Source: Haloplanus ruber
GTDB lineage: Archaea > Halobacteriota > Halobacteria > Halobacteriales > Haloferacaceae
Direction of reading: 5' to 3'
Length of the DNA: 64,000 nt
Assembly (NCBI RefSeq): GCF_024494725.1
Contig: NZ_JANHDK010000004.1
Span: forward strand, 62,001-126,000
Part shown: one piece after another, positions 1 through 64,000 of the stretch
How positions within the stretch are numbered: the first letter of the stretch is position 1
Layout: the number at the start of each line of letters is the position of its first letter
Notes under the pieces: generated by a model
What the model was told of the DNA's origin: nothing
Databases searched by the model: none
The model's input: only the letters and a program-made list of their open reading frames with translations
Made by a program: the position numbers and the translations under genes

Positions 1-2543
1 TTGAGGCTGCTGCTGAGTCGGATAACGTCACGGTTGTCTACTCTATCGCAGATACAGCATTTGCCGAGCAGGCTGACCGGGTCCGAGACGGCGTCCGTGA
101 ACATATTGAGGAAGTAAACGAGATCGGCCGCCGCCAGCATAAGACGGTCACACCAACCGACGAAAATGAAATTGGACAGGTCCTTCAGCACCGTCTCTTT
201 TCAGAAGTCCCCGATGACGCCGCTCACGAGGCCGCTAACTCTTATTTCCAGTTCTATGATCAAGAGGACCGCCAGTATCCCCAGGAAGCGACCGACGCCG
301 GCTACGTCGACGTCCTCGCTCGCGAGTATCCTTTTCATCCGTCACTGATCGACGCACTCACAGACAAGATCGATACGATTCCACGATTCCAGCGCACTCG
401 TGACGCCCTCCGCTTGCTCGCACGGGCTGTCTACTATCTTTGGAATCACCAACCCGACAGCTACAATCGCCATTGGCTCCGTATCTACGATCTCACAGTC
501 GCTGACGACGATCCGGGTGGCGGGATTCAGACCATTCTTCGCGAGCGGTTGTTCGACTTCGTCGATCTCGGTCCTGCAGTCACCGCCGACATTTACGATG
601 ATGATGGGACCGCTCACGCCCAACTTGAGGATCGAAAATGGACGGAAAACGATCTGCCGCCGCTCGGCACTCATCTGACAACGACGGTTCTCTGGCACAG
701 TCTTGCGTACGGTGAACAGGCCGCCGGCCTCACCCACGCCGATTTGAACCTCGCTATCGGCCATCCAGAGTTGAGCTTCGACGACTACGATGCTGCACTC
801 TCGGCGCTTCGAGGGGACGATATGGACGTCGCGTGTTACTTCCTCTACGAGGAAGAGCGGATTCGGTTCAAACAAGAGCCGAACCTGATCCGAATAATCG
901 ACCAGCGGATCGAGTCCACCCCGGAAGCGAGCGCTCATTCGCGCTTCGAGAACCGTCTTACTTCGAAGGAGATTGGGGATGGTGGCTTCCAGCCGGTCGA
1001 ATTCCCCGAATCGCCGGCAGACCTCCCAGATACTCCGGATACGCCGAAGCTTGCGGTAATGCACCCAGACTCAGCTGCCGTTGAGGACGGCGGCAATACG
1101 CCACCGAGTCGGGTGACGCAACTCTACGAGCAGCAGGCCGCAAAACACGAAGGGGAGACGGAGACCCGTATTTACAAGAACTACGTCCTGTTCCTCGCTC
1201 CTGACGACGACAGAAAGGATGCAGCTATCGACGAAGCGCGGCGTCTCGAAGCGATTGAAGCTCTTCTCGATAGCCCCGAGCAGAAAGCCGACCTCTCGTC
1301 GGAGCAGATCGAAGAGCTCCGCGAGCGGAGTGACGAAGCACAGCTGATGCTGGGGGAACTCGTTCGCAACGTCTACCGCCATCTCTACTATCCCGAACGG
1401 AACGGACTGACGCACATCACCATCGGTGCAACCGAGTCCAACGGAGGAACGACGCTGGTCGACGCTGTCCAGACGACGCTTGAGGATAAGATCGTGAAAC
1501 GTGACGCTGGCGCTCGCGGATCCGCTCACGTCCAACAGAAGCTCTGGCAGCAGACTCAGGACGCGATGTCTACCGAAGCACTGGTCAACCAGTACGCGAA
1601 GAAGCCTGGCTTGGACTACCTCTTCAGCACCAAACCGATACGAGAGACGGTCTCCTCGCTCGTTAGTGACCACGGGTACGCATACTGGGATGGCGAGTCT
1701 GGGACCGCATATTGGGCTGGCACAACAGAGCCTGAGACGTGGCCACACCCAGAACCATTCGCTGATTCCCCCGGCGTCGAGACCTCAATTCGAGACAGTG
1801 ACGTCCAGATTGGAGGCGCGTTCATCGTCTACCGAGATGTTGACGCACTGGTTGACGACCATCTGGACGAAATTGATCGGCCAGAAAAGACGGTTGCCAC
1901 CTGCGCTGAGTGTGGTACGGAGATTGAAAACCCAGAGGGTAGCGAACCTTACTATTGTGAGGAACATCAGTCCGATACGACCTGTAGTTCCTGTGGAAAG
2001 GAGGTCGCAAGCGAGCAGCTGCTGGACGAACGAGGCCGATGCAAGGAGTGCCAACCCGACGAGTCTTGGGAGGCGAGCAAGAAGATGATGTCCGCCTCGC
2101 GGGCGTTCTCGGAAGTTCGTCGCGACGCGGAATCGAAGGCCGGAACTGACCGGACGCCACTCCTCGACGAGGTAACTATCCAAGTCGGCGGGGACGACCC
2201 CTTCCAGGCAGCCAAGTTCGTCAGTCAGCGACCTGGATTCAAAGCTCGCGAAGACGCGGTGACGGTCCGAATGCAGTACGAAACCCGGACTGATGACGGG
2301 ACCTACAGCGCGGAATTCACCGGCTCTCCGAGGCGGTTCCGGGACGTGATCGATCAACCAAGCTCGTTCGGTGACGATCGGGAAACGATTCAGTTCCGGT
2401 TCCAGTTCGACGAGCCTGAACCGATCACCGACGATGGCGAGGACCTCCTTGCTGCGCTCGATAGCGACCTCGATGCGGGCAACATCGACGTCCGTGTCGA
2501 AGGACGTGGCCCGATTCGAGCGAGTTCGGAGGTGACGATCTGA
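1..2543 (+). CDS. DUF499-type P-loop ATPase of a defence module, 5' end outside window
   Basis: The reading frame is open from base 3, so the gene begins before the window; 846 residues are visible. The arrangement (large protein, small partner, DUF1156 methylase, PLD-SNF2 helicase) and the size fit the DUF499 ATPases of DNA-modification defence islands. The P-loop half would lie upstream and is not visible, so the family call rests on context. Near residues 630-690 there are two cysteine clusters (CAEC...CEEH and CSSC...CKEC) that should bind zinc. The C-terminal third is acidic and rich in beta-type sequence. The stop overlaps the next ATG (TGATG), so translation is coupled. Any long methionine-initiated start inside the window (for example at 414) is artificial because the same frame continues upstream. 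Confidence 0.7.
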   Translation, partial: EAAAESDNVTVVYSIADTAFAEQADRVRDGVREHIEEVNEIGRRQHKTVTPTDENEIGQVLQHRLFSEVPDDAAHEAANSYFQFYDQEDRQYPQEATDAGYVDVLAREYPFHPSLIDALTDKIDTIPRFQRTRDALRLLARAVYYLWNHQPDSYNRHWLRIYDLTVADDDPGGGIQTILRERLFDFVDLGPAVTADIYDDDGTAHAQLEDRKWTENDLPPLGTHLTTTVLWHSLAYGEQAAGLTHADLNLAIGHPELSFDDYDAALSALRGDDMDVACYFLYEEERIRFKQEPNLIRIIDQRIESTPEASAHSRFENRLTSKEIGDGGFQPVEFPESPADLPDTPDTPKLAVMHPDSAAVEDGGNTPPSRVTQLYEQQAAKHEGETETRIYKNYVLFLAPDDDRKDAAIDEARRLEAIEALLDSPEQKADLSSEQIEELRERSDEAQLMLGELVRNVYRHLYYPERNGLTHITIGATESNGGTTLVDAVQTTLEDKIVKRDAGARGSAHVQQKLWQQTQDAMSTEALVNQYAKKPGLDYLFSTKPIRETVSSLVSDHGYAYWDGESGTAYWAGTTEPETWPHPEPFADSPGVETSIRDSDVQIGGAFIVYRDVDALVDDHLDEIDRPEKTVATCAECGTEIENPEGSEPYYCEEHQSDTTCSSCGKEVASEQLLDERGRCKECQPDESWEASKKMMSASRAFSEVRRDAESKAGTDRTPLLDEVTIQVGGDDPFQAAKFVSQRPGFKAREDAVTVRMQYETRTDDGTYSAEFTGSPRRFRDVIDQPSSFGDDRETIQFRFQFDEPEPITDDGEDLLAALDSDLDAGNIDVRVEGRGPIRASSEVTI

Positions 2544-3184
2544 TGGCGAGTCGTGACTCGGAGTTCGGGTCTCCGTCCGCCGAGGATCCCGATGAAGATC
2601 GGTTGGTCCGCTACGGGACGAGTATGTTCGGTGGCCGACCAACGTTCACGCTGGTCCGGCGAGAGACAGACGGTGGCGCGGAGTGGACGCTCCACGAACT
2701 TCTGCCCCGTGAGCAGGCAGAGGCCCGGCGTGATCGATTAGAACGGGATGGTCGCTCGCTGAGCCTTACTCCGGTAGAGAACCTCATCTCGGACGTCGCC
2801 GGCGACGACCTCCTTTCCAAGCTCGATGGCTGGACGTGGGATGAGTGGGTCGGCGCAAAGGTCGCTCGCCTTGATCCAACCCGTGTTCGTGCGCTCCAGG
2901 ATGTCGTCCGGGAGGCAATCGAGGAGACGCCGGCGGAGACATCAGAAGTTCTCCATGGCGGGGAGGGATTCGTGTTCCTCCCCGAGTCGGCGGGTATTCG
3001 GCTTGCTGTTGCCTTCCGTGGCGTGAAGCCACTGCAGCGAATCGACCGGATGAGATCGCTGGCTCGAGGCGTTGCACGGATGAGCGATGAGGAGTGCTAC
3101 TATTGGTATGCAAAATGCCGGTCCCCCTCAAGCCCGAACGGCGAAAAGGCCCTCCGAGTACTCCTGACTAACCACATCGAGTGA
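2543..3184 (+). CDS. Small conserved partner of the DUF499/DUF1156 module
   Basis: A 213-residue soluble acidic protein, translationally coupled to the upstream ATPase (the ATG shares bases with its stop) and 7 bases before the methylase gene. I do not recognise its fold. The C-terminal half has a hydrophobic core (GFVFLPESAG, LAVAFRGVKPL), then an arginine-rich helix and the motif SDEECYYWYAKC. Related modules carry a DUF3780 protein at this position, but the hallmark residues of that family are not evident, so it may be a haloarchaeal replacement (perhaps the DUF7680 type; that name is from memory and unchecked). It probably has a structural or specificity role in the modification complex. 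Confidence 0.6.
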   Translation: MASRDSEFGSPSAEDPDEDRLVRYGTSMFGGRPTFTLVRRETDGGAEWTLHELLPREQAEARRDRLERDGRSLSLTPVENLISDVAGDDLLSKLDGWTWDEWVGAKVARLDPTRVRALQDVVREAIEETPAETSEVLHGGEGFVFLPESAGIRLAVAFRGVKPLQRIDRMRSLARGVARMSDEECYYWYAKCRSPSSPNGEKALRVLLTNHIE

Positions 3185-3191
3185 TCTAACT

Positions 3192-6083
3192 ATGAGCCAA
3201 AACTCAGAAAGCCAAGATAGCGATTCAGAACTGCAGAGTGTCGCAATTGAGGGAACACTTCCGTTGAAGGCGGTTGGTATCGAGAACCTGAAGGAGGCAA
3301 ACCCGAATCGGATGCCTCCTCATCGTTATCTCCATCCGTGGTTTGCTCGTCGACCTACTCCGGTGTCTAGACTAGCAACCCTTTCGTCGGTTCTTCCATC
3401 CGGAATTGATTCAAATACGATCCTTGATTGGATGCAAATTGGTCCTCGTGACGAAGTCGAAGTGGATATTCAGGAATACGTTGCCGAACGAAAGAGAACT
3501 GAAGGAGAGCGAACGGGCACCTTAGACGACCACTATGGCTATCCTCGTCCATATTCTCAAACCCCGACCTCTTCTGAAATGGAGGAGATTCATTCGCTTC
3601 TAAGGGAACGCTGGGATGGAGAGCTCCCGACGGTTTTAGATCCAACAGCTGGTGGGGGAGTGATCCCTCTAGAATCAGCCCGATACGGCCTCCCAACCAT
3701 AGCAAATGAACTCAATCCTGTCCCTACCGTAATCCTAAAAGTCATCTTGGAATATGCTCGTGAGGTTGGCTCAATATCAAATGAACTGAATAAGTGGGGC
3801 GATCAAATCAACGAACGTGCCGGGGAACGAGTAGAATCGTATTTCCCTGGAGCGAGAGACCACCAAACTCCGTCTCATTACGTTTGCACATATACGGTTG
3901 ATTGCCCTGAATGTGGCTGCGATATCCCGCTCGCTAAGAAGTGGTGGCTTAGGAAAAAGTCCTCTTCTGAAGGGGCAGCAGCTCGTCCGATTGTATCAGA
4001 GGACGGTTCGGAGATCAGCTATGAAGTTGTCCATCTGCCTGATGATGTTACAAAATCCGAATTTAATCCTCAACAGGGGCCACACACACGTAGTGGTGCT
4101 GAGTGTCTGAATTGTGGAATCGTTATGGAATCCGAAGAGATTCGGATCCGTCTTCGTGATGATGACTTCGACTATGAGCCGTATGGGGTGAAATATGTTA
4201 AGGCGGGCGGAGAAACAGGATGGCGGGCCCCGAACTCTGACGATTATGAGGCACAGAGGAAAGCTAGGGAACGGATCGATTCTGATTTTGAACTTAGCAC
4301 ACTCCTTGACGTTCAGAGGTACATCGGTGATGAAGATCGGGCTGGACCGTACGGTGTTACCAAATGGCGTGATGCGTTCTCTCCTCGACAGTTAGTTACT
4401 CAGTATGAATATCTTCGCGCCTTCAACGAATTGCAAGATGATGTTCTGTCAAATGAAGATGGAGACAAAGGAGAGGCAACGCTGACCGCCCTGTCTTTGG
4501 TAGCAAGTAAAATCGTTGACCGGAATTCTCGCTTCTCTCCTCTTGACACGAGGCTTGGTAACTTAGGTAACGCCCTTGGTGGAAAACACTTCACGCTTCA
4601 ATGGACCTTTGTTGAGAATAATCCCGCCTTAGGATTTCAGGATTATCATGACCATCTTAACCGAGTGCGAGATTCTTATCAAGAGATTGTATCATATTAC
4701 AACGAAGAAGCCGCTGATGATGTCCATATCTCTCAAAGTGACGCAGCAGATCTAGAGATTGACTCGGACTCGGTTCAAGCTGTTATCATTGATCCGCCGT
4801 ACTATGATAGTATAATTTACTCTGAGATGGCAGATATGTGCTATGTATGGCTGAAAGAATATCTCTCGGGCATATACCCTGAGATTTTCTCAGATGATCT
4901 TACTGACAAAGACAGTGAAGCTGTTGCTAATGTAGCTGAATATGAAGATGTAGCTTCGTCATCCAGTTCCAAGTCGGAACTGGCTGCTGAGGACTATGAG
5001 AACAAAATGAAGGATATATTTCAAGAGCTCTATAGAGTTCTTGAACCCGGTGGCGTTATGACCGTGATGTTCACCCATAAGGAATCTAGTGCATGGGATA
5101 CACTCACGAACTCTCTCATCCGATCTGGGTTTACAATAACTTCCACCCATCCTATCACCAGCGAAATGCCCCACAGGACGGATACTCAGGGTGGCGGTTC
5201 TGCCGACAGTACTCTACTCTTGACTGGTCGGAAGCCATACACCACGGCGGAGCATAGGAATGACGAGAGTCCCACTCTTTGGAGTGATGTTAGAGCGGAA
5301 ACAAGATCCGTCGCTAAGGATGCTGCACGTGATCTCCTGAATTCAGGGCTTTCGCTCACAAAAACTGACGTGATTATCTCTGCATTCGGTCCGACACTCA
5401 AAGTCTACGCTGATGCCTATCCGGTTGTTGATGACCAAGATCAGGAAATTCCTCCCCGCCGTGCTTTAGAAGAGGCTCGCGAGGCTGTAACCCGAGTTCT
5501 CGTTGATGAGTATCTTGAGGGAGAACGTCTCGGTAATTTAGACGATATCACAGAGTGGTATATTCTCTCTTGGTTAGTCCATGAATCAGATACCTTCGAC
5601 TATGATGATGGTCATCAATTAGGGCTTGGTCTTGGAGTTGATATCGACGGCATCAAACGCTCTACGAAAATTTGGGGAAAGAAACGTGGTGACATTCAGC
5701 TGAAGACCCACGATGACCGCGTCCAAGATATCACGCTCCCACCCGAAGAGAGATCGAGTCGGACACCTGTTGATCCTGATGCGCTGTCCTATACGGTCGC
5801 CCTCGATGCTGTTCATGCTGCGATGCATGTCTACGAGAAACAAGGCGAGGACGTCGCGATTGATTGGCTCAAAGAACGCAACTTCGATACAGACGCCGCG
5901 TTCAAGGCAACGCTGAAGGCTCTGCTCCAAGTCCTTCCTCAGAACAGTTCGGAGTGGGAGGCTGCTCGCGATCTCGCTCTGGGGCGAGCCCACGATGCAC
6001 TCGGTCTCGAATTCACGCCCACCGACTTTACTGACGCCGGAGAAGACAAACACGAACAGAGCGAACTCGACGATCACACCTAA
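3192..6083 (+). CDS. DUF1156 family adenine/cytosine-N DNA methyltransferase
   Basis: A 963-residue protein. The N-terminus carries the DUF1156 signature: a positively charged stretch with HRYLHPWFARRP near residues 45-55. The S-adenosylmethionine pocket is DPTAGGG near residue 153, followed by an acidic residue in ELNP. The catalytic motif is DPPYYDS near residue 533, of the D-P-P-Y type for exocyclic amino methylation (N6-adenine or N4-cytosine). A CxxC...CxxC zinc ribbon near 240-310 interrupts the domain. Such proteins methylate host DNA in modification-based phage defence. AT content is visibly higher than in the flanking genes, which suggests separate ancestry or relaxed codon use. It starts 7 bases after the small partner gene and ends 18 bases before the helicase gene. 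Confidence 0.85.
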   Translation: MSQNSESQDSDSELQSVAIEGTLPLKAVGIENLKEANPNRMPPHRYLHPWFARRPTPVSRLATLSSVLPSGIDSNTILDWMQIGPRDEVEVDIQEYVAERKRTEGERTGTLDDHYGYPRPYSQTPTSSEMEEIHSLLRERWDGELPTVLDPTAGGGVIPLESARYGLPTIANELNPVPTVILKVILEYAREVGSISNELNKWGDQINERAGERVESYFPGARDHQTPSHYVCTYTVDCPECGCDIPLAKKWWLRKKSSSEGAAARPIVSEDGSEISYEVVHLPDDVTKSEFNPQQGPHTRSGAECLNCGIVMESEEIRIRLRDDDFDYEPYGVKYVKAGGETGWRAPNSDDYEAQRKARERIDSDFELSTLLDVQRYIGDEDRAGPYGVTKWRDAFSPRQLVTQYEYLRAFNELQDDVLSNEDGDKGEATLTALSLVASKIVDRNSRFSPLDTRLGNLGNALGGKHFTLQWTFVENNPALGFQDYHDHLNRVRDSYQEIVSYYNEEAADDVHISQSDAADLEIDSDSVQAVIIDPPYYDSIIYSEMADMCYVWLKEYLSGIYPEIFSDDLTDKDSEAVANVAEYEDVASSSSSKSELAAEDYENKMKDIFQELYRVLEPGGVMTVMFTHKESSAWDTLTNSLIRSGFTITSTHPITSEMPHRTDTQGGGSADSTLLLTGRKPYTTAEHRNDESPTLWSDVRAETRSVAKDAARDLLNSGLSLTKTDVIISAFGPTLKVYADAYPVVDDQDQEIPPRRALEEAREAVTRVLVDEYLEGERLGNLDDITEWYILSWLVHESDTFDYDDGHQLGLGLGVDIDGIKRSTKIWGKKRGDIQLKTHDDRVQDITLPPEERSSRTPVDPDALSYTVALDAVHAAMHVYEKQGEDVAIDWLKERNFDTDAAFKATLKALLQVLPQNSSEWEAARDLALGRAHDALGLEFTPTDFTDAGEDKHEQSELDDHT

Positions 6084-6101
6084 CCCGGAACGCTTCCAGC
6101 T

Positions 6102-9100
6102 ATGACCAATCTACGTGATCACGAGTGGCAGTCCATCTACGAGAGCAAACCCGAACGGGGGCGAGCTCATCTCGTCAAGGACTTCTACGAGCCCGCACTA
6201 GAACGTAGCCAGCAATACGATCGGATCGCAGGCTACTTCTCTAGTACGGCACTTGCTGCCGCTGCAAACGGCGTTCATGCCCTCGTCGAGAACGACGGCG
6301 AAATGCGACTTATCGTCGGTACCGAACTCTACGAGACAGACCGCCCAGTCTTAGAGGCACTTACCGATCGCCTAGAAGAGAATCTCGAGGACCTTGATGA
6401 CGAACGCTTAGATGCGAACCTCCGTATCCTCGCCCGACTCCTCCGGGAAGGTCGTCTGCACATCAAGGTCGCGTACCCCCGTTCTCCATCCCACAACTGG
6501 GAGATCTTCCATCCAAAAGTCGGTCTCTTCCACGACAGCGACGGTAACACGATCTCGTTCGAGGGTAGCGTCAACGAGACCGTTGGCGGCTGGGCTCGCA
6601 ACTACGAGCGCTTCAAAGTCCACCGTTCGTGGATCCCAGAGCAGGCGGACTACGTCGACGGCGATGAGGAAACCTTCGAGCGACTGTGGAGCGATGAACA
6701 CCCCTTCGTCGAAGTGTATGATCTCCCCGAGGCAATCGAAGAGGACATTATTGACTGGAAGGCTCCCGACACCGAGAGCGACCTCCAAGAAGCGATTCAG
6801 ATTGCGAATGGTACTGCACCACCAACGGAGCGCGACAAGGCGCATATCATCCAGGATGGACCGCTCACGCCCGGTGGGCTCGCACTCGCCGAGGAAGCGA
6901 GTACGATTACTCCATGGCCGCATCAACGGGTGGTCTCGGACACGCTAGTCAACACGTATCCGCAAAGCTTCCTCCTGTGTGACGAGGTGGGGCTCGGGAA
7001 GACGATTGAGGCCGGCTTGACGCTCTCTCGGCTCGGTCTTACCGGAGAACTCGACACAGGACTGCTGCTTGTTCCGGCCAGCCTCCAGCGGCAGTGGCAA
7101 GAAGAGCTCTGGGAGAAATTCAACATCAACGCCGTCCGCTTCGATCGGGACACAGCGGGCGATCACGTATTCCGCGACGTCCGTGGTCGCGACTACTACC
7201 CACCGTCAGTAGCGGATCTTGAGCTCGCCGACGATTCCGAGTGGATCTCAAGTCCCATCTGGCGGTTCCTCTACGAGCAACAATCGGCTGCTACTGAGGC
7301 ATCGTCGCCGCTTGATGGACCGACGATCGTCATTATGTCGTGGCACACCGCTCGCCTCGACGACCGATGGGACCAGGTTGCGCCATTTGATCGTGTATCC
7401 GATCGATCTCGGGACGACATCCCCGCAAGTTGTCGGGGACGTGATTACGATGCGGAAGATCGTATGGGTGTGTGGGATGCCGTCCTCGTCGACGAGGCTC
7501 ACAACGCCCGACGCGGAAGCAATTTCTACGCCCTCCTTGAGCAACTTCGAGACTATACACACGCCTACTATCTCCTGACTGCAACCCCGATGCAACTCCA
7601 TTCGGGTGAACTCTACGACTTGATGCAGCTACTAGATCTCCCCGAGGGTTGGGACACCCGAGATATCTTCGTCGAATTTTTCGAAACCCGAGACGGCCTG
7701 TCGCAGGCGCTTGATGAGGCTCTCGACGAGTCCAGTTCACAGCCTGACGAAGCGGATGCTTCTTGGAACACCCAAGCCACGCTCGATGGATTAGAATATC
7801 AGGACCGTCTTCCGGCGGATCGACCATTCTCCTCAAAGGTGTTCCAGCACCTCGCTGAGGTGCTTGATATCAATGCAGACGGTCAGGACCGTGCAATCGC
7901 TAAAGAACGCGTCCTGACAGCGTGTCGGCTCGCACGAGCCTATGGAGACGCCTACGACGGCTATCTTGACCGTGTCGATGACGCGATGGCCGACTATGAT
8001 ATTGACCGCTTTGAGGCGAGCGAGGATACGAAGCTCAAGCGACTCCTCTATCCCGAGGACGCGGATGAGTGGCTGATGGCTTCTCGGAGCGACCGCCAGG
8101 ACGCATTAGATGAACTGTCGCCGGGTGGCTGGCGAGTCATTCGAGAGGTTATTTCGGAATCCACGCCGGTGGATGCGCTCATCCACCGGAATACGCGGGA
8201 TACCCTCCGCAAGTACGAGGCTGTGGGCCTCCTCGATACGACCGTCCCGGATCGAAACCCCGAACAGCGGAAAATCGAACTCACCGAGGAAACACGAGCA
8301 GTCTACGACCAAATCGACGAGTACACGCGAGAGTTCTATAAGCGAGCCCAGCAGACTGACGAAGCTCAAACACGCGCGATAGGATTCGTGATGACGACGT
8401 ATCGGCAACGGCTCACCTCCAGCGTCTATGCGATCAGTCAGAGCCTACAACACCGCCTTGAGACGCTCCGAGCGCAACGAACCGTGCTGGCCGGTCGTGA
8501 ACGTGCTCGCGACCGTGACTATGGCGACGCTGAGCAGATCGTCCTTGAGACACTACAAAATGCTGACCTCGATGATGGTGACGTGTTGGATGAACTCGAT
8601 GCGAGCAGCGATGAGTTAGATCTCTCCGAACTCATCCCGAGTGTGACTGAGGAAGGGAAACAGCTCATCGAGGAAGAAATCGAGGCACTGGAGGCCTTTG
8701 TCAGCGATCTGGATCGGGTTGACACTGACCCCAAGATTCAGCAGTTGTATGAAGACCTCGATGAACTGGACCGCGCTGGTCACAATCGAGTGATCGTCTT
8801 CACGCAGTACGCAGACACGATGGACTTCATCCGGGAGAGTCTCGTCGGCCTCCTTGGATCGACCATTGCTACCTATTCCGGCCGTGGTGGCGAACTGTAC
8901 GATCCCGAGTCTGGATCCTGGAAGAGCGTCGGGAAAGAACGTGTGAAACGCGAATTCTCGCGCGATGATGGGCAGGTCGACATCCTCGTCTGTACCGACT
9001 CTGCGAGTGAGGGGTTGAACCTCCAAGAGTGTGGGGCGCTCATCAACTACGATCTCCCCTGGAATCCGATGCGGGTCGAACAGCGTATCGGTCGGATTGA

Positions 9101-10040
9101 CCGTATCGGCCAGCGATTCGATGAGATTCGCATTCTCAACTACAGCTACGAGGACACTGTTGAGACCGATATCTATGATCGTCTTGACGACCGGATCGGT
9201 CTGTTCGAGAACGTCGTCGGTGAGATGCAACCCATTCTCTCGGGTGTTAGCCAACAGATCCGGGCTGCGACGTTGAACGCCGGCGACGAGGACAGCCAGA
9301 CAGTTGTCGAATCAGCTGACCGTGAGTTCTCCGAGCAACTTGAGAAACGCGACCAAGGTGACCGTGTCGACGTCGGTGAGTCGCTTGAAGAAGTCGATGA
9401 GCTCGTGGCACAGGACGTCGTCGACGAGGCCAAACTTGACGCCTGGCAGTCCTACAGCCATCCGGATCTTGTCGAGGTCGGGGAGGAAACGTACGAGTAT
9501 CAGCCCCCGTTCAGGACTCCGAGTCTACAGTCGGTTTTGACCGAAAACAGTACGCTACCTGAGGCTGGTATCGTATTCACACCGGTTTCAGGGATCGACT
9601 TCAAGTACGATGATGGATCATTCGAATTTGCGGACACCACATATCGCCTTTCTGTCGGTGACGCTTCGATTGAGGTACCAGTCAGCGATGGAGACCAGAC
9701 GGTCGCACAGGCTATTGCGCCTGCTGACAACGATATTGCAGTGACATTCTCCGCTGAATGTGCCGATGAATTCCCCTCAGTTCAGTATCTTGCACCGGGG
9801 CACTCACTTCTCAGCCAGCTTCTTACGATCCTCCAGAATCGGAGTGAGGAATCAACTCGCTTCGACCAGCGTATCGCGACTCGACCCGATCAGGAGACAA
9901 AACCTATTGTCTGCGGGTGGGGGCGAGATGGAGTATTCACGCGGATTGCAGACGATGGAACCGTTACTGAGAACGGACCGATGGATGACCTCCCATCGTG
10001 GTGTGATCGATTTCTCGAAAACCGGGATAAATCGACGTGA
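6102..10040 (+). CDS. PLD-like plus SNF2 helicase/translocase of the modification module
   Basis: A 1312-residue protein. Residues about 30-200 form a phospholipase D-like nuclease domain with the HPK motif (FHPKVGLFHD) and GSVNET. The SNF2 motor follows: Walker A in DEVGLGKT near residue 295, DEAH in LVDEAHNARR near 465, LLTATPMQ (motif III), and the C-terminal RecA lobe with QRIGRIDRIGQ (motif VI) near 1000. The last 300 residues are of unknown fold. In defence islands such proteins are thought to translocate on and cut unmodified DNA. This is the last gene of the four-gene operon, with 18 bases separating it from the methylase. All catalytic motifs are intact. Confidence 0.87.
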   Translation: MTNLRDHEWQSIYESKPERGRAHLVKDFYEPALERSQQYDRIAGYFSSTALAAAANGVHALVENDGEMRLIVGTELYETDRPVLEALTDRLEENLEDLDDERLDANLRILARLLREGRLHIKVAYPRSPSHNWEIFHPKVGLFHDSDGNTISFEGSVNETVGGWARNYERFKVHRSWIPEQADYVDGDEETFERLWSDEHPFVEVYDLPEAIEEDIIDWKAPDTESDLQEAIQIANGTAPPTERDKAHIIQDGPLTPGGLALAEEASTITPWPHQRVVSDTLVNTYPQSFLLCDEVGLGKTIEAGLTLSRLGLTGELDTGLLLVPASLQRQWQEELWEKFNINAVRFDRDTAGDHVFRDVRGRDYYPPSVADLELADDSEWISSPIWRFLYEQQSAATEASSPLDGPTIVIMSWHTARLDDRWDQVAPFDRVSDRSRDDIPASCRGRDYDAEDRMGVWDAVLVDEAHNARRGSNFYALLEQLRDYTHAYYLLTATPMQLHSGELYDLMQLLDLPEGWDTRDIFVEFFETRDGLSQALDEALDESSSQPDEADASWNTQATLDGLEYQDRLPADRPFSSKVFQHLAEVLDINADGQDRAIAKERVLTACRLARAYGDAYDGYLDRVDDAMADYDIDRFEASEDTKLKRLLYPEDADEWLMASRSDRQDALDELSPGGWRVIREVISESTPVDALIHRNTRDTLRKYEAVGLLDTTVPDRNPEQRKIELTEETRAVYDQIDEYTREFYKRAQQTDEAQTRAIGFVMTTYRQRLTSSVYAISQSLQHRLETLRAQRTVLAGRERARDRDYGDAEQIVLETLQNADLDDGDVLDELDASSDELDLSELIPSVTEEGKQLIEEEIEALEAFVSDLDRVDTDPKIQQLYEDLDELDRAGHNRVIVFTQYADTMDFIRESLVGLLGSTIATYSGRGGELYDPESGSWKSVGKERVKREFSRDDGQVDILVCTDSASEGLNLQECGALINYDLPWNPMRVEQRIGRIDRIGQRFDEIRILNYSYEDTVETDIYDRLDDRIGLFENVVGEMQPILSGVSQQIRAATLNAGDEDSQTVVESADREFSEQLEKRDQGDRVDVGESLEEVDELVAQDVVDEAKLDAWQSYSHPDLVEVGEETYEYQPPFRTPSLQSVLTENSTLPEAGIVFTPVSGIDFKYDDGSFEFADTTYRLSVGDASIEVPVSDGDQTVAQAIAPADNDIAVTFSAECADEFPSVQYLAPGHSLLSQLLTILQNRSEESTRFDQRIATRPDQETKPIVCGWGRDGVFTRIADDGTVTENGPMDDLPSWCDRFLENRDKST

Positions 10041-10221
10041 TTAGCCTTCCTCAGGGGTTATTTGACTGGTCTAATCGATTTCTCTCAGTAGCCTGATCAG
10101 CAGATAGATATCGTCGCCGATGTCGGCCTGATTCGCGTTAGTATTGGTTAACCCACAAACTGCATAGATGACTGAATATGTGGGGTAACTCTTGATGTTG
10201 TCGCTCCACCGCTGTAGGTCG
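10041..10221. other. Short spacer between helicase gene and IS-disrupted gene
   Basis: No gene is visible. It holds the 3' ends of the convergent helicase gene and the split zinc-ribbon gene. No clear terminator hairpin was found. Confidence 0.4.
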
Positions 10222-10321
10222 TTACTGAGGGCTCACGACTTTGTCGCAGTCCGGACACTCTGCCCAGATCCCCGTCGTTCCGTCGTCTTTCTCGTATCCT
10301 ACAGAGAAAACAAGGCGAGTG

Positions 10322-10342
10322 CCTCGGGGCTTGACCCCGAGG
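10322..10342 (+). repeat. Left terminal hairpin of IS605 no. 1
   Basis: Perfect 8-bp stem CCTCGGGG/CCCCGAGG with loop CTTGA, identical to the copy at 12241-12261. It lies 13 bases beyond the tnpA stop. Confidence 0.8.
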
Positions 10343-10354
10343 TGAAGCCGACAC

Positions 10355-10722
10355 TTAGACGTGTTCTGTCCGCTCGATGTACCGCTCAATCGTTTCCGTT
10401 GAGACTGTTCCTGCCGTTTCGATGTACGACTGTTCCCAGAATCCACCACCCCACAGATACTCCTCCAAGAACGACTATGCTGTGCCCACATCTCCCGCGC
10501 CGTGGTGCTCTTGACAGTCTGTGCAATCTCGCTCGGCGCGTGTTTCGGGTGGGCTGTCAGGAACAGGTGTACGTGGTCGGGCGAGATGTGGAGCGACAGT
10601 AACTCGTAATTGTACTGGTCACACACGTCGTGGAAACTCGTTTCCACCGGATCCTTGATGGGTTTGAGAATCGCGTGTCGATACTTCGGACACCACACGA
10701 AGAGGTAGTTGACGTTGTACAC
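10355..10722 (-). pseudogene. tnpA: IS200-type Y1 transposase with a one-base frameshift
   Basis: The N-terminal frame shows the Y1/HUH signature: VWCPKYRH, then the metal-binding HVHLF. After HSRS (near 10476) the frame is lost. Shifting by one base restores FLEEYLWGGGFW, then the catalytic tyrosine in EQSYIETAG and a typical C-terminus ending at a stop at 10355-10357. One missing T in the coding strand explains the break. The N-terminus in frame may begin a few codons earlier with KGEKRSNHAVYN, but no ATG lies there; GTG at 10722 is the nearest start. As it stands the protein would lack its catalytic tyrosine. Confidence 0.8.
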
Positions 10723-10802
10723 CGCGTGATTCGACCGCTTCTCACCCTTATCGAAGCCATTCCACCAGCACAGTTAAGTATATCCTTTAGATATACTCGG
10801 GT

Positions 10803-10958
10803 ATGGTGAATCGCTTTAAAATCGACGGCGAGGAAGTTCTCGACGGCGAGGTCAAACCGTTCGGGAACAGCGCCCACGTCACCGTCCCTAAACGCTGGCG
10901 TGGAGCCGACGTGAAAGTCGTCCGAACCTCAGAACCTACCGAACAAGACGACGAATGA
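10803..10958 (+). CDS. DUF2080 family transposon-associated protein
   Basis: A 51-residue protein immediately upstream of tnpB, overlapping it by four bases (ATGA). The sequence contains VKPFGNSAHVTVPKRWRG, which resembles an AbrB/SpoVT-like swapped hairpin and is the hallmark of the DUF2080 proteins that precede haloarchaeal tnpB genes. Its role is not established; DNA binding or autoregulation of tnpB is plausible. A TATA-like TTAAGTATA lies about 25-30 bases before the ATG, consistent with a leaderless message. Confidence 0.8.
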   Translation: MVNRFKIDGEEVLDGEVKPFGNSAHVTVPKRWRGADVKVVRTSEPTEQDDE

Positions 10959-12229
10959 CCGATTCACAGGCTCTCGTCAAGACGCTGGACTTCCAACTCA
11001 ACATCCAGAGTGACAACGAGGGTCTGCTGTACGATGCCACGCTCGAAGCCCGTCGGGTGTACAACGAAACCATCCGACTTGCCAAAGACGGCGTGGACTG
11101 GGACGTCATTCCCGACCGCGTGGCCGACGATGCCAACCTCGTGAAGAACACGACTCAGCGCGTCGTTGCCAAGGCACTCGGTGCGATGGAGAACTACTAC
11201 GAGTACGACGACTTCGGCCAGCCGAGTCACACCAAAGACGGTGCGTACCCGCTTCGTGCGAACTACAAGGAAGGGTACAACCTGTCGCTCACCGACGACG
11301 GGGACGTGGCGTTCCGTATCAGCGCGAAGCCGTACAAACACGTCAAGGGCGTCCTCGAAGGGAGTAATGCCCACCTCGACATTCTCAAGACTGCGCTCAC
11401 CAGTGACGAGTGGAAGATTGGGACAGCGGAAGCCCTCTTCCACAACGACAACGCTGAGTTGCACGTCAATGTCACCAACACCGAGCAGGCTGTTCGAGAC
11501 AAACACGACTCACGGACGCTCGTTGGCGTGGACGTGAACGAGGACAACGTAGCCCTCACCGCTCTGTCCGAAGACGGGGTTGAGGACACACTGATTATTG
11601 ACTTTCCCGAAATCAAGTTCGAGCGCCACCGCTACTTCACGATGCGGAAGCGCGTCCAGAACGCGGGAAAGGACAGCATCTACGAAACGTTGGAAGGGCG
11701 TGAGGAACGGTTTGTCCGCGACCGACTCCACAAGGTGTCTCGGCACATCGTGGAGTGGAGTCAGCACTTCGAGACGCCGTGTATCGTCTTTGAAGACCTC
11801 AAAGAGATGCGCGACAGTATCGACTACGGTACGCGGATGAACCGACGCTTGCACCACCTGCCGTTCCGTGCCCTTCAGTTCTATACGTCGTACAAGGCGT
11901 CGTTCGAGGGCATCCCAACTGGTTGGATTAATCCCGAGTACACAAGCCAACGGTGTCCGATGTGTGGGCATACGGAGCGTGTGAACCGCAACAAGAAGCG
12001 GTTCAAGTGCAAGGACTGTGAGCATCAAGACCACAGCGACCGTGGTGCAAGCGTCAACATCGCCGTGAAAGGCGTGAAGAAACTCGATTGGAATGTGCCT
12101 GCTCTCAACAGCCTTCCCGTTGCTCGGAAGGTGCGACGGCAGGCATCGGGGGCTGTGGACGTCCCGACCGTGACCCACCCGACCGTTCGAGGCTATCAGG
12201 CCGATGGTCGGATGGGAGTGTCCGACTAA
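10955..12229 (+). CDS. tnpB: TnpB RNA-guided nuclease of IS605 no. 1
   Basis: A 424-residue OrfB/TnpB protein. The RuvC catalytic residues are recognisable: D in VGVDVNEDN (near residue 191), E in FEDLKEMRD (near 283), and D in DHSDRGASVNIA (near 362). The zinc finger CPMC...CKDC lies near 332-350. The length is normal. TnpB is an RNA-guided DNA endonuclease, using an RNA from its own 3' end, that promotes retention of the transposon. The start overlaps the DUF2080 stop. It appears intact although its tnpA partner is broken. Confidence 0.9.
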   Translation: MTDSQALVKTLDFQLNIQSDNEGLLYDATLEARRVYNETIRLAKDGVDWDVIPDRVADDANLVKNTTQRVVAKALGAMENYYEYDDFGQPSHTKDGAYPLRANYKEGYNLSLTDDGDVAFRISAKPYKHVKGVLEGSNAHLDILKTALTSDEWKIGTAEALFHNDNAELHVNVTNTEQAVRDKHDSRTLVGVDVNEDNVALTALSEDGVEDTLIIDFPEIKFERHRYFTMRKRVQNAGKDSIYETLEGREERFVRDRLHKVSRHIVEWSQHFETPCIVFEDLKEMRDSIDYGTRMNRRLHHLPFRALQFYTSYKASFEGIPTGWINPEYTSQRCPMCGHTERVNRNKKRFKCKDCEHQDHSDRGASVNIAVKGVKKLDWNVPALNSLPVARKVRRQASGAVDVPTVTHPTVRGYQADGRMGVSD

Positions 12230-12240
12230 CCCACGGGAAG

Positions 12241-12261
12241 CCTCGGGGCTTGACCCCGAGG
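12241..12261 (+). repeat. Right terminal hairpin of IS605 no. 1
   Basis: Identical to the 10322-10342 hairpin, 11 bases after the tnpB stop. In TnpB elements this end also forms the 3' scaffold of the guide RNA. Confidence 0.75.
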
Positions 12262-12498
12262 CGGTTCACTAAGAGATATCCGGTAGAGAGACTCTCATTG
12301 CACTTCGCACAGCTTCCCAGAGTTGGATCGTCGGTCATCAGGGGAGGGAAGGGAGCGTGTGACAAGTCCCTTCCAACCGACTGTAGGGTAATGATTGGGT
12401 GTAAGCCTTGTGTGGAATCGAATCTGCGATGTACCGTCACCTGTGGATTCCGCTCAGCCGTCGTGTCAACGAGGCTTTTCGGCACCCGCCATCAAAGA

Positions 12499-12999
12499 TC
12501 AGTCTAAGTCTTTCAAGAGATTATTCAGATTGTGCGGTTGTTCGTTGTTCGGTATTCCACTCGGGCGCTCCGTTTGATTTTGGACAATTGTCCCCAGTTC
12601 TCTGCCAATCTCTGCAAGTGTTTTCCTGTCCTCTGATAGCCCATGTCCGAAGCGTTTCCCCTCATCATCCCATTCACGAGGTATATAAAATGTCATTAAT
12701 ATCATGTCCCTCCCGGTTTTCTCAAATTCAATATAGTCTGACCGGGTTGGGCTTTTGAGCTTGACCCGTTCTCCTTCAAATTCGATAGAGTTTGGCTTAT
12801 GCGGATTCCGAGGATCGACCTTCTTTCCCTCAAATTCTGGGATAACATCATGTAGTAATTTTGGCGGGTCCGAACGATCAAATTCAAACTCGTTGTCTAC
12901 AAGGAAGCGAGGTTTTGATTCCGGCTCGTCAATCCTCTTCCCCGTATTCAAATCATAGGTAGCCATTTGAATCAACTCGTTCTCAGAATGTTTATTCAT
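12499..12999 (-). CDS. Hypothetical protein
   Basis: A 166-residue hydrophilic protein of unrecognised family. It has repeated short motifs of the type xxIEFEG/YIEFEK (IPEFEG, SIEFEG, YIEFEK), suggesting small beta repeats, and a C-terminal helix. A second start (ATG, MATYDLNTG) lies 11 codons in. Base composition is more AT-rich than the downstream helicase gene, a sign of recent acquisition. It is divergent from the helicase gene with about 150 bases between. Confidence 0.5.
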   Translation of the reverse strand: MNKHSENELIQMATYDLNTGKRIDEPESKPRFLVDNEFEFDRSDPPKLLHDVIPEFEGKKVDPRNPHKPNSIEFEGERVKLKSPTRSDYIEFEKTGRDMILMTFYIPREWDDEGKRFGHGLSEDRKTLAEIGRELGTIVQNQTERPSGIPNNEQPHNLNNLLKDLD

Positions 13000-13155
13000 A
13001 TCGGCTAGTCAAATACGTTCAGCAATATGGAGCCGACGACCGCAGAATCGTAGCTCCAAGCTCTCGCAGTCTGGTGGCATCGATGCCAAAGCTAACACGA
13101 CCGGGGTAGAAATGCAACTATTTATGAAAGCGACACTTACTTTCATTGAGTAATA

Positions 13156-15516
13156 ATGCCGCCAGTTCCGGACAGCATTCCACAAACCGATCAAGGTCTC
13201 ATCCAAGAACTCCTTGACCAGAAACCCCCCGAGTTTACTGATCTCACTGTCACACAGTACGAAGCCTTCGCAGACAGAGTCCTTGATGACGGCAATCACT
13301 TACTGGTTGCAGAGACAGGGAACGGGAAGACGTTCGTTGCGGAGGCCGTCACGAAGAAAGCCCTACAAAATGGGGATAATGTCGCATACCTCGTCCCGTC
13401 GGTCGCACTCGTCGGCGAAAAACACGCTACCGTTTCTGCATGGACACCAGAAAGCGTCACCGTGAACAAAGGCCACGGCTACACCAAAGCGGATGTGGTC
13501 ATCGCGACGTTCGAGTCGTTCTTCGAATCGGTGGTTCGCGGGTACGCTGATCGGTTCGATACAGTCATCCTCGATGACTTTCATGAAATATACAGTTCCC
13601 AACGAGGGCCCAATATTGAGAAAGGGATTAGCGCCGCCATCAACGGCGACATGGAAATCCTCGGTATCTCAGCCACTGTCGGGAACCCGCATACGATCGC
13701 CCGCTGGTTAGATGCTGACCTCACCATTAGCAGCGAAGACCGTGCTGTCCCCATTGAGGAACAGCCCGTCGAAAAAACAGACGAGAAGTACGCACGGCAA
13801 ATCTCGCGACTCATCCAGGACCATCGCGAGAAGGGTCCGTTCTTAGTGTTCAACGACACGACCCGTAATGCAGAGGCCCGTGCACGCGGAGTTGCTGATG
13901 AACTCACTTTTGATACGGACAACAACATCGACTTCCGCGCCAAAGTCAAAGAGGTCATCAAGACTGAACTCACGGACACCCACGAAACCCTTATTGAACT
14001 CCTGAACAACGGCGTCGCGTACCATCACTCGCGGTTGGAACGCGGCGTGAAAGACCTCATCGAGGAATATACCGAGAGGGGAATTATCAAGTGTGTGTTC
14101 TGCACGACTACCCTGAGTTATGGATTTGATTCACCTGTCCAGTCAGTCATCGTAGCCGACCTGAAACGGAACTGGGAGGGCGGGTTCATCGGTGTTTACG
14201 AATACGTCCAGTGGATCGGGCGGGCTGGCCGCGACGCTGACGAGTACGACCAAGCGTACGCATTCCTGATGTACAATGACGAGGAAGCCTTCGAGAAGTT
14301 CCAGTTCGACACACGGGTCGAAGAGAAAGACATCGAAGATGTCACATCGCACCTGTCCGGGCAGGTTGCGCTTCGCTGGCTGGTCCTAGAGCTCGTCAAC
14401 TACGGCTGGGAAACCGACACGGAGGTCGTCGAGTTCATCCAGTCAACGCTGTTCTGGTCGGAAAGCGTCGATCAAGTTCCAGCACACATCCGTAATGACG
14501 TCGGTGAGCAGCCCGGTGCGGACGTTAGGGACGAGATCGAAACGACGCTCGCGTGGCTCACGGACCATGGGTTATTGCACAAGCCGGTCGGGCAGCCGCA
14601 AAGCGATGACACATGGTACACAGCTACTGACCTCGGCAGTGCGCTCGTTGAGTACGAACACAGCAACTGGTTCGACAACAGCGTTGAAGGCGTTCTGCAA
14701 CTCACCGAGTGGTTGAACGAACAAGGACAGGACCTCACCCCAGAAACGCTGGTGCAGCGACTGGCGGAGGAGTACTACCACTGTGACGAGATCATGGTGA
14801 TTGACGACGAGGATGGACTCAACGAGAAAATGGACCTGCATAACCTGACTGGATCCGAAGGGACGACCGCAGTCCTTACCTGTTGGTTCTGGTGTGCAGG
14901 CATCTCCATCACCGACATTGAGGACGCTCTTGGCACTAATGGCCTATCGAGTCTCGCCAACACTGCGTCCAATATCAGCACTGCGCTTGAAAGCGTCCAG
15001 TTACTGTACGAGCCGTATGAGATGCCCGCGGAACCAGAGTGGCTGGAACTGTTCGCCGCACAAGTCGCGGAAGGAGTTCCTGGTCCGGACATGTATCTCA
15101 TTGACAATGTGGAGTACTTCGGCCGGGCGCGGTACAACAACCTGAAGGATCAGTTGGACCGCACAGGCGGAGCGAGCGCCTCGTGGGATCCTGGTGGTGA
15201 ACACTTCGTGATCGAGCGACTGTCGAAGTTGCTTGCGGACGCTGAGGAAGGCTTGTTCCTCGACACGGTGCAAGCAGCGCCCGCAATCGCGGACACAATC
15301 AGCGGAAACCTGCTAGAGAGCGTGACGGAATGGAATCCAGATGAGGACGAGCGGATTGAGGTCCCGTTTGCCGAGTCCGCATGGAAACGCTCTGGCGGTG
15401 ACAGTCTAACCCGGTATCACGAGACCGGGGGTGAAGCAGACGCCACCAGTGACGATGATGAAGAGGAGAGTAATGCTGGGCACGCGGTTCAGTCAACGAC
15501 ACTCGACGATTTCTGA
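13156..15516 (+). CDS. Superfamily-2 DEAD-like helicase, Ski2/Hel308-like
   Basis: A 786-residue protein. Motif Q/I region AETGNGKT near residue 55; motif II reads DDFH (VILDDFHEIY) instead of DEAH; motif III is ISATVGN; motif VI is QWIGRAGRDADE near 353. Winged-helix-like and helical regions follow. The C-terminus ends in STTLDDF, close to a PCNA-binding PIP-box but with one extra residue between Gln and Leu. It likely unwinds or remodels DNA or RNA in a repair or defence role. TTTATGA at about -36 from the ATG could be the TATA box of a nearly leaderless message. It is convergent with the HNH nuclease gene, 55 bases apart. Confidence 0.8.
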   Translation: MPPVPDSIPQTDQGLIQELLDQKPPEFTDLTVTQYEAFADRVLDDGNHLLVAETGNGKTFVAEAVTKKALQNGDNVAYLVPSVALVGEKHATVSAWTPESVTVNKGHGYTKADVVIATFESFFESVVRGYADRFDTVILDDFHEIYSSQRGPNIEKGISAAINGDMEILGISATVGNPHTIARWLDADLTISSEDRAVPIEEQPVEKTDEKYARQISRLIQDHREKGPFLVFNDTTRNAEARARGVADELTFDTDNNIDFRAKVKEVIKTELTDTHETLIELLNNGVAYHHSRLERGVKDLIEEYTERGIIKCVFCTTTLSYGFDSPVQSVIVADLKRNWEGGFIGVYEYVQWIGRAGRDADEYDQAYAFLMYNDEEAFEKFQFDTRVEEKDIEDVTSHLSGQVALRWLVLELVNYGWETDTEVVEFIQSTLFWSESVDQVPAHIRNDVGEQPGADVRDEIETTLAWLTDHGLLHKPVGQPQSDDTWYTATDLGSALVEYEHSNWFDNSVEGVLQLTEWLNEQGQDLTPETLVQRLAEEYYHCDEIMVIDDEDGLNEKMDLHNLTGSEGTTAVLTCWFWCAGISITDIEDALGTNGLSSLANTASNISTALESVQLLYEPYEMPAEPEWLELFAAQVAEGVPGPDMYLIDNVEYFGRARYNNLKDQLDRTGGASASWDPGGEHFVIERLSKLLADAEEGLFLDTVQAAPAIADTISGNLLESVTEWNPDEDERIEVPFAESAWKRSGGDSLTRYHETGGEADATSDDDEEESNAGHAVQSTTLDDF

Positions 15517-15571
15517 ATGGTTCTTAACGCACGGAACGAGCCAACCGGCGTTTTGCGTGCTAGCAGTCCCT

Positions 15572-16984
15572 TTATTTACTCCAGTTCCAGAATTCTTCTC
15601 GCGAGTCGTAGATAACCTCATGAGATAGCGTTATCCCCCCGTGAGCATCGAGGTGGCAGTCGTGGCAGAGGGTAGCAAGATTGTCCGGTTCATTCGAACC
15701 ATCGTCTGCAACTGGAATGATGTGGTGAACTTCGAGCTCTCCGCTACCTTCACACCGGATACATTTGCTACCGTCTCGTTCTAGAATAGCTCGTCTTTCT
15801 TGATCAGAGAGAGTAGTCCGCTTTCGAACGTATTCCTTCGGGATGACTGCCGACCCAGACTCAAAGTGTTCAAGAACGAACTCACTTGGGTATCCTTTGC
15901 TACAGCCGAGTTTCCTGGCGATCTTCACTCCTCGAACAGGAACACTCAGTTCTTGATCGAAGACTGCTCGAACCGCAATGATCGCTTCTTTTTGGGTGTC
16001 GAAATCAAGTTGGTTACAGTCTAGGAATCGATCTAACTCGTCACTAATTGTCTGCTGAAGAGAGTCTCGCCGGGAAATTAGCTCATCATGTTTGTCGTTG
16101 ATCTCGTCTTTTCGTTCCACATCACCAATGAATTCACGAATTTGAATCTTCTCACCGCCCTCCATTTCTATGGTGGTCCATTCATGCATTTCTCTTCGCT
16201 CATCCTTCAGATTAGTAATTCTCTCACGGACCTTGGTCAGTTCCTTCGCAGCCTCGTGAATTCGTTCCAGACGGTCGTCGGGATACGCCTCTCTAAAAGC
16301 GCACGTTGCTTTGACGTACCATTCAGCGTCTTCTTGATCTAACCGCGTCTGCTGTTGGATTTCGCCGATGAGTATCTTGACATCCTCCCGATCTAGTGGA
16401 TGAGACTCAACCGTAGATTTCTGGACGGGCGTGTCATCTCTATGGTCGAGCTCTGGGTGGATGCTCTTACAGAGATGGCCGTGTACTACTGTGGCTTTCT
16501 CGACTGACAGACTAGTCTGTTCGACAATTTCTTTCGGATTAGCCGCAACAACGCGCCAGACAGTCCCGAATGCATCTGCTAATTGGTCCGCACTCGCTGG
16601 ACCAACGCCTTGAATTTCAGTCACGTAGTTCGTAATTTGTTGGGCCCGTACTTCGGCCCGTGATCCCTCCCAATCACAATAGAAACATTCAATCGGAGAC
16701 GGGAGGCCTTGCCCGAGGTGATCCCGGTCCGGTGAATACAGTAGGTTGAGCGCGCCGCATTCTGGGCAGCTCAATCGCAACTGATTCCGCGCAAAAAACA
16801 CAAGCTCGGGTGCTCCCGATCCCATCCCACCTAGGGCATCAGAAATGGCCTGAACGTCGGCGTACGCGAAATCACTGACATTAGTGAGACCTTCATCTTC
16901 TAGGAGGTGGGCCATTGACGGGCCAATTTGCCCATGTTCCCGCATATCCGTGATGGTGACTTCTGGTCGTTCGTAGAATGGCAT
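15572..16984 (-). CDS. HhH-HNH endonuclease with zinc ribbon and coiled coil
   Basis: A 470-residue protein in modules. Residues 1-60 have helix-hairpin-helix-like sequence. A CPEC...CFYC zinc ribbon lies near 73-103. A classic HhH (VTEIQGVGPASADQLADAFG) lies near 120-140. A charged helical/coiled-coil region covers about 190-330. The C-terminal HNH nuclease has CIRC...LEVHHIIPVADDG...NLATLCHDCH (near 405-450). The architecture indicates a structure- or site-selective DNA endonuclease. HNH residues H-H, N and H are intact. The ATG at 16984 is the best start. The neighbouring convergent helicase may be functionally linked, but that is only proximity. Confidence 0.8.
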   Translation of the reverse strand: MPFYERPEVTITDMREHGQIGPSMAHLLEDEGLTNVSDFAYADVQAISDALGGMGSGAPELVFFARNQLRLSCPECGALNLLYSPDRDHLGQGLPSPIECFYCDWEGSRAEVRAQQITNYVTEIQGVGPASADQLADAFGTVWRVVAANPKEIVEQTSLSVEKATVVHGHLCKSIHPELDHRDDTPVQKSTVESHPLDREDVKILIGEIQQQTRLDQEDAEWYVKATCAFREAYPDDRLERIHEAAKELTKVRERITNLKDERREMHEWTTIEMEGGEKIQIREFIGDVERKDEINDKHDELISRRDSLQQTISDELDRFLDCNQLDFDTQKEAIIAVRAVFDQELSVPVRGVKIARKLGCSKGYPSEFVLEHFESGSAVIPKEYVRKRTTLSDQERRAILERDGSKCIRCEGSGELEVHHIIPVADDGSNEPDNLATLCHDCHLDAHGGITLSHEVIYDSREEFWNWSK

Positions 16985-17036
16985 TCTTAAGAAATCCTAT
17001 CGTCTCAATCCAAAATAAGCGTTGACAGCTCGTACT

Positions 17037-17252
17037 CATCCGGTAACCATTGATCCCAACACGCACGATCGTTGGGTGGACCTGTGTATTCGCCTCTGCA
17101 ACCACGTCAGCAACGGCTCTCTGGCTATCGCTTAGTTCAGCATATTCTCCTGTCTTCACATCTACTGGGAACCGTGCCTGCTTATCCTGTGGACGGCGGT
17201 GGATTGCCGGTTTACTGGTTTCAGAACCAGAGATCAGCTGAAAATAAAGGGT
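17037..17252 (-). pseudogene. Fragment of an unidentified soluble protein
   Basis: Minus-strand frame of about 70 codons containing RRPQDKQARFPVDVKTGEY and SDSQRAVADVV, which looks like real protein (charged helix, strand-helix alternation) but has no good start and no fitting end: downstream the frame runs into the HNH gene. Perhaps the C-terminal part of a nuclease or ATPase left after a rearrangement. It fills most of the gap between 16985 and 17330, which otherwise shows nothing but the promoter of the next gene. Confidence 0.35.
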
Positions 17253-17330
17253 AGCGTGTGATTGTGAGTATCTGTACTCTTGCCCCCTTGGTTCGGCCAA
17301 ATTTTTATCTCCATTACATATTCAGATAGG

Positions 17331-17777
17331 ATGATAGAAATGGTTGATCTGACTTCGGCACCAGTCCTCGGTTTTCTCGGTGGTGTTTTGGGTGGTACAA
17401 TCGCACAGGGATGGGCGTTTCTTCGACGTCGGAAACGGGATTTGGACCGTCTGCGCTCGGTTTTGAAGGAGATTGGGGACATTCGCGAATCTCAGTTGAG
17501 GGATGCAGATGACGGTCACGGAGAAATGCCAGATCAAGATTTACAGCGGCTTGAACAGGTTTTGAAGCAGTCACGCCTTGAGGCATCCTATTTGCTTGAC
17601 GAGTCACAACGGTCGAAGCTCGATAAAGTGGAGAAACAGTTTGACTACATTTCACATGAGAGTGGAGATGATTCTACGTCACTCACCAATGATCAACTTG
17701 CGGAAAGGTTCTCAGAGCATTCTAGTGATACTCTTGAGTCGTTGAAATGGCAAACAGTGAAGATCGGCGTATTTTAA
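17331..17777 (+). CDS. Membrane-anchored coiled-coil hypothetical protein
   Basis: 148 residues from the ATG at 17331 (a second ATG lies three codons on). A hydrophobic glycine-rich segment, VLGFLGGVLGGTIAQGWAF, near residues 12-30 is followed by RRRKRD and then a long charged, mainly helical region. TTTTTATCT about 28 bases before the ATG fits a leaderless haloarchaeal promoter. No family recognised. A single-pass anchor with a cytoplasmic coiled coil is the likely layout. Confidence 0.6.
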   Translation: MIEMVDLTSAPVLGFLGGVLGGTIAQGWAFLRRRKRDLDRLRSVLKEIGDIRESQLRDADDGHGEMPDQDLQRLEQVLKQSRLEASYLLDESQRSKLDKVEKQFDYISHESGDDSTSLTNDQLAERFSEHSSDTLESLKWQTVKIGVF

Positions 17778-17843
17778 TTAGATCTGTTAGAGTTGATCGG
17801 CGGCAGAATGTTTAGGTCACACGACTGAGTACAGCGAGGTTGG

Positions 17844-18961
17844 ATGCCGTTTTTAGCGCATCGGGAACCGGAGACTGGAGCTGCGGAGAGTTTGGTTACT
17901 CCTGAAGAGGTCGATGACGGTATCGACGTGTATTGTCCTGAATGTGGTGGCCGGATGAGGCCGCGTGGCGGTTCCGGTGAGAAAGCACGGCACTTCTTCC
18001 ACGTTGAATCAGTCGGCGGCAACAAGGGTTGTTCAGGACTGGGTGGTGATGTCGGTGAGTCTGAGCGCCATCAAGTATTGAAGTCATTGGCAGTATCCGG
18101 GCTCAGGGCCCGTTTCGAGGATGAGGATTTGGCGATGTGTAACTCCGAGGTTGCGGTCGACGTAGACGAAACCTTGAGCGATGCTTCTGTGCGCCGCGCA
18201 GACGCACTGGTAGAATTCGAAGAAAAAACCAGTTCTTCGGAGACGGAGTGATCGTCGAGGTGCAGTACGGTAACAAGGCAAAGAACATTCCGCAGGTATC
18301 TCGAGACTACTTGGCCGCTGGGTTCTCGGTGATGTGGGCGTTTGAGGATGACTTCACCGGTGACCGGTTTCTGTTAGACCGATTCGAGAGGGCGTTCCAA
18401 GAGCAGGATGGGACTGCGTTTTCACCTTACACTACTGAGCCGAGCGAGGTATGGGAGGTGTTCGATCCACGGGAATGGTTCGATTTTCCCGAGGATTGGC
18501 AATTGGAAGATCCGAATCCAGACTGTAGCCATGAGTTCGAACACGGTAGAGACGAGATCGAGTGTCTTCTATGCGGTACAGAATATCGGCGGCATAGCGA
18601 GAGCCAGTCACCGATTTACCGGGAGAACAACGATCCGATGCATCGTGTGGAGACTGTTTTCGTCCGGGTCGATGACGAACTCGAAAAACCGGTGCCAACT
18701 GACGGGCTTCCACATGTCCACAGCTGGAGTGGCGGCCATGAAAGCAGCAAGCTGTCATGTAGGGAACGCGGTTGTTACGCAAAGAAAGTGGATGGGAAAT
18801 CAGAGATCGTTATCGAGTATACGCGTAAATCAGCAGATGACTTGGAAACCCGTCAGATGAATAACTGTCGGCACGAATGGAGGCGAACTGGGGATGGTAA
18901 GGAGTGCTGGAAATGCGGGAAAGAGAAGCCGGACGATGATCTCTACGGGCAGAGTTGGTAA
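17844..18961 (+). pseudogene. CoiA-like nuclease with zinc ribbons, frameshifted at an A6 run
   Basis: Two overlapping frames form one protein. Frame 1 (17844-18251) has CPECGGRM...HFFHV, the N-terminal zinc ribbon of CoiA-like proteins, then ESERHQVLK and RRADALVEFEEK. At A6 (18223-18228) the reading must move by -1 to give NQFFGDGVIVEVQYGNKAKN, the nuclease core (D...E-x-Q) of the CoiA-like PD-(D/E)XK family. Frame 2 continues to 18961 with three more cysteine/histidine clusters (CSHEF...CLLC, CRERGC, CRHEW...CWKC). Zero-frame translation stops nine codons after the A run, before the catalytic E-x-Q. Either a one-base mutation inactivated it or slippage on the A run produces the full protein. 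Full length would be about 370 residues. Confidence 0.7.
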
Positions 18962-19006
18962 CAGGGAGATAAAACCTCCATTCGGATCTCATCTTAGATT
19001 TGCCCG

Positions 19007-19591
19007 TCAAAACGGGATTCGGTCTTTAATGAAGTCTTTCAACCATTCCTTTCTCGTTATGTCGCCAGTATTCCAGGTTCTCCGTTGTATCTTGAAGATG
19101 TATCGGTATTCGTGGTAGATCCAAGCCAGCCAGGAGATCGCGACGAATGCTCCGAACATATTCGATAAAGTATTCGGTATGGATCGGGATTTCAGCAGCA
19201 GGACAAGCCCAAGGAATAGCAGGAGTCCGGAATAACGGAGCGACGTTAGTTGGATTCTGAACCACAGGATTTTGAGGTCAGCAAATAGTTCTGAGGCAAA
19301 TGTTATGGTCAGAAAGCCGGCGGCCATGATCAAAGTGGTTAGTGCCAGACTTTCGTAGTATAATAGATCGTTTCCTCCACCTAATGCGAATTGGATGACA
19401 ACGAGGATGACTGCGAAAATCGCGATAGATCTCCCTGCCATTTTATCCACGATATCCATAGAATTCTCGTTGCTCGGTGATTCGGTTGCAATAGCCGGAT
19501 TCATTCCAAGGATCAGCAGATGATCTAAGACAAACACACCGATTAGACTGGTGGATAAAATCGATGGAGAAATCAGGTTTGTGAGGTTCAA
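19007..19591 (-). CDS. Hypothetical four-helix membrane protein, TTG start
   Basis: 194 residues starting at TTG (19591) that overlaps the stop of the upstream zinc micro-ORF (TTGA), so it is translationally coupled to that array. Hydrophobic segments are near residues 12-30, 55-72, 80-100 and 117-135, with a cytoplasmic-type basic tail (RRTWN...RKEWLKDFIKDR). No family recognised. Because it ends the micro-ORF operon, its function is likely connected to those proteins, for example as a membrane effector or anchor. That link is inferred from operon structure only. Confidence 0.6.
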   Translation of the reverse strand: MNLTNLISPSILSTSLIGVFVLDHLLILGMNPAIATESPSNENSMDIVDKMAGRSIAIFAVILVVIQFALGGGNDLLYYESLALTTLIMAAGFLTITFASELFADLKILWFRIQLTSLRYSGLLLFLGLVLLLKSRSIPNTLSNMFGAFVAISWLAWIYHEYRYIFKIQRRTWNTGDITRKEWLKDFIKDRIPF

Positions 19592-19701
19592 TTTCTATGT
19601 GAGAAGCAGTAATCGTGCTCTCTTCCTATAGAGGTCTCGCAGCCAGCTTCTAAACACGTTTTCTCAAGTTCAGCTTTTTCTCCATTATCGTCATCACTCA
19701 T
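19588..19701 (-). CDS. CCCH zinc micro-ORF 1 (37 aa)
   Basis: A 37-residue ORF starting MSDDDNGEK and ending GREHDYCFSHRN. It has C-x4-C-x10-C-x2-H, the pattern shared by five ORFs in tandem here. It lies 14 bases after micro-ORF 2 and its stop overlaps the TTG start of the membrane protein. Most diverged member (CLEAGC rather than CAEPGC). Confidence 0.7.
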   Translation of the reverse strand: MSDDDNGEKAELEKTCLEAGCETSIGREHDYCFSHRN

Positions 19702-19715
19702 GCGTTTCTTGAGGT

Positions 19716-19832
19716 TCAGGATCTGTGTTCAAGGCAGTAGGTGTGTTCTCTTCCAACCGGTGTTCTGCAGCTAGGTTTCGCGCACTCTTTCTGACCAGTC
19801 AATTGTTGCTTGTCGTCTTGATTCCCGCTCAT
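19716..19832 (-). CDS. CCCH zinc micro-ORF 2 (38 aa)
   Basis: 38 residues, MSGNQDDKQQ then CAKPSC and GREHTYCLEHRS; C-x4-C-x10-C-x2-H. TTTTATA on the minus strand lies about 30 bases before its ATG, so it probably starts a leaderless transcript that runs through micro-ORF 1 and the membrane protein. Confidence 0.7.
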   Translation of the reverse strand: MSGNQDDKQQLTGQKECAKPSCRTPVGREHTYCLEHRS

Positions 19833-19922
19833 CAGCTGTTACTGGTTGCTGACTGTGTATAAAATTCAGTATTAGAACTATCTCTCCGCGTTCAGGGGTC
19901 GGTGATAGGCTGTGTAACGGGT
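19833..19922 (-). promoter_or_regulatory. Promoter-bearing 90-base spacer upstream of micro-ORF 2
   Basis: Exactly 90 bases, as is the spacer at 20167-20256. Both hold a minus-strand core of the form ATACTGA(A/G)TTTTATAC with TTTTATA about 25-30 bases before the next ATG. The shared length and core indicate duplication of promoter plus genes as a unit. Confidence 0.55.
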
Positions 19923-20036
19923 TTAGTGGCGATGTGCTGCGCAGTAACTATGTTCTCTGCCGACGGGAGACTTGCAGTCAGGTTCCGCACATTGTTTCTG
20001 ATCAGTAAATTCCCGCAGAAATTCATCGTCGCTCAT
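19923..20036 (-). CDS. CCCH zinc micro-ORF 3 (37 aa)
   Basis: 37 residues, MSDDEFLREFTDQ then CAEPDC and GREHSYCAAHRH. It starts 16 bases after the stop of micro-ORF 4 and occupies the same relative place as micro-ORF 1 in the duplicated unit; both begin MSDD. Confidence 0.7.
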   Translation of the reverse strand: MSDDEFLREFTDQKQCAEPDCKSPVGREHSYCAAHRH

Positions 20037-20052
20037 ATCTGTGGATTGTTTT

Positions 20053-20166
20053 TCAGCGTCGATGTGCTGCGCAGTAGGTGCGTTCTCTTCCGATAGGTGT
20101 TTTGCAGCCAGGCTCTGCGCATTCTTTCGCTTTCGTTACTTCCGGCCCGTCATCTCTCCCACTCAT
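20053..20166 (-). CDS. CCCH zinc micro-ORF 4 (37 aa)
   Basis: 37 residues, MSGRDDGPEV then CAEPGC and GRERTYCAAHRR. TTTTATA lies about 25 bases before the ATG (minus strand), consistent with a leaderless message covering micro-ORFs 4 and 3. Corresponds to micro-ORF 2 in the duplicate unit. Confidence 0.7.
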   Translation of the reverse strand: MSGRDDGPEVTKAKECAEPGCKTPIGRERTYCAAHRR

Positions 20167-20256
20167 ACAGGGAAAGTGGTACGTGACACAGTATAAAACT
20201 CAGTATCAAGAGGGACTTCCAGCGTTCAAAGGCATCAGTTTCCGGTGGTCGGATTG
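20167..20256 (-). promoter_or_regulatory. Promoter-bearing 90-base spacer upstream of micro-ORF 4
   Basis: Same length and same TTTTATAC-containing core as the spacer at 19833-19922; it should drive micro-ORFs 4 and 3. Confidence 0.55.
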
Positions 20257-20373
20257 TTAGAATCGATGTGATTTACAGTAGGTGTGCTCTCTTCCAATCC
20301 GAGTTTTGCAGCCGGGTTCAGCACACTGCCTTTGCCTTGTGTTATCGGGCTCTCCCTCTCGGTTTCCACTCAT
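20257..20373 (-). CDS. CCCH zinc micro-ORF 5 (38 aa)
   Basis: 38 residues from the ATG at 20373, MSGNREGEPDN then CAEPGC and GREHTYCKSHRF. The frame is also open further upstream to an ATG at 20454, but similarity to the other four starts at MSGN, so the shorter form is preferred. First of the array in the direction of transcription; it lacks the strong TATA box of the other two units. Confidence 0.65.
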   Translation of the reverse strand: MSGNREGEPDNTRQRQCAEPGCKTRIGREHTYCKSHRF

Positions 20374-20499
20374 ACTGGTCAAGTCATTCTTGTTTTGATG
20401 TAAACTTTGGCAGTAACCGTTTTTCAGAGAGGTTGGCTTCGTTGAAATCGTCAATATCTAATACATTCTGTCATCGGTCGATAAGTATGGCGTGTGGAT

Positions 20500-21255
20500 T
20501 TATCGCCACTTCCTCACCACTGAAGGCGCGCTCCCGCGGATATGATACGGGAATGTCCTATTAACTAGATTCTTTGATTCGAGCTCATTTACAGTCTTAT
20601 CGACTGTCCCAGAATCCAGGGCGAGGTGTTTTTCAGCCAGTTTATAGAGTAGTTTCTCTGGGATCCCCCGGGAAAATCCCTCCTGTTGTTCAGCCTCCCA
20701 TATGATCTCTGGAATAGACCTAAACTCATAATCGACAAACTCAGCGACAATTTCATCAGCCGTACTGTCCTCATTGATTGCCTCGTAGTCGTAGTCTATA
20801 ATCGAGGCTTCGTGCTTGGTTAATTCCGTAGGAGCAGCCTCTGTGTTAGCCGGTAGCAGGGATTCATCACCAAGTGGTAAGTGGTTTTCACGGATATCTT
20901 CCTTCTCTTCCTCTGATTCTGCGTGCTGAAGTCGTTCCTCAAACCGCTCTAACTCAGTTTGTTGGTGCGCCTTCTTTAGTTCAACGAGCATTGAGCGGAG
21001 AAGTGCAGTGTCATCAATTGTTTCGACAAATTTAGCGGTTTGCTGCGTGTCCATATACATCAGTTGGTCAATAACTGATCTATCGATCCAGCGGAACTCA
21101 CCCTCCTCTGCTACTTCAATCGATTCTCCATCAAAATCCTTTCTTGGGGCAAGTAAGGACAGCGACGGCGATTTTAATTCTTCTTTGAAGGAACAAATCG
21201 ACGCCTCTTGGTTAAGCTCATACTTATCGTAGTTTAGCGGCGAATTTTCTGTCAT
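20500..21255 (-). CDS. Hypothetical protein with C-terminal winged helix
   Basis: 251 residues. The first 100 contain an acidic domain (EGEFRWIDRSVIDQLMYMD), followed by a charged coiled coil (near 95-125). The last 70 (IPEKLLYKLAEKHLALDSGTVDKTVNELESKNLVNR) read as a winged-helix DNA-binding domain. It is transcribed toward the micro-ORF array on the same strand, 126 bases from micro-ORF 5, so it may regulate or belong with it. Family unknown. Confidence 0.55.
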   Translation of the reverse strand: MTENSPLNYDKYELNQEASICSFKEELKSPSLSLLAPRKDFDGESIEVAEEGEFRWIDRSVIDQLMYMDTQQTAKFVETIDDTALLRSMLVELKKAHQQTELERFEERLQHAESEEEKEDIRENHLPLGDESLLPANTEAAPTELTKHEASIIDYDYEAINEDSTADEIVAEFVDYEFRSIPEIIWEAEQQEGFSRGIPEKLLYKLAEKHLALDSGTVDKTVNELESKNLVNRTFPYHIRGSAPSVVRKWR

Positions 21256-21519
21256 AATCGAGACTAGTTATTACGTTGATTATCCCTGCGTACAGTTATG
21301 TATAAAGACATATCGATTGTAACAATCACTCAGTAGGCATACCTGCCTAACGGCTGTCTTAGCTGGAGAAGTTTTGAACCGATAGGATTTCAACAGAGCC
21401 TTAGAGATCTTTTGCCGGCGGAGAACGCTGCTCGATAGGCATCCGCCTGCAACTATCGGTTGTCGTCTTCCGCAGCAAGAATTAAATATTGCTACTGTAT
21501 AGTAGTAATCAGAAGAACC
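21256..21519. other. Intergenic region with a lone IS/MITE end
   Basis: Divergent promoter region between the winged-helix gene and the HTH gene. At 21384-21400 it carries AGGATTTCAACAGAGCC, identical to the right end of the MITE at 62127-62402. No matching second end is visible nearby, so this is a relic. No gene seen. Confidence 0.5.
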
Positions 21520-22083
21520 GTGAGCACGAAACCAGACACGTCTGACCTGGTCCCACCGGTCCCCGTGACCGAAAATCACGGGAATCCACCGATCATCCGC
21601 CCGACCGATGAGCGTGAGCTGGATGACGATTCAGAGCCTGCGCCACGTCTCATCTATATCGGCGAATACGCCGGAAAGAGTGCCTACTACAGTCCACTCC
21701 GTCGGTCGATCATGTTAGGGACAGTTCACGGTGGTAGCTTCACTGAGGAGGCGGTCCTCGATGCTCCTGGCGCTGAGGATATCGACGAACACATCGAACA
21801 CCTCGTTGCAACCGCCACGGATGAAGGGGTCGAATACACCCTCTCGAAGCAAGCTCTCGGGCTCCTTGTGGCGAAGCGAATCGCCGACGCAGACGCCATG
21901 CCGAAAGGACAAGCGCGAGCCTACCTCCTTCGAGACATCTTTGACGTATCACGACAGGATACGGCCACTATCTTAGGTGTGGCACCAAGCACGGTCGATA
22001 CACAGCGGACGGCAGGGAAAGAGAAAACTGAACGTGCTGCCCTCTTGACGCGCGGACTTGACGCAATCGCGTCACAATACTGA
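21520..22083 (+). CDS. HTH DNA-binding regulator paired with an ImmA-like protease
   Basis: 187 residues from the GTG at 21520 (VSTKPDTSD), preferred because upstream codons look random. The C-terminus (QDTATILGVAPSTVDTQRTAGKEK, near 140-165) is a sigma/LuxR-type helix-turn-helix. The N-terminal domain contains IYIGEYAGKSAYY and has beta character. It precedes the metallopeptidase gene by 45 bases on the same strand. This regulator plus protease pairing resembles ImmR/ImmA, in which the protease destroys the repressor on a DNA-damage or mobile-element signal. Confidence 0.65.
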   Translation: MSTKPDTSDLVPPVPVTENHGNPPIIRPTDERELDDDSEPAPRLIYIGEYAGKSAYYSPLRRSIMLGTVHGGSFTEEAVLDAPGAEDIDEHIEHLVATATDEGVEYTLSKQALGLLVAKRIADADAMPKGQARAYLLRDIFDVSRQDTATILGVAPSTVDTQRTAGKEKTERAALLTRGLDAIASQY

Positions 22084-22128
22084 ACCACACGGGTTTTTGT
22101 AGTCGGTCGTGCAGAATTCTCAGTATCT

Positions 22129-22971
22129 GTGCCAGAAGAAAGCCTTCGTCTTGCGACGACAGACCATTTTGACGAGGGCCTTGTTGAGGAATTACGTGAC
22201 GGATTTGAGCGACTCGGGGCTGTTGAGTCGCCATTTACACTCCGACTTCCGTCAGAGAATTCCACTCCGGAGGAGCTTCAGAGAGCCCGGCAACTGCACG
22301 CTGAGCGTCCTCTTGATGAACGTCGCCAAGACGAGCTACGATCGGACGATCTAACGCGAGATTTCGAGCTCTGGCGGGAGAATATGGATGCGTATGATTA
22401 TCCAGGTGTGGATACGCTCTCTCTAAACGTCCAGCAGCAGCGGGCGGAGGCAGCGGTTGCTATTGCTCAGTCGCTGTTCAATTTGGCGGCCATCGAACGA
22501 CACGTTTCATTTGATAATCCGGCTGTTCGTGGCCGGTATTGGCCATCGCCGCCAACAATTGAGCTTCGAACTACGGAGACGGATTTTCCAGGTTGGCGAT
22601 ATCCGTGCGTCCTTGCTCACGAACTCGGACACAACGCTGATAATCAAGTAAAGTATTGGAGGACCTTCTATTCAGAAGGGGACGTTGGATCCGAGTCTCT
22701 CTTCGAAAACCAGGTGCAAATTAGCCAGGCGCGGACGTTGTCCGAACGCATACGCGGTGAAATTATTGAGAATGATATCCCAGGAACCCTGAACTACCGT
22801 GAAACCCGGTCTGAGAAGGCTGCAGACGCATTTGCGGCCATGATTCTCGAGCCAGACCGAACCCGTGATCATGCATCCGCTATCGCTTCACGGCTTGAAT
22901 CCGTCTTCGAAGATTTCTTTCAGCATTTCGAGCGCAAGCGGCAGCAATTAGACAAGGACTGGCTCTCATAG
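22129..22971 (+). CDS. ImmA/IrrE-like zinc metallopeptidase
   Basis: 280 residues from GTG at 22129. The zinc site is HELGH (VLAHELGHNAD) near residue 164, with a third ligand candidate in SEKAADAFAAMILEP (a downstream Glu-Ala-Asp helix typical of gluzincins of the IrrE/ImmA type). The N-terminal 100 residues are helical. With the HTH gene just upstream it likely forms a derepression switch: protease cleaves the regulator. Substrate is inferred, not seen. Confidence 0.7.
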   Translation: MPEESLRLATTDHFDEGLVEELRDGFERLGAVESPFTLRLPSENSTPEELQRARQLHAERPLDERRQDELRSDDLTRDFELWRENMDAYDYPGVDTLSLNVQQQRAEAAVAIAQSLFNLAAIERHVSFDNPAVRGRYWPSPPTIELRTTETDFPGWRYPCVLAHELGHNADNQVKYWRTFYSEGDVGSESLFENQVQISQARTLSERIRGEIIENDIPGTLNYRETRSEKAADAFAAMILEPDRTRDHASAIASRLESVFEDFFQHFERKRQQLDKDWLS

Positions 22972-23073
22972 AGATGAATTCCTACCGATGACAGTGTTGC
23001 TGGATCACGAGAACACTTGACATCGAGCAGTCTATGCCGAGTGTCTATCCTGTGAGGAACCTGTGCGCCCTTG

Positions 23074-23985
23074 TTAGTGAGTTTGTACCCACAGTCTTCC
23101 CATCGTAGAGAGCTGCGTTTCCAGACGATTTCCGACCTTCTCACGGGCCACATATCCCTTCTCGTCGAGTTTCGAGACGTTGTACTGGACACGACTTCGG
23201 AAGGATTCATCGTATTCTTCTCCTTCCTTGGCAGCCAATTTCTTGGCAAGGACCGAGGTCGACTGGATTGGGTCTTTTCCAGAGAGAAAATTCAGAATAG
23301 TCTCTTCGAAATCATCTACGTCACTTCCTGGCGACGAAGGGAATTCAACGTACATCTGCCCATCGAGATTCTGTGCACCCTCGGTGATACCGTTGCTCTC
23401 GATTCGGTCCAAGACACTCCGAATTTCCTCGTACTGTTCGTGGACAGTCAAATCCTCGTACCGTTTCAGGTCATCAAGCGTATCCGCAGCGTTTTCGAGA
23501 ACTTCTCTCATCCGGTGTACCAGATACTCATCGGGCGAAACATAGTACGTGTGGAGCATGTCCCGGATCTCTTCCACATCCTCCAATTCTTCCCGATCCT
23601 CAGCAATTATCGAATCCGCTGCAGTAGCAAACGCAAACGCAACCGTTCGTGGCATCGACGAGATATTCACGAAAACCTCGTTCCCCTCCTTCAATTCGTC
23701 AAAAATGAAATCGTACGCCTTTGGATAGAGAGTCTCGTAATCGAACATCTCCTTCGTATCAAGTGGTTTCAGTTCGACCTCGATATCGATCAACTCGAAG
23801 GATTCCACCAACTTATCGGCCATCTTCGCCGCGAGCTCCGCGGCCTTATTCGTTCCCTCATCCTCTGGATCGCCTTTGTGGGTCACGAGAACTACACGGT
23901 CAGCATCGATATTCCCTTTGGAAATTGGGTAAATCAGGCGATCAAAGTCGAATCCCACCGGGATGAAGTGGACTCGTTCGGTCAT
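23074..23985 (-). CDS. Orphan CARF-winged-helix regulator (HFX_2341/DUF6293-like)
   Basis: 303 residues. The N-terminal 130 form a Rossmann-like CARF fold: HFIPVGFDFDR at the first strand, RVVLVTHKG at the second, and EVFVNISSMPRTVAFAF at the ligand loop near 105-120. The C-terminal 80 (LAKKLAAKEGE...RVQYNVSKLDEKGYVAREKVGNR) form a winged helix. CARF domains bind cyclic oligonucleotides in type III CRISPR and related systems; Csa3 is the close analogue. No CRISPR array or Cas gene is present in this window, so the signal source is unknown. Confidence 0.75.
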   Translation of the reverse strand: MTERVHFIPVGFDFDRLIYPISKGNIDADRVVLVTHKGDPEDEGTNKAAELAAKMADKLVESFELIDIEVELKPLDTKEMFDYETLYPKAYDFIFDELKEGNEVFVNISSMPRTVAFAFATAADSIIAEDREELEDVEEIRDMLHTYYVSPDEYLVHRMREVLENAADTLDDLKRYEDLTVHEQYEEIRSVLDRIESNGITEGAQNLDGQMYVEFPSSPGSDVDDFEETILNFLSGKDPIQSTSVLAKKLAAKEGEEYDESFRSRVQYNVSKLDEKGYVAREKVGNRLETQLSTMGRLWVQTH

Positions 23986-24283
23986 GGTTCCTCCTGTCTG
24001 AGACTCATGGTAAAGACCTTCGTTATGCGCTTTCTACGAGGGTAGAATTATGTGTTTATCGGCTATGGAATTGACTGAGAACACTAATTCATCCTCTTTG
24101 TAGAAAATCTGTCCAACATGTTTATCCCTGTTCATCACTTGGTCTCACGTAGGCACCACAGAGACAAAACGTGCCTGAGAGATCCGATATGCCCGGTGAC
24201 CGATTCCCCCACGAGTTCGTACCGAAGATACAACCGAGCTACCACGTTGATCAGATGGTCTACAGGGGCAACGAGGTCGATAA
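23986..24283. other. Divergent promoter region
   Basis: Lies between the CARF gene (minus) and the gene at 24284 (plus). AT-rich stretches near 24040-24120 fit TATA elements in both directions. No further gene seen. Confidence 0.4.
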
Positions 24284-25114
24284 ATGAGTTCGTATTCAAC
24301 ACCTCCAAGCTCCCGTAGAGGCCAGCAAACCCTCCACGAGATAGCTGTATCCCGCCTCATCAGTCAGTTCCCTGCCGGGATCATCCTCCGCTACGAAGCC
24401 GACAATGACCAGTTGGAGGACTTCATCCTCGGGAACAAGCTCATCACCTACGTGATGTTCAACTTCTCCGATGCGGTGGAGCTCGTCGAGGAGCACGAAT
24501 CCTTGCACTCCTACCTGTCTAATTGGCAGGTGCCCATCGTTACGGCAACCGAGGCCGACGACATACTCAAAAATCGAACACGCGACAACATCCGACACCT
24601 ACTGGAGCGAATCCAGCCGGCGATCTACATCCCGGATGCCGGGAAGGTCTACGGCAACGACCTGAAGTCCAAACAACGAGGTGGACTTCGGGAGTATCGG
24701 ATCCGAGTTGACTGGGTTCTCGACGAGATCGAGCGACAAGGATGGGAGATTGAAATCCTCCCGCTCGCGAAGGCGATGGAGCCGTGGCAGTTCAAGGAAA
24801 TGCTCCCGTGGTATCGGAAACACGGGTTCCAGAACTTCGCGTTCTACGCGAGACAATATTACACCCACGGCAATCGGTTCAACGACCTCCGAGACCACAC
24901 GAACAACCTCGTAGACTTCGCCAACCCGGACAATATCTTCATGATTGCACTCCACGGCGAGACTCATCTACGAAAGCTCCCATCGCGAGTTAACGGAGCA
25001 GCTGGCCTCAAGCAATTCATAGACGACTGCAACTACGATAATGACCAGTTCGAGCCGTGGCGAGACGACCTCGAAGCGAACGCCCTGAACGCACCCGACA
25101 TCCTAGAGTACTAA
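24284..25114 (+). CDS. Possible TIM-barrel protein of a two-gene unit
   Basis: 276 residues. Strand-like segments recur at regular spacing: LITYVMFNF, WQVPIVTATEA, PAIYIPDAG, WEIEILPLAKA, QNFAFYARQYY and IFMIALHGE. This alternation suggests a TIM barrel, loosely like tRNA-guanine transglycosylase-type enzymes, but no catalytic signature is secure. The second gene starts 2 bases after its stop, so the two products probably act together. The start at 24284 follows an AT-rich leader. Function not assigned. Confidence 0.5.
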   Translation: MSSYSTPPSSRRGQQTLHEIAVSRLISQFPAGIILRYEADNDQLEDFILGNKLITYVMFNFSDAVELVEEHESLHSYLSNWQVPIVTATEADDILKNRTRDNIRHLLERIQPAIYIPDAGKVYGNDLKSKQRGGLREYRIRVDWVLDEIERQGWEIEILPLAKAMEPWQFKEMLPWYRKHGFQNFAFYARQYYTHGNRFNDLRDHTNNLVDFANPDNIFMIALHGETHLRKLPSRVNGAAGLKQFIDDCNYDNDQFEPWRDDLEANALNAPDILEY

Positions 25115-25116
25115 CA

Positions 25117-26178
25117 ATGGGTAACAGTCCTACCGGAACGAGCGAGACCGTCGACGACGAAGAGGAAGAGCAAGAACCCTCAGTTCACCCCAACCAAACG
25201 GAAGTTGAGGACCACGATACCTCCGAGGGGGAGACTACGGTCGCACCACCCAACGATGGGGGTGGTGCTGGAGGTGCAGGTGCAGCGGCAGGCGCGGCAG
25301 CAGGTGCAGGTGCGGCTCCCGTCCCGACTGGTGGTGAGACTGAGGCTCCCGACGAAGACGAACCTGAGGAAGAATCCGAAGTTCCCGAACCATACGAGTC
25401 CCCCGACCCGTCCGACTCACCCGAACCACCGGAGGACTGCGAGCACCCGGACGACTCAACGGACGAAGAGGAAGACGAGGAACAGGAGCAGAAGGAGGCC
25501 GAGATAACCGTCCACACTGATCCCTGGGACGCTACTGGATGGGGAAACGAACCCGACCTCCGTCGTCTTCAAAAGATCTTCGGGGGCAACCTCACAGTCG
25601 AGTACAACCCACTCCCACCTCGTACGATTGACGAGTGGGACTCCACTATCGAGATGCCCACCGTCGACGACCTTGACCTTCCGGAATCCACTACGGAATC
25701 ATATCGAGCACTCATTGCCGCTCAAAGGCAAGGTCTTGCCCGCGAGTACCTTCGGCGACTTCGGATCGCTGCGCTATCGGATGGACGGGATATCGAGGAT
25801 GAATACATCCTAATCGAGCTCGCCGAAGAGACTGGTCTCGACACCGATCAACTTCGAGCAGACATGGCGAACATCGACGTTCCCGAACCGAGTGGGGAGA
25901 TGCCACGGATCGAGGCCATGATTGGTGACCTCCCACACAGTTGGGTTGGGAATATCGAGTCCGGTCGAATCTTCGCTCGCATGGTCGGGGAAAACGTCCA
26001 ACCCGAACCGACTGGAAGGTCTATCCCGCAGTTCGTCATGGAGTATGAACCCGTCGCAACGACAGAAGTCGCCGAGACCTTCGAACTGGACCGAAACCAA
26101 GCGGTGGCGGAACTTCGTCAATCGGAGAATACCGTTCCTCGCGACCCCGGTGTCGAGGCATTTTGGGTTACTGTCTAA
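25117..26178 (+). CDS. Acidic linker plus DsbA-like fold lacking CxxC
   Basis: 353 residues. The first 140 are disordered: acidic and proline-rich, with an Ala/Gly segment (GGAGGAGAAAGAAAGAG). The remainder reads as the DsbA/FrnE thioredoxin fold: TDPWDATGWGNEPDLRRLQ (normally DPxCPWxW...EPxLRRL), then EYLRRLRIAALSDGRDIED and LAEETGLD, the typical helical insertion. No cysteine stands at the active site, so disulfide chemistry is unlikely; it may have become a binding or scaffold module. Coupled to the preceding gene (2-base gap). The first methionine of the longer frame (25057) lies within the upstream gene; 25117 is preferred. Confidence 0.6.
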   Translation: MGNSPTGTSETVDDEEEEQEPSVHPNQTEVEDHDTSEGETTVAPPNDGGGAGGAGAAAGAAAGAGAAPVPTGGETEAPDEDEPEEESEVPEPYESPDPSDSPEPPEDCEHPDDSTDEEEDEEQEQKEAEITVHTDPWDATGWGNEPDLRRLQKIFGGNLTVEYNPLPPRTIDEWDSTIEMPTVDDLDLPESTTESYRALIAAQRQGLAREYLRRLRIAALSDGRDIEDEYILIELAEETGLDTDQLRADMANIDVPEPSGEMPRIEAMIGDLPHSWVGNIESGRIFARMVGENVQPEPTGRSIPQFVMEYEPVATTEVAETFELDRNQAVAELRQSENTVPRDPGVEAFWVTV

Positions 26179-26242
26179 GTCTCTTCCCGATCAAATCAAA
26201 TCTCATCAAGAATTTTAACGACTACACAAATCCCACAATCTA

Positions 26243-27159
26243 ATGGTCACGGGCTTCTACGCGGCACTTGCGGCAGCAGTCAGTGTCTTTATCGGTATTC
26301 TCACTGCCTTGCTCAAAAGCAACCTCTCCAATCTAAAAGCCAACGAGAACAGATTGAGCGCCGAATTGGGGCCATAAACTCGGAACTTCCACATCTCACC
26401 GGGCAACTGGAAGAAGTCGAAGAAATAATCGATCAGAAAGAGGAAGCGATTGACGAGGTCCGCGACGATCTGCCGGATGATATCGACCGGGAGGAGCGGA
26501 ACCGCCGGATCCGCGAGGTCCGGGAGCCCTACGAAGAGATGGATCCACTACCCGGCGACGAAGCTGAGGAATTCGCGGAGCTGCAGGATCAGTTACAGGC
26601 GGAGCGTAAGGAGATCATGGATACCATCGAGAACGAGATTCGGCAGGCGTTCGGCCACTACAAGAAGGGCAACCGGTGGACCAGCGAAACCATCCTTTAC
26701 CAGCTCGTGGAATCGAACTATCCTGATCACACGATAAAGCGTCACTACCGGCCGGACTTTCTCGACGGACTGGAGCTGGATATCTTTCTGGAAGAAGCCG
26801 AGGTCGGGATTGAATACCAGGGAATCCAGCACTACGATGCAGTGGATCACTGGGGTGGCAAAGAAGGCCTCAAACAACGGCAGGAGCGCGACCAGAAAAA
26901 GAAGGATCTGTGCGACAAGCACGATATCGATCTGGTATGCATCCGGCACGACCAGGAATTGACGGATGCACTTATCGAACGGACAATCGACCCGTTGATT
27001 AAGGAATGGTTGTGCTGCGTGGTGTCAGACAGCGGTCGATTCTTCCGCAGAAGATCGTTTGTGATGGTATCGGAGGCTTCCCGCAACCGCCATACCGAAC
27101 AGGATGCCGACACCGTGCGCCACAATATTTGTCAATCCGCTGCCAGACGTGATATCTGA
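26243..27159 (+). pseudogene. Membrane-anchored Vsr-like nuclease, frameshifted
   Basis: Frame 1 from ATG at 26243 gives a membrane segment (FYAALAAAVSVFIGILTALL) and stops at 26377. Shifting frame within the CTAAAAGCC stretch near 26330 gives SQREQIERRIGAINSEL and an open coiled coil to a C-terminal nuclease: RPDFLDGLELDIFLEEAEVG, IEYQGIQHY, then QERDQKKKDLCDKHDI. The D...E-x-Q core is that of Vsr/PD-(D/E)XK proteins that use a membrane anchor. The last 50 codons overlap the convergent gene at 27025-27243 and are unlikely to be original. It needs one base change or slippage to work. Confidence 0.6.
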
Positions 27160-27243
27160 CGGGAGCGAGGCAGTAAATCCGAGGACACTCACGAGGATCG
27201 AAACTAAGAGTACCAAGCTCAGCCGGCCGTTTTTATTCCCCAT
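27025..27243 (-). CDS. Small two-helix membrane protein
   Basis: 72 residues, MGNKNGRLS then two hydrophobic segments (LVLLVSILVSVLGFTA and IVAHGVGILFGMAVAGSL) and a basic/acidic tail. It overlaps the 3' part of the nuclease frame on the other strand. It looks more like natural protein than the opposite frame does. Family unknown. Confidence 0.45.
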   Translation of the reverse strand: MGNKNGRLSLVLLVSILVSVLGFTASLPSDITSGSGLTNIVAHGVGILFGMAVAGSLRYHHKRSSAEESTAV

Positions 27244-27450
27244 TCAGATAGTTCGGCCGCCGATGCCACGTGTCCTCAGATCATCCGAGATCTCCAAGCA
27301 AGCCAGGCGAACGACGACTAAGCAGTCGGTTCATTTACAGGCGATTGGCTGGGGTCGAATAAATCTTCGACACGCGTGATAATCCATCACATCGATCACG
27401 GGCACAAAAACTCGGACTGCGAGGTTTAGACGGATCGTAGAAACTGGGCG

Positions 27451-29580
27451 TTAGGTGGGGGCCTCCACGGTAATCGCCTCGTCGGTGGGTGACCAGGTAT
27501 GCTTGTTCTGCTCGGCGAGACCGACGTTCTGGAGGCGACTCAGAATCGAACCCACTTCGTTTCGTTCTGTACCGTTCGAATTTGGTTCTGTGAACGGTGA
27601 ATCGGGAAGTTCGCACACATCCCCGTGGATGACACGGCGAACCGCGCCGCCGGTGTTCTGGCGGAGTGCCTTGAGGACGAACTGTTCCTCCGCCGTAAGC
27701 CGGTCAATGGCGTCTGCAGGTTCTTCAACGCCGCCAAGACGTGTCTCAGGGGTCTCCCATTCTTCGAGAACAAACTCGATTATCGCCTCCTCGCGGTCCT
27801 CGATATTTTCGACAGACCACTCGTCGTAGTTGTCTTGGATGTCCCACTGAACCCAGAGCTTCGACTCTACGTACCCTTCGTCGCGCTTTGTCTCGAACGC
27901 AGCGTTCCCCCACTTCGAGTTCCACGATCTGCTTGCCAACGTGAGGTTCCCGAGGCGGTGAACATATGCATCATACCGAGCTTCGGGACTCGGATACTCG
28001 TCGGCATCCTGGATCGGGAGTTCGTCAGGACTCTGTGGCCAGATGTGTTCGACCGTGTATTCGTTACTCATTGCTTCCGAGAGCGTCGGGCCCCCACGTT
28101 CACCCTTCTCGTCAGCTCGGTGTTCGTTGTAGAAGTAGAAGAGGTACCGAAGGTCCTGTGAGCTTGCTTTCGAGTAGAGGTCTGCAGCGGACAGTGACCG
28201 TCGGAATTGCGAGTCGTCCTCGTATCGATTCATCAGGGAGACGACTTTGCTCACCCAGACATCGGCAGGGCTGTCCTTGCTGAGGTTCCGAGTGCGGACG
28301 TAAAGGCTGGATTCACCAGTGTGGCTCCGATGGTTCCCAATAGAGTAGACGCGGAAGATGTACGTCTCAATCGCGTTCAGAAGCTCCTGTCTCCCGTCAT
28401 CATCGAGGTTCGGCCAGGCTTTGAGGAGCAGCGGGTAGAAATTCGTCGCATGACGCAGGCGATGTATCCGCTGGACAAGCGTCGAGATGTCGTCGTCGTC
28501 AGTACGGTCGAGTACTTTCGCTAACGCGTTGAACCCGCGCTCCAAGCTGTTGGTGTAGTCGCGGATGTATTCCAAGCACGCTTGAGAGTCTTCCCTTCGA
28601 AGCGTGCGAACGTGTTCTTTCAGTTCGGTGAGGAAGGCAGGATCGCTGTACTCGTCGGAGTTTGACCAGTCGAAGTACGAGATGAAGTGATACCGCTGGA
28701 CCGCATCGTCGCTGATGTCGGTGACGTACGGTGACTCCAGCATTGTCTGGTGGTCGTTATACATCTCTCCGAAGGACTGCCGAATGCGGCGAATGGTTGC
28801 TTGGGCCTCACCTTCGTCGGCCGCAGCGAGGTAGGCCATCCGCATCAGGAAGGACTTCGTCTTGTCGAACGTTGAGAGGGACCGACCGCGATCGTTGACG
28901 CTGTCGAATATGAGTGTCGCCTTCTCCGGGTTGGCTGCGTCAACGACGTACACCATCAGTTCGAGTTCTAGGATGGTCTCCCAGAGTTGCTTGAGTTCGG
29001 TGGCGACGTCTACGGGATTGACACCAGGGGACGCAGTGAGATTATCGAGTTGTTCGTCGAAGTATTCCTTCGCCTCGATCATCTTCCGCTGAGACGGGCG
29101 CTCTGGCTCGTGAACGTCGTGCCCGGTAAGCAACCATTCGAGGTACTTGTTGTCTTCCTCGTCAAGTAATTGGAGCTGATAGATGTTGTCCTCTACGAGA
29201 AGCGTCTCGCGCATCTCTTCGACGTCGCTGAGTATCTCGGCCTCGTGATCCGTTTCCGGTGCGATATCCTCCAGACTCTCCGTCATTGAGCGCACCAGCA
29301 ACGCAAGCGAGGTGAGGCGTTGTTGGCCATCGATGAGGAGGTTGATCGGTTTCTCTCTAGAAGATCCGTATCTACCAGTACCCCCACCGCTTTCCGTTTC
29401 ATCCGTCTTCTGGATGATGATCGTCCCGAAGTAGTGCTGCTTGTCCGGAGGTAGCGTGTAGAGGTCAGTCCAGAGGTCGTCCCACTCCGGTTCGGTCCAC
29501 GAGTAGTACCGCTGGTACTCCGGAACGTGGAACACCCCTGCTGTCGTCAGTTCTTCTAACGATTTCTTTCCCGATTCCAT
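27451..29580 (-). CDS. GmrSD-type restriction enzyme (DUF262-DUF1524)
   Basis: 709 residues. The N-terminus has PEYQRYYSWTEPEWDDLW and the ParB-like DGQQRLTSLA (DUF262, nucleotide-dependent). The C-terminal DUF1524 is an HNH nuclease: EHIWPQ near 510, HRLGNLTLASRSWN near 545. A winged-helix tail follows. Single-chain GmrSD proteins are type IV restriction enzymes that attack modified (for example glucosylated hydroxymethylated) phage DNA and need NTP. Target here is inferred. The gene is divergent from an HhH-GPD-like gene, whose ATG lies about 100 bases away, so they may share a regulatory region. Confidence 0.85.
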   Translation of the reverse strand: MESGKKSLEELTTAGVFHVPEYQRYYSWTEPEWDDLWTDLYTLPPDKQHYFGTIIIQKTDETESGGGTGRYGSSREKPINLLIDGQQRLTSLALLVRSMTESLEDIAPETDHEAEILSDVEEMRETLLVEDNIYQLQLLDEEDNKYLEWLLTGHDVHEPERPSQRKMIEAKEYFDEQLDNLTASPGVNPVDVATELKQLWETILELELMVYVVDAANPEKATLIFDSVNDRGRSLSTFDKTKSFLMRMAYLAAADEGEAQATIRRIRQSFGEMYNDHQTMLESPYVTDISDDAVQRYHFISYFDWSNSDEYSDPAFLTELKEHVRTLRREDSQACLEYIRDYTNSLERGFNALAKVLDRTDDDDISTLVQRIHRLRHATNFYPLLLKAWPNLDDDGRQELLNAIETYIFRVYSIGNHRSHTGESSLYVRTRNLSKDSPADVWVSKVVSLMNRYEDDSQFRRSLSAADLYSKASSQDLRYLFYFYNEHRADEKGERGGPTLSEAMSNEYTVEHIWPQSPDELPIQDADEYPSPEARYDAYVHRLGNLTLASRSWNSKWGNAAFETKRDEGYVESKLWVQWDIQDNYDEWSVENIEDREEAIIEFVLEEWETPETRLGGVEEPADAIDRLTAEEQFVLKALRQNTGGAVRRVIHGDVCELPDSPFTEPNSNGTERNEVGSILSRLQNVGLAEQNKHTWSPTDEAITVEAPT

Positions 29581-29683
29581 ACGCCTGATTGCTCAGAGAA
29601 GGCAGAAAGTTCCTGTGGGAATCACGCTACTGGAGTTAAACGATCCTCAACAGATTTTTCGCCAGTACATAAGACGGATCCGT

Positions 29684-30481
29684 ATGGCTCAGGTCGAGTG
29701 GACGTTCTCAGACGAGGAGATCGGCAACGTTCTTGAGATTATCTCCGATCAAGAAAAAGACCCGTTCGTACAGAAACGACGGGAACAGAACGTGAACAAA
29801 GCCAAGATCGAAATCACTCCGGATCAGTTCTGGAATGCGCATCTCGCAGCACTACTCACCTCCCAGCAGCGCTCGGGACCGGACAGCCACGTCTCCAAAT
29901 TTCTGAAAAACGAAATTGAGACAGTGGGTCTCGACCAGTGTCGGAATATGGATGACGTCAGTGGATTCGTTTCCGAGACGCTCGAAGAGCACGGAGGGAT
30001 TCGGTACTACAACAACATCGGTGACGCCTGTGAGACGAATCTCGAACGACTGGACTGTGGCGGGTGGGACGAACTGTGGAGTGAACTAGAGCTGTTACGG
30101 GAGGCACGAACGCGAGAGCCGAAAGCCGGCGATCCGGGGACGGAGCGTGAAGCAGCGACTTACCTGTCCGAGCGACTTGCTGGTGATGGACTCCACAGAG
30201 TGGGCTCGAAGCAAGCGCGGAACGTTCTCCAGATTCTCGGTCTAACGAGGTTCGAGATTCCACTCGACTCTCGCATCACGAAGTGGCTGAACGCGAACTT
30301 CGATCTCCCCTACCACGTTTCCGGGTCAGGACTCAGCACCCCGGAGTATTACCACTTCATCATGGACATCGTTCAAGACGGCTGTTCAACAGCCGATGTG
30401 CTCCCCTGTGTCTTCGACGCCGCGGTGTTCTCAAGCTACGATACGAACTGGACAGAGAGTGATGCCGATGCGATCTTCTAA
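29684..30481 (+). CDS. HhH-GPD-like DNA glycosylase-fold protein
   Basis: 265 residues from ATG at 29684 (MAQVEWTFSD); a GTG at 29615 is possible but TTTTTC near 29655 suits a leaderless start at 29684. The centre reads LAALLTSQQRSGPDS, then GSKQARNVLQILGLTRFEIPLDSRITKWLN: a helix-hairpin-helix followed by the aspartate-containing segment, as in the HhH-GPD superfamily. The key aspartate is likely D in PLDSR. No iron-sulfur cysteine cluster is seen. Divergent from the GmrSD gene, so a base-recognition role for modified DNA is a reasonable guess. Confidence 0.6.
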   Translation: MAQVEWTFSDEEIGNVLEIISDQEKDPFVQKRREQNVNKAKIEITPDQFWNAHLAALLTSQQRSGPDSHVSKFLKNEIETVGLDQCRNMDDVSGFVSETLEEHGGIRYYNNIGDACETNLERLDCGGWDELWSELELLREARTREPKAGDPGTEREAATYLSERLAGDGLHRVGSKQARNVLQILGLTRFEIPLDSRITKWLNANFDLPYHVSGSGLSTPEYYHFIMDIVQDGCSTADVLPCVFDAAVFSSYDTNWTESDADAIF

Positions 30482-30664
30482 GAGGCATTATACGACGCCG
30501 TTGCCGATCATCGCGGCCGCAGAACTCCGCACCTAGATTACGCAGCGGAGGTGACGCTCACAGACGAACAAGCCGGACGACATACTGTGGTGGGGTTTCG
30601 CTCACAGACTGGATCGAAAATAGATCGAAGTATTACGGTTGACGAGACAACCTATGCTTCTCTC
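30482..30664. other. Convergent spacer
   Basis: 183 bases between convergent genes. No gene of its own seen. Confidence 0.3.
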
Positions 30665-32551
30665 TTAGTTCTGGCTACAGTATTCATGAACATGTTCCAT
30701 AATATCGACAATCTCGGTTGGGTGTTCCACATCGTCTAATCTCCCCATCTTAAGCCCTATGTTTGGTTTAGTCACACTGGGGCAGTCTTGGAGATTCTGC
30801 GCGCAGCCACCTCGAATGGTGTCAACGATTTCGTCACTCGGTTTCTCTGCCTCGTCTACTGACTGAAAATGGATTTCATCCCAGTCATTGCCGTCTGCAC
30901 GCGGCCAGTGTTCTTCAGCGAGTTGAGCTAAATCATCCTTCTCCCACGTGTCTTCAAGTTCCTTGTCACCGACCCAGACGAGTTCTGGTTCCGAACCGCT
31001 GACTTCGTACATATCTTCAAGGTGGTCTTCAAGAGTATCTTCAGAATGGGTTTCCTCTTTTGCATCGGAATCTAGGATAACGAACGTTCGTGCTCGTCCA
31101 CTCTCCTGAAGGCGTTCAAGGGTTTTAACGATATGGCCACATCCCTGACTATCCCAGACTTGAACACCATCCTCGACGAGGGTGCTACCGGTGACTTGGT
31201 GGTATAGTTCTTCGATATATTTGTGTTCAGTTGCACCCTCTACGACAATCATCGCTCGTTCGAGATAGACCCAGCTGGCAGAGAGTCCCAAACCGGCCAT
31301 GATGTTGCCCATGAAATCCTCAGCCTCTGCTTCATCTTTCGAAACTAGCGGCGCTCTTTCGTCGTTGGCATCCACTTCTTCAGGGAGATATACTACTTCA
31401 TGTAAGGGAGTACCATCGACCATAATCAAACTATGAGTTGAGACGATACACTGGGAGAGATAACTATCTTCATCCGAGATGTCGCTCCGGAGAAGATTGA
31501 TCAGCCTCCGTTGGACGTCAAAATGGAGCCGGTGATCCGGTTCGTCCATCGTCCGGATGACGGATTCTTTTCTTTCGTTGACCTCTGCGCTCCATTCAAG
31601 CATTGAGAGGGCCGAGCGGGCATTAGTTCCGCCACCCAGTTCTTGAAGCGGGATCTGTTCACCGTCTCGGCGAAGCACGATATTGGAGAGATCTGCCCCA
31701 TTGACAAAACTCCAATCAGGATCTACTGTGATCTGGTCCAGACCAGGGAGGTATCGCTCCATCCTGTCGGAAAGGCTTTCGAGTCGTTCGTTAAGCGCAT
31801 CCGTCGCCTGTTCCTCAATTTCGACAAGCTCGTCAACTCCACTCTTCTCACCATCCTCATCCTCGGCATAGAGGAACGATTTGGTTTCTTGACGGAGTAG
31901 TTTTGAGAGTAACTTGATTGGACTGTCTACATCCTCGGTATCGATTTGCTCACTGGCTGGAGCTAAACGACTGAATTCTCTGGTTCCGCAAGAGACCCAA
32001 TCAAGACAGGTATCTTCGGGATTTTCGAGGATCTCAGCTTTCAATTCCTCAAACTGTTCTTCCCGCTCATCAGCGTTGCTTCCTGGCTCAATATCGTAAT
32101 CCTCCAGAATCTCCTTTTCGCCGTCCGCATAATAGTCCCATTCGTGGAGTCGTTCATCTTCGGGAACCCGCTCTCTGAGATAGTGGTCTGGGGACTCCAA
32201 ATAGAGATCTTCTTCTGAATCTCCAGTTACTTCCCATTCGATCTTTAGCCCTGCAGCATCGTCATCCTCAAGATTGGCACGATTTGCCAGGTCGTCTGGC
32301 GGGTTTTCAATGATCGCCTCGATTGAGGCCTCGGGTGCTCTTCTGGTGTCTCGTGTCACATCACGCCGGATCTGCTCAATGTCTAGACTCGAATGATCGC
32401 ATACAGTCTGTAATGCCTCCAAGAGAGTGGTTTTTCCAGCGTCGTTAGGGCCCACTAAGAGTGTAAATGGGGTCAGCTGGAGTGTTAAGTCCTCAAATTT
32501 CCCGATGTTCTCAACTGAGAGTCGTGAAACGTGAGTCAGTCTGTCACTCAC
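30665..32551 (-). CDS. OLD-family ATPase with TOPRIM nuclease
   Basis: 628 residues. ABC-type ATPase: Walker A GPNDAGKTT near residue 35, a Walker-B region with MDEPDHRLH near 340, and ISTHS-like VSTHSLIMVD near 383. The TOPRIM nuclease follows: VVEGATEHKYIEELY (Glu of motif I) near 440 and FVILDSDAKEE (DxD) near 500. Overcoming-lysogenisation-defect nucleases cut DNA in phage defence. No UvrD-type helicase follows, so it is not the Gabija arrangement but a class 1-like solo OLD. The downstream gene (30481 end) is convergent. Confidence 0.85.
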   Translation of the reverse strand: MSDRLTHVSRLSVENIGKFEDLTLQLTPFTLLVGPNDAGKTTLLEALQTVCDHSSLDIEQIRRDVTRDTRRAPEASIEAIIENPPDDLANRANLEDDDAAGLKIEWEVTGDSEEDLYLESPDHYLRERVPEDERLHEWDYYADGEKEILEDYDIEPGSNADEREEQFEELKAEILENPEDTCLDWVSCGTREFSRLAPASEQIDTEDVDSPIKLLSKLLRQETKSFLYAEDEDGEKSGVDELVEIEEQATDALNERLESLSDRMERYLPGLDQITVDPDWSFVNGADLSNIVLRRDGEQIPLQELGGGTNARSALSMLEWSAEVNERKESVIRTMDEPDHRLHFDVQRRLINLLRSDISDEDSYLSQCIVSTHSLIMVDGTPLHEVVYLPEEVDANDERAPLVSKDEAEAEDFMGNIMAGLGLSASWVYLERAMIVVEGATEHKYIEELYHQVTGSTLVEDGVQVWDSQGCGHIVKTLERLQESGRARTFVILDSDAKEETHSEDTLEDHLEDMYEVSGSEPELVWVGDKELEDTWEKDDLAQLAEEHWPRADGNDWDEIHFQSVDEAEKPSDEIVDTIRGGCAQNLQDCPSVTKPNIGLKMGRLDDVEHPTEIVDIMEHVHEYCSQN

Positions 32552-32603
32552 GGCTCTGCCCTCACGATTCGGGGATCTTGGACACGCACTAAATTACTGC
32601 GCA

Positions 32604-32816
32604 TCATTTGATCTGATCGTAGCGATATTTATCTTCGATATTTCGGTTGAAGTATTTCCCGTGCGAATTGGCGTTCATAAGTTCTTGGTGGATTCGTTTG
32701 GGGACATCGAAATACTGGTAGACTCTTCCACCGTGGAACTCGATCTCTAGAACTTGGTTCGACTCGTCATATCCTACACTGCTGAGATTGCTTGAGGAGA
32801 CAGAAATCCGGTTCAT
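32604..32816 (-). CDS. KTSC domain protein
   Basis: 70 residues that are essentially one KTSC domain: SSNLSSVGYD near the start, LEIEFHGGRVYQYFDVP in the middle, HGKYFNRNI near the end. KTSC proteins occur with tRNA synthetases and in mobile regions; their role is unsettled. It lies 52 bases upstream of the OLD gene on the same strand and could be co-transcribed. Confidence 0.8.
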   Translation of the reverse strand: MNRISVSSSNLSSVGYDESNQVLEIEFHGGRVYQYFDVPKRIHQELMNANSHGKYFNRNIEDKYRYDQIK

Positions 32817-33127
32817 ACTAAATAATGTAGCAGAATAGTCATTTAGTTCTATCCATTATATAGCGATTTGTCTACCCTCAGTTGCTGTGTTGGGTGAGGC
32901 AGTAGGGAAGCCCTTTGACTTCGGCGGCTTTGACGTCGGTGGCTTTGATGATGGCTTGGCTTTTGCCATATTTTTGGAGGTCTTGTTCGTAGCCGCGGGG
33001 GATTGTGGGGACTTTGGTGATGACTTCTTCGCCGAGGCCGAGGAAGATGTTGGTGTTGGTTTATTTGAGATTATACCCGCGCCAATCGGGATGCGCTATG
33101 CGGAAATCGGTCCTCGGGAACTCCGAG
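32817..33127. other. Region with a decayed gene between KTSC and WYL genes
   Basis: Holds the minus-strand fragment at 32878-33063 and AT-rich DNA. Nothing else was recognised. Confidence 0.4.
32878..33063 (-). pseudogene. C-terminal fragment of an unidentified protein
   Basis: About 61 codons in frame with natural C-ending codon use: GLGEEVITKVPTIPRGYEQD, then VKAAEVKGLPYCLTQHSN and a stop. An in-frame TAA stops the frame just upstream and there is no start codon, so it is the tail of a gene whose front has been lost. The source family was not recognised. Confidence 0.45.
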
Positions 33128-33418
33128 TTAGATGTTACAGTGGGCGCGGAGATCCTTGTCGTTCGGGTTGTACGCCTGTCGATTTCCTTGGAATGTTTCG
33201 TCAGTGAGACTTAGATCTCCGATCTTTGCGATGGTGAAGAGTCGCCAGAACGGGATACTGCGTGAGTTGCTTCCTCCTGCGACTTGATACCCTCGTACTG
33301 ATTCTTTGCCGCGTTTGCTGGTGCCGTGACAGTACGGTTCGACTTTTCGGTAATGTCCGTCATAGTGGAATTCGATTACGCGGTTTTCCTGAATTGCTTG
33401 GCAGATCTTGGAGGTCAT
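33128..33418 (-). CDS. Single WYL-domain protein
   Basis: 96 residues: IQENRVIEFHYDGHYRKVEPY at the start, RGYQVAGGS, WRLFTIAKI, and AYNPNDKDL near the end. This is a stand-alone WYL ligand-sensing fold without a DNA-binding domain. WYL proteins regulate CRISPR and other defence operons. It sits between the OLD/KTSC genes and the Mre11 operon. Confidence 0.7.
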   Translation of the reverse strand: MTSKICQAIQENRVIEFHYDGHYRKVEPYCHGTSKRGKESVRGYQVAGGSNSRSIPFWRLFTIAKIGDLSLTDETFQGNRQAYNPNDKDLRAHCNI

Positions 33419-33674
33419 GCGTCTATTTTGCTTTTACAGCAACGATCCGTATGAAGATTCGCCATCCAAAGTGTAAGTAGAGAGCTTAGAGCCTCCGATA
33501 TTTCCGATTTCTGTACAATCTTATGGCTATCTATGTTGTCTGTCGTCTCTGATTCACTTTCACCCTGGTTGACTGGCATTTAATAGCCGTCCGGTTACAC
33601 GTAGTCACATACTTTCAGGCCCGTGATTTGGTAGCACGCTTGGCTGAACAAGTACCCTCCACGATACACTGATA
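33419..33674. other. Spacer upstream of the Mre11-Rad50-NurA-HerA operon
   Basis: 256 bases, no gene seen; it should contain the operon promoter. AT-rich stretches occur near 33500-33590. Confidence 0.35.
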
Positions 33675-35192
33675 ATGTTGACACTCACGCACATCGCTGA
33701 TACGCACCTTGGCCATCGACAGTACGGATTGAAACAACGGGAGGACGACATGGTATCGACCACGCGTGCTGCGTTCCAAGAGATGATTGAGGAGCGCGGG
33801 ACAGACGCGATTCTATTACCGGGTGACCTGTTCCACTCGCGGGATTTACGGCCGAAGATCCTGCATCAGATCGAACAGGAACTCGAACGGATACCTGATG
33901 AGGTGCCGGTGTTAGTCTCGCGTGGCAATCACGACGAGAACCTGACGCCGCGTGACGTGACGTGGTTGAATTACCTGCATCAGCGCGGACACATCGTGTT
34001 TTTGCAGGCCGAACTCAATGCGGACCCGGAGACAGCGTGGCTCAACCCGTATGATCCGGAAGAGCCGGGGCAGTCTGCAGGGTTTTATGATATTGATGTC
34101 GCGGACGTAGACGGGCCGATTCGCGTGTTCGGCCTGCAGTGGCGCGGTGCGAAGACAGACCAGGCGCTCCAGCAGGTGGCGAAGGGGATCAAAGAGACGA
34201 ATGAGATGCATGGGGAACCGGCGTGGACCGTGTTGCTGGCGCATTTCGGGATGGAAGATGAGGTGCCGACGCTCGGCGGGACAGTAATCCACGGCGAACT
34301 GCGGGACGTGAAAGAGGTGGTGGATTACCTGGCGCTTGGGCACATTCACAAGCGGTACGAGTCGGGCGAGTGGATATACAATCCTGGGTCACCGGAAGCG
34401 CATAACACGCGGGAAGGGCGATCTGAGTGGGAGCACGGCTACTACTCGGTCGCGCTTGACGTCGGAGGCTCCGGGGCTGGTGGTGACGCGGTTGGGTTCG
34501 ACGTGGAGTATCATCCGACGAAGCGACGGCCGTACTACCGGATTGAATTCGACGTGACGGCGCATGAGTCACCCGGTGATCTCGAAACCGCGTTTCAGGA
34601 GAACGTTCGGGATGAGCAGGCTGCGATGACAGAGTACTGCAGTCAGGACGAGTTCACGGTACAAGGCGAGCCGCGAGAACCGATTATCGATCTTCGGTTC
34701 ACGGGCACGTTGCAGTTTAGCCGTGGGGATTTCCGAACCGATGAACTTGCGGCGTGGGTAGAAGATGCGTGCGACGCGTTGTACGTTCAGGTAAATACGG
34801 GGATTCGGACGGCGAACGTGCAGCAACTTCTCTCGGAGATTGACGAGGACGAGGTGTTCAAAGATGGGCAGCTGAACACGGCTGCGTTAGAACACCGTGT
34901 TTTCGAGACGATTGCGAAGGAATCGATCTACGATGATCATGCAGGCGATGTCGCTGACGTGTTAGGGAATGCGCATCAGATGGCGCAGGCTGACGAAGCC
35001 GTCGAGGATATTCGTGACTCGGTGAGTTCGGCGCGGCAGGAGTTGTTTCCGGACTTGGCGGACGACGTGGTGCTGGATATCGAGGAAGACCCGTTCGCCG
35101 ATGCCGAAACGGACGAAGAGGCGACCGGTGACACGACGGGCGGCGACGAAGCAGACGTCGAGACGGAGGCAGGAGAGGTGGTAGAACAATGA
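33675..35192 (+). CDS. mre11: Mre11-like double-strand-break nuclease
   Basis: 505 residues. Metal-binding phosphoesterase motifs are complete: DTHLG (residues 8-12), GDLFHS near 49, GNHDEN near 83, AHFGMED near 186 and LGHIHKR near 221. The C-terminal 130 residues are acidic and probably contain the Rad50-binding region. With Rad50 it trims and opens DNA ends. Its stop overlaps the rad50 start by four bases (ATGA). First gene of a five-gene end-processing operon. Confidence 0.9.
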   Translation: MLTLTHIADTHLGHRQYGLKQREDDMVSTTRAAFQEMIEERGTDAILLPGDLFHSRDLRPKILHQIEQELERIPDEVPVLVSRGNHDENLTPRDVTWLNYLHQRGHIVFLQAELNADPETAWLNPYDPEEPGQSAGFYDIDVADVDGPIRVFGLQWRGAKTDQALQQVAKGIKETNEMHGEPAWTVLLAHFGMEDEVPTLGGTVIHGELRDVKEVVDYLALGHIHKRYESGEWIYNPGSPEAHNTREGRSEWEHGYYSVALDVGGSGAGGDAVGFDVEYHPTKRRPYYRIEFDVTAHESPGDLETAFQENVRDEQAAMTEYCSQDEFTVQGEPREPIIDLRFTGTLQFSRGDFRTDELAAWVEDACDALYVQVNTGIRTANVQQLLSEIDEDEVFKDGQLNTAALEHRVFETIAKESIYDDHAGDVADVLGNAHQMAQADEAVEDIRDSVSSARQELFPDLADDVVLDIEEDPFADAETDEEATGDTTGGDEADVETEAGEVVEQ

Positions 35193-37900
35193 GAATCACG
35201 GAAGTTGCCCTAGAAGACATCAAGTCGTACGAGGATCGGACTGTCGTGCCGATCGAAGGCGGAGTGACGGCGATTCTCGGTGAGAATGGCGCGGGGAAAT
35301 CGACGATTCAGGAGGCCATCGGTTTCGCGTTGTTCGACTCGCTCCCGTTCAACAACAAGGAGTTCGTGCGGGAAGGTGCGAGTTCGGGAACTGTCGAAGT
35401 CACGTTCGAGCAGGACACGCCAGGTGGGACGGAACGGTACCGAGTTGTTCGGTCGGTCGGCCGGTCGAAGTACGGCGTGCACCGGTATGACCCCGATGCT
35501 GACGAGTGGATCGATCAGGATATCGATTCGAAGAAACAGTTGGTGGAGTGGTTGTGCGTACGCTTCGATGTTGAAGATGGAGACGAACTCAGCAGTCTCT
35601 GGAGTTCCAGCATTGGGGTACCCCAAACGCGATTCCTGTCGGACTTCTCGCAGACGCCTCGGAATCGCACGGCGACGTTCGATGCGCTCCTGAATCTGGA
35701 TGCGTATGAGGAGTCGTGGGAGACGCTCAAGGACGTGCCGGACGCGATCGAGAGTCAGCAGCAGGATCTCCGTAGGGACATTGATACGCTCACCGGCGAG
35801 GTACAGGGGCTGCCGGACGAGCGAGCGGAAGCAGAGTCATTGGCCGATGACGTTGAGACAATTGAAGCACAAATCGAACGGAAAAGCAGCGAGCTGTCGG
35901 AAAAAGAAGAAGAGTACGAGAAGTTGGAAGCTGTTGAAGCTGAAATCGACCGCCTTGAACAAGAAGCTGACTCGCTGGAACGGGACATCGACTCGACGGA
36001 CAGCAATTTGGAGACGGCGAAGGAGGAACTCGCCGCCGCGCAAAAAGCACAGGAGAAATGCGAGGCGAACCGTGAGGGGTACAGCCGGTACAAGGAAGCG
36101 CGCGAACGACAGGACGAGTTAGAGGAACAGAAGGCCGAACGGGATGCTCTCGTTGAGGATCGAGACGAACAGGAAGATACGATCCAGGCGATCGAATTTG
36201 AGGTCGAACAGCTGGAAGAGGACTTGGAAGAACTGGAGGCTGCTCGGGAGACGTTGGAGGCGCGTGAAGCGGAGAAGGAGCGGTACGAGGAACTTGATGA
36301 CCGTATTGAATCGCTGAAAGACCGCGAAGACGACATAGAGGCGTTAGAGCAGGAAATCGAGCAGTTGGCCGAGAAGATCGAATCGAAGGAGAGCGAGATC
36401 GAGGCGAAAGAGGAGACGATTGCGGAGATAGAGGACGAGTGGGCAGCGACGACGGATCCGGAAGCGCTCTCCGATGAGATCAACGACCGTGAGGCGAGCC
36501 GGAAGCAACTGGCGAGCGAACGGGAGCGGCTTGAAGAACAGCTGGACAGGTTGCGTGACGCGGATGCTGATGCGCCGTGCCCAACGTGTGACCGCCCGTT
36601 AGACGAGGATCACCGGTCGAAGACGATCGAACAGCGTGAAGCCCGGATCGAGGAAACCGAGACGGAACGTGAGGAACTCGCCGAGGAACTTGATGCATTG
36701 CGTGAGCGGCGAGACACCGCGAGAGAGGTCAAGCAACGCGTTGATAAGATCCCTGTTTATCGGGAGAAAATCGAGTCGTTGGAAGGTGAGATCGACGACC
36801 TGCGCGCCGAGAAGGAAGAGACAGAGACGGAGTTAGCGGACTTGGAAGACGAATTGGCGGTGCTCCCGGATCTCGAAACCGAGCGAGACGACTTGGAGGA
36901 GGCGTACGACGAGTACCAGACTGCTGAATTCCGAGTGAAAGAGCATGCTGATGTCCCTGATGAATTGGAGGCAAAACGAGCGGAACTAGAGGGAGAACAG
37001 TCGGCGCTGGCGGAGATCGAAGACGAGTTAGAGCAGTTCGAGGGCCTGGATGAGGAGTTGGAGGAAGTCCAGGAGACGCTGGAAGAGACGGAGTCGGCAC
37101 ATCAGACGTATATCAAGCACGAGCAGCAAGCCTCGCAAGTGGAGGAGCGGCAGGAAAGAGTCGAAGACCTGGAGAGCAAGCTTGCAGACCTCGAAACGAA
37201 TCTCGAAGAGACAGAGGCAGAACTGGAGGAGACGAAAGCGTCGTTCGATGAAGAGCGATTCGAGACGCTGGAGTCAGACATTGAGGAGCTCAGGGAGGAA
37301 CTGGCAGGTGATAGGCGGTCATTAGAGCATAAGGAGGAGAACCTGGAGGAGGTACGTGAAACGATCGAGGAGTTAGAGGAGAAGCTAGAGGAGCGCCAGG
37401 AGAAACTCCAGCAGGTGAAGGAACTGAAAGCGGACCAGCAGTTCGCCGATTGGGTGCGGGAGAACGTCCGCGAGGCCGGGCCAAAGATGCGAGAGATCAT
37501 CACCGACCGGATTGGATCCCGTGCGAATGAGTTGTTCCGGTCGATTCGCGGCGCGTCAGCTGAGACCCTGGGGTGGACGAGCGACTACGAGATCGTCGTG
37601 CACGATGCAGATGTTCGAAAATCGTTTTCGACCCTGAGTGGCGGGGAGAAGATGGCAGCTGCACTTGCGGTGCGACTGGCGATTCTCGAACAGTCAGCGT
37701 CTGTGGGGATCGCGTTCTTGGACGAACCGACGGCAAACCTTGACCGGCAAAAGAAGCGGAATCTCGTCACTCAGCTCAAACAGCTGGATAGCTTCGAGCA
37801 ACTCACGGTCATTAGCCACGACCAGACGTTCGATTCGATGACTGACTACACAATCACCATCGAGAAAGATCAGCAGACATCGGAGGTGTCGGTCAATTAA
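35189..37900 (+). CDS. rad50: Rad50-like SMC ATPase
   Basis: 903 residues. Walker A GENGAGKST near residue 30; two long antiparallel coiled coils joined by a zinc hook CPTCDRPL near 466; the ABC signature LSGGEKMAAALAVR near 816; Walker B with FLDEPTANLD near 843; switch histidine ISHDQTF near 877. Tethers DNA ends and drives Mre11 by ATP hydrolysis. All key residues are present. The start overlaps mre11 and the stop overlaps the nurA start (TAATG), so stoichiometric expression is likely. Confidence 0.92.
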   Translation: MRITEVALEDIKSYEDRTVVPIEGGVTAILGENGAGKSTIQEAIGFALFDSLPFNNKEFVREGASSGTVEVTFEQDTPGGTERYRVVRSVGRSKYGVHRYDPDADEWIDQDIDSKKQLVEWLCVRFDVEDGDELSSLWSSSIGVPQTRFLSDFSQTPRNRTATFDALLNLDAYEESWETLKDVPDAIESQQQDLRRDIDTLTGEVQGLPDERAEAESLADDVETIEAQIERKSSELSEKEEEYEKLEAVEAEIDRLEQEADSLERDIDSTDSNLETAKEELAAAQKAQEKCEANREGYSRYKEARERQDELEEQKAERDALVEDRDEQEDTIQAIEFEVEQLEEDLEELEAARETLEAREAEKERYEELDDRIESLKDREDDIEALEQEIEQLAEKIESKESEIEAKEETIAEIEDEWAATTDPEALSDEINDREASRKQLASERERLEEQLDRLRDADADAPCPTCDRPLDEDHRSKTIEQREARIEETETEREELAEELDALRERRDTAREVKQRVDKIPVYREKIESLEGEIDDLRAEKEETETELADLEDELAVLPDLETERDDLEEAYDEYQTAEFRVKEHADVPDELEAKRAELEGEQSALAEIEDELEQFEGLDEELEEVQETLEETESAHQTYIKHEQQASQVEERQERVEDLESKLADLETNLEETEAELEETKASFDEERFETLESDIEELREELAGDRRSLEHKEENLEEVRETIEELEEKLEERQEKLQQVKELKADQQFADWVRENVREAGPKMREIITDRIGSRANELFRSIRGASAETLGWTSDYEIVVHDADVRKSFSTLSGGEKMAAALAVRLAILEQSASVGIAFLDEPTANLDRQKKRNLVTQLKQLDSFEQLTVISHDQTFDSMTDYTITIEKDQQTSEVSVN

Positions 37901-39165
37901 TGCCGATCGATAAACGCGGTGTCGCGTCTGAATTGGAGGCGAACATTGACACGATTAAGACGTATCTCGAAGACGATACGGGGATCGTGGAGCGGTATCA
38001 GGACGCGTTTCAGCGGTTACCCGACGAGTGGACGAGTGCTGAGATTCGAGCGTCGCTTCAGGACGCGTCATACCCGGGGGCGTATCCGACAGACGAGTTC
38101 GATGAGGTGGATAGTCTCATCGTCCCGTACCCAGAGAGTGACGGGTGGGAGAATCACGAGGAGGTCAACGAGTGGGCACGCGAGATTATTTGTGACGTGC
38201 CGGTGATGGCTGTCGATGGGTCACAGCTCCCGCCGACAACGCAATTCAACGTCCCGCTCGCGTACGTCCAAGCGGCATGGGCAGTCAACTACCATCACGC
38301 CGAGGGACGGCTTGACCGCGGCGTTGAGGGGCGACTCTTGACGCCTGATGAGGTCACACAAGAATCAGAGGACAGTGACTACCGGTTCGTTGATTCCCAA
38401 CTCGTGGGGCATCATCGGTTCGAACACGAAGGACTGCTACTCATCGGCCAACTCTCGGAGTTAGCTGACGCGCGTGATGCAGGTGACATCGACAACACGC
38501 CGGTCGTGTTCTACGACGGGCCGTTGATCGCGTCGTTTGCGAACCCGTTGAAGCCGGAGACCCGAGAGCGGTACATCTCGACGCTAAGCCGAGTTATTGC
38601 AGCGAGTCAGCACCACGAGATCCCGCTGGTCGGGTACGTTTCCGGGTCGAGCGCGACTGAACTCGTGAAGATGACGCGACTCCTGTTACGTGAGGAGTTC
38701 GGGACGGATCGCGTCATTCCGGATGCGCACGTCTTAACGGAGTTGATGAGCCCGTGGGGTGACACGACGATCCCATTCATCTCGAAACGTGATGGGAACA
38801 TCGACGCGTTGCAGACAACGTACAACGGGCAAGAGTACGAATTCCGCGATGATATCTTGTTCTCGTACCTGAACGTGCCGCCAGGCGCTGGACTCGATCG
38901 AATCGAATTCCCCGGGTGGTTGTGCCGCAGTAACGGTCCCGATGGGTACGATTCGATGTACGAGTACACCGTCGACATTGTGCGGGCAGAAGCAGGCATC
39001 GGACGTGGCTATCCTGAAATCCTGCAACAGGCCGACAGCGACGCTGTGTTAGACCATCAGGACCGTCAACAGTTCCAGCGCGTCGTCCAACGCTGGGCTG
39101 AATCGAACGACGTACCGCTGGAATGGGACGCCAAAGCACTAAGCAAGGAACTTCGACGACGATGA
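37900..39165 (+). CDS. nurA: NurA nuclease
   Basis: 421 residues. NurA signature MAVDGSQLPPT near residue 103 supplies the first catalytic Asp, with the second in VVFYDGPLIASF near 206. Typical NurA layout with a C-terminal region carrying RIEFPGWL and histidine/aspartate residues. NurA is the 5'-3' exonuclease that pairs with HerA to resect DNA ends after Mre11-Rad50. Translationally coupled to rad50. Confidence 0.85.
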   Translation: MPIDKRGVASELEANIDTIKTYLEDDTGIVERYQDAFQRLPDEWTSAEIRASLQDASYPGAYPTDEFDEVDSLIVPYPESDGWENHEEVNEWAREIICDVPVMAVDGSQLPPTTQFNVPLAYVQAAWAVNYHHAEGRLDRGVEGRLLTPDEVTQESEDSDYRFVDSQLVGHHRFEHEGLLLIGQLSELADARDAGDIDNTPVVFYDGPLIASFANPLKPETRERYISTLSRVIAASQHHEIPLVGYVSGSSATELVKMTRLLLREEFGTDRVIPDAHVLTELMSPWGDTTIPFISKRDGNIDALQTTYNGQEYEFRDDILFSYLNVPPGAGLDRIEFPGWLCRSNGPDGYDSMYEYTVDIVRAEAGIGRGYPEILQQADSDAVLDHQDRQQFQRVVQRWAESNDVPLEWDAKALSKELRRR

Positions 39166-39238
39166 TTCACCACCACATCCCACACTCACCAGCAGGATGC
39201 ACCGCTCGACGACCAGACAACAGTACGGAGACGAAGCT

Positions 39239-39904
39239 ATGACAGACACATCAACTAACGTAGACAGTCCGGATCTCGATTCGTGCGTTCGGATTGGCAG
39301 CATCGTGTCCTCGAACAGCCACTTGGATTACGTCGCCGAGGTGTACAAGGAACGAGACTGTGATCGTCCACCGGAACTGCATGAGCGCGAATTCGGGCAA
39401 CCCGTCTTCATCAAGAAAACTGTCGACGGAACCGAGCACGCAGTCATGGGCGTGATTTATGACACGCAGTTAGTCGATCCTGACCAGGGACGAACCGGAC
39501 CGCGATTAGCGCAGGACAACCAGGCCCAATTCACGCCGGGATACATCGAAGAGCGCACCACGCTCGCTGGCGTGGCGCTTCTCGGTACCGCAGAAATCGC
39601 CGAAGACAGGGGAATACAGGAGCCAACGCATCAAATGCCGCGGTGGACGTTAGAAGTCGAAGATACTGTCTTCCAGTGTCCTGATCAGGTCACGGTTTCC
39701 TTCCATACCGTCGACGATCAGATTCAGTTGGCGTACATGGATCGACTCTTAGACATTGCTGGTGACCTCGGGTCGGAGGTCATTGTCGCACTGATCGACC
39801 GGTTACGAGGGATGCTCCCGGAAGACGATCCAAACCAGCGAGTACTAGACGTGGTGGAACAGAACGTGCAGTGGCAAGCGCGGGAACAGCGAGGGATGGT
39901 CTGA
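39239..39904 (+). CDS. HAS-barrel protein, HerA partner
   Basis: 221 residues from ATG at 39239. The start IGSIVSSNSHLDYVAEVY matches the HAS barrel (HerA-ATP synthase barrel) that normally forms the N-terminus of HerA hexamers. The middle contains FGQPVFIKK and GVIYDTQL. It sits 73 bases after nurA and overlaps herA by one base (TGATG). A separate barrel protein is known in haloarchaea. It likely docks NurA to HerA or regulates DNA entry. Confidence 0.7.
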   Translation: MTDTSTNVDSPDLDSCVRIGSIVSSNSHLDYVAEVYKERDCDRPPELHEREFGQPVFIKKTVDGTEHAVMGVIYDTQLVDPDQGRTGPRLAQDNQAQFTPGYIEERTTLAGVALLGTAEIAEDRGIQEPTHQMPRWTLEVEDTVFQCPDQVTVSFHTVDDQIQLAYMDRLLDIAGDLGSEVIVALIDRLRGMLPEDDPNQRVLDVVEQNVQWQAREQRGMV

Positions 39905-41547
39905 TGGCTGATCGATCAGACGTGGTCGGAACCGTTGCTGGACCGGGTGACGATCCGAACGAATTCGTGTTCGTGACTCCGTCGGACAAGTCGATCAAGA
40001 CGGGTGAATTCATCACGTACACTGTCCCGGTTGAAGGTGAGCCACGATCGGTGTTCGCTCGCGTGACGAAACGGGAACTGATTCGGGGGCTTCCTGAAGG
40101 GTTCCTTGCGGATCCGGAGGTCGGGCCGGAGACAGTTGCGGCAACGCTCGGTGTGCCGACTGATGATACTGAGTTGTACCGGTTGACAGCAACGGTCATC
40201 GGGTACTACGACACGAACATGACGACGTTCGCTAATCCTCGCCAGTTGCCTGACCCGGGTACGCCCCTGTCGATTGCACCACACCAGCAACTCGAAACCG
40301 TGTTGCCGAATCTCGGCTGTGAAACTGACAGCACGGATGTCACAACACTTGACGGAGTCGCGCACATCGGCTGGCTGTTGAATCGACCGGCAGAAGCGAC
40401 AAATCTACACATTCCGATCGAAAAATTCGCTTCGACACACCTAGCGATTCTCGCTTCAACAGGGAGCGGGAAATCCTACACAGCGTCGGTCCTAATCGAG
40501 GAGATGATGCGTCCGAGCTCGCGCGCATCACTGCTCGTGTTTGACCCGCACGGTGAGTACGACACGCTGGCGGAAATGCAGGGTGAAGAGGCGTTCCAAG
40601 GTGCAGATGGGTATGAACCAAATATCGAGTATTACGACCCGGAGCGCCTTCGAGTTCGCATCTCTGAACTTGAAATTGGTGACGTGATGGCGATCTTAGA
40701 CAACCCCAGTAATCGGATGCAAGAACGGCTTTCGACGGCGTGGCGCGCGATGCAGAGACAAGAGAGTCGGACGTGGGGTATAGACGAACTCATCGCCGAA
40801 ATGGAGCGGATCTACGGCGATGATGACGCGAGTGTCGGCGCATTAGAGTGGCGGCTCCGCCGATCGATCGAGCGAAATGATCTCTTCCATCCGGAAGATA
40901 ACGTTCCGCTGGGCGAGATTGTAGACCCGGGGCAGTGTACGGTTCTCCAGATGGATACGTTGGATCGGTGGGACCAGCAACTCATCACGACCGTTCTTCT
41001 GCGGCGGATGTATCGAGAGCGACTTGATGACGTGCGGGACCGCGATTCGGATATCGAGCATCCGATTTTCGCCTTGTTCGAAGAGGGACATCGGTTTGCT
41101 CCAGCCTCTGGTGATGCGCCGTCGCTCGGAATTATGCGAACCATCACGTCTGAAGGCCGCAAGTTCGGATTTGGGCTCGGGATTATCAGTCAACGCCCGT
41201 CGAAAATTGACGAAGATGTTCTATCGCAGTGTGGGACACAAATTTCGATGCAGATTCAGAATCCGACCGACCAGGATGCAATCAAGAACTCTGTTGAAGC
41301 TGCGGGCGAAGACGTTCTCAGAGAATTACCTGGGTTGACACCCGGTCAAGCAGTCGTTTCTGGAGACGCGATGAACACGCCTGCGCTGATCCAAGTCCGT
41401 CGTCGCCACACCGAACACGGTGCTGGAAGTCGCCCAGTAATCGAAGAATGGCGCGAAGCCTACGAGGAACGCCAACGTGAGCCGACAGGATCAGAAGCAG
41501 CTGACTTCGGCGAGGGAGACTCAACTGGCGTTCAGAGCTTAGACTAA
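39904..41547 (+). CDS. herA: HerA hexameric DNA translocase
   Basis: 547 residues. An N-terminal barrel-like domain (VVGTVAGPGDDPNEF) precedes the FtsK-like motor: Walker A ASTGSGKSY near residue 192, FDPHGEY near 215, Walker B LFEEGHRFAPAS near 390, sensor IISQRPSK near 425, and the conserved tail ending ALIQVRRR. HerA pumps DNA through NurA for resection. Final gene of the operon. Confidence 0.9.
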   Translation: MADRSDVVGTVAGPGDDPNEFVFVTPSDKSIKTGEFITYTVPVEGEPRSVFARVTKRELIRGLPEGFLADPEVGPETVAATLGVPTDDTELYRLTATVIGYYDTNMTTFANPRQLPDPGTPLSIAPHQQLETVLPNLGCETDSTDVTTLDGVAHIGWLLNRPAEATNLHIPIEKFASTHLAILASTGSGKSYTASVLIEEMMRPSSRASLLVFDPHGEYDTLAEMQGEEAFQGADGYEPNIEYYDPERLRVRISELEIGDVMAILDNPSNRMQERLSTAWRAMQRQESRTWGIDELIAEMERIYGDDDASVGALEWRLRRSIERNDLFHPEDNVPLGEIVDPGQCTVLQMDTLDRWDQQLITTVLLRRMYRERLDDVRDRDSDIEHPIFALFEEGHRFAPASGDAPSLGIMRTITSEGRKFGFGLGIISQRPSKIDEDVLSQCGTQISMQIQNPTDQDAIKNSVEAAGEDVLRELPGLTPGQAVVSGDAMNTPALIQVRRRHTEHGAGSRPVIEEWREAYEERQREPTGSEAADFGEGDSTGVQSLD

Positions 41548-42005
41548 ACAGGCTTGTTGAAATCCTCAACCAGTAATAGGTCTCAGCAGACGTGCTTTGA
41601 CCGGAAGATTCCCAGTCCGAGCGACGCTCTTCAATCGATGACGTAGGGCCACAATGTTGTGTTTTTTATTTGAATGCGGATGGAAGTTGACAACTATTGC
41701 ACCTCGGAGCCCCTATTGAATTCACCTTACTCATTTTCCCTTAAATGATAACCGAGACCGGTATTCTGGGATGGATTACGGCTGCATGAGAATTATTTTT
41801 ATCTACCGAAGGTATTGACGCGTGATTTAATAAGGCATTAAGAATTTGAGTCGATTTCGAAAGTATAGGCTCTCAAAGACCAGAATAGGCGATACTGGAT
41901 TTGTGACACGAATATAAAAGTCACAATCCATCTCACACAGCAATAGCACGATTCCTGAGGAACCCTCCGGCGCTTGGACGCCGGAGGAGTCGTGCTGCCG
42001 ATCCA
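41548..42005. other. Intergenic region with MITE end and IS605-type hairpin
   Basis: 458 bases without a gene. At 41551 it contains GGCTTGTTGAAATCCTC, related to the MITE family seen at 62127. At 41964-41987 a 9-bp stem CCTCCGGCG/CGCCGGAGG with a CTTGGA loop has the form of an IS200/IS605 subterminal hairpin, but no transposase is near. AT-rich segments near 41730-41830 may be promoters for the gene at 42006. Confidence 0.5.
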
Positions 42006-42281
42006 ATGACAGCAAGCAACCCTGATAGGGTCAGGAGTCATAACTCTGTCTCTCAGAGTGGAACTCCCGACATTAACCCACTGACTGCCCATGTCGTACA
42101 GTTCGTACAGTCACGTACCGAGGCAATCTGCAACGATATCGCCGGTACCACACCGGTCCGGCTACTCACCCCGATTACCGGGCACCTCAACGGAGCCGAC
42201 GGTCATCGAACCGACGGCTACACATCGTTGCTCACTCGCCAACTGCGTCGCGGTACGATACGTACAGTGGGGGCACTCTGA
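42006..42281 (+). CDS. First small protein of the Mrr-like operon
   Basis: 91 residues; the central region (INPLTAHVVQFVQSRTEAICNDI) is helical and the end basic (RQLRRGTIRTVGAL). No family recognised. It begins 19 bases after a 9-bp-stem hairpin (41964-41987), and its stop is directly followed by the next ATG. Because the following three genes are coupled it is likely part of the same unit, though it could be the remnant of a larger protein. Confidence 0.5.
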   Translation: MTASNPDRVRSHNSVSQSGTPDINPLTAHVVQFVQSRTEAICNDIAGTTPVRLLTPITGHLNGADGHRTDGYTSLLTRQLRRGTIRTVGAL

Positions 42282-42665
42282 ATGGCTGACCCAACCGACG
42301 AGACGGCCTCACTTGCTATCCCGATGGAGCCCGCAAGCGCGTTCACCGCGATTGCAAACAGTCGTCGTCGCCGCGTCTTGTTGTCGCTCTCACGTTCATC
42401 GGGTGCAGTCTCTGCTGATGAACTTGCAATCGAAATCGCGGCCATCGAAAACACGATCGATCCCAGTAAAGTCAGTAGTGACGATCGGGCGTCGGCCTAC
42501 ATCGCGCTGATCCAAACGCATCTTGAGACACTTGCTGAAGAGGGCGCTGTCAACTATGACGAGCGCTCAAAAACAGTAACATCAACGGACGCAACCGAAC
42601 CGCTCGCCGAATACATCCGGCGACTGCAGACGGCATGCTACAAGCCAGAGTCGGAGGGCAGCTAA
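42282..42665 (+). CDS. Winged-helix protein of the Mrr-like operon (DUF7344-like)
   Basis: 127 residues. The first part (AFTAIANSRRRRVLLSLSRSSGAVSADELAIEIAAIE) reads as the winged helix common in haloarchaeal DUF7344 proteins, with LIQTHLETLAEEGAVNYDERSKTV as the wing. It probably regulates the operon or acts as DNA-binding subunit. The stop shares a base with the next start. Confidence 0.65.
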   Translation: MADPTDETASLAIPMEPASAFTAIANSRRRRVLLSLSRSSGAVSADELAIEIAAIENTIDPSKVSSDDRASAYIALIQTHLETLAEEGAVNYDERSKTVTSTDATEPLAEYIRRLQTACYKPESEGS

Positions 42666-43357
42666 TGACGGATACTCACCAGCTCGAACTCGAGACGCTT
42701 CGAGAGATCGACGCTCGTTTCCACCGGTTGTTTGAAGCGATCGCTGAAGACTCTGAGTCTGAGTCGACGCCGACAGAAGATCCACTCACCACGTTGCGGC
42801 GGGCCAGATCGCAGATCGATGCCGCGCTGTTTGCACACCAGCATCGAACATCTGGCACCACGGTCCCTGAATCCGGCTCATGTATTCTCGAGTGGGATCC
42901 CTCTGGTAGCCCGCCTCGTCGGCTCATCCTTGATCCCGATAGTGATGGCGACAGCTGGACGCTACGTGAACTTGAGTGGACAGGGACCGAATGGCAAGTG
43001 TGGGGGCGTACCCGCGTCGACGACGTCGCGATACGTGCACCTGCTGCACCACGCTATCCGACCCCGATCGATCCGCCGACGATCGGCACGCTGATTGAGT
43101 GGATCCGCGGTGGGTGGACGTATCCGGATCCGCCGGCGCTTGTCTTCGATGCGACCTCGACAACTGAACAGGGTGTTGTCGTCGCCGTTAATGGCGAGTT
43201 GCGGTATCGCGAGGGCGACAGCGAGCGGTGGCAAACGGTTACCCAAGATGAGCTCACTGAGCAACTTCAACAACGGGGGCAGCCGACGCTCCAGTCACTC
43301 TCGAAGACGACTCTCACTCGGACGCAGTTCACGATAAACTCACCCAGAGACCGATGA
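42665..43357 (+). CDS. Hypothetical beta-rich protein of the Mrr-like operon
   Basis: 230 residues from ATG at 42665. Residues 1-60 form an acidic helical region, then a beta-rich region (GSCILEWDPSG, PRRLILDPDSD, WTLRELEWTGTEWQVWGR), and the end is polar. No family is recognised. Both ends overlap the neighbours (TAATG with the previous gene and ATGA with the next), so it is made together with the nuclease and may be its inhibitor, partner or sensor. Confidence 0.6.
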   Translation: MTDTHQLELETLREIDARFHRLFEAIAEDSESESTPTEDPLTTLRRARSQIDAALFAHQHRTSGTTVPESGSCILEWDPSGSPPRRLILDPDSDGDSWTLRELEWTGTEWQVWGRTRVDDVAIRAPAAPRYPTPIDPPTIGTLIEWIRGGWTYPDPPALVFDATSTTEQGVVVAVNGELRYREGDSERWQTVTQDELTEQLQQRGQPTLQSLSKTTLTRTQFTINSPRDR

Positions 43358-44403
43358 CAAACGATGAATCTCCGATCCCGAACGAGTACTATGAGGAACT
43401 GCATCCGCTTATTGAGACCGTCGAGTCCTTGCGGAGTGTACTTACTGACGACTACACACTCTCTGAGGAACACCGGATGATCGCTTCCCGGCTCTTCCAT
43501 ACGACTATTCAGTCACTGAAACAGGCCCGGAGAATCCTCCCGAATCCAGATCCTGGTGCTGACACACGGTATAATCGCAGTCCCTACGAGTGGGATGACT
43601 ACGAGGACGCACTCGAACAGATCGAGCACCGTCTCAGCCGGTTACTACAGTACGCTCGCCGCGAACATCCTGATGAGTACCGGTCCAGTGACTCACCCAA
43701 ACGGAAGTTCAATCGTGCTCTTGAAAGCATCACAGAGCTACGTGAGCGTCTGCCAGCTGTCTCGGATGAGAGTCTGGTTCCAGACGAGGTTGCAGACGTC
43801 CGAACCGAGACGAACTACGCCCACGCCGATGGACGTGGTCAAGGGCAGGGACAGTGGCTAGAGTATCAACTCCAGCGAGCGCTCTCGCGATGGGGCTATG
43901 ATGCTGATACCCGCCAGACGCTGTTCAATCTCGAAGTCGACGTTGTTGCATGCCGGACTTCAAAACAACAGGACCCGACGGACTGGCTCGTCGCCCAGTG
44001 TAAAGACTGGACACAAGATACCGTCACGCCGTCCGATCTCTTCCGGCTGTGTACGGTCGCGTTTGCCTGCCGCGCGATGCCGATTCTCTGTCATACGACC
44101 GAACTGACTCCACGAACTGAAGAACTTGCCCGCTACTTTGAAGTGCGTGTCCTCGAACTCGACGATCTCGAACGTGGCGAACTTCCTGCGCCCCATGTCG
44201 CAAAACCCACAGCAAAAGTCAACGAATGGGAATTGCAAAACAAAGCGCGTTTCGAGCGCGGGACGTTTCCCTTGGCATACTGCAACAAGCCCAGCAAACA
44301 CTTTAGCTACGTCCCCGGGTTCAAGCCTGTCGGGAACGGCTGTGAGTATGAGCCAGTTGACGAGAACTTAGACGAGGACACACATCCTGCGTCTGGACAC
44401 TGA
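43354..44403 (+). CDS. Mrr/RecB-like PD-(D/E)XK nuclease
   Basis: 349 residues. The N-terminal 140 are helical. Residues 160-270 form the restriction-like fold: GQGQWLEYQLQRALSRWGYD (Glu-containing helix), NLEVDVVACRT (catalytic Asp), WLVAQCKDW (Q-x-K), then FACRAMPILCHTTELT and FEVRVLELDDLE. This order matches Mrr-type restriction domains. The C-terminal 70 residues carry an aromatic-rich region (KHFSYVPGF). Operon-coupled to the three preceding genes; likely a DNA-cutting effector. Confidence 0.7.
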   Translation: MTNDESPIPNEYYEELHPLIETVESLRSVLTDDYTLSEEHRMIASRLFHTTIQSLKQARRILPNPDPGADTRYNRSPYEWDDYEDALEQIEHRLSRLLQYARREHPDEYRSSDSPKRKFNRALESITELRERLPAVSDESLVPDEVADVRTETNYAHADGRGQGQGQWLEYQLQRALSRWGYDADTRQTLFNLEVDVVACRTSKQQDPTDWLVAQCKDWTQDTVTPSDLFRLCTVAFACRAMPILCHTTELTPRTEELARYFEVRVLELDDLERGELPAPHVAKPTAKVNEWELQNKARFERGTFPLAYCNKPSKHFSYVPGFKPVGNGCEYEPVDENLDEDTHPASGH

Positions 44404-44439
44404 CTAGCCAGATCTCCTCCATTTTCTACCTGACATCCT

Positions 44440-44459
44440 CCCACGGCTAAAGCCGTGGG
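44440..44459 (-). repeat. Right-end hairpin of IS605 no. 2
   Basis: CCCACGGCT and AGCCGTGGG arms around a two-base AA loop; the tnpB stop codon lies inside. The same arms recur at 51881-51900. Confidence 0.7.
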
Positions 44460-45601
44460 GTTCCCCCACTGGGGGTTGAACCCACGGATACGGAGAGGTT
44501 CGCAGGTTCGTCGTCGCGTTGGACGATGACCTGCGTTTTGGGCTGTGCCAGTACAGCCCCCGCCTCGGACAGCGGTTTCGAGAACTTGCCCAAGGCTCGT
44601 TTGCCGATGTTCAGCGCACCGTTCTTGTCCGCGTTGTCGTCCAACCCACACTCGGGACACTCGAAACGTCCCTGCGTCTCACGAACGCCCTCACAGGCAC
44701 ACCGACTGCAGGTCTTCGACGTGTCGTATTCTTCGATCAACTGCACGTCGATGCCCGCGTCGTGGGCCTTGTATTCGATGTAGTTCAGCAGGCGGGCGAA
44801 CGGCATCTTGTGGGTCTTGTCGTTGACGTACCGTCCTTTATCGTTGTCCTTGCGAATCCCACCGAGGTCGCCCACAACGATGATTGCGTTCCGTTCCTCG
44901 GCATCCTCTACGATTTGCCGAGCAATCTTGTGGAGCCGGTCGTCCACCTTCCGCGCCTCAGCGTCACCGATGCGCTTGACCACCTGCTGTCCATGTCGGG
45001 GTTTCGCCTTCCCGATGGACTTGCGGAGTTGCTTGTAGTGTTCGCGGATACGACGGACTTCCTTGCCGTAGAAGGTGGTCTTGCGGTCGGAGAGGAACGC
45101 GCAGGTAGCGACCCACCGTGCGCCCATATCGATGGCCAGCACGTCGTCGTACTCGTCGGCCACGGTCACAGACCGTTTGACGACGAGATGGACGTACCAG
45201 TCACCGTCACGGCGCACCAGTTCGCTGTCCCCAAAATTCCCGTCGCGGACGAGTTGTTCGTCCTTCTGAGGGACGTAGGCGGGACACCAGATGGAGTTGC
45301 CCCGCTCCTGTTCGGGGTCGTAGACGGGGACTTTGACCCACCACGACGAGAGAACGGTGTCCTCGTCGTGAGCCACGCCGAACACGTCGTTCCGGAGGAC
45401 AACAGGCTGTTTGGTGTCGGGGTTCGGGTCTTTCTGTCGTTGCACCTTCGACGCCTGCTGGTCGGTCGCAGAGTAGAGATTGGCGTCTCCATCATGAACA
45501 GCAGTCTGAAACGCCTCGTACTCATGGGCGAGCAGGTCAGCCTTCCTGTTGGTCAGCGAGTGGAGTTTGACCCGCACCGTGGTTGAAATGTTCCGTTCCA
45601 T
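44447..45601 (-). CDS. tnpB: TnpB RNA-guided nuclease of IS605 no. 2
   Basis: 384 residues from ATG at 45601 (MERNISTTV); upstream codons of the longer frame lie in tnpA. RuvC motifs: D in LAIDMGARW near residue 170, E/D in VVGDLGGIR near 255, and D in DDNADKNGALN near 340. Here the second acidic residue is D rather than E, a known variant that needs checking. The zinc finger CSRC...CPEC is near 313-335. Intact length. Confidence 0.85.
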   Translation of the reverse strand: MERNISTTVRVKLHSLTNRKADLLAHEYEAFQTAVHDGDANLYSATDQQASKVQRQKDPNPDTKQPVVLRNDVFGVAHDEDTVLSSWWVKVPVYDPEQERGNSIWCPAYVPQKDEQLVRDGNFGDSELVRRDGDWYVHLVVKRSVTVADEYDDVLAIDMGARWVATCAFLSDRKTTFYGKEVRRIREHYKQLRKSIGKAKPRHGQQVVKRIGDAEARKVDDRLHKIARQIVEDAEERNAIIVVGDLGGIRKDNDKGRYVNDKTHKMPFARLLNYIEYKAHDAGIDVQLIEEYDTSKTCSRCACEGVRETQGRFECPECGLDDNADKNGALNIGKRALGKFSKPLSEAGAVLAQPKTQVIVQRDDEPANLSVSVGSTPSGGTPRL

Positions 45602-45602
45602 A

Positions 45603-46016
45603 CTACTCACCTGCTTGGGCGTCGATGTACTCCTCAATGACTTCGCTGGATACGTCGCCCGCACTTGAGACGAAGTACGAGCGCGTCCACAGCGAAGGGA
45701 GACCAAAATCGAACTCGTCGCGGAGGTGGCGCGAAGAGTAGCCCTTGACCTGTTGCATTATCTTGTTCGGGGCAAGCGTCGGGTCGCCCGTGATGAACAA
45801 GTGTACGTGGTCAGGGCGAATCGCCAACTCCAGTATCTCTAAGTCGAGTTCGTCGGCCTTTCCCTCAATGAGTTCTTCGAGACGGTCACGTACCTCGCCT
45901 TCAAGAACCGATTTGCGGTACTTCGGGCACCAGACAAAGTGATACTGGAGTTTGTGGACGTTGGTACGTTCCCTGTCGAACCCACGAGGCATCGTCATTA
46001 TATAGAAGTCACTCAC
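45603..46016 (-). CDS. tnpA: IS200-type Y1 transposase, intact
   Basis: 137 residues (the ATG at 45992, MPRGFDRE, is another plausible start). HUH motif HVHLF near residue 73, YHFVWCPKYRK near 25-35, and the catalytic tyrosine in RSYFVSSAGDV near 113. Performs single-strand peel-and-paste transposition. One base separates it from tnpB. Confidence 0.88.
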   Translation of the reverse strand: MSDFYIMTMPRGFDRERTNVHKLQYHFVWCPKYRKSVLEGEVRDRLEELIEGKADELDLEILELAIRPDHVHLFITGDPTLAPNKIMQQVKGYSSRHLRDEFDFGLPSLWTRSYFVSSAGDVSSEVIEEYIDAQAGE

Positions 46017-46110
46017 CTAAAGGTGTTACGCAGGCATCCAACCCCAGCCGTGGCTACGAGCGTGGATAGAACCCCAGTTGTCGGCTTCATCCCACCCGTG
46101 AACGGGTAGG

Positions 46111-46313
46111 CTTTCGCCTCGCTACCGCTGTAATCCTCTCGGATTGTCTGATCCGACGTTAGATACTCCAGCACTCTACCCCGGGTCCGATGTAGTCGTG
46201 ATATATTTCTTACCAAAATTCATATACAGGCGGAGTAGGCCGAGTGTCGCGGGGGTTGCTCCCGAGGTGAGTCATGAGCAAGTTGAATACAGTTCGGAAC
46301 CAAACACAACAGA
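46111..46313. other. Spacer after IS605 no. 2 with a degenerate hairpin
   Basis: About 200 bases. TCGCGGGGG-TTG-CTCCCGAGG near 46239-46260 is a degenerate palindrome resembling the terminal hairpin of IS605 no. 1. No gene seen. Confidence 0.35.
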
Positions 46314-47156
46314 ATGACCGCGAATCAGTCCGCCCACGGCGGGGGTGACAATACGGCCGACTGGGAACTCGACGTCACTGATTCCTCGCTCTTGCTTGGT
46401 CTCGCGTACGTCTTTCCGAGTATTCTGGGCGGCGTTATCGTGCTCGTCTGTGGACTGTTGATGTGGCTCGTCGCCACGGCAGTCCGGGCCGGTGATCCTG
46501 GCCGGGCGATCGGATTGATCGCCGTCGCAGTACTTGCGCTCCTCTCCCGCCGTTATCTCCCTGCCTTGCTCGAGACGGACTTGGCGACGCCGTTCTTCGG
46601 GCGATTCTCACGTCGCGGTCTACTCGTTGGAAGCCTACTCGGCGCACTCACCCTCCTCGGAAGTACCCAGATGCACTCCTCCGCACCGTTCGCGGTGTTC
46701 ATCGCTAGCTCGATACCGCTGGTACTCACTGCGGCGTTCCCAACGAGCGGGTACGCGGACCCAGTGGCGGAAACCCTCGTCGTTGACGAGACCGAGGTCC
46801 CCCTCAAAACAGTCCAGACGTTCCGGGCTATTTCGATTGGTACGTTCGCTATCTGCTGGCTCTCGTATACTCGAGGGGCTCCGACTGCACCTCGCATCGT
46901 CGTCCTTCCGTCCGACTACGTCCATATAGTTGCGAATCTGATCGATACAGTTCCGGAGTCGCCGAAGGAAGACCGATCGACGATCGGCCAGGCAGAACGA
47001 ATCGTCGCTGGGCTATTCGGAGTCGGACTGGTCGCTATCGGACCGCTTCTCTGGCTTCTTCTCCCGCCGGGGGATGGACAGGCGATTGCACTGTATGCAG
47101 GGGCAATGTTCAGTCTCGTTGGGGGGCTGCTGCTTTGGTACGCATACAGCGCTTGA
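46314..47156 (+). CDS. Hypothetical multipass membrane protein
   Basis: 280 residues. About seven to eight hydrophobic segments, including FPSILGGVIVLVCGLLMWLV, AVLALLSRRYLP, GSLLGALTLLG, FAVFIASSIPLVLTAAF, GTFAICWLSY and VGLVAIGPLLWLLL. A soluble 40-residue N-terminus and a middle acidic loop. No family recognised. Start at ATG 46314. Confidence 0.55.
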   Translation: MTANQSAHGGGDNTADWELDVTDSSLLLGLAYVFPSILGGVIVLVCGLLMWLVATAVRAGDPGRAIGLIAVAVLALLSRRYLPALLETDLATPFFGRFSRRGLLVGSLLGALTLLGSTQMHSSAPFAVFIASSIPLVLTAAFPTSGYADPVAETLVVDETEVPLKTVQTFRAISIGTFAICWLSYTRGAPTAPRIVVLPSDYVHIVANLIDTVPESPKEDRSTIGQAERIVAGLFGVGLVAIGPLLWLLLPPGDGQAIALYAGAMFSLVGGLLLWYAYSA

Positions 47157-47252
47157 GATGAAGACTCCGAGACCAGTCACGAAATGATCCCTTGACGTAG
47201 ATGTGCGCATAAGCGCTTGCCCAAACGATGGAAAGTAATTCACCGACACTCG

Positions 47253-47516
47253 ATGAGACCATATGCACAACAGGTTTCAACGAAGCCGGTCAAGCATATC
47301 ATCCTACTTGGTGGAGGGCTATTTTGCCTCTCAACAATCGCCGGAGCACTCACAGTCCCGTCACTCACGTTCTTCCCTATTCTCCAATTGCTCTTTTTTG
47401 GAAGCATCATAGCCACCGCCCTTCTACCATACGGTCTACTCAGAAGAAACCACACCCCACTTCCCCAGAACCGGAATAGGGATCTACCTCTAAACCTCTC
47501 GACGCCTCACGAATGA
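47253..47516 (+). CDS. Small membrane protein
   Basis: 87 residues from ATG at 47253 (MRPYAQQVS); two hydrophobic stretches (IILLGGGLFCLSTIAGAL and FFPILQLLFFGSIIATALL), then a basic/proline tail. Follows the preceding membrane gene by about 95 bases on the same strand. Confidence 0.45.
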   Translation: MRPYAQQVSTKPVKHIILLGGGLFCLSTIAGALTVPSLTFFPILQLLFFGSIIATALLPYGLLRRNHTPLPQNRNRDLPLNLSTPHE

Positions 47517-47851
47517 GAGAAGATAGCAGACGGTGGGTCGGGTGTAACAGACCGTCCTACACCCCGACCGTCGAGTGTAAATTTGTTCAAATAGAGCGTT
47601 ACAACTCTTCTTGCCACAGATCTATTTTTAGCTGGACGAGAACCACCCGTCGAATGAATAAAAACGACCCCGTTAGGACAGACACACCCCGACCGTCGAG
47701 TGTAAATCTGTCCAAATAGAGCGTTACAACTCTTCTTGCTACGGATCTATTATTATGAGATATCGATCAGCCATCCCATTATTTGGATTCAGCACCTAAA
47801 ATACCAATAGTGGATGGCGTATTTGTAAGGATGCCACTGACGTCAAAATAT
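47517..47851. repeat. 72-bp direct repeats and surrounding AT-rich DNA
   Basis: Copies at 47559-47630 and 47684-47755 share about 90% identity over ACACCCCGACCGTCGAG...GTAAAT, then AATAGAGCGTTACAACTCTTCTTG and ATCTATT. An inverted GGGTCGGGTGT lies just before the first copy (about 47536). Read on the minus strand, TTTACACTCGACGGTCGGGG loosely matches haloarchaeal origin recognition boxes (TTNCACTCGA...GGGG). No orc1/cdc6 gene is in the window. Confidence 0.55.
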
Positions 47852-47995
47852 TCAGCTTGGTGGCTTCCAGCGAACCCCGAATAGATTGGTAACGAGCTGT
47901 TCCATCCTCGAGAGAATCTCGCCGGAGTCGTCTTCAGCTTCGACAACTGCCTTCCCGTCTTCCCTCCGAACTTCCACCTCTGTTCCTGTCGTAAG
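47852..47995 (-). pseudogene. Orphan in-frame tail after the PQQ gene
   Basis: Directly after the TAG of the PQQ lipoprotein gene and in the same frame, 47 codons read TTGTEVEVRREDGKAVVEAE, then ILSRMEQLVTNLFG, and stop. It lacks a clear start. Either a gene remnant or a small GTG-started protein. Confidence 0.3.
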
Positions 47996-49219
47996 CTACG
48001 ACTGCTCCTGAAGAGCATACACTTCACCACTAGTCGTCACAAAGACATACTCGTCGACGGCAGCGATACCGTTGACAATCATTTGCCTATAGTCACCGAA
48101 GTCTCGGGGGCGAGTATTGAACTGCCATCGTTGCTCTCCAGTAGCTTGATCAAGCGCATACACCGGCGCGTCATCACTCGCCCACATCGAACCGGCGTAC
48201 ACATTCTCACTCCCAACTGCGACCGTGACGAGACGGGGGACATCTTCGAACGATTGCTGCCACTGACGTTCCCCAGTCTCAGCATCAATTGCCGTCACGA
48301 GACCTCGATCACCGCCGCAGACAGCGAAGACACTCTGTTCGGTAACCGCAAGCGGGGAAAAGACCCATGAATCAATTTCATGTCGCCACGCGATAGATCC
48401 ATCTGTCGGGTTTAGAGCCCTAACCTCGCCCATCTTATCCTCGCTAGGAGCAATATACACAAGACCGTTCGCCACGCTCGGAATCGGACTTGACCCCTTG
48501 CTCTGCACAGGGGTGCCCTGCCACTGCTCATCTCCCGTTTCGGTATCAACTGCGTACAGAGTATAGTCCTCTCCGAAAATATAGGCGGTCCCCTCTCGAA
48601 CAGCCGGTATCCCCGTCAGTTCGGTTTCCGACGGCGTCTCGAATCGCCACCGCTCCTCGCCAGTCTCTCGATTCATTGCATAGAGGTCGTCAGCAGCAAT
48701 ATATACGGTCTCGCCTTCAATCGTCGGTGAGGGAAGGCTCACTCCCCTTGGCAAATCTGCCGTCCACAAGGTCTCTCCAGTAGTACTATCTCGAGCTCGC
48801 AATTGGGGATTATCCATATCAGAGTCATTCACAGGGTAATATGCGGCTCCATCGCTGATCGAAGGAGTCGAGTCACTCTCCCACTCGCCAGCTGACTCTC
48901 CAGTCTGTGTGTCGATAACTTGATTCTGCAGATACGATGTCTCAGGAGTCACGATAGTGCCATCATCAGAAGGGCCACAGAGCGTGTATCGCCATGCCAC
49001 TTGTACGCCTTCAGTCGGATCGCGAGCGGATGGGTTATAGCACGTATTAGCTGCATCGTAGTACTGGGCCGGCCACTGAGCCTCCTCAGACAGGTCGATA
49101 TCCGTTTCGTGTTGCGTTCGTTGCGGTGAGCAAGATTGGAACCTCGAACAGCCAGCAATACCACTAATGCCGGTTACAGCAGTAGCGACTAGGAACTTCC
49201 TGCGAGAACTGGAGGGCAT
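47996..49219 (-). CDS. PQQ-like beta-propeller lipoprotein (Tat)
   Basis: 407 residues. Signal RRKFLVATAVTGISGIAGC is a Tat motif followed by a lipobox Cys, so it is an anchored extracytoplasmic lipoprotein. The rest is repeats ending in W-type strands: TGETLWTADLP, TGEERWRFETP, TGDEQWQGTPV, DGSIAWRHEID, TGERQWQQSFE, TGEQRWQFNTR. This is the PQQ/WD-like eight-bladed propeller that serves as protein-binding or assembly scaffold. An enzymatic quinone site cannot be judged. Confidence 0.8.
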   Translation of the reverse strand: MPSSSRRKFLVATAVTGISGIAGCSRFQSCSPQRTQHETDIDLSEEAQWPAQYYDAANTCYNPSARDPTEGVQVAWRYTLCGPSDDGTIVTPETSYLQNQVIDTQTGESAGEWESDSTPSISDGAAYYPVNDSDMDNPQLRARDSTTGETLWTADLPRGVSLPSPTIEGETVYIAADDLYAMNRETGEERWRFETPSETELTGIPAVREGTAYIFGEDYTLYAVDTETGDEQWQGTPVQSKGSSPIPSVANGLVYIAPSEDKMGEVRALNPTDGSIAWRHEIDSWVFSPLAVTEQSVFAVCGGDRGLVTAIDAETGERQWQQSFEDVPRLVTVAVGSENVYAGSMWASDDAPVYALDQATGEQRWQFNTRPRDFGDYRQMIVNGIAAVDEYVFVTTSGEVYALQEQS

Positions 49220-49368
49220 ATTTTGCTAATGGTGAGCTGAAAGAATATAATTTTTGAGTAGAAACTCCATTAGCCATCTCAACGTTATCTACAGCACCGA
49301 TCCAATACGCAAGACAAACCATATATTGGGCCCCTACAGCGAGGCTCCTGGTATTGGTGGCAGCGCAA

Positions 49369-49686
49369 TCATACGATCAGGAAAGAACCTACTGAGAGGA
49401 ATATCAGCCCTAATGCGTAGAAGAGAATGTATCGGTCCCATCGAGTTTTCTTTCGTTGATCGATATTCCGATCCACAACGGCAGATCCAATTCTCCCACT
49501 ATGCGAAGAGCCCCCGACACCGCTTGTACGGATATTCCCCACCCCTCCAACGAAGAGAAGAAGAACAAGGCCAATCAAGAACAACACGAACGAACTATCG
49601 AATCCGAATATATACACAACACCTGCGAAGGTGATTGCCGCTGGAACGATTCCAGAAATTGCCGAGCGAACGAGTTTCTTATTCAT
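49369..49686 (-). CDS. Small three-helix membrane protein
   Basis: 105 residues: KKLVRSAISGIVPAAITFAG, then VLFLIGLVLLLFVGGVG and YILFYALGLIFLSVGSFLIV are hydrophobic. Ends in the hydrophobic segment. No family recognised. Confidence 0.55.
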   Translation of the reverse strand: MNKKLVRSAISGIVPAAITFAGVVYIFGFDSSFVLFLIGLVLLLFVGGVGNIRTSGVGGSSHSGRIGSAVVDRNIDQRKKTRWDRYILFYALGLIFLSVGSFLIV

Positions 49687-49689
49687 TGA

Positions 49690-50002
49690 TCTCCGAAATC
49701 TTATTGTTAGAACTGTCTGTTCTACTATGGTACTTCTCCGAATTATGATTAATGTTTTTGTATTTTACGCTGAAGACTGTCAACAATCGTGTTGGAGCGG
49801 CAAAACCCCCCTCATATAGACAGCTTCCGACTATACTAGTGCAACTACTACGGAACGCATCGGTCTGCTCGATTATCTTGATGATGAGGAGATGCTAACC
49901 GCCGATGAGGTCGGCGATAATCTCGGCATCGACCTTGGCGGCGATACATGCACTACCGGCGAGATGCAGGATCATTTCGATATTTCTTGATTGCCTGAAT
50001 TT
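49690..50002. other. Intergenic region with a gene fragment
   Basis: Contains a plus-strand fragment at 49820-49990 (TTERIGLLDYLDDEEMLTAD, then GDNLGIDLGGD), which looks like protein but has no usable start and a stop at 49988. Otherwise AT-rich and without genes. Confidence 0.35.
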
Positions 50003-50338
50003 CTATCGGACGCCTAAATACTTCGCCGCCTCCTCCGCGATCTTCTCGGTCGTCGCTTCGACGAGACGCCCCTCCTCTTTTTGAATATCCGCGTGGCGGA
50101 TCGAGACGACTGTCCACGGGTTCACATAGGTGTCGCGTGGAAGGCCGCCGGCCGCGAAATCGTCCTCGCCAAGCGGGATCGCAACCGCCCTCGGCGTCGT
50201 CGTGCCCACGGCGTAGAGACCCTCCTCGTCGCTGAACGGATGCGTGTCGTCGTTCAAGCAAACATACGGCCGGTAGTCGTGATCCGCGAGGAGATCAGGG
50301 CCCTTCACCACTGCGCCGCGAGTGTATCCGTCGGTCAT
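50003..50338 (-). CDS. PemK/MazF-like toxin
   Basis: 111 residues. YTRGAVVKGPDLLADHDYRPYVCLND at the start, then PRAVAIPLGEDDFAAGGLPRD, reads as the MazF/PemK beta-barrel (first strand GxVV, R-P-x-V-C). Likely an mRNA endoribonuclease. It overlaps the upstream HTH gene by four bases (ATGA), the expected toxin-antitoxin order with the antitoxin first. Confidence 0.7.
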   Translation of the reverse strand: MTDGYTRGAVVKGPDLLADHDYRPYVCLNDDTHPFSDEEGLYAVGTTTPRAVAIPLGEDDFAAGGLPRDTYVNPWTVVSIRHADIQKEEGRLVEATTEKIAEEAAKYLGVR

Positions 50339-50652
50339 TCCCCGCCGTAGTAGTCGTCTGTCGTCGACGACGAACTCGCACCTATCTGAGCAGCGTACGA
50401 GGCGAGGCGCTCGTCTTCGGCGATTGCCCAGTATCGGCCACGGTGCCGGACGAGCCCCCGGTCCTCGAGACGGGACAGAGCCCCGCCAACGCTCCCGCGC
50501 TTGATCCCTGTCTCCTCGTGGAGTTCGGTCTGTGTGAACGCCTGATCGCTGTGCTCGGCGAGGAACTGCAGGATCTGATATGGTTGTGTTCCTTCTTGGA
50601 GATTGAGGACCTCGGCGGGCTCGTCATCGAACCGATCGATGCTGATGGGCAT
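50335..50652 (-). CDS. HTH antitoxin of the PemK/MazF-like pair
   Basis: 105 residues from ATG at 50652 (MPISIDRFDDEP). A winged helix: QILQFLAEHSDQAFTQTELHEETGIKRGSVGGALSRLEDRGLV, with an acidic C-terminal tail that could mask the toxin. Autoregulation is likely. Translationally coupled to the toxin. Confidence 0.7.
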   Translation of the reverse strand: MPISIDRFDDEPAEVLNLQEGTQPYQILQFLAEHSDQAFTQTELHEETGIKRGSVGGALSRLEDRGLVRHRGRYWAIAEDERLASYAAQIGASSSSTTDDYYGGE

Positions 50653-50965
50653 ACGTGATAGAACGTAATAGAACGAAATAAGTCTATGGGAGAGACACAT
50701 ATCGGGTCCGTTCTCTTCGGAATGATGGATGTGACGCAGACCGTCTTCAGCGACCTTGAAACAGGTCGGCGCATCACTTTTGTTCAGCGTGAATGCCCCT
50801 CATCGGGGGCGCTGCCCATGTGGACGTAGTCGTTTCCGCAGACAGGGCAAACCTCTGGTATCTTCGCAACATCAGGCCGCACAGTAGTTGAGGCTGGCCG
50901 TCTCAATGCATAGGACATCTGGCACGGTTCATAAATAGTATGAAGACGTACTCTGGGATAGAACG
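50653..50965. other. Spacer with a zinc-ribbon fragment and palindrome
   Basis: Minus-strand codons near 50808-50880 read PEVCPVCGNDYVHMG, a small zinc-knuckle fragment with no clear start. At 50881-50915 is the 35-base motif that recurs at 53895. No complete gene. Confidence 0.4.
50881..50915 (+). promoter_or_regulatory. TTGAG(G/A)C-N5-GTCTCAA palindrome, copy 1
   Basis: Near-identical (about 3 mismatches in 35) to 53895-53929. The core TTGAGGC-TGGCC-GTCTCAA is an interrupted palindrome 50 bases upstream of the UPF0175 gene. Confidence 0.4.
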
Positions 50966-51334
50966 ATGGCACGAATCACTGGTTCCTATCCTGACGACCT
51001 CGACCTCCTCATTGAGGGCGCTGTGGAGGCTGGTGTGTTCGGAGGCAAGAGCGACGCGTTGCGCGAGTTCGTGCGCGAATATTTCGAGGACCACGAAAAC
51101 GAGCGGGTCGCAGCTGCAGTCGCTCTCTACGAACGCGAGCGGATCACGCTCGGCGATGCTGCACGACTCGCTGCTGTCGACCGCTGGACAATGCGTGACA
51201 TTCTCCGTGAGCACGGTGTTGAACTTCGCCTCGGGCTCGTCGACGAAGACGACGCAGCCTACGAGGGAGAGGCAGCACGCGAACTCGAATTCGGTGATGA
51301 GAACTCAGACGACGAGGAATCACCTTCGAAATGA
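50966..51334 (+). CDS. UPF0175-type ribbon-helix-helix antitoxin
   Basis: 122 residues. Start ITGSYPDDLDLLIEGAVEAG has the RHH-type pattern, then LYERERITLGDAARLAAVDRWTMRDILREHGVEL is the UPF0175 helix-turn-helix. Acidic tail. Overlaps the PIN-domain ORF by four bases, so it is the antitoxin of a UPF0175-PIN pair. Confidence 0.75.
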   Translation: MARITGSYPDDLDLLIEGAVEAGVFGGKSDALREFVREYFEDHENERVAAAVALYERERITLGDAARLAAVDRWTMRDILREHGVELRLGLVDEDDAAYEGEAARELEFGDENSDDEESPSK

Positions 51335-51585
51335 CGGACGACGGTGTGCCGCCGAAGCCGAGCGTTCTCAACACGACTGTTCTCTCGAATTTCGCCTACA
51401 TCGACGAGCTATGGGTGGTTGCAGATCTCTCTGGCATCTGTACGGTGCCTGTCGTTCGCGAGGAACTCGAAAACGGCGTTGGTAGCCACCCATATCTCCA
51501 GGTAGCACTCGATACACTCGGGGTTGCGCTTGACCAACGACGGAGAAATCTGGCTATCGTGTTTTCGAGTCGTCGTCACGTGTAA
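51331..51585 (+). pseudogene. PIN-domain toxin truncated by an IS remnant
   Basis: VLNTTVLSNFAYIDELW, then ICTVPVVREELENGVGSHPYL is the start of a PIN nuclease partner of UPF0175. After about residue 68 (51535) the sequence diverges into the transposase remnant. The remaining catalytic acids are missing, so it is most likely inactive. Confidence 0.7.
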
Positions 51586-51876
51586 ATCGAGAATCGTATT
51601 TACTTTCGCATCGATTAGCAACGTCTCCTTGAGCTGCTGAATCGTGAGTTCGACGCGTTTCGTGTAGTGTTTCGAAGCGTGACCGGTCGAATCCCGACGC
51701 ATCAACACCAACAACTCCGCTCGCCGGAAGTAGCGTCGCTGAGAGAGTCAATATAACACGCCAGACAGCCATATCAAGTCGATTGAACGCCTTACAGAGT
51801 GTTGAAGGCGCAGGAAGTTCAGCTAGTCCGAGAACACGACGAATGCGTGGCATCTCGATCAACTCGTCGATTGACC
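51545..51876 (-). pseudogene. IS5-type transposase remnant
   Basis: Two minus-strand frames combine: LIEMPRIRRVLGLAELPAPS, then VVGVDASGFDRS (DDE aspartate) and, after a frameshift near 51690, ASKHYTKRVELTIQQLKETLL and LHVTTTRKHD. These match the N-terminal half of haloarchaeal IS5 transposases. No C-terminal half remains. Confidence 0.65.
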
Positions 51877-51877
51877 T

Positions 51878-51904
51878 CCTCCCACGGCTGAAGCCGTGGG
51901 AGGG
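51878..51904. repeat. Solo IS605-type right-end hairpin
   Basis: CTCCCACGGCT-GA-AGCCGTGGGAG matches the right-end hairpin of IS605 no. 2 (44440-44459) with a longer stem. No transposase adjoins it, so this is a relic, or a MITE/guide-RNA end, at the edge of the IS5 remnant. Confidence 0.6.
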
Positions 51905-51906
51905 GG

Positions 51907-52752
51907 TCAAGACCTTGTGAATGCGTCGTTCCTGCCTGTATCCCGAATTCCCTCAGAAGTTCGTTCAGCAAACCCGTACTGTTCGAGGTACTCGAAACGG
52001 CGTTCAATCTCCTCGTTAGAAACGTTCAATTCCGTGGCCAGTTCGCTCACGGACTTCGGGGTGTCTTCGTCTAACTGCATTCGGAGTTCATATCCTTCCA
52101 TATACCGCAAATAGTACTCTTGAACGACGTCATCGAGTGGCGTTTGGATTCCCTCATTTTCGTCGAGTCGCTCCAAGGATTCGGAAACCACCGTGACGAA
52201 GAACTCCCCGCCTAGGAGTTCTACCTGGTGTTCAAGTTCGGATTCGATGACGTCGAAGTCGAGATCCGTCTGAACGAGCGTGGCCATATCGCCGATATCG
52301 TCCGGGCGTTCTGCGACGGCTTTGAAGAGAAAAATGTCCTCGAACGAGACCAAGCCGACCGAGAAATACTCCTCCGAGAGAAACGGTTCGCTTCGCGCTT
52401 GCATTCCATCGCTGAAGAACAGCTTATCGGCGATCTGTCGATAGAAGACGTCGAACTGGCAGCCGACGTCGTTCCGTACGCAGTGGCGTGCGCCCAATCG
52501 ATCGTACTCGTCACCGAGATCGGTGACTTCCTCGTACCCGAGGTCGTCGAGTACCCCCATCAGGCGGCTGAGAGCCGCTTCGTCCACGACAACGAGATCG
52601 ATATCTTTGGTCGTGTCTTTGAGAGACGGCTCGTGGAGTGACATCGCGCCACCGCCGATGAGATACGCCTCAACGTCAGTCTGGAGATGATCTGCGATCC
52701 GCCGGAGTTCGGCCTCGATATAGTCACGGCCGAATCGTTCACGAGAACTCAT
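51907..52752 (-). CDS. Nucleotidyltransferase-like toxin candidate (AbiEii/DUF6036-type)
   Basis: 281 residues. Catalytic-type motif AYLIGGGAMSLHEPSLKDTTKDIDLVVVD (G-G...D-x-D) near 30-58. A second Asp may be in DVFYRQ near 100. A C-terminal HTH-like region (SVSELATELNVSNEEIERRFEYLEQYG). Overlaps the upstream regulator by four bases. Typical of the enzymatic half of AbiE-type pairs. Confidence 0.65.
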   Translation of the reverse strand: MSSRERFGRDYIEAELRRIADHLQTDVEAYLIGGGAMSLHEPSLKDTTKDIDLVVVDEAALSRLMGVLDDLGYEEVTDLGDEYDRLGARHCVRNDVGCQFDVFYRQIADKLFFSDGMQARSEPFLSEEYFSVGLVSFEDIFLFKAVAERPDDIGDMATLVQTDLDFDVIESELEHQVELLGGEFFVTVVSESLERLDENEGIQTPLDDVVQEYYLRYMEGYELRMQLDEDTPKSVSELATELNVSNEEIERRFEYLEQYGFAERTSEGIRDTGRNDAFTRS

Positions 52753-53699
52753 AGAGTGACCTCATACTCTCTGGCTGTTTGTTTGAAGTCTTCCCATTCG
52801 GGCAGTTGCTCAGCCGTGACGGTGCCTTCCGACTCCAAGAATTCGATGAGTTCGTCAATGATAGCGTGTAGATCGAGCGTCGATTCGGATACGTAGTGTT
52901 CAGCACGATCTTGGAGCACAGTTCGATCGGTTCCCTGTTTCTGTATCAGCAACAGACAGTACGTTCGGTATCGCGAGCCATCATCGATGAGCAGCGTGTG
53001 GCAGACTAACTCTGCGGGAGTGATTTCCGAGAGTCGATCCGTCCGAAAGTAATGCCATCGATCACGGGTGAGAAGTGGGACGCCGAACTCACCGAACAGT
53101 GCTGGCCCGGTCAGATGAAACGCATCAGCGCTAACGTCGGAGTCACACGCGAAGAGATACTCGTCATGTGTTTCCCAGATGAAGTTGAGGCTAGTTGCAT
53201 ATTTCTCTGCTTCGCGCCGGTGTTTCTGGTGGAACAGCCCTCTGGCGATCGAGGCCAATACTGTAAACGGATCGTTGAGACGATACCGAGACTTCGATTT
53301 CCCGACGACGCCAACGCGCTGGAGATCATCTAAGTGACGGTACACCGTTGCCTGGCTAACACCACTCCGCTCGGCCAACTCGGTCGCAGTCCGTCCTTGA
53401 TCGAGATAATAGAGAATCTGTAATCCAGAACCGGCGATGAGGCCGGAGAGATCCATATGGCTGTATTCGGTGAGGAGCCCTTCGAGTTGCTCGATCGCCT
53501 CGATATCCGTAAGCGAGACCAGCTTTTGCCGACCGCTCTGTTTGGTTTGGACGTATCCGTACGCTTCTAGTTCGGAGACGATACGTGAGACGTGTCCAGG
53601 ACTCCATTCGAGTTGATCAGCGAGCGTGCTGATACTCACTTCCGACTCACCCTCTTCTATGAGGTGTGATACAACCCGGAAATGACTCTTTTCGATCAT
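52749..53699 (-). CDS. Double winged-helix regulator of the AbiE-like pair
   Basis: 316 residues with two DNA-binding domains: SISTLADQLEWSPGHVSRIVSELEAYGYV near 22-50 and RTATELAERSGVSQATVYRHLDDLQRVGVV near 103-130. The C-terminus is a mixed region rich in Leu, Thr and Glu. Likely antitoxin or regulator, translated first. Confidence 0.65.
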   Translation of the reverse strand: MIEKSHFRVVSHLIEEGESEVSISTLADQLEWSPGHVSRIVSELEAYGYVQTKQSGRQKLVSLTDIEAIEQLEGLLTEYSHMDLSGLIAGSGLQILYYLDQGRTATELAERSGVSQATVYRHLDDLQRVGVVGKSKSRYRLNDPFTVLASIARGLFHQKHRREAEKYATSLNFIWETHDEYLFACDSDVSADAFHLTGPALFGEFGVPLLTRDRWHYFRTDRLSEITPAELVCHTLLIDDGSRYRTYCLLLIQKQGTDRTVLQDRAEHYVSESTLDLHAIIDELIEFLESEGTVTAEQLPEWEDFKQTAREYEVTL

Positions 53700-54034
53700 A
53701 TCGTCTCAAAAGAGGCAAACGATATATAAAACCCTTTCGTGATTTGAGAGGATTAGTCCGTTTCCCAATAGATAGTGTCTCAGATAGTACTGGTGAGGCA
53801 TCTATCTCAGAGTCCGTGAATTGCCTTTCGGGACTCGTGTTATGTGACTCCAAGAATAGTACCACATCGGAATCCTCTCGTGCTTCAAGGCTACACAGTA
53901 GTTGAGACTGGTCGTCTCAATGCATAAGATTGGATTCGACGGTTGAACGCCAATCGTTTTCCCCGCTACCCCCTTCGATTGAATTGTATCGATCGCCGAG
54001 CACGTCGCACCGGCTGTATGTACAGATACAACGT
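53700..54034. other. Intergenic region with the second palindrome copy
   Basis: 335 bases without a gene. Holds the 35-base palindromic motif at 53895-53929 and probable promoters of the divergent genes. Confidence 0.4.
53895..53929 (+). promoter_or_regulatory. TTGAGAC-N5-GTCTCAA palindrome, copy 2
   Basis: Perfect 7-base arms TTGAGAC/GTCTCAA around TGGTC, about 105 bases upstream of the gene at 54035. Nearly the same as 50881-50915; could be an operator or an IS end. Confidence 0.4.
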
Positions 54035-54322
54035 ATGCCACTTGCTCAACTCCTCGAACAATACGTTAGTCTGGGTATCTTCGTCCTCGCTGCAGGCCTG
54101 AGTGTACTCAGCTTCCTCGCATGGCGGCGGGAACGTGATCGCCGTATGTGGATCGTTACGCTCGGGTACGGGATGTTTGCCGTCTACGGACTGATCGTGT
54201 TTCTCGAGTACCCGCTGCTCCCGTACTTCCCGTACGCGACGCTGGAATTACTCGAACACGGGAGTGCAATCCTGATCCTCGGTGGCCTCCTGGCGTTTTT
54301 CGTCGCTTTGACGCGGGACTGA
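54035..54322 (+). CDS. Small three-helix membrane protein (DUF7521-like)
   Basis: 95 residues from ATG at 54035. Hydrophobic segments LGIFVLAAGLSVLSFLAW, VTLGYGMFAVYGLIVFL and SAILILGGLLAFFVAL. Such small membrane proteins commonly precede winged-helix regulators in haloarchaea. The gene for the next regulator starts 3 bases after its stop. Confidence 0.65.
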   Translation: MPLAQLLEQYVSLGIFVLAAGLSVLSFLAWRRERDRRMWIVTLGYGMFAVYGLIVFLEYPLLPYFPYATLELLEHGSAILILGGLLAFFVALTRD

Positions 54323-54325
54323 GCA

Positions 54326-54847
54326 ATGTCGGACCCGGATCTCGAATTGGCCTCTCGGCGGGAAATATACCAGCGGATAGCCGATACGCCCGGTATTCAC
54401 TTTCGCGCGCTCCTCGCCGATCTTGAGTACGCACAAGGGACGCTCCAATACCAGCTCAGGTGGCTCGCCGATGAGGACCTGATCGACGTCTCGGACGACG
54501 GCAAGTACACGCGGTACTATCCGGCTGCCGAGTTCGACGAAGCCGATCGAATAGTGATGAACGCGCTGCGCCGGGAATACAGTCGCCGCATCCTCGCACA
54601 TCTTCTCACGGACGGTCCGCTCTCGACAACCGAACTCAGCGACCGCCTCGACAAGGCACAATCGACCGTCTCGTGGCATCTTTCGAAGCTCGCCGAGGCT
54701 GACCTCGTCACGAAAGAACGCGACGGCCGAAGTGTGGTCTATGAGGTCAGAGATCCCGATCGCGTCAAGTACCTCTACACAGTTCACCGGCGCTCGTTCA
54801 CAGACAAAGTCGTCGACCGTATCCTCGGCCTCTGGGACAGCTACTAA
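54326..54847 (+). CDS. Two-domain winged-helix regulator (ArsR-like)
   Basis: 173 residues with two winged helices: RREIYQRIADTPGIHFRALLADLEYAQGTLQYQLRWLADEDLI and RRILAHLLTDGPLSTTELSDRLDKAQSTVSWHLSKLAEADLV. Only 3 bases after the membrane gene, so co-transcribed. Likely controls membrane or redox genes nearby. Convergent with the ferric-reductase-like gene, sharing the terminal bases. Confidence 0.8.
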   Translation: MSDPDLELASRREIYQRIADTPGIHFRALLADLEYAQGTLQYQLRWLADEDLIDVSDDGKYTRYYPAAEFDEADRIVMNALRREYSRRILAHLLTDGPLSTTELSDRLDKAQSTVSWHLSKLAEADLVTKERDGRSVVYEVRDPDRVKYLYTVHRRSFTDKVVDRILGLWDSY

Positions 54848-55386
54848 CCCGGGGTCGCGTTCGACGGAATCCCTCGAAGCACCAACAGACGCAACAGGAG
54901 TACGTACACGAGAAACGCCACGGAGGGTCCCAGCAGAGGACGGATGAATCCCGTCAGATCAGTCCCGATTGCGGCCGCGTGAATTGTCCCGAAGGCGAAC
55001 CCAGCATACGCGAATGAGTGGACGACGCGTGGGCCCCAGGGGCGCTGGAAGCGTCTTGCGTCAGTAAAGCCCAGCACCGCGACGACGAGCATGAGCAGAG
55101 CCCCCGCACCTACGGCGACGCCGCCGAGAAAGTACGGCATCGAGTATGCCGGCGCTGGAACCTGTCCGGTGACGACGAACCACGCATCAAGGACACCGAG
55201 TCCCGCATGTAGCAACGTGACGATCATCGCGAACACGGAGAGTTCGATATGGATTCGTCGAGCGGCCTCGTGGAGTGTTCCAAACGACTCCGTGTTGTAG
55301 AGGACTCCCGTGAGAACTGCCAGATACAACGCCGGATACGTCACGAGTGCGGCACCTCGGTCGAGGAGCCAGACGAGCTGTGACAT
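54844..55386 (-). CDS. Ferric-reductase-like membrane protein
   Basis: 180 residues from ATG at 55386 (MSQLVWLLDRG); the upstream codons belong to the neighbouring gene. Five hydrophobic segments; histidines occur in pairs across helices, HIELSVFAMIVTLLHAGLG and VVHSFAYAGFAFGTIHAA, as in heme-binding ferric reductase/cytochrome b561-like proteins. Part of a minus-strand redox cluster with ApbE. Confidence 0.65.
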   Translation of the reverse strand: MSQLVWLLDRGAALVTYPALYLAVLTGVLYNTESFGTLHEAARRIHIELSVFAMIVTLLHAGLGVLDAWFVVTGQVPAPAYSMPYFLGGVAVGAGALLMLVVAVLGFTDARRFQRPWGPRVVHSFAYAGFAFGTIHAAAIGTDLTGFIRPLLGPSVAFLVYVLLLRLLVLRGIPSNATPG

Positions 55387-55673
55387 CACGATGCCCCCGT
55401 CGTTTCGACGACATCGGGACAGCCGTCCGCGTCCTGGAATCCGTTTTTCGTTTCCGGTCGTGTCGGACACTTGTCGGCGGAGTCGTTAATGCCATCACCA
55501 TCGTAATCGGCTGGGGCCTGTCGCGTCGAAACGGTCTGGTCGACGAGGTCGCTTTGTTTTTGTTCGGTCGCTTGGGCGGCACGCACGTCTCCGATCTGCC
55601 AAAGAGCAGGGACAGCCACCACTAAGACGACCATCGCCACGACGGTGATTCGTTGCTTATGTGTCCAAGACAT
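55386..55673 (-). CDS. Secreted calcium-binding repeat protein (TSP3-like)
   Basis: 95 residues from ATG at 55673 (MSWTHKQRI). Hydrophobic segment ITVVAMVVLVVAVPALW, an Ala/Gln-rich stretch, then the thrombospondin type 3-like calcium repeat DYDGDGINDSADKCPTRPE and DADGCPD. Likely membrane-anchored or exported. Overlaps apbE upstream and abuts the ferric-reductase gene. Confidence 0.65.
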   Translation of the reverse strand: MSWTHKQRITVVAMVVLVVAVPALWQIGDVRAAQATEQKQSDLVDQTVSTRQAPADYDGDGINDSADKCPTRPETKNGFQDADGCPDVVETTGAS

Positions 55674-56535
55674 GTGTCTCAAAGCCATCTGTCGTATGGA
55701 AGACGCCATCGTGGATGATGAGCGCCTCTAGACCCTCCCATTCCGATGCTAATTCGCGTGCCTTGGCAAGTGGGAGTGCCGCGAGGGTCGTCGCCAGGGC
55801 GTCGGCTTCCATACAGTCTCGGTGCGCCACGACGGTGACCGATTCATGGCGAGAGCCGAGCGATTCGGTGGTCGGATCGTAGACGTGGTCAGTGCCGTTT
55901 CGCGACCGTCGGTATCCGCCGGATGTTGCGACATACCAGTCCGTGTCGAGGACCTTCAGCGGTGTGTCGTCACCGTATGGGCTCTCGATGGCGACCGGGC
56001 CCGTCGGTGGAGACATATCCCCCCCACCACTGACGAACCCGCATCGGCCGAGTCCCGTGAGCGTCTCGGCGGTTCGATCCACGATGTACCCTTTGGCAAG
56101 GCCATTCAGGTCGAGTTCGACATCGGTCGTGATGTGAGATCCGCTGATTTGGACAGTTCCGGCATCAAACTCTGTTGGTAGCGTTTCACTGTCACCACGC
56201 AAGAACGTTTTGAGGTCGTGTTCGACGCGGCCCTGATGAATATCGAACACCCCGTCGGTCCGGTCGTTGTATTCGATTCCACGGCGAACGATTTGGGCAA
56301 CGTGTTCGTTCCTGACTTCTCCTTCACGGTTGAGCTGGCTGACGGCACTCGCCTCATCGAAGGCGTTCAGCTGGGCTTCGAGTGATTCAGCCGTTTTTCG
56401 GGCCGCAGTTGCCCCAGCCTCGGCCCGAACGCCCGTCGCCTGAATCCGAAACGCCGTGTCACAACACTCGAACTCGCGGTAGGTGTCCCCAAACCGTTCG
56501 TAGACCGATGCGAGCGATCCCATCATCTCGGTCAC
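55657..56535 (-). CDS. apbE: ApbE FAD:protein FMN transferase
   Basis: 292 residues. ApbE motifs: DLNGLAKGYIVDR near residue 141, SGGGDMSP near 168, HVYDPTTESLG near 218, and the Asp/Thr metal site DALATTLAALP near 245. ApbE attaches FMN to threonine of exported flavoproteins with FAD and Mg. The nearby membrane proteins are candidate partners or targets, but no NqrC-like S(T)GAT acceptor was found here. Confidence 0.85.
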   Translation of the reverse strand: MTEMMGSLASVYERFGDTYREFECCDTAFRIQATGVRAEAGATAARKTAESLEAQLNAFDEASAVSQLNREGEVRNEHVAQIVRRGIEYNDRTDGVFDIHQGRVEHDLKTFLRGDSETLPTEFDAGTVQISGSHITTDVELDLNGLAKGYIVDRTAETLTGLGRCGFVSGGGDMSPPTGPVAIESPYGDDTPLKVLDTDWYVATSGGYRRSRNGTDHVYDPTTESLGSRHESVTVVAHRDCMEADALATTLAALPLAKARELASEWEGLEALIIHDGVFHTTDGFETHVLDT

Positions 56536-56912
56536 TCGTCCTCTTCGTGTTCTTCGTCCTCGTGTTCCTCTTCGTATTCTTCCTCTTCGTATTCTTCCTC
56601 TTCGTATTCTTCCTCGTCGTCTTCATCCTCGTCGTCTTCATCCTCGTCGTCTTCTTCATACTCCTCGTGTTCTTCGTCCTCGTATCCGGACTGTGTCTGG
56701 ACTGCTGGGGTGAACTCTTGATTCGGCGTCGGCGCATCCGCAGTAACCTGTTGTGAGGATTCTGACGCGGGCGTATCTGGTGAGTTAGGTTGCTCGCCAG
56801 CCTGCGCGAGGCCGCCACCGGGCAGCGCGAGGGCCCCGGCGACACCAGCTGTGAGGAGCGCACCGACGAGCGTGAAGGCGACGAGTTTGTTTTTCGGGAC
56901 GGGAACGCGCAT
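56532..56912 (-). CDS. Exported acidic low-complexity protein
   Basis: 126 residues. Signal-like LVAFTLVGALLTAGVAGALA, a Ser/Pro/Thr/Gln linker, then a long run of D and E with tandem EEEYEEEEYEEE-type units. Such tails bind cations. Overlaps apbE by four bases (ATGA), so it belongs to the redox cluster. Confidence 0.6.
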   Translation of the reverse strand: MRVPVPKNKLVAFTLVGALLTAGVAGALALPGGGLAQAGEQPNSPDTPASESSQQVTADAPTPNQEFTPAVQTQSGYEDEEHEEYEEDDEDEDDEDEDDEEEYEEEEYEEEEYEEEHEDEEHEEDE

Positions 56913-57217
56913 GATTAGCTACCCCTCGGTTCAGAACCACTATCTTCGACGTGTCGGTCGTTGCGTTCTGCCATTGCAGATAGAGGGTTGAAACAGCCTT
57001 AGTAAGGCGTTCGCGTCCAACCATCGAATTTTCGTACAGCTATCGAATCGGTTCAGAGCGCGAGGTGGATTCTGAGTATGTCTGTGACTTCGTTATCGAG
57101 CAGCTGGCACTACTGGTGATCCCCTGTTTGCTCTGCGTACGGAATGATTCGGCGGTTGTACGAGGATTCGATAGATGGACGCGAACGAACTTTTCGGCGT
57201 TGTATCTACGTATTTCT

Positions 57218-57928
57218 ATGCAGACTCGTTTACAGCGAGCAAGTCTGGTCGTTGTACTCCTGCTAGTCGTTAGTGGAGTCGGCACTGTTCAAGCGGGGGC
57301 ATCACCAGTAGATGGTGATCATATAGTCGTGAAAAATCTCGACGCAACAGAACAGTCACTCCCTCCTGTTGCGGACGTGGATGAATTGGATGGTAAGGAA
57401 GAGGAAGGTGAAGATGCAGAGGATTCGGACGAAGATGAGACAGGCGCTAGTCTGATTGGAGAGTGGTGGGGCCTTGGTGGCGAAGTGAGTGAGGCCCCGT
57501 ACATTGGTGTGGTTGAAGCGGGCATTGTCTTTCTCGTCGTCGGTGTCCTCGGGTACAGTCTTGCAAAGCGAAAGCGATTGCTGCCGGTGCAGTACCGTCG
57601 GTATCAATTACAAACACACCAGTGGGTCGTTCTCATAGGGACGGCACTAACGCTGCCACACTTCATTGCTGTCGAAGAGTGGGAAGGACTCGGTCTCGCA
57701 GTTGCTGTCTTACTCGGTGTAGAGGTGGCGAGTGGCCTGTATGGTCGATATCTACATCGGCACGTCGTCCGGCTTGGACGAGGAGATGAGACACCGTCAG
57801 TCGTTGGCCGTGTGCTGACCGTCACCAAAGAGACTCTCTTTTCACGATGGCGACGAGTACACGTCTTGCTGACTGTTATCACTGCTATCGTCCTCGTCCT
57901 CCACATTATCACTGCAATCGGTGACTGA
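57218..57928 (+). CDS. Exported heme-type membrane protein, ferric-reductase-like
   Basis: 236 residues from ATG at 57218 (MQTRLQRASL); a signal peptide or first helix (SLVVVLLLVVSGVGTVQAG), an acidic region, then four hydrophobic segments with His pairs in LQTHQWVVLIGTALTLPHFIA and RVHVLLTVITAIVLVLHIITA. These are typical heme-coordinating positions. Divergent from the acidic-protein/ApbE cluster, which suggests a common redox role. Confidence 0.6.
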   Translation: MQTRLQRASLVVVLLLVVSGVGTVQAGASPVDGDHIVVKNLDATEQSLPPVADVDELDGKEEEGEDAEDSDEDETGASLIGEWWGLGGEVSEAPYIGVVEAGIVFLVVGVLGYSLAKRKRLLPVQYRRYQLQTHQWVVLIGTALTLPHFIAVEEWEGLGLAVAVLLGVEVASGLYGRYLHRHVVRLGRGDETPSVVGRVLTVTKETLFSRWRRVHVLLTVITAIVLVLHIITAIGD

Positions 57929-60121
57929 CCTTCTCGTGGTCTTGACTCAGCCTGAAAGTAGAGGACTGGCAGCAAAGTTGGAATTGGCCCGTTTCGGACA
58001 GTGCCACACATCTTTCGATGGAGATGAGTCCGTACACGAGTCAGGGGTATGGAGTTCTAGTGGTCCCGAGTGATACTTCCCGCCGTGATGTCTTTCGACG
58101 AATCGCTCAACGCCCACACGTCGATTGGCCGGCCTACGACTCGACGCCACTGTACGACCAAAGTTCACTGACAGCGCTCACAGAGGATATCCGGACCGTC
58201 TCGAGGATTTGGTTCGAACACAGTGCTCACAACTCGGTCGAGGGGTTCGTCTGTCAGTATCCACTATCCTACGTGGAGTTCAATCCCCACGACCAGTACT
58301 CTGGTCCGACTCGATACGAGATGCCACAGCTTTTCAGGGCGTTTCTGCTGAAAGAGATACACGGTTGGAGCCACGAAACCGCGCTCGTCCAGTATCTTCG
58401 TCAGCACTCTGAAACCCGTCGCTCGCTCGGGTTCGACCCCCTCCCCGACCAGTCGACACTCTGGCGCAGTTGGAACAAGCGCTTCAGTGCTGACTTCCGT
58501 GAGGCAGTCGAGAGGACGGCGCGGACGATTCTCATCAACGCACAGAATGCCGGTATTGCGATTCCTCGTGACCCAGAACGGAAGCTCCAGTACCACAACG
58601 ACGAATCTAGTGCGACCGATCCGGACGAACAGACTGTTTTGGAAGAAGCAGCGAAGATCACTGATCACGTCAGCCGTGTTGTCTTTCCGGCGTTCTCGCT
58701 GGATCGTGGCGAGGGCTGTGAGATACACGAGAACGCATACTGGGGCCTGCAGACATATCTCGGACTTCGCGAGCGGCTGGCTGCGAACGAAGGGGCTCGC
58801 AGTTTCGTCTACGAATCGACTCGAGATCGGACGCCGTTGGGGCACGCCCATCGCAAACACATCCGTGACCTCTCGATTGACCAAATGCGAGAGATGTACC
58901 GGCAGGCCATCACTCGGCTCCTGAACGAAGTTGCGGAGACAGAGCAGTTCTTTCGAGCCGGGGTCGTCGCGATCGACATTACCGAAGCTGATCCGTTCAC
59001 AGGTGACCGTGCGGGCCACGAAGACGAAATCATCGGGACAAAGGAGAAGACCGACGAGTATGCCTACCAGTGGGCGACAGTCCAATTAGTTGGTAATGCC
59101 GTGCCGATTGTTTTAGACGCGCGGCCAGTTCGGAAGGGTGAGTCCCGCTTAGAAATCGTCAATGACCTCTTGGATTCTGCCGAGGAGTTGGTTCACGTTG
59201 ATAACGTACTGATGGATCGGGAGTTCGACAGTCAGCACGTCTTGGAGATGCTCAGCCAGCGTGGCTTGTCGTATGTCGTGCCCAAGCGGATGCAGACCAG
59301 CGAGAAAGCTCAGGCCAAGCGGTTGCTCCAACACGGCCAAGATCGGTACGAGACCGACCGCAAACTCCATCTCGGGAAGAACGAGTGGCACGAGACGACG
59401 CTGATCTACCGACGCAAAGAGAACTCCGAGCACGACGACCACCGACAATACTCGGTGTTCATGACGAATAGAGGGACTGGGCACCTCACCGAGTATGGCT
59501 ACCGGTGGGAGATCGAAAGCGGCTACAAGTCGATCAAACGATTCATGGCTGCGACAACCTCGACCGATTTCGGGCTCCGATTCTTCTACTTCGCGTTCGC
59601 CTGTTTGTTGTACTCGATTTGGCGAGCGGTCGATCTGCTCGTGCAGGTTGAGTTGATCGATGAGTACAACCACTCACCGATGGTGACCGCCGATAATACG
59701 CTCACACTGCTGAAGAAGGAAACCGGAATTGGATAGGGAAGTACTCAGTCGGGGTCAGCGCGGATTTCTGAGTGGCAACGCTGTCGAGACCCTCAGATAA
59801 TCACCTGCTTAGTTGGTAATACAACAGGAACGGCCGTTCGTAGGCCGATCTGAAACGATTTCTGCTCGCGATTCGTCCGGAACCACGCATCACAGGCCCG
59901 CTAAACCCACTGTAGTCTCAACTTCCCAGGCCCGAGTTAAGGTGCGAACGACAGAAAATGTGCATGGGATTATTTCATAAGAACCCAAATAGTAATATAT
60001 GGGCGGTGATAGTAAGATTTCCTATGAGATCGTTTAACATGTAGGTGTATTCGGTTCGATATTGGTCCACTTACGTAATATTATAATCCGAGACGGGCAC
60101 GCCTTACGTAACTGGTACGAC
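57929..60121 (+). mobile_element. IS4-type insertion sequence region
   Basis: Includes the transposase at 58018-59736 and flanks of unknown extent. Terminal repeats were not identified with certainty; the 3' region 59737-60121 has AT-rich DNA and no gene before the RHH regulator at 60122. Confidence 0.45.
58018..59736 (+). CDS. IS4-superfamily DDE transposase
   Basis: 572 residues. DDE triad: D in VVAIDITEADP near 322, D in VLMDREFDSQHV near 400, E in YRWEIESGYKSIKRF near 499 (the YREK-like signature typical of IS4). The N-terminal 200 residues are helical DNA-binding. Full length and uninterrupted, so probably active. The exact IS subfamily (possibly ISH-type) cannot be named without comparison. 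Confidence 0.85.
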   Translation: MEMSPYTSQGYGVLVVPSDTSRRDVFRRIAQRPHVDWPAYDSTPLYDQSSLTALTEDIRTVSRIWFEHSAHNSVEGFVCQYPLSYVEFNPHDQYSGPTRYEMPQLFRAFLLKEIHGWSHETALVQYLRQHSETRRSLGFDPLPDQSTLWRSWNKRFSADFREAVERTARTILINAQNAGIAIPRDPERKLQYHNDESSATDPDEQTVLEEAAKITDHVSRVVFPAFSLDRGEGCEIHENAYWGLQTYLGLRERLAANEGARSFVYESTRDRTPLGHAHRKHIRDLSIDQMREMYRQAITRLLNEVAETEQFFRAGVVAIDITEADPFTGDRAGHEDEIIGTKEKTDEYAYQWATVQLVGNAVPIVLDARPVRKGESRLEIVNDLLDSAEELVHVDNVLMDREFDSQHVLEMLSQRGLSYVVPKRMQTSEKAQAKRLLQHGQDRYETDRKLHLGKNEWHETTLIYRRKENSEHDDHRQYSVFMTNRGTGHLTEYGYRWEIESGYKSIKRFMAATTSTDFGLRFFYFAFACLLYSIWRAVDLLVQVELIDEYNHSPMVTADNTLTLLKKETGIG

Positions 60122-60730
60122 ATGGAACCGATTACACTTCGTCTTCAACCGCCGCTCGCTGAGGAGTTAGAACAAGAGGCTAAAGAGAGTGGATTTAGTA
60201 GTCGATCAGAATACATTCGACATCTCTTGCATCACCGCGAGACTCTCAAACAGAATCCTCCGATCGGAATCGGTCAGATTTCATCCGATATCGAATTTTC
60301 AGGTCAGTCAATAGATTCTCCCGAAGAGTTCTTCGGACTGATCTCAGAAATGGAGGATCGGATCGATGAGCTTGAACACGAAGTTGCTGACCTCCGGACG
60401 GTGATTGATGAATCGGAAGAGAAAGCTGACGAAAATCCTCGAGAAGATGAGTTCGCTGCACTTGACAGGTGGCTTCAGGAGAATGGACCGCAAAGCGACG
60501 ACGCCCAAGAAATTCTACTTACTGCTGCTCAAATATTGAACTCTGAAGGCCCTCTAAAGACGAGTGAACTGAAAGATCGACTCACAGAACGTTATCCGGA
60601 GGCATCAACTTACGCTTCTATAGATACGCTGTGGGCCTCAACCGTCGAAAGACTCTATGAAGTTACACCCGGATTTGAGAAACCAGGATATGGGGCTTAC
60701 AATTTCGATATTACGCGAGTCAGAAAATAG
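60122..60730 (+). CDS. Ribbon-helix-helix regulator with coiled coil
   Basis: 202 residues from ATG at 60122. ITLRLQPPLAEELEQEAKESGFSSRSEYIRHLL at the start is a clear RHH (strand-helix-helix). A coiled coil (ISEMEDRIDELEHEVADLR) follows near 76-95, then a C-terminal domain (TSELKDRLTERYPEASTYASIDTLWAS) of winged-helix type. A replicon-level regulator is possible. The frame upstream of the ATG has no good start. Confidence 0.65.
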   Translation: MEPITLRLQPPLAEELEQEAKESGFSSRSEYIRHLLHHRETLKQNPPIGIGQISSDIEFSGQSIDSPEEFFGLISEMEDRIDELEHEVADLRTVIDESEEKADENPREDEFAALDRWLQENGPQSDDAQEILLTAAQILNSEGPLKTSELKDRLTERYPEASTYASIDTLWASTVERLYEVTPGFEKPGYGAYNFDITRVRK

Positions 60731-60859
60731 ATCTTGTAATCATGGTTAAAGCACCAGCGACCCGTTCAGTAATAGCTGGCTCTGTTGAATTTTTCGGCAA
60801 TTGATGTGTCTCCTCCCGCTTTCACTCACTACAAAAGGGATACATCACAAGAAAATAGA
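60731..60859. other. Spacer with a MITE-family end
   Basis: GGCTCTGTTGAATTTT at 60778 matches the MITE terminal sequence; no second end was seen close by. Confidence 0.4.
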
Positions 60860-61270
60860 ATGACAACAATGAAATTCAGATACCTGATTGTCTGTGTATT
60901 AGTCATCACATCTGGTTGTACAAGTTTCACCGATCAGAATGCTAGTCCCACGGATACAGTAACAGAGACCACGGAACCAGCCACAACAGAGTCAATTAAG
61001 GCCTTTTTCAAAGTCAATATTCAGACCGAAGATAGAGTAAATATTCGTGTTAAAGAGCTAGAAAGCCAAGATTTAGTGCTTAATAAAACATATACGTCAA
61101 AGAAGAGGGTAGATATTGGGCAATATTTAGAAGCGGCCACTGACTATCGAATTGTTATCCATACTAACGGGACTGTCCAGTGGAACAAATCAGTCCAAGA
61201 CTATGAGGGGTACGAACTCCGTGTTGAAGAGAACGGGACAGTGACTGTCGTTAATTTCTTTGAAAGCTAA
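60860..61270 (+). CDS. Small lipoprotein, hypothetical
   Basis: 136 residues from ATG at 60860. KFRYLIVCVLVITSGCTS is a lipobox signal (Cys near residue 20), then a Thr/Glu-rich linker and a beta-rich domain (INIQTEDRVNIRVKELE, YELRVEENGTVTVV). Extracytoplasmic, function unknown. Confidence 0.6.
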   Translation: MTTMKFRYLIVCVLVITSGCTSFTDQNASPTDTVTETTEPATTESIKAFFKVNIQTEDRVNIRVKELESQDLVLNKTYTSKKRVDIGQYLEAATDYRIVIHTNGTVQWNKSVQDYEGYELRVEENGTVTVVNFFES

Positions 61271-61710
61271 TTACTCCTGCATAGGAGATTGTGGATATAT
61301 AAGGCAGAGCGAATTAGAATCTGATAATACAGCCATTCAGAAGATACATCTTTCAACGACTAGTTGTTCCGAACAGAGACCTTACTGGGATTGGCTCTAT
61401 TGAAATCCTCTTCTTCAGACATAATAGAGGGTGTCTGGTTAAATTATGGATCTCACTACGGGAATCCTCCTGGTAGAGATGGGCACCCTCATACGTCCGA
61501 ACGACGAAGAGGGTTCCGAGGTCAAAGTAGTCTCAGACTGGCATCCACATCCACTAAGTGAGACACTCCAGCCGGTTATCGCCCCAAGAAGGGCGGGAAT
61601 CACCGAACCCAGAAAGAATTTACATACGCATGATATTTTACTGATATGATATCTTTGGGTCGGTGTGACCGTGCGCTACGGATCGGACGTAGTAAACTCA
61701 TCGTTGAATT
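61271..61710. other. Intergenic region with a MITE end
   Basis: 440 bases without a convincing gene. GGCTCTATTGAAATCCTC at 61393 is another copy of the MITE terminus. Open frames here have composition like noise. Confidence 0.4.
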
Positions 61711-62040
61711 ATGAATATGAGTAAACGTTCAACGATTCTGATTGCGATTTTTGTTATTGCGATTGTGGTTACGTCCGGTGCATATATAGTTTCACAGCGG
61801 CTTAGCACAGAAAACCATGAAGCCATCTCCGTGGAACCAGTAAACGGATCTAATTTTGATGGACATCTTATTTCGTATGATAATCTTACTGCTGCTCAAC
61901 AATCTGCATTTCTGGATGCACTAAATGAAGATGGATTGGTTGAAGTTGACGACGATGTAGATACTAGTGTCTGGATAGAGTACGATGCTGTACGATATAG
62001 AGGAGATTTATTTCGGGTATATGTGGCGGTTGGAGATTGA
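61711..62040 (+). CDS. Small exported protein with N-terminal anchor
   Basis: 109 residues; STILIAIFVIAIVVTSGAYIV forms an N-terminal membrane anchor, then a polar domain (LISYDNLTAAQQSAFLDALNEDG, WIEYDAVRYRGDLFRVYVAV). Resembles small secreted haloarchaeal proteins of unknown function. Confidence 0.55.
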   Translation: MNMSKRSTILIAIFVIAIVVTSGAYIVSQRLSTENHEAISVEPVNGSNFDGHLISYDNLTAAQQSAFLDALNEDGLVEVDDDVDTSVWIEYDAVRYRGDLFRVYVAVGD

Positions 62041-62519
62041 CACCTGCATAGAGCGGATTGCTGAGATCTACACCAACAGGGTCAGTACTCCCTGTCCCGA
62101 AGCTTCGAAGTCGATTCCGTAGAATAGGCTTTGTTGAAATCCTCAGCAGCTGATAGTTTTTACTCCAATCGCTCAGTACAGGGTACATATTTCGCACTCT
62201 AGTCAGTAGTGTATTGACACGGGGTTCGTTACAATTACAGCAGTTTCAGACAGGATTCGGTGTAGTGAAGCAAGGGATAGTACACTTGGATGATGGCCAG
62301 CCGCTAGGTCCTGTTAGTATGGCCTACTGCTGAATTCGAAGTTCCCATCGATCGGCTGTTTCAGGTGCATATCTGTCTGAAGAATAGGATTTCAACAGAG
62401 CCACACCATCGCAAAGTGGATTCTCATCACTAGATTTGGTCTGAAACAGCCGCTCAGTAGGTGTTCGAATCTACTGGTTCAATCTGTAATCAAATATTCA
62501 GACTGGTGGCTTAACTGTC
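62041..62519. other. Intergenic region dominated by a MITE
   Basis: 479 bases, mostly the MITE at 62127-62402; no gene seen. Confidence 0.4.
62127..62402. repeat. 276-bp MITE-like element
   Basis: Bounded by inverted ends GGCTTTGTTGAAATCCT and AGGATTTCAACAGAGCC (one mismatch in 17). Contains no ORF of note. Related ends occur at 21384-21400, 41551, 60778 and 61393. Confidence 0.65.
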
Positions 62520-63107
62520 TCATTCATAGACTGTGCTGTTCGGGTCAAACCGCGACATCACACTTAGTGGGAGTAGCGAAAATATCCCTACAGCAAGCGT
62601 AGATACGAAGAAATACACGGTGGTGAATCCGGGTGCAGACCCTTGTGCTAACGCGACTTTTGTACCTCCAAGCGCGCCTACCACAATTGCGCTCGAAAGG
62701 AGGAGCATTGACATCGTGCGTTTTTCTTCACTAATGAGTATCCCTGAGATATAGCCTGCTGGAATTGGAAGCATGATGAGGGATAATTGAATTTGATTCC
62801 CCACCAATAGAGGTATCGTCAGTGGAGTGCCATATTCGGGCGGTTGTATCCCCAAATCATAGTACATGACACCAACACCGACGACGAAGAGAACAATTAC
62901 TGTCCCCAACGCATTCAAATATCCTTCCCGTGCGGAGATTGGCTGCAAAAGAGCGGTCAGAACGCCGAGTACGGTGTATCCAACCCCGATTCGGAGTAAT
63001 ATCGGGAGTGTCCCTTTTCCATAACCTGTAGAAAGACCTCCCATAGCAATAGAGACACACAAAAGTACAAGACCTACGCTGGATAACACGAGGGCTTGCT
63101 TATTCAC
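62520..63107 (-). CDS. Hypothetical multipass membrane protein
   Basis: 195 residues with six hydrophobic segments (LVLSSVGLVLLCVSIAMGG, LLRIGVGYTVLGVLTALL, GTVIVLFVVGVGVMYY, LLVGNQIQLSLIMLPI, MSMLLLSSAIVVGALGG, TTVYFFVSTLAVGIFSLLPL). No family recognised. Confidence 0.5.
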   Translation of the reverse strand: MNKQALVLSSVGLVLLCVSIAMGGLSTGYGKGTLPILLRIGVGYTVLGVLTALLQPISAREGYLNALGTVIVLFVVGVGVMYYDLGIQPPEYGTPLTIPLLVGNQIQLSLIMLPIPAGYISGILISEEKRTMSMLLLSSAIVVGALGGTKVALAQGSAPGFTTVYFFVSTLAVGIFSLLPLSVMSRFDPNSTVYE

Positions 63108-63255
63108 GTTAAGTTACAGGTGGTATCGCATTAAGTGCCTTATGGGAAGTCTTTGTTTCCTTCTTTCACGATGTGATACCGGCCACCTCTGTACATGCCA
63201 ATACGTCTTCCCTCCATATCGACTGATTCAGGGAGCGGTCGTTCCCTCTGATAAT

Positions 63256-63546
63256 TCACTTGAAGACCGGATTACGAACCAAACTTCGATTATCTCGGTC
63301 ATTTTGGGGGAGGGAATTCTCGTAAAAGGCCTCGCTATCGGGTTCGATGCGCGGATTTTTCTCAAAGAGTGTTTCCCCTTCGCTTGAAACGACGGCAATC
63401 TCTACTGTATGCGGTTGAGTGTCTTCGTTTCGCACCTCGACGTCAACGCTGTTCCTACCTATTGAGCATCCGGCTAGAAGAGTGCTTGCGCCACCTGCTG
63501 CGGCCATGCCGAAGCGTAGCAGGCCGCGACGAGAGTGGTTGGTCAC
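63256..63546 (-). CDS. Small Tat lipoprotein
   Basis: 96 residues: SRRGLLRFGMAAAGGASTLLAGCSIG is a Tat twin-arginine plus lipobox. The rest is a beta-sandwich-like domain (VDVEVRNEDTQPHTVEIAVV, then EGETLFEKNPRIEPDS). Extracytoplasmic and uncharacterised. Confidence 0.65.
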   Translation of the reverse strand: MTNHSRRGLLRFGMAAAGGASTLLAGCSIGRNSVDVEVRNEDTQPHTVEIAVVSSEGETLFEKNPRIEPDSEAFYENSLPQNDRDNRSLVRNPVFK

Positions 63547-63845
63547 ACAACAAATTCACATATTAAAAATAAATTCTTTGTGGGCCTCGGGTCACTCGCG
63601 AATCGACGAATTCACAATTACAAATGAAAGGAGTGCGGTCGGCAGCGGAAGTGCCCAACGGAGACCGAACTGGATCAGATGAGAGTGGTCTCTGCCTAAC
63701 CGGTTCCCTGTATCGTGGAGACTTCGTTTGTTTCATCCTCTCGGTACTGCGTACTCCGGTTACTGCATCATTCCGTAACCCACGATTGCGTTACAGAGGA
63801 ATACTCGCCAAGAGACTTATTGTCGTGCTCCTAAGTCGACCTGAT
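63547..63845. other. Spacer before the last partial gene
   Basis: About 300 bases without a convincing gene; promoters of both neighbours should be here. Confidence 0.3.
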
Positions 63846-64000
63846 GTGCCATTGAAAGAATATTTCGCACAAATAGACCGAGCCACAGCCGGCCAGCTCG
63901 CGCTCTTTCTGATAGGAGTTAGTCTCATTATTGTAGCGCCAGCGGCAGAACCTTGGTCCGGCACGTTGCTTGAACTTGAAGATGGAGAACCACAAGACAG
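63846..64000 (+). CDS. 5' end of a membrane protein, continues beyond window
   Basis: GTG start at 63846; 51 codons: PLKEYFAQIDRATAGQLALFLIGVSLIIVAPAAEP. A hydrophobic segment at residues 17-33. The product runs off the window. Confidence 0.55.
   Translation, partial: MPLKEYFAQIDRATAGQLALFLIGVSLIIVAPAAEPWSGTLLELEDGEPQD

Follow-up and report, generated by a model that had tools for sequence, protein, structure and literature searches.

In type IV CBASS, protein deazaguanylation, which was described only in 2025 and for one client type, is carried out by Cap9, which joins CDG, a 7-deazaguanine, to the N-terminal glycine (Gly2) of the CD-NTase. The modified tail is then bound by Cap10, a tRNA-guanine-transglycosylase (TGT)-family protein (Wassarman et al. 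2025, PMC11996544; PMC13279940). An N-terminal Gly and a disordered tail are required in both CBASS and Qat, and in qatABCD (QatB/QatC), which uses a QueC-like enzyme and a client whose head is not a CD-NTase, a long disordered tail with a conserved MG start (MGTS) is essential for defence (Gao et al. 2026, PMC13279940). A Cap10-type reader outside CD-NTase systems was not found in the literature searched.

The window analysed here is a stretch of 64,000 nucleotides of Haloplanus ruber (GCF_024494725.1, NZ_JANHDK010000004.1, positions 62,001 to 126,000), lying on a 360 kb contig. It carries a two-gene unit that resembles type IV CBASS in having a TGT-fold protein by prediction, a client with an N-terminal Met-Gly and a flexible tail, and a defence setting, and close relatives of this TGT sit with CD-NTases. 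It differs in that the client head is a DsbA/YjbH-like domain and not a nucleotidyltransferase, that there is no Cap9 in the operon, and that some host genomes have no QueC. Compared with Qat, a TGT-like protein is present and a QueC-like gene is not. The positions of all features are listed in the table; loci and genomes of the comparison are numbered with L and G, respectively.

Features of the window and of related loci, with positions in the sequence named
Sequence	Position	Strand	Feature
Window	23074..23985	-	CARF (HFX_2341/DUF6293-type) winged-helix regulator, divergent
Window	23986..24283	.	Shared intergenic region between the CARF gene and the pair (presumed regulated promoter)
Window	24284..25114	+	Gene 1: TGT-fold (Cap10-type) barrel protein (predicted), 276 aa
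Window	25117..26178	+	Gene 2: partner ('client'), 353 aa; Met-Gly start, disordered leash, DsbA-fold domain without cysteines, C-terminal winged-helix-like domain
Window	25117..25122	+	Met-Gly N-terminus (MGNSPTG)
Window	25117..25497	+	Acidic Ala/Gly/Pro-rich disordered leash, residues 1-127
Window	25498..25890	+	DsbA/thioredoxin-fold domain; active-site CxxC replaced by D138-A-T-G141
Window	26014..26175	+	C-terminal winged-helix-like domain
Window	26539-27159		Downstream gene, first annotated as a nuclease
Window	414-10040, 27451-29580, 30665-32551		Hma-like system (HmaC/DUF499, HmaB-type methylase, PLD-helicase), DUF262-type HEC-06/Orf5 protein and OLD/GajA-like ATPase
Window	10955-12229, 44447-45706		Two IS200/IS605-like (TnpB-type) transposon genes
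L070	7754-9733		TGT + MGN-tailed ThsB-type TIR + 8xMP membrane protein
L071	3154-4732		CD-NTase/TGT operon next to queDEC
L091	5600-7400		Two copies of the queC 3' end
L169 (window's genome, contig C1)	3201-8031		Two TGT-domain proteins (413 and 668 aa) with an ATPase-like gene

Sequence and predicted structure of the two proteins

The first-pass annotation, made from the sequence alone, had described a possible TIM-barrel protein followed by a cysteine-less protein of DsbA/FrnE pattern on an acidic leader of 140 residues, and this observation was confirmed. The two genes are 2 bp apart, with gene 2 starting at an ATG; a longer GTG-started ORF (25057) overlaps gene 1 and is not needed. When compared with the nearest relative (genome G233), both genes were found to be under purifying selection (dN 0.10 and 0.19 against dS 1.2-1.5). 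The dN/dS values were 0.07 for gene 1, 0.16 for the DsbA part and 0.23 for the leash, so all three parts are maintained, the leash most loosely.

Gene 1 was not matched by Pfam. However, the PADLOC TGT model of CBASS (PDLC00912) matched it with an E-value of 2e-30 over residues 25-251, and 44 of 45 family members also matched. The AlphaFold2 prediction (pTM 0.80, 16 sequences) was an eight-stranded alpha/beta barrel, and a Foldseek search of the PDB with this model returned TGTs as top hits (E 2e-5) and as nearly all matches with E<0.001, with a TM of about 0.57. The solved Cap10 structure was not among the listed fold hits. Sequence searches of the PDB with gene 1 or its profile gave only noise, and profile comparison with haloarchaeal arcTGT found nothing, though that profile was very shallow (template Neff 1.4), so the link to TGT rests on PADLOC and the predicted fold. 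The TGT zinc-site cysteine cluster is absent from the window protein, which has a single Cys (249), and the Pfam TGT family (PF01702) matched only a few relatives weakly, below the cut-off. Gene 1 is thus a TGT-fold protein of the CBASS type by prediction and is unlikely to be a working tRNA enzyme; that nucleobase binding is kept is an inference.

Gene 2 passed the Pfam cut-offs for DSBA (PF01323) and Thioredoxin_5 (PF13743). Haloarchaeal DsbA relatives with a CxxC read TDPxCTWCWG, whereas the window protein reads TDPWDATGWG, so both cysteines are gone, and none of the clients examined has a cysteine at those two positions. The one cysteine of the window protein (C108) is in the leader. The leader is about 127 residues long rather than 140, and consists of 35% Asp+Glu and 35% Ala/Gly/Pro with a single Lys/Arg. 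In the structural model, pLDDT was below 50 for residues 1-77, mostly below 60 to about residue 120 and 70-96 after that. The fold models of the two proteins rest on only 15-16 sequences.

The best fold match of gene 2 in the PDB was YjbH/SpxH in complex with Spx (6ghb; E 9e-13, TM 0.68 by target), which likewise has a thioredoxin domain plus a C-terminal domain, and FrnE as the model for gene 2 was dropped in its favour. YjbH is a protease adaptor whose cysteines are dispensable for Spx turnover in B. subtilis and S. aureus (PMC7253607), which supports the first-pass idea of a binding module. The resemblance is at the level of fold. YjbH is a Firmicute protein without a leash or a TGT partner, haloarchaea use other proteases, and the protease link in haloarchaea is speculation. 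The likely source of the head is the group of haloarchaeal DsbA-family proteins at L073-L081, which have the same layout of DsbA plus winged-helix domain, the latter seen in the predicted secondary structure of gene 2. These proteins keep the CxxC or one Cys, have no leash, and sit next to GST-like and DoxX-like genes.

Partners of the TGT-like proteins in haloarchaea

Single-protein scans of viral contigs and a first scan of genome contigs found nothing; with a tighter alignment, 15 named loci were obtained, while the viral contigs remained empty. Of 391 haloarchaeal genomes, 56 hold relatives of gene 1. A total of 60 loci (52 clusters at 90% identity) were read, and in about 50 loci the barrel gene was followed within a few bases by a gene starting Met-Gly with a flexible tail. 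Of the 47 clusters with an intact adjacent partner, 34 had an unambiguous Met-Gly start, six more had one besides an upstream in-frame start, and seven did not (three MFVFLG, three M(P/T)RKGG and one MSSD). The background in the same neighbourhoods was 30 of 432 (6.9%). Since partners within a head type are related, the clusters are not fully independent. The stronger point is that five unrelated head types share the rule, namely DsbA, CD-NTase (SMODS; PF18144, PADLOC cyclase 1.6e-162), ThsB TIR (ThsB_TIR 1.4e-17), an unknown domain and short proteins. The CD-NTase and TIR heads are immune signalling modules.

Gly2 was invariant in the DsbA-type clients aligned. It is not universal, however, as the three MFVFLG clusters are of the DsbA type and the three M(P/T)RKGG clusters are of the unknown head. 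At L085, L087, L090, L099, L146 and L147, the partners start MFVFLGSYSGG with no ATG before the Gly, while sister loci have both MFVFMG and MG starts; potentially, a short leader is translated and removed. At L070, the TGT of the same family is followed by the TIR head with the MGN tail fused to it and by an adjacent membrane-protein gene, forming a TGT-linked unit resembling Thoeris. At L108, L110, L120, L122 and L124, the TGT-like proteins are followed by short (about 90-165 aa) or 1015-aa proteins starting MGGRYGG/MGGG, without a Pfam match in those tested.

On the TGT tree, the DsbA clients, including that of the window, form one clade (18 rows, support 100/98), as does the unknown head (10 rows, 99/97), and the five labels need only 6 changes against 29 when shuffled. 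The client is DsbA-like in the window and its clade, CD-NTases being found only in related loci. Wide occurrence of each gene without the other, which had been named beforehand as a refutation of the pairing, was not seen within the clade. All 18 TGTs of the DsbA clade have this partner (one of them frameshifted), and the two cysteine-less DsbA genes found without a TGT (L100 and L101) are decayed, having lost the leash or the reading frame.

A Cap9 partner was sought and not found. No QueC motif lay next to the pair in the window or its relatives, except for the queC of a housekeeping queDEC near L071. The window's genome has a complete queD-queE-folE-queC cluster with one housekeeping QueC, and the two further TGT-domain proteins of L169 are encoded beside it. 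Among 29 TGT-carrying genomes, five have no full-length QueC, and two of these (G197 and G219) carry the TGT-DsbA pair, although this absence depends on assemblies rated about 99% complete. All 13 genomes tested, including those without QueC, carry a YhhQ-family (preQ0 transporter) protein. Whether the queC-adjacent setting of L071 and the queC 3'-end copies of L091, on a contig that carries the pair, mean a functional tie was considered, but an integration hotspot is simpler, the queC 3' end looking like an integration site for such islands.

Interpretation of the pair

The pair is best explained, with moderate confidence, as a two-part immune module built on the logic of type IV CBASS but with a different head. 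In this view, the first protein would be a TGT-fold protein that has lost tRNA-modifying features and holds the N-terminal tail of its partner. Removal of methionine would expose Gly2, which would be threaded through the flexible acidic leash into the barrel, probably carrying a 7-deazaguanine-type tag or binding such a base together with the tail. The cysteine-less YjbH-like head would act by binding another protein, most likely as an adaptor or sensor and not as an oxidoreductase, and the TGT would thereby keep the partner inactive or poised until infection, with a CARF regulator tuning expression in some loci. The analysis itself established, from sequence and prediction, the folds and family, the Met-Gly starts, the conserved pairing, the exchange of clients across the TGT tree and the linkage to CARF genes, whereas binding of the tail, the presence of any tag, the adaptor role and antiviral function are inferred. 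The first-pass interpretation was supported in part. It was right about a barrel, a DsbA fold without catalytic cysteines, a leash, a stable two-gene unit, a CARF neighbour and a defence context, but it missed that the barrel is a TGT-fold, CBASS-type protein, that the informative part of gene 2 is its Met-Gly N-terminus, that the same barrel family carries other heads, and that the DsbA part looks like YjbH rather than FrnE.

Two alternatives concern the chemistry of the tail, which is either unmodified, modified by the TGT with salvaged base, or modified differently. Full type IV CBASS-like chemistry, with Gly2 deazaguanylated in trans by the housekeeping QueC and the conjugate read by the TGT protein, fits the shared TGT family, the Met-Gly tail and the que cluster of the window's genome, but the CBASS chemistry cannot be assumed given the lack of a dedicated Cap9 nearby and the genomes without full-length QueC, and it is considered unlikely. 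Slightly less likely is that the TGT-fold protein is itself the writer, using free preQ0, made or imported, to modify the partner's N-terminus or to clamp it non-covalently with the base. The YhhQ-family proteins are compatible with this, and two weak Pfam TGT matches place the conserved [IVL]P-x-D Asp at the same profile position. However, the zinc-site cluster is absent from the window protein, and free preQ0 also serves archaeosine, so that the transporter is not specific evidence.

A toxin-antitoxin-like or chaperone-client pair without a nucleobase, in which the barrel simply masks a glycine-tailed partner, was judged about as doubtful as the latter. The strict adjacency, likely translational coupling and exchange of heads agree with it, but it does not explain why the barrel has a TGT fold and belongs to the CBASS TGT family. 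An ordinary redox or metabolic pair unrelated to defence is very unlikely: although RefSeq names relatives of gene 2 'DsbA family protein', the catalytic cysteines are absent throughout the clade, the gene 1 family otherwise partners CD-NTase and TIR proteins, and the pair lies in a defence island.

It is also possible, though somewhat less likely than not, that haloarchaea carry a modular immune chassis in which a TGT-fold reader grips the glycine tail of interchangeable heads (CD-NTase, TIR, YjbH-like adaptor and others), with a tail state that does not need Cap9. The DsbA version would then be a new head class, a Cap10-gated protein-binding or degradation adaptor in place of a second-messenger enzyme. 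A family of TGT readers with swapped heads would make tail reading a general control device in prokaryotic immunity, and the QueC-less hosts would provide test cases for whether the reader needs the modified base at all. It also offers a first clue to what cysteine-less DsbA proteins in haloarchaeal islands do.

Genomic context and a PIP-box-like motif

The first-pass annotation had placed the pair between a CARF regulator and a nuclease. The CARF regulator is real (PF19810, E 2e-20), and a gene of the same HFX_2341-type family is divergent and directly upstream in 18 of 60 TGT loci, with DsbA, CD-NTase and unknown heads alike, although the ten genomes counted have only 1-6 such genes each. 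The 'nuclease' matched no Pfam family and was rejected as a part of the unit, since it is not a conserved neighbour and its place is taken by different genes in relatives. The Hma-type, HEC-06-type and OLD/GajA-like genes of the window indicate a defence island, and the two transposon genes, read from the ORF translations, flank the island region.

A PIP-box-like motif (Qxx[LIVM]xx[FYWH]) ends 45 of 56 TGT-like proteins (about 3 expected by shuffling) and lies in the leash of 14 of 17 DsbA-type partners, at L062, L066, L069, L070, L071, L072, L097 and other loci. The window's own TGT has lost the motif. A link to the sliding clamp PCNA is possible.
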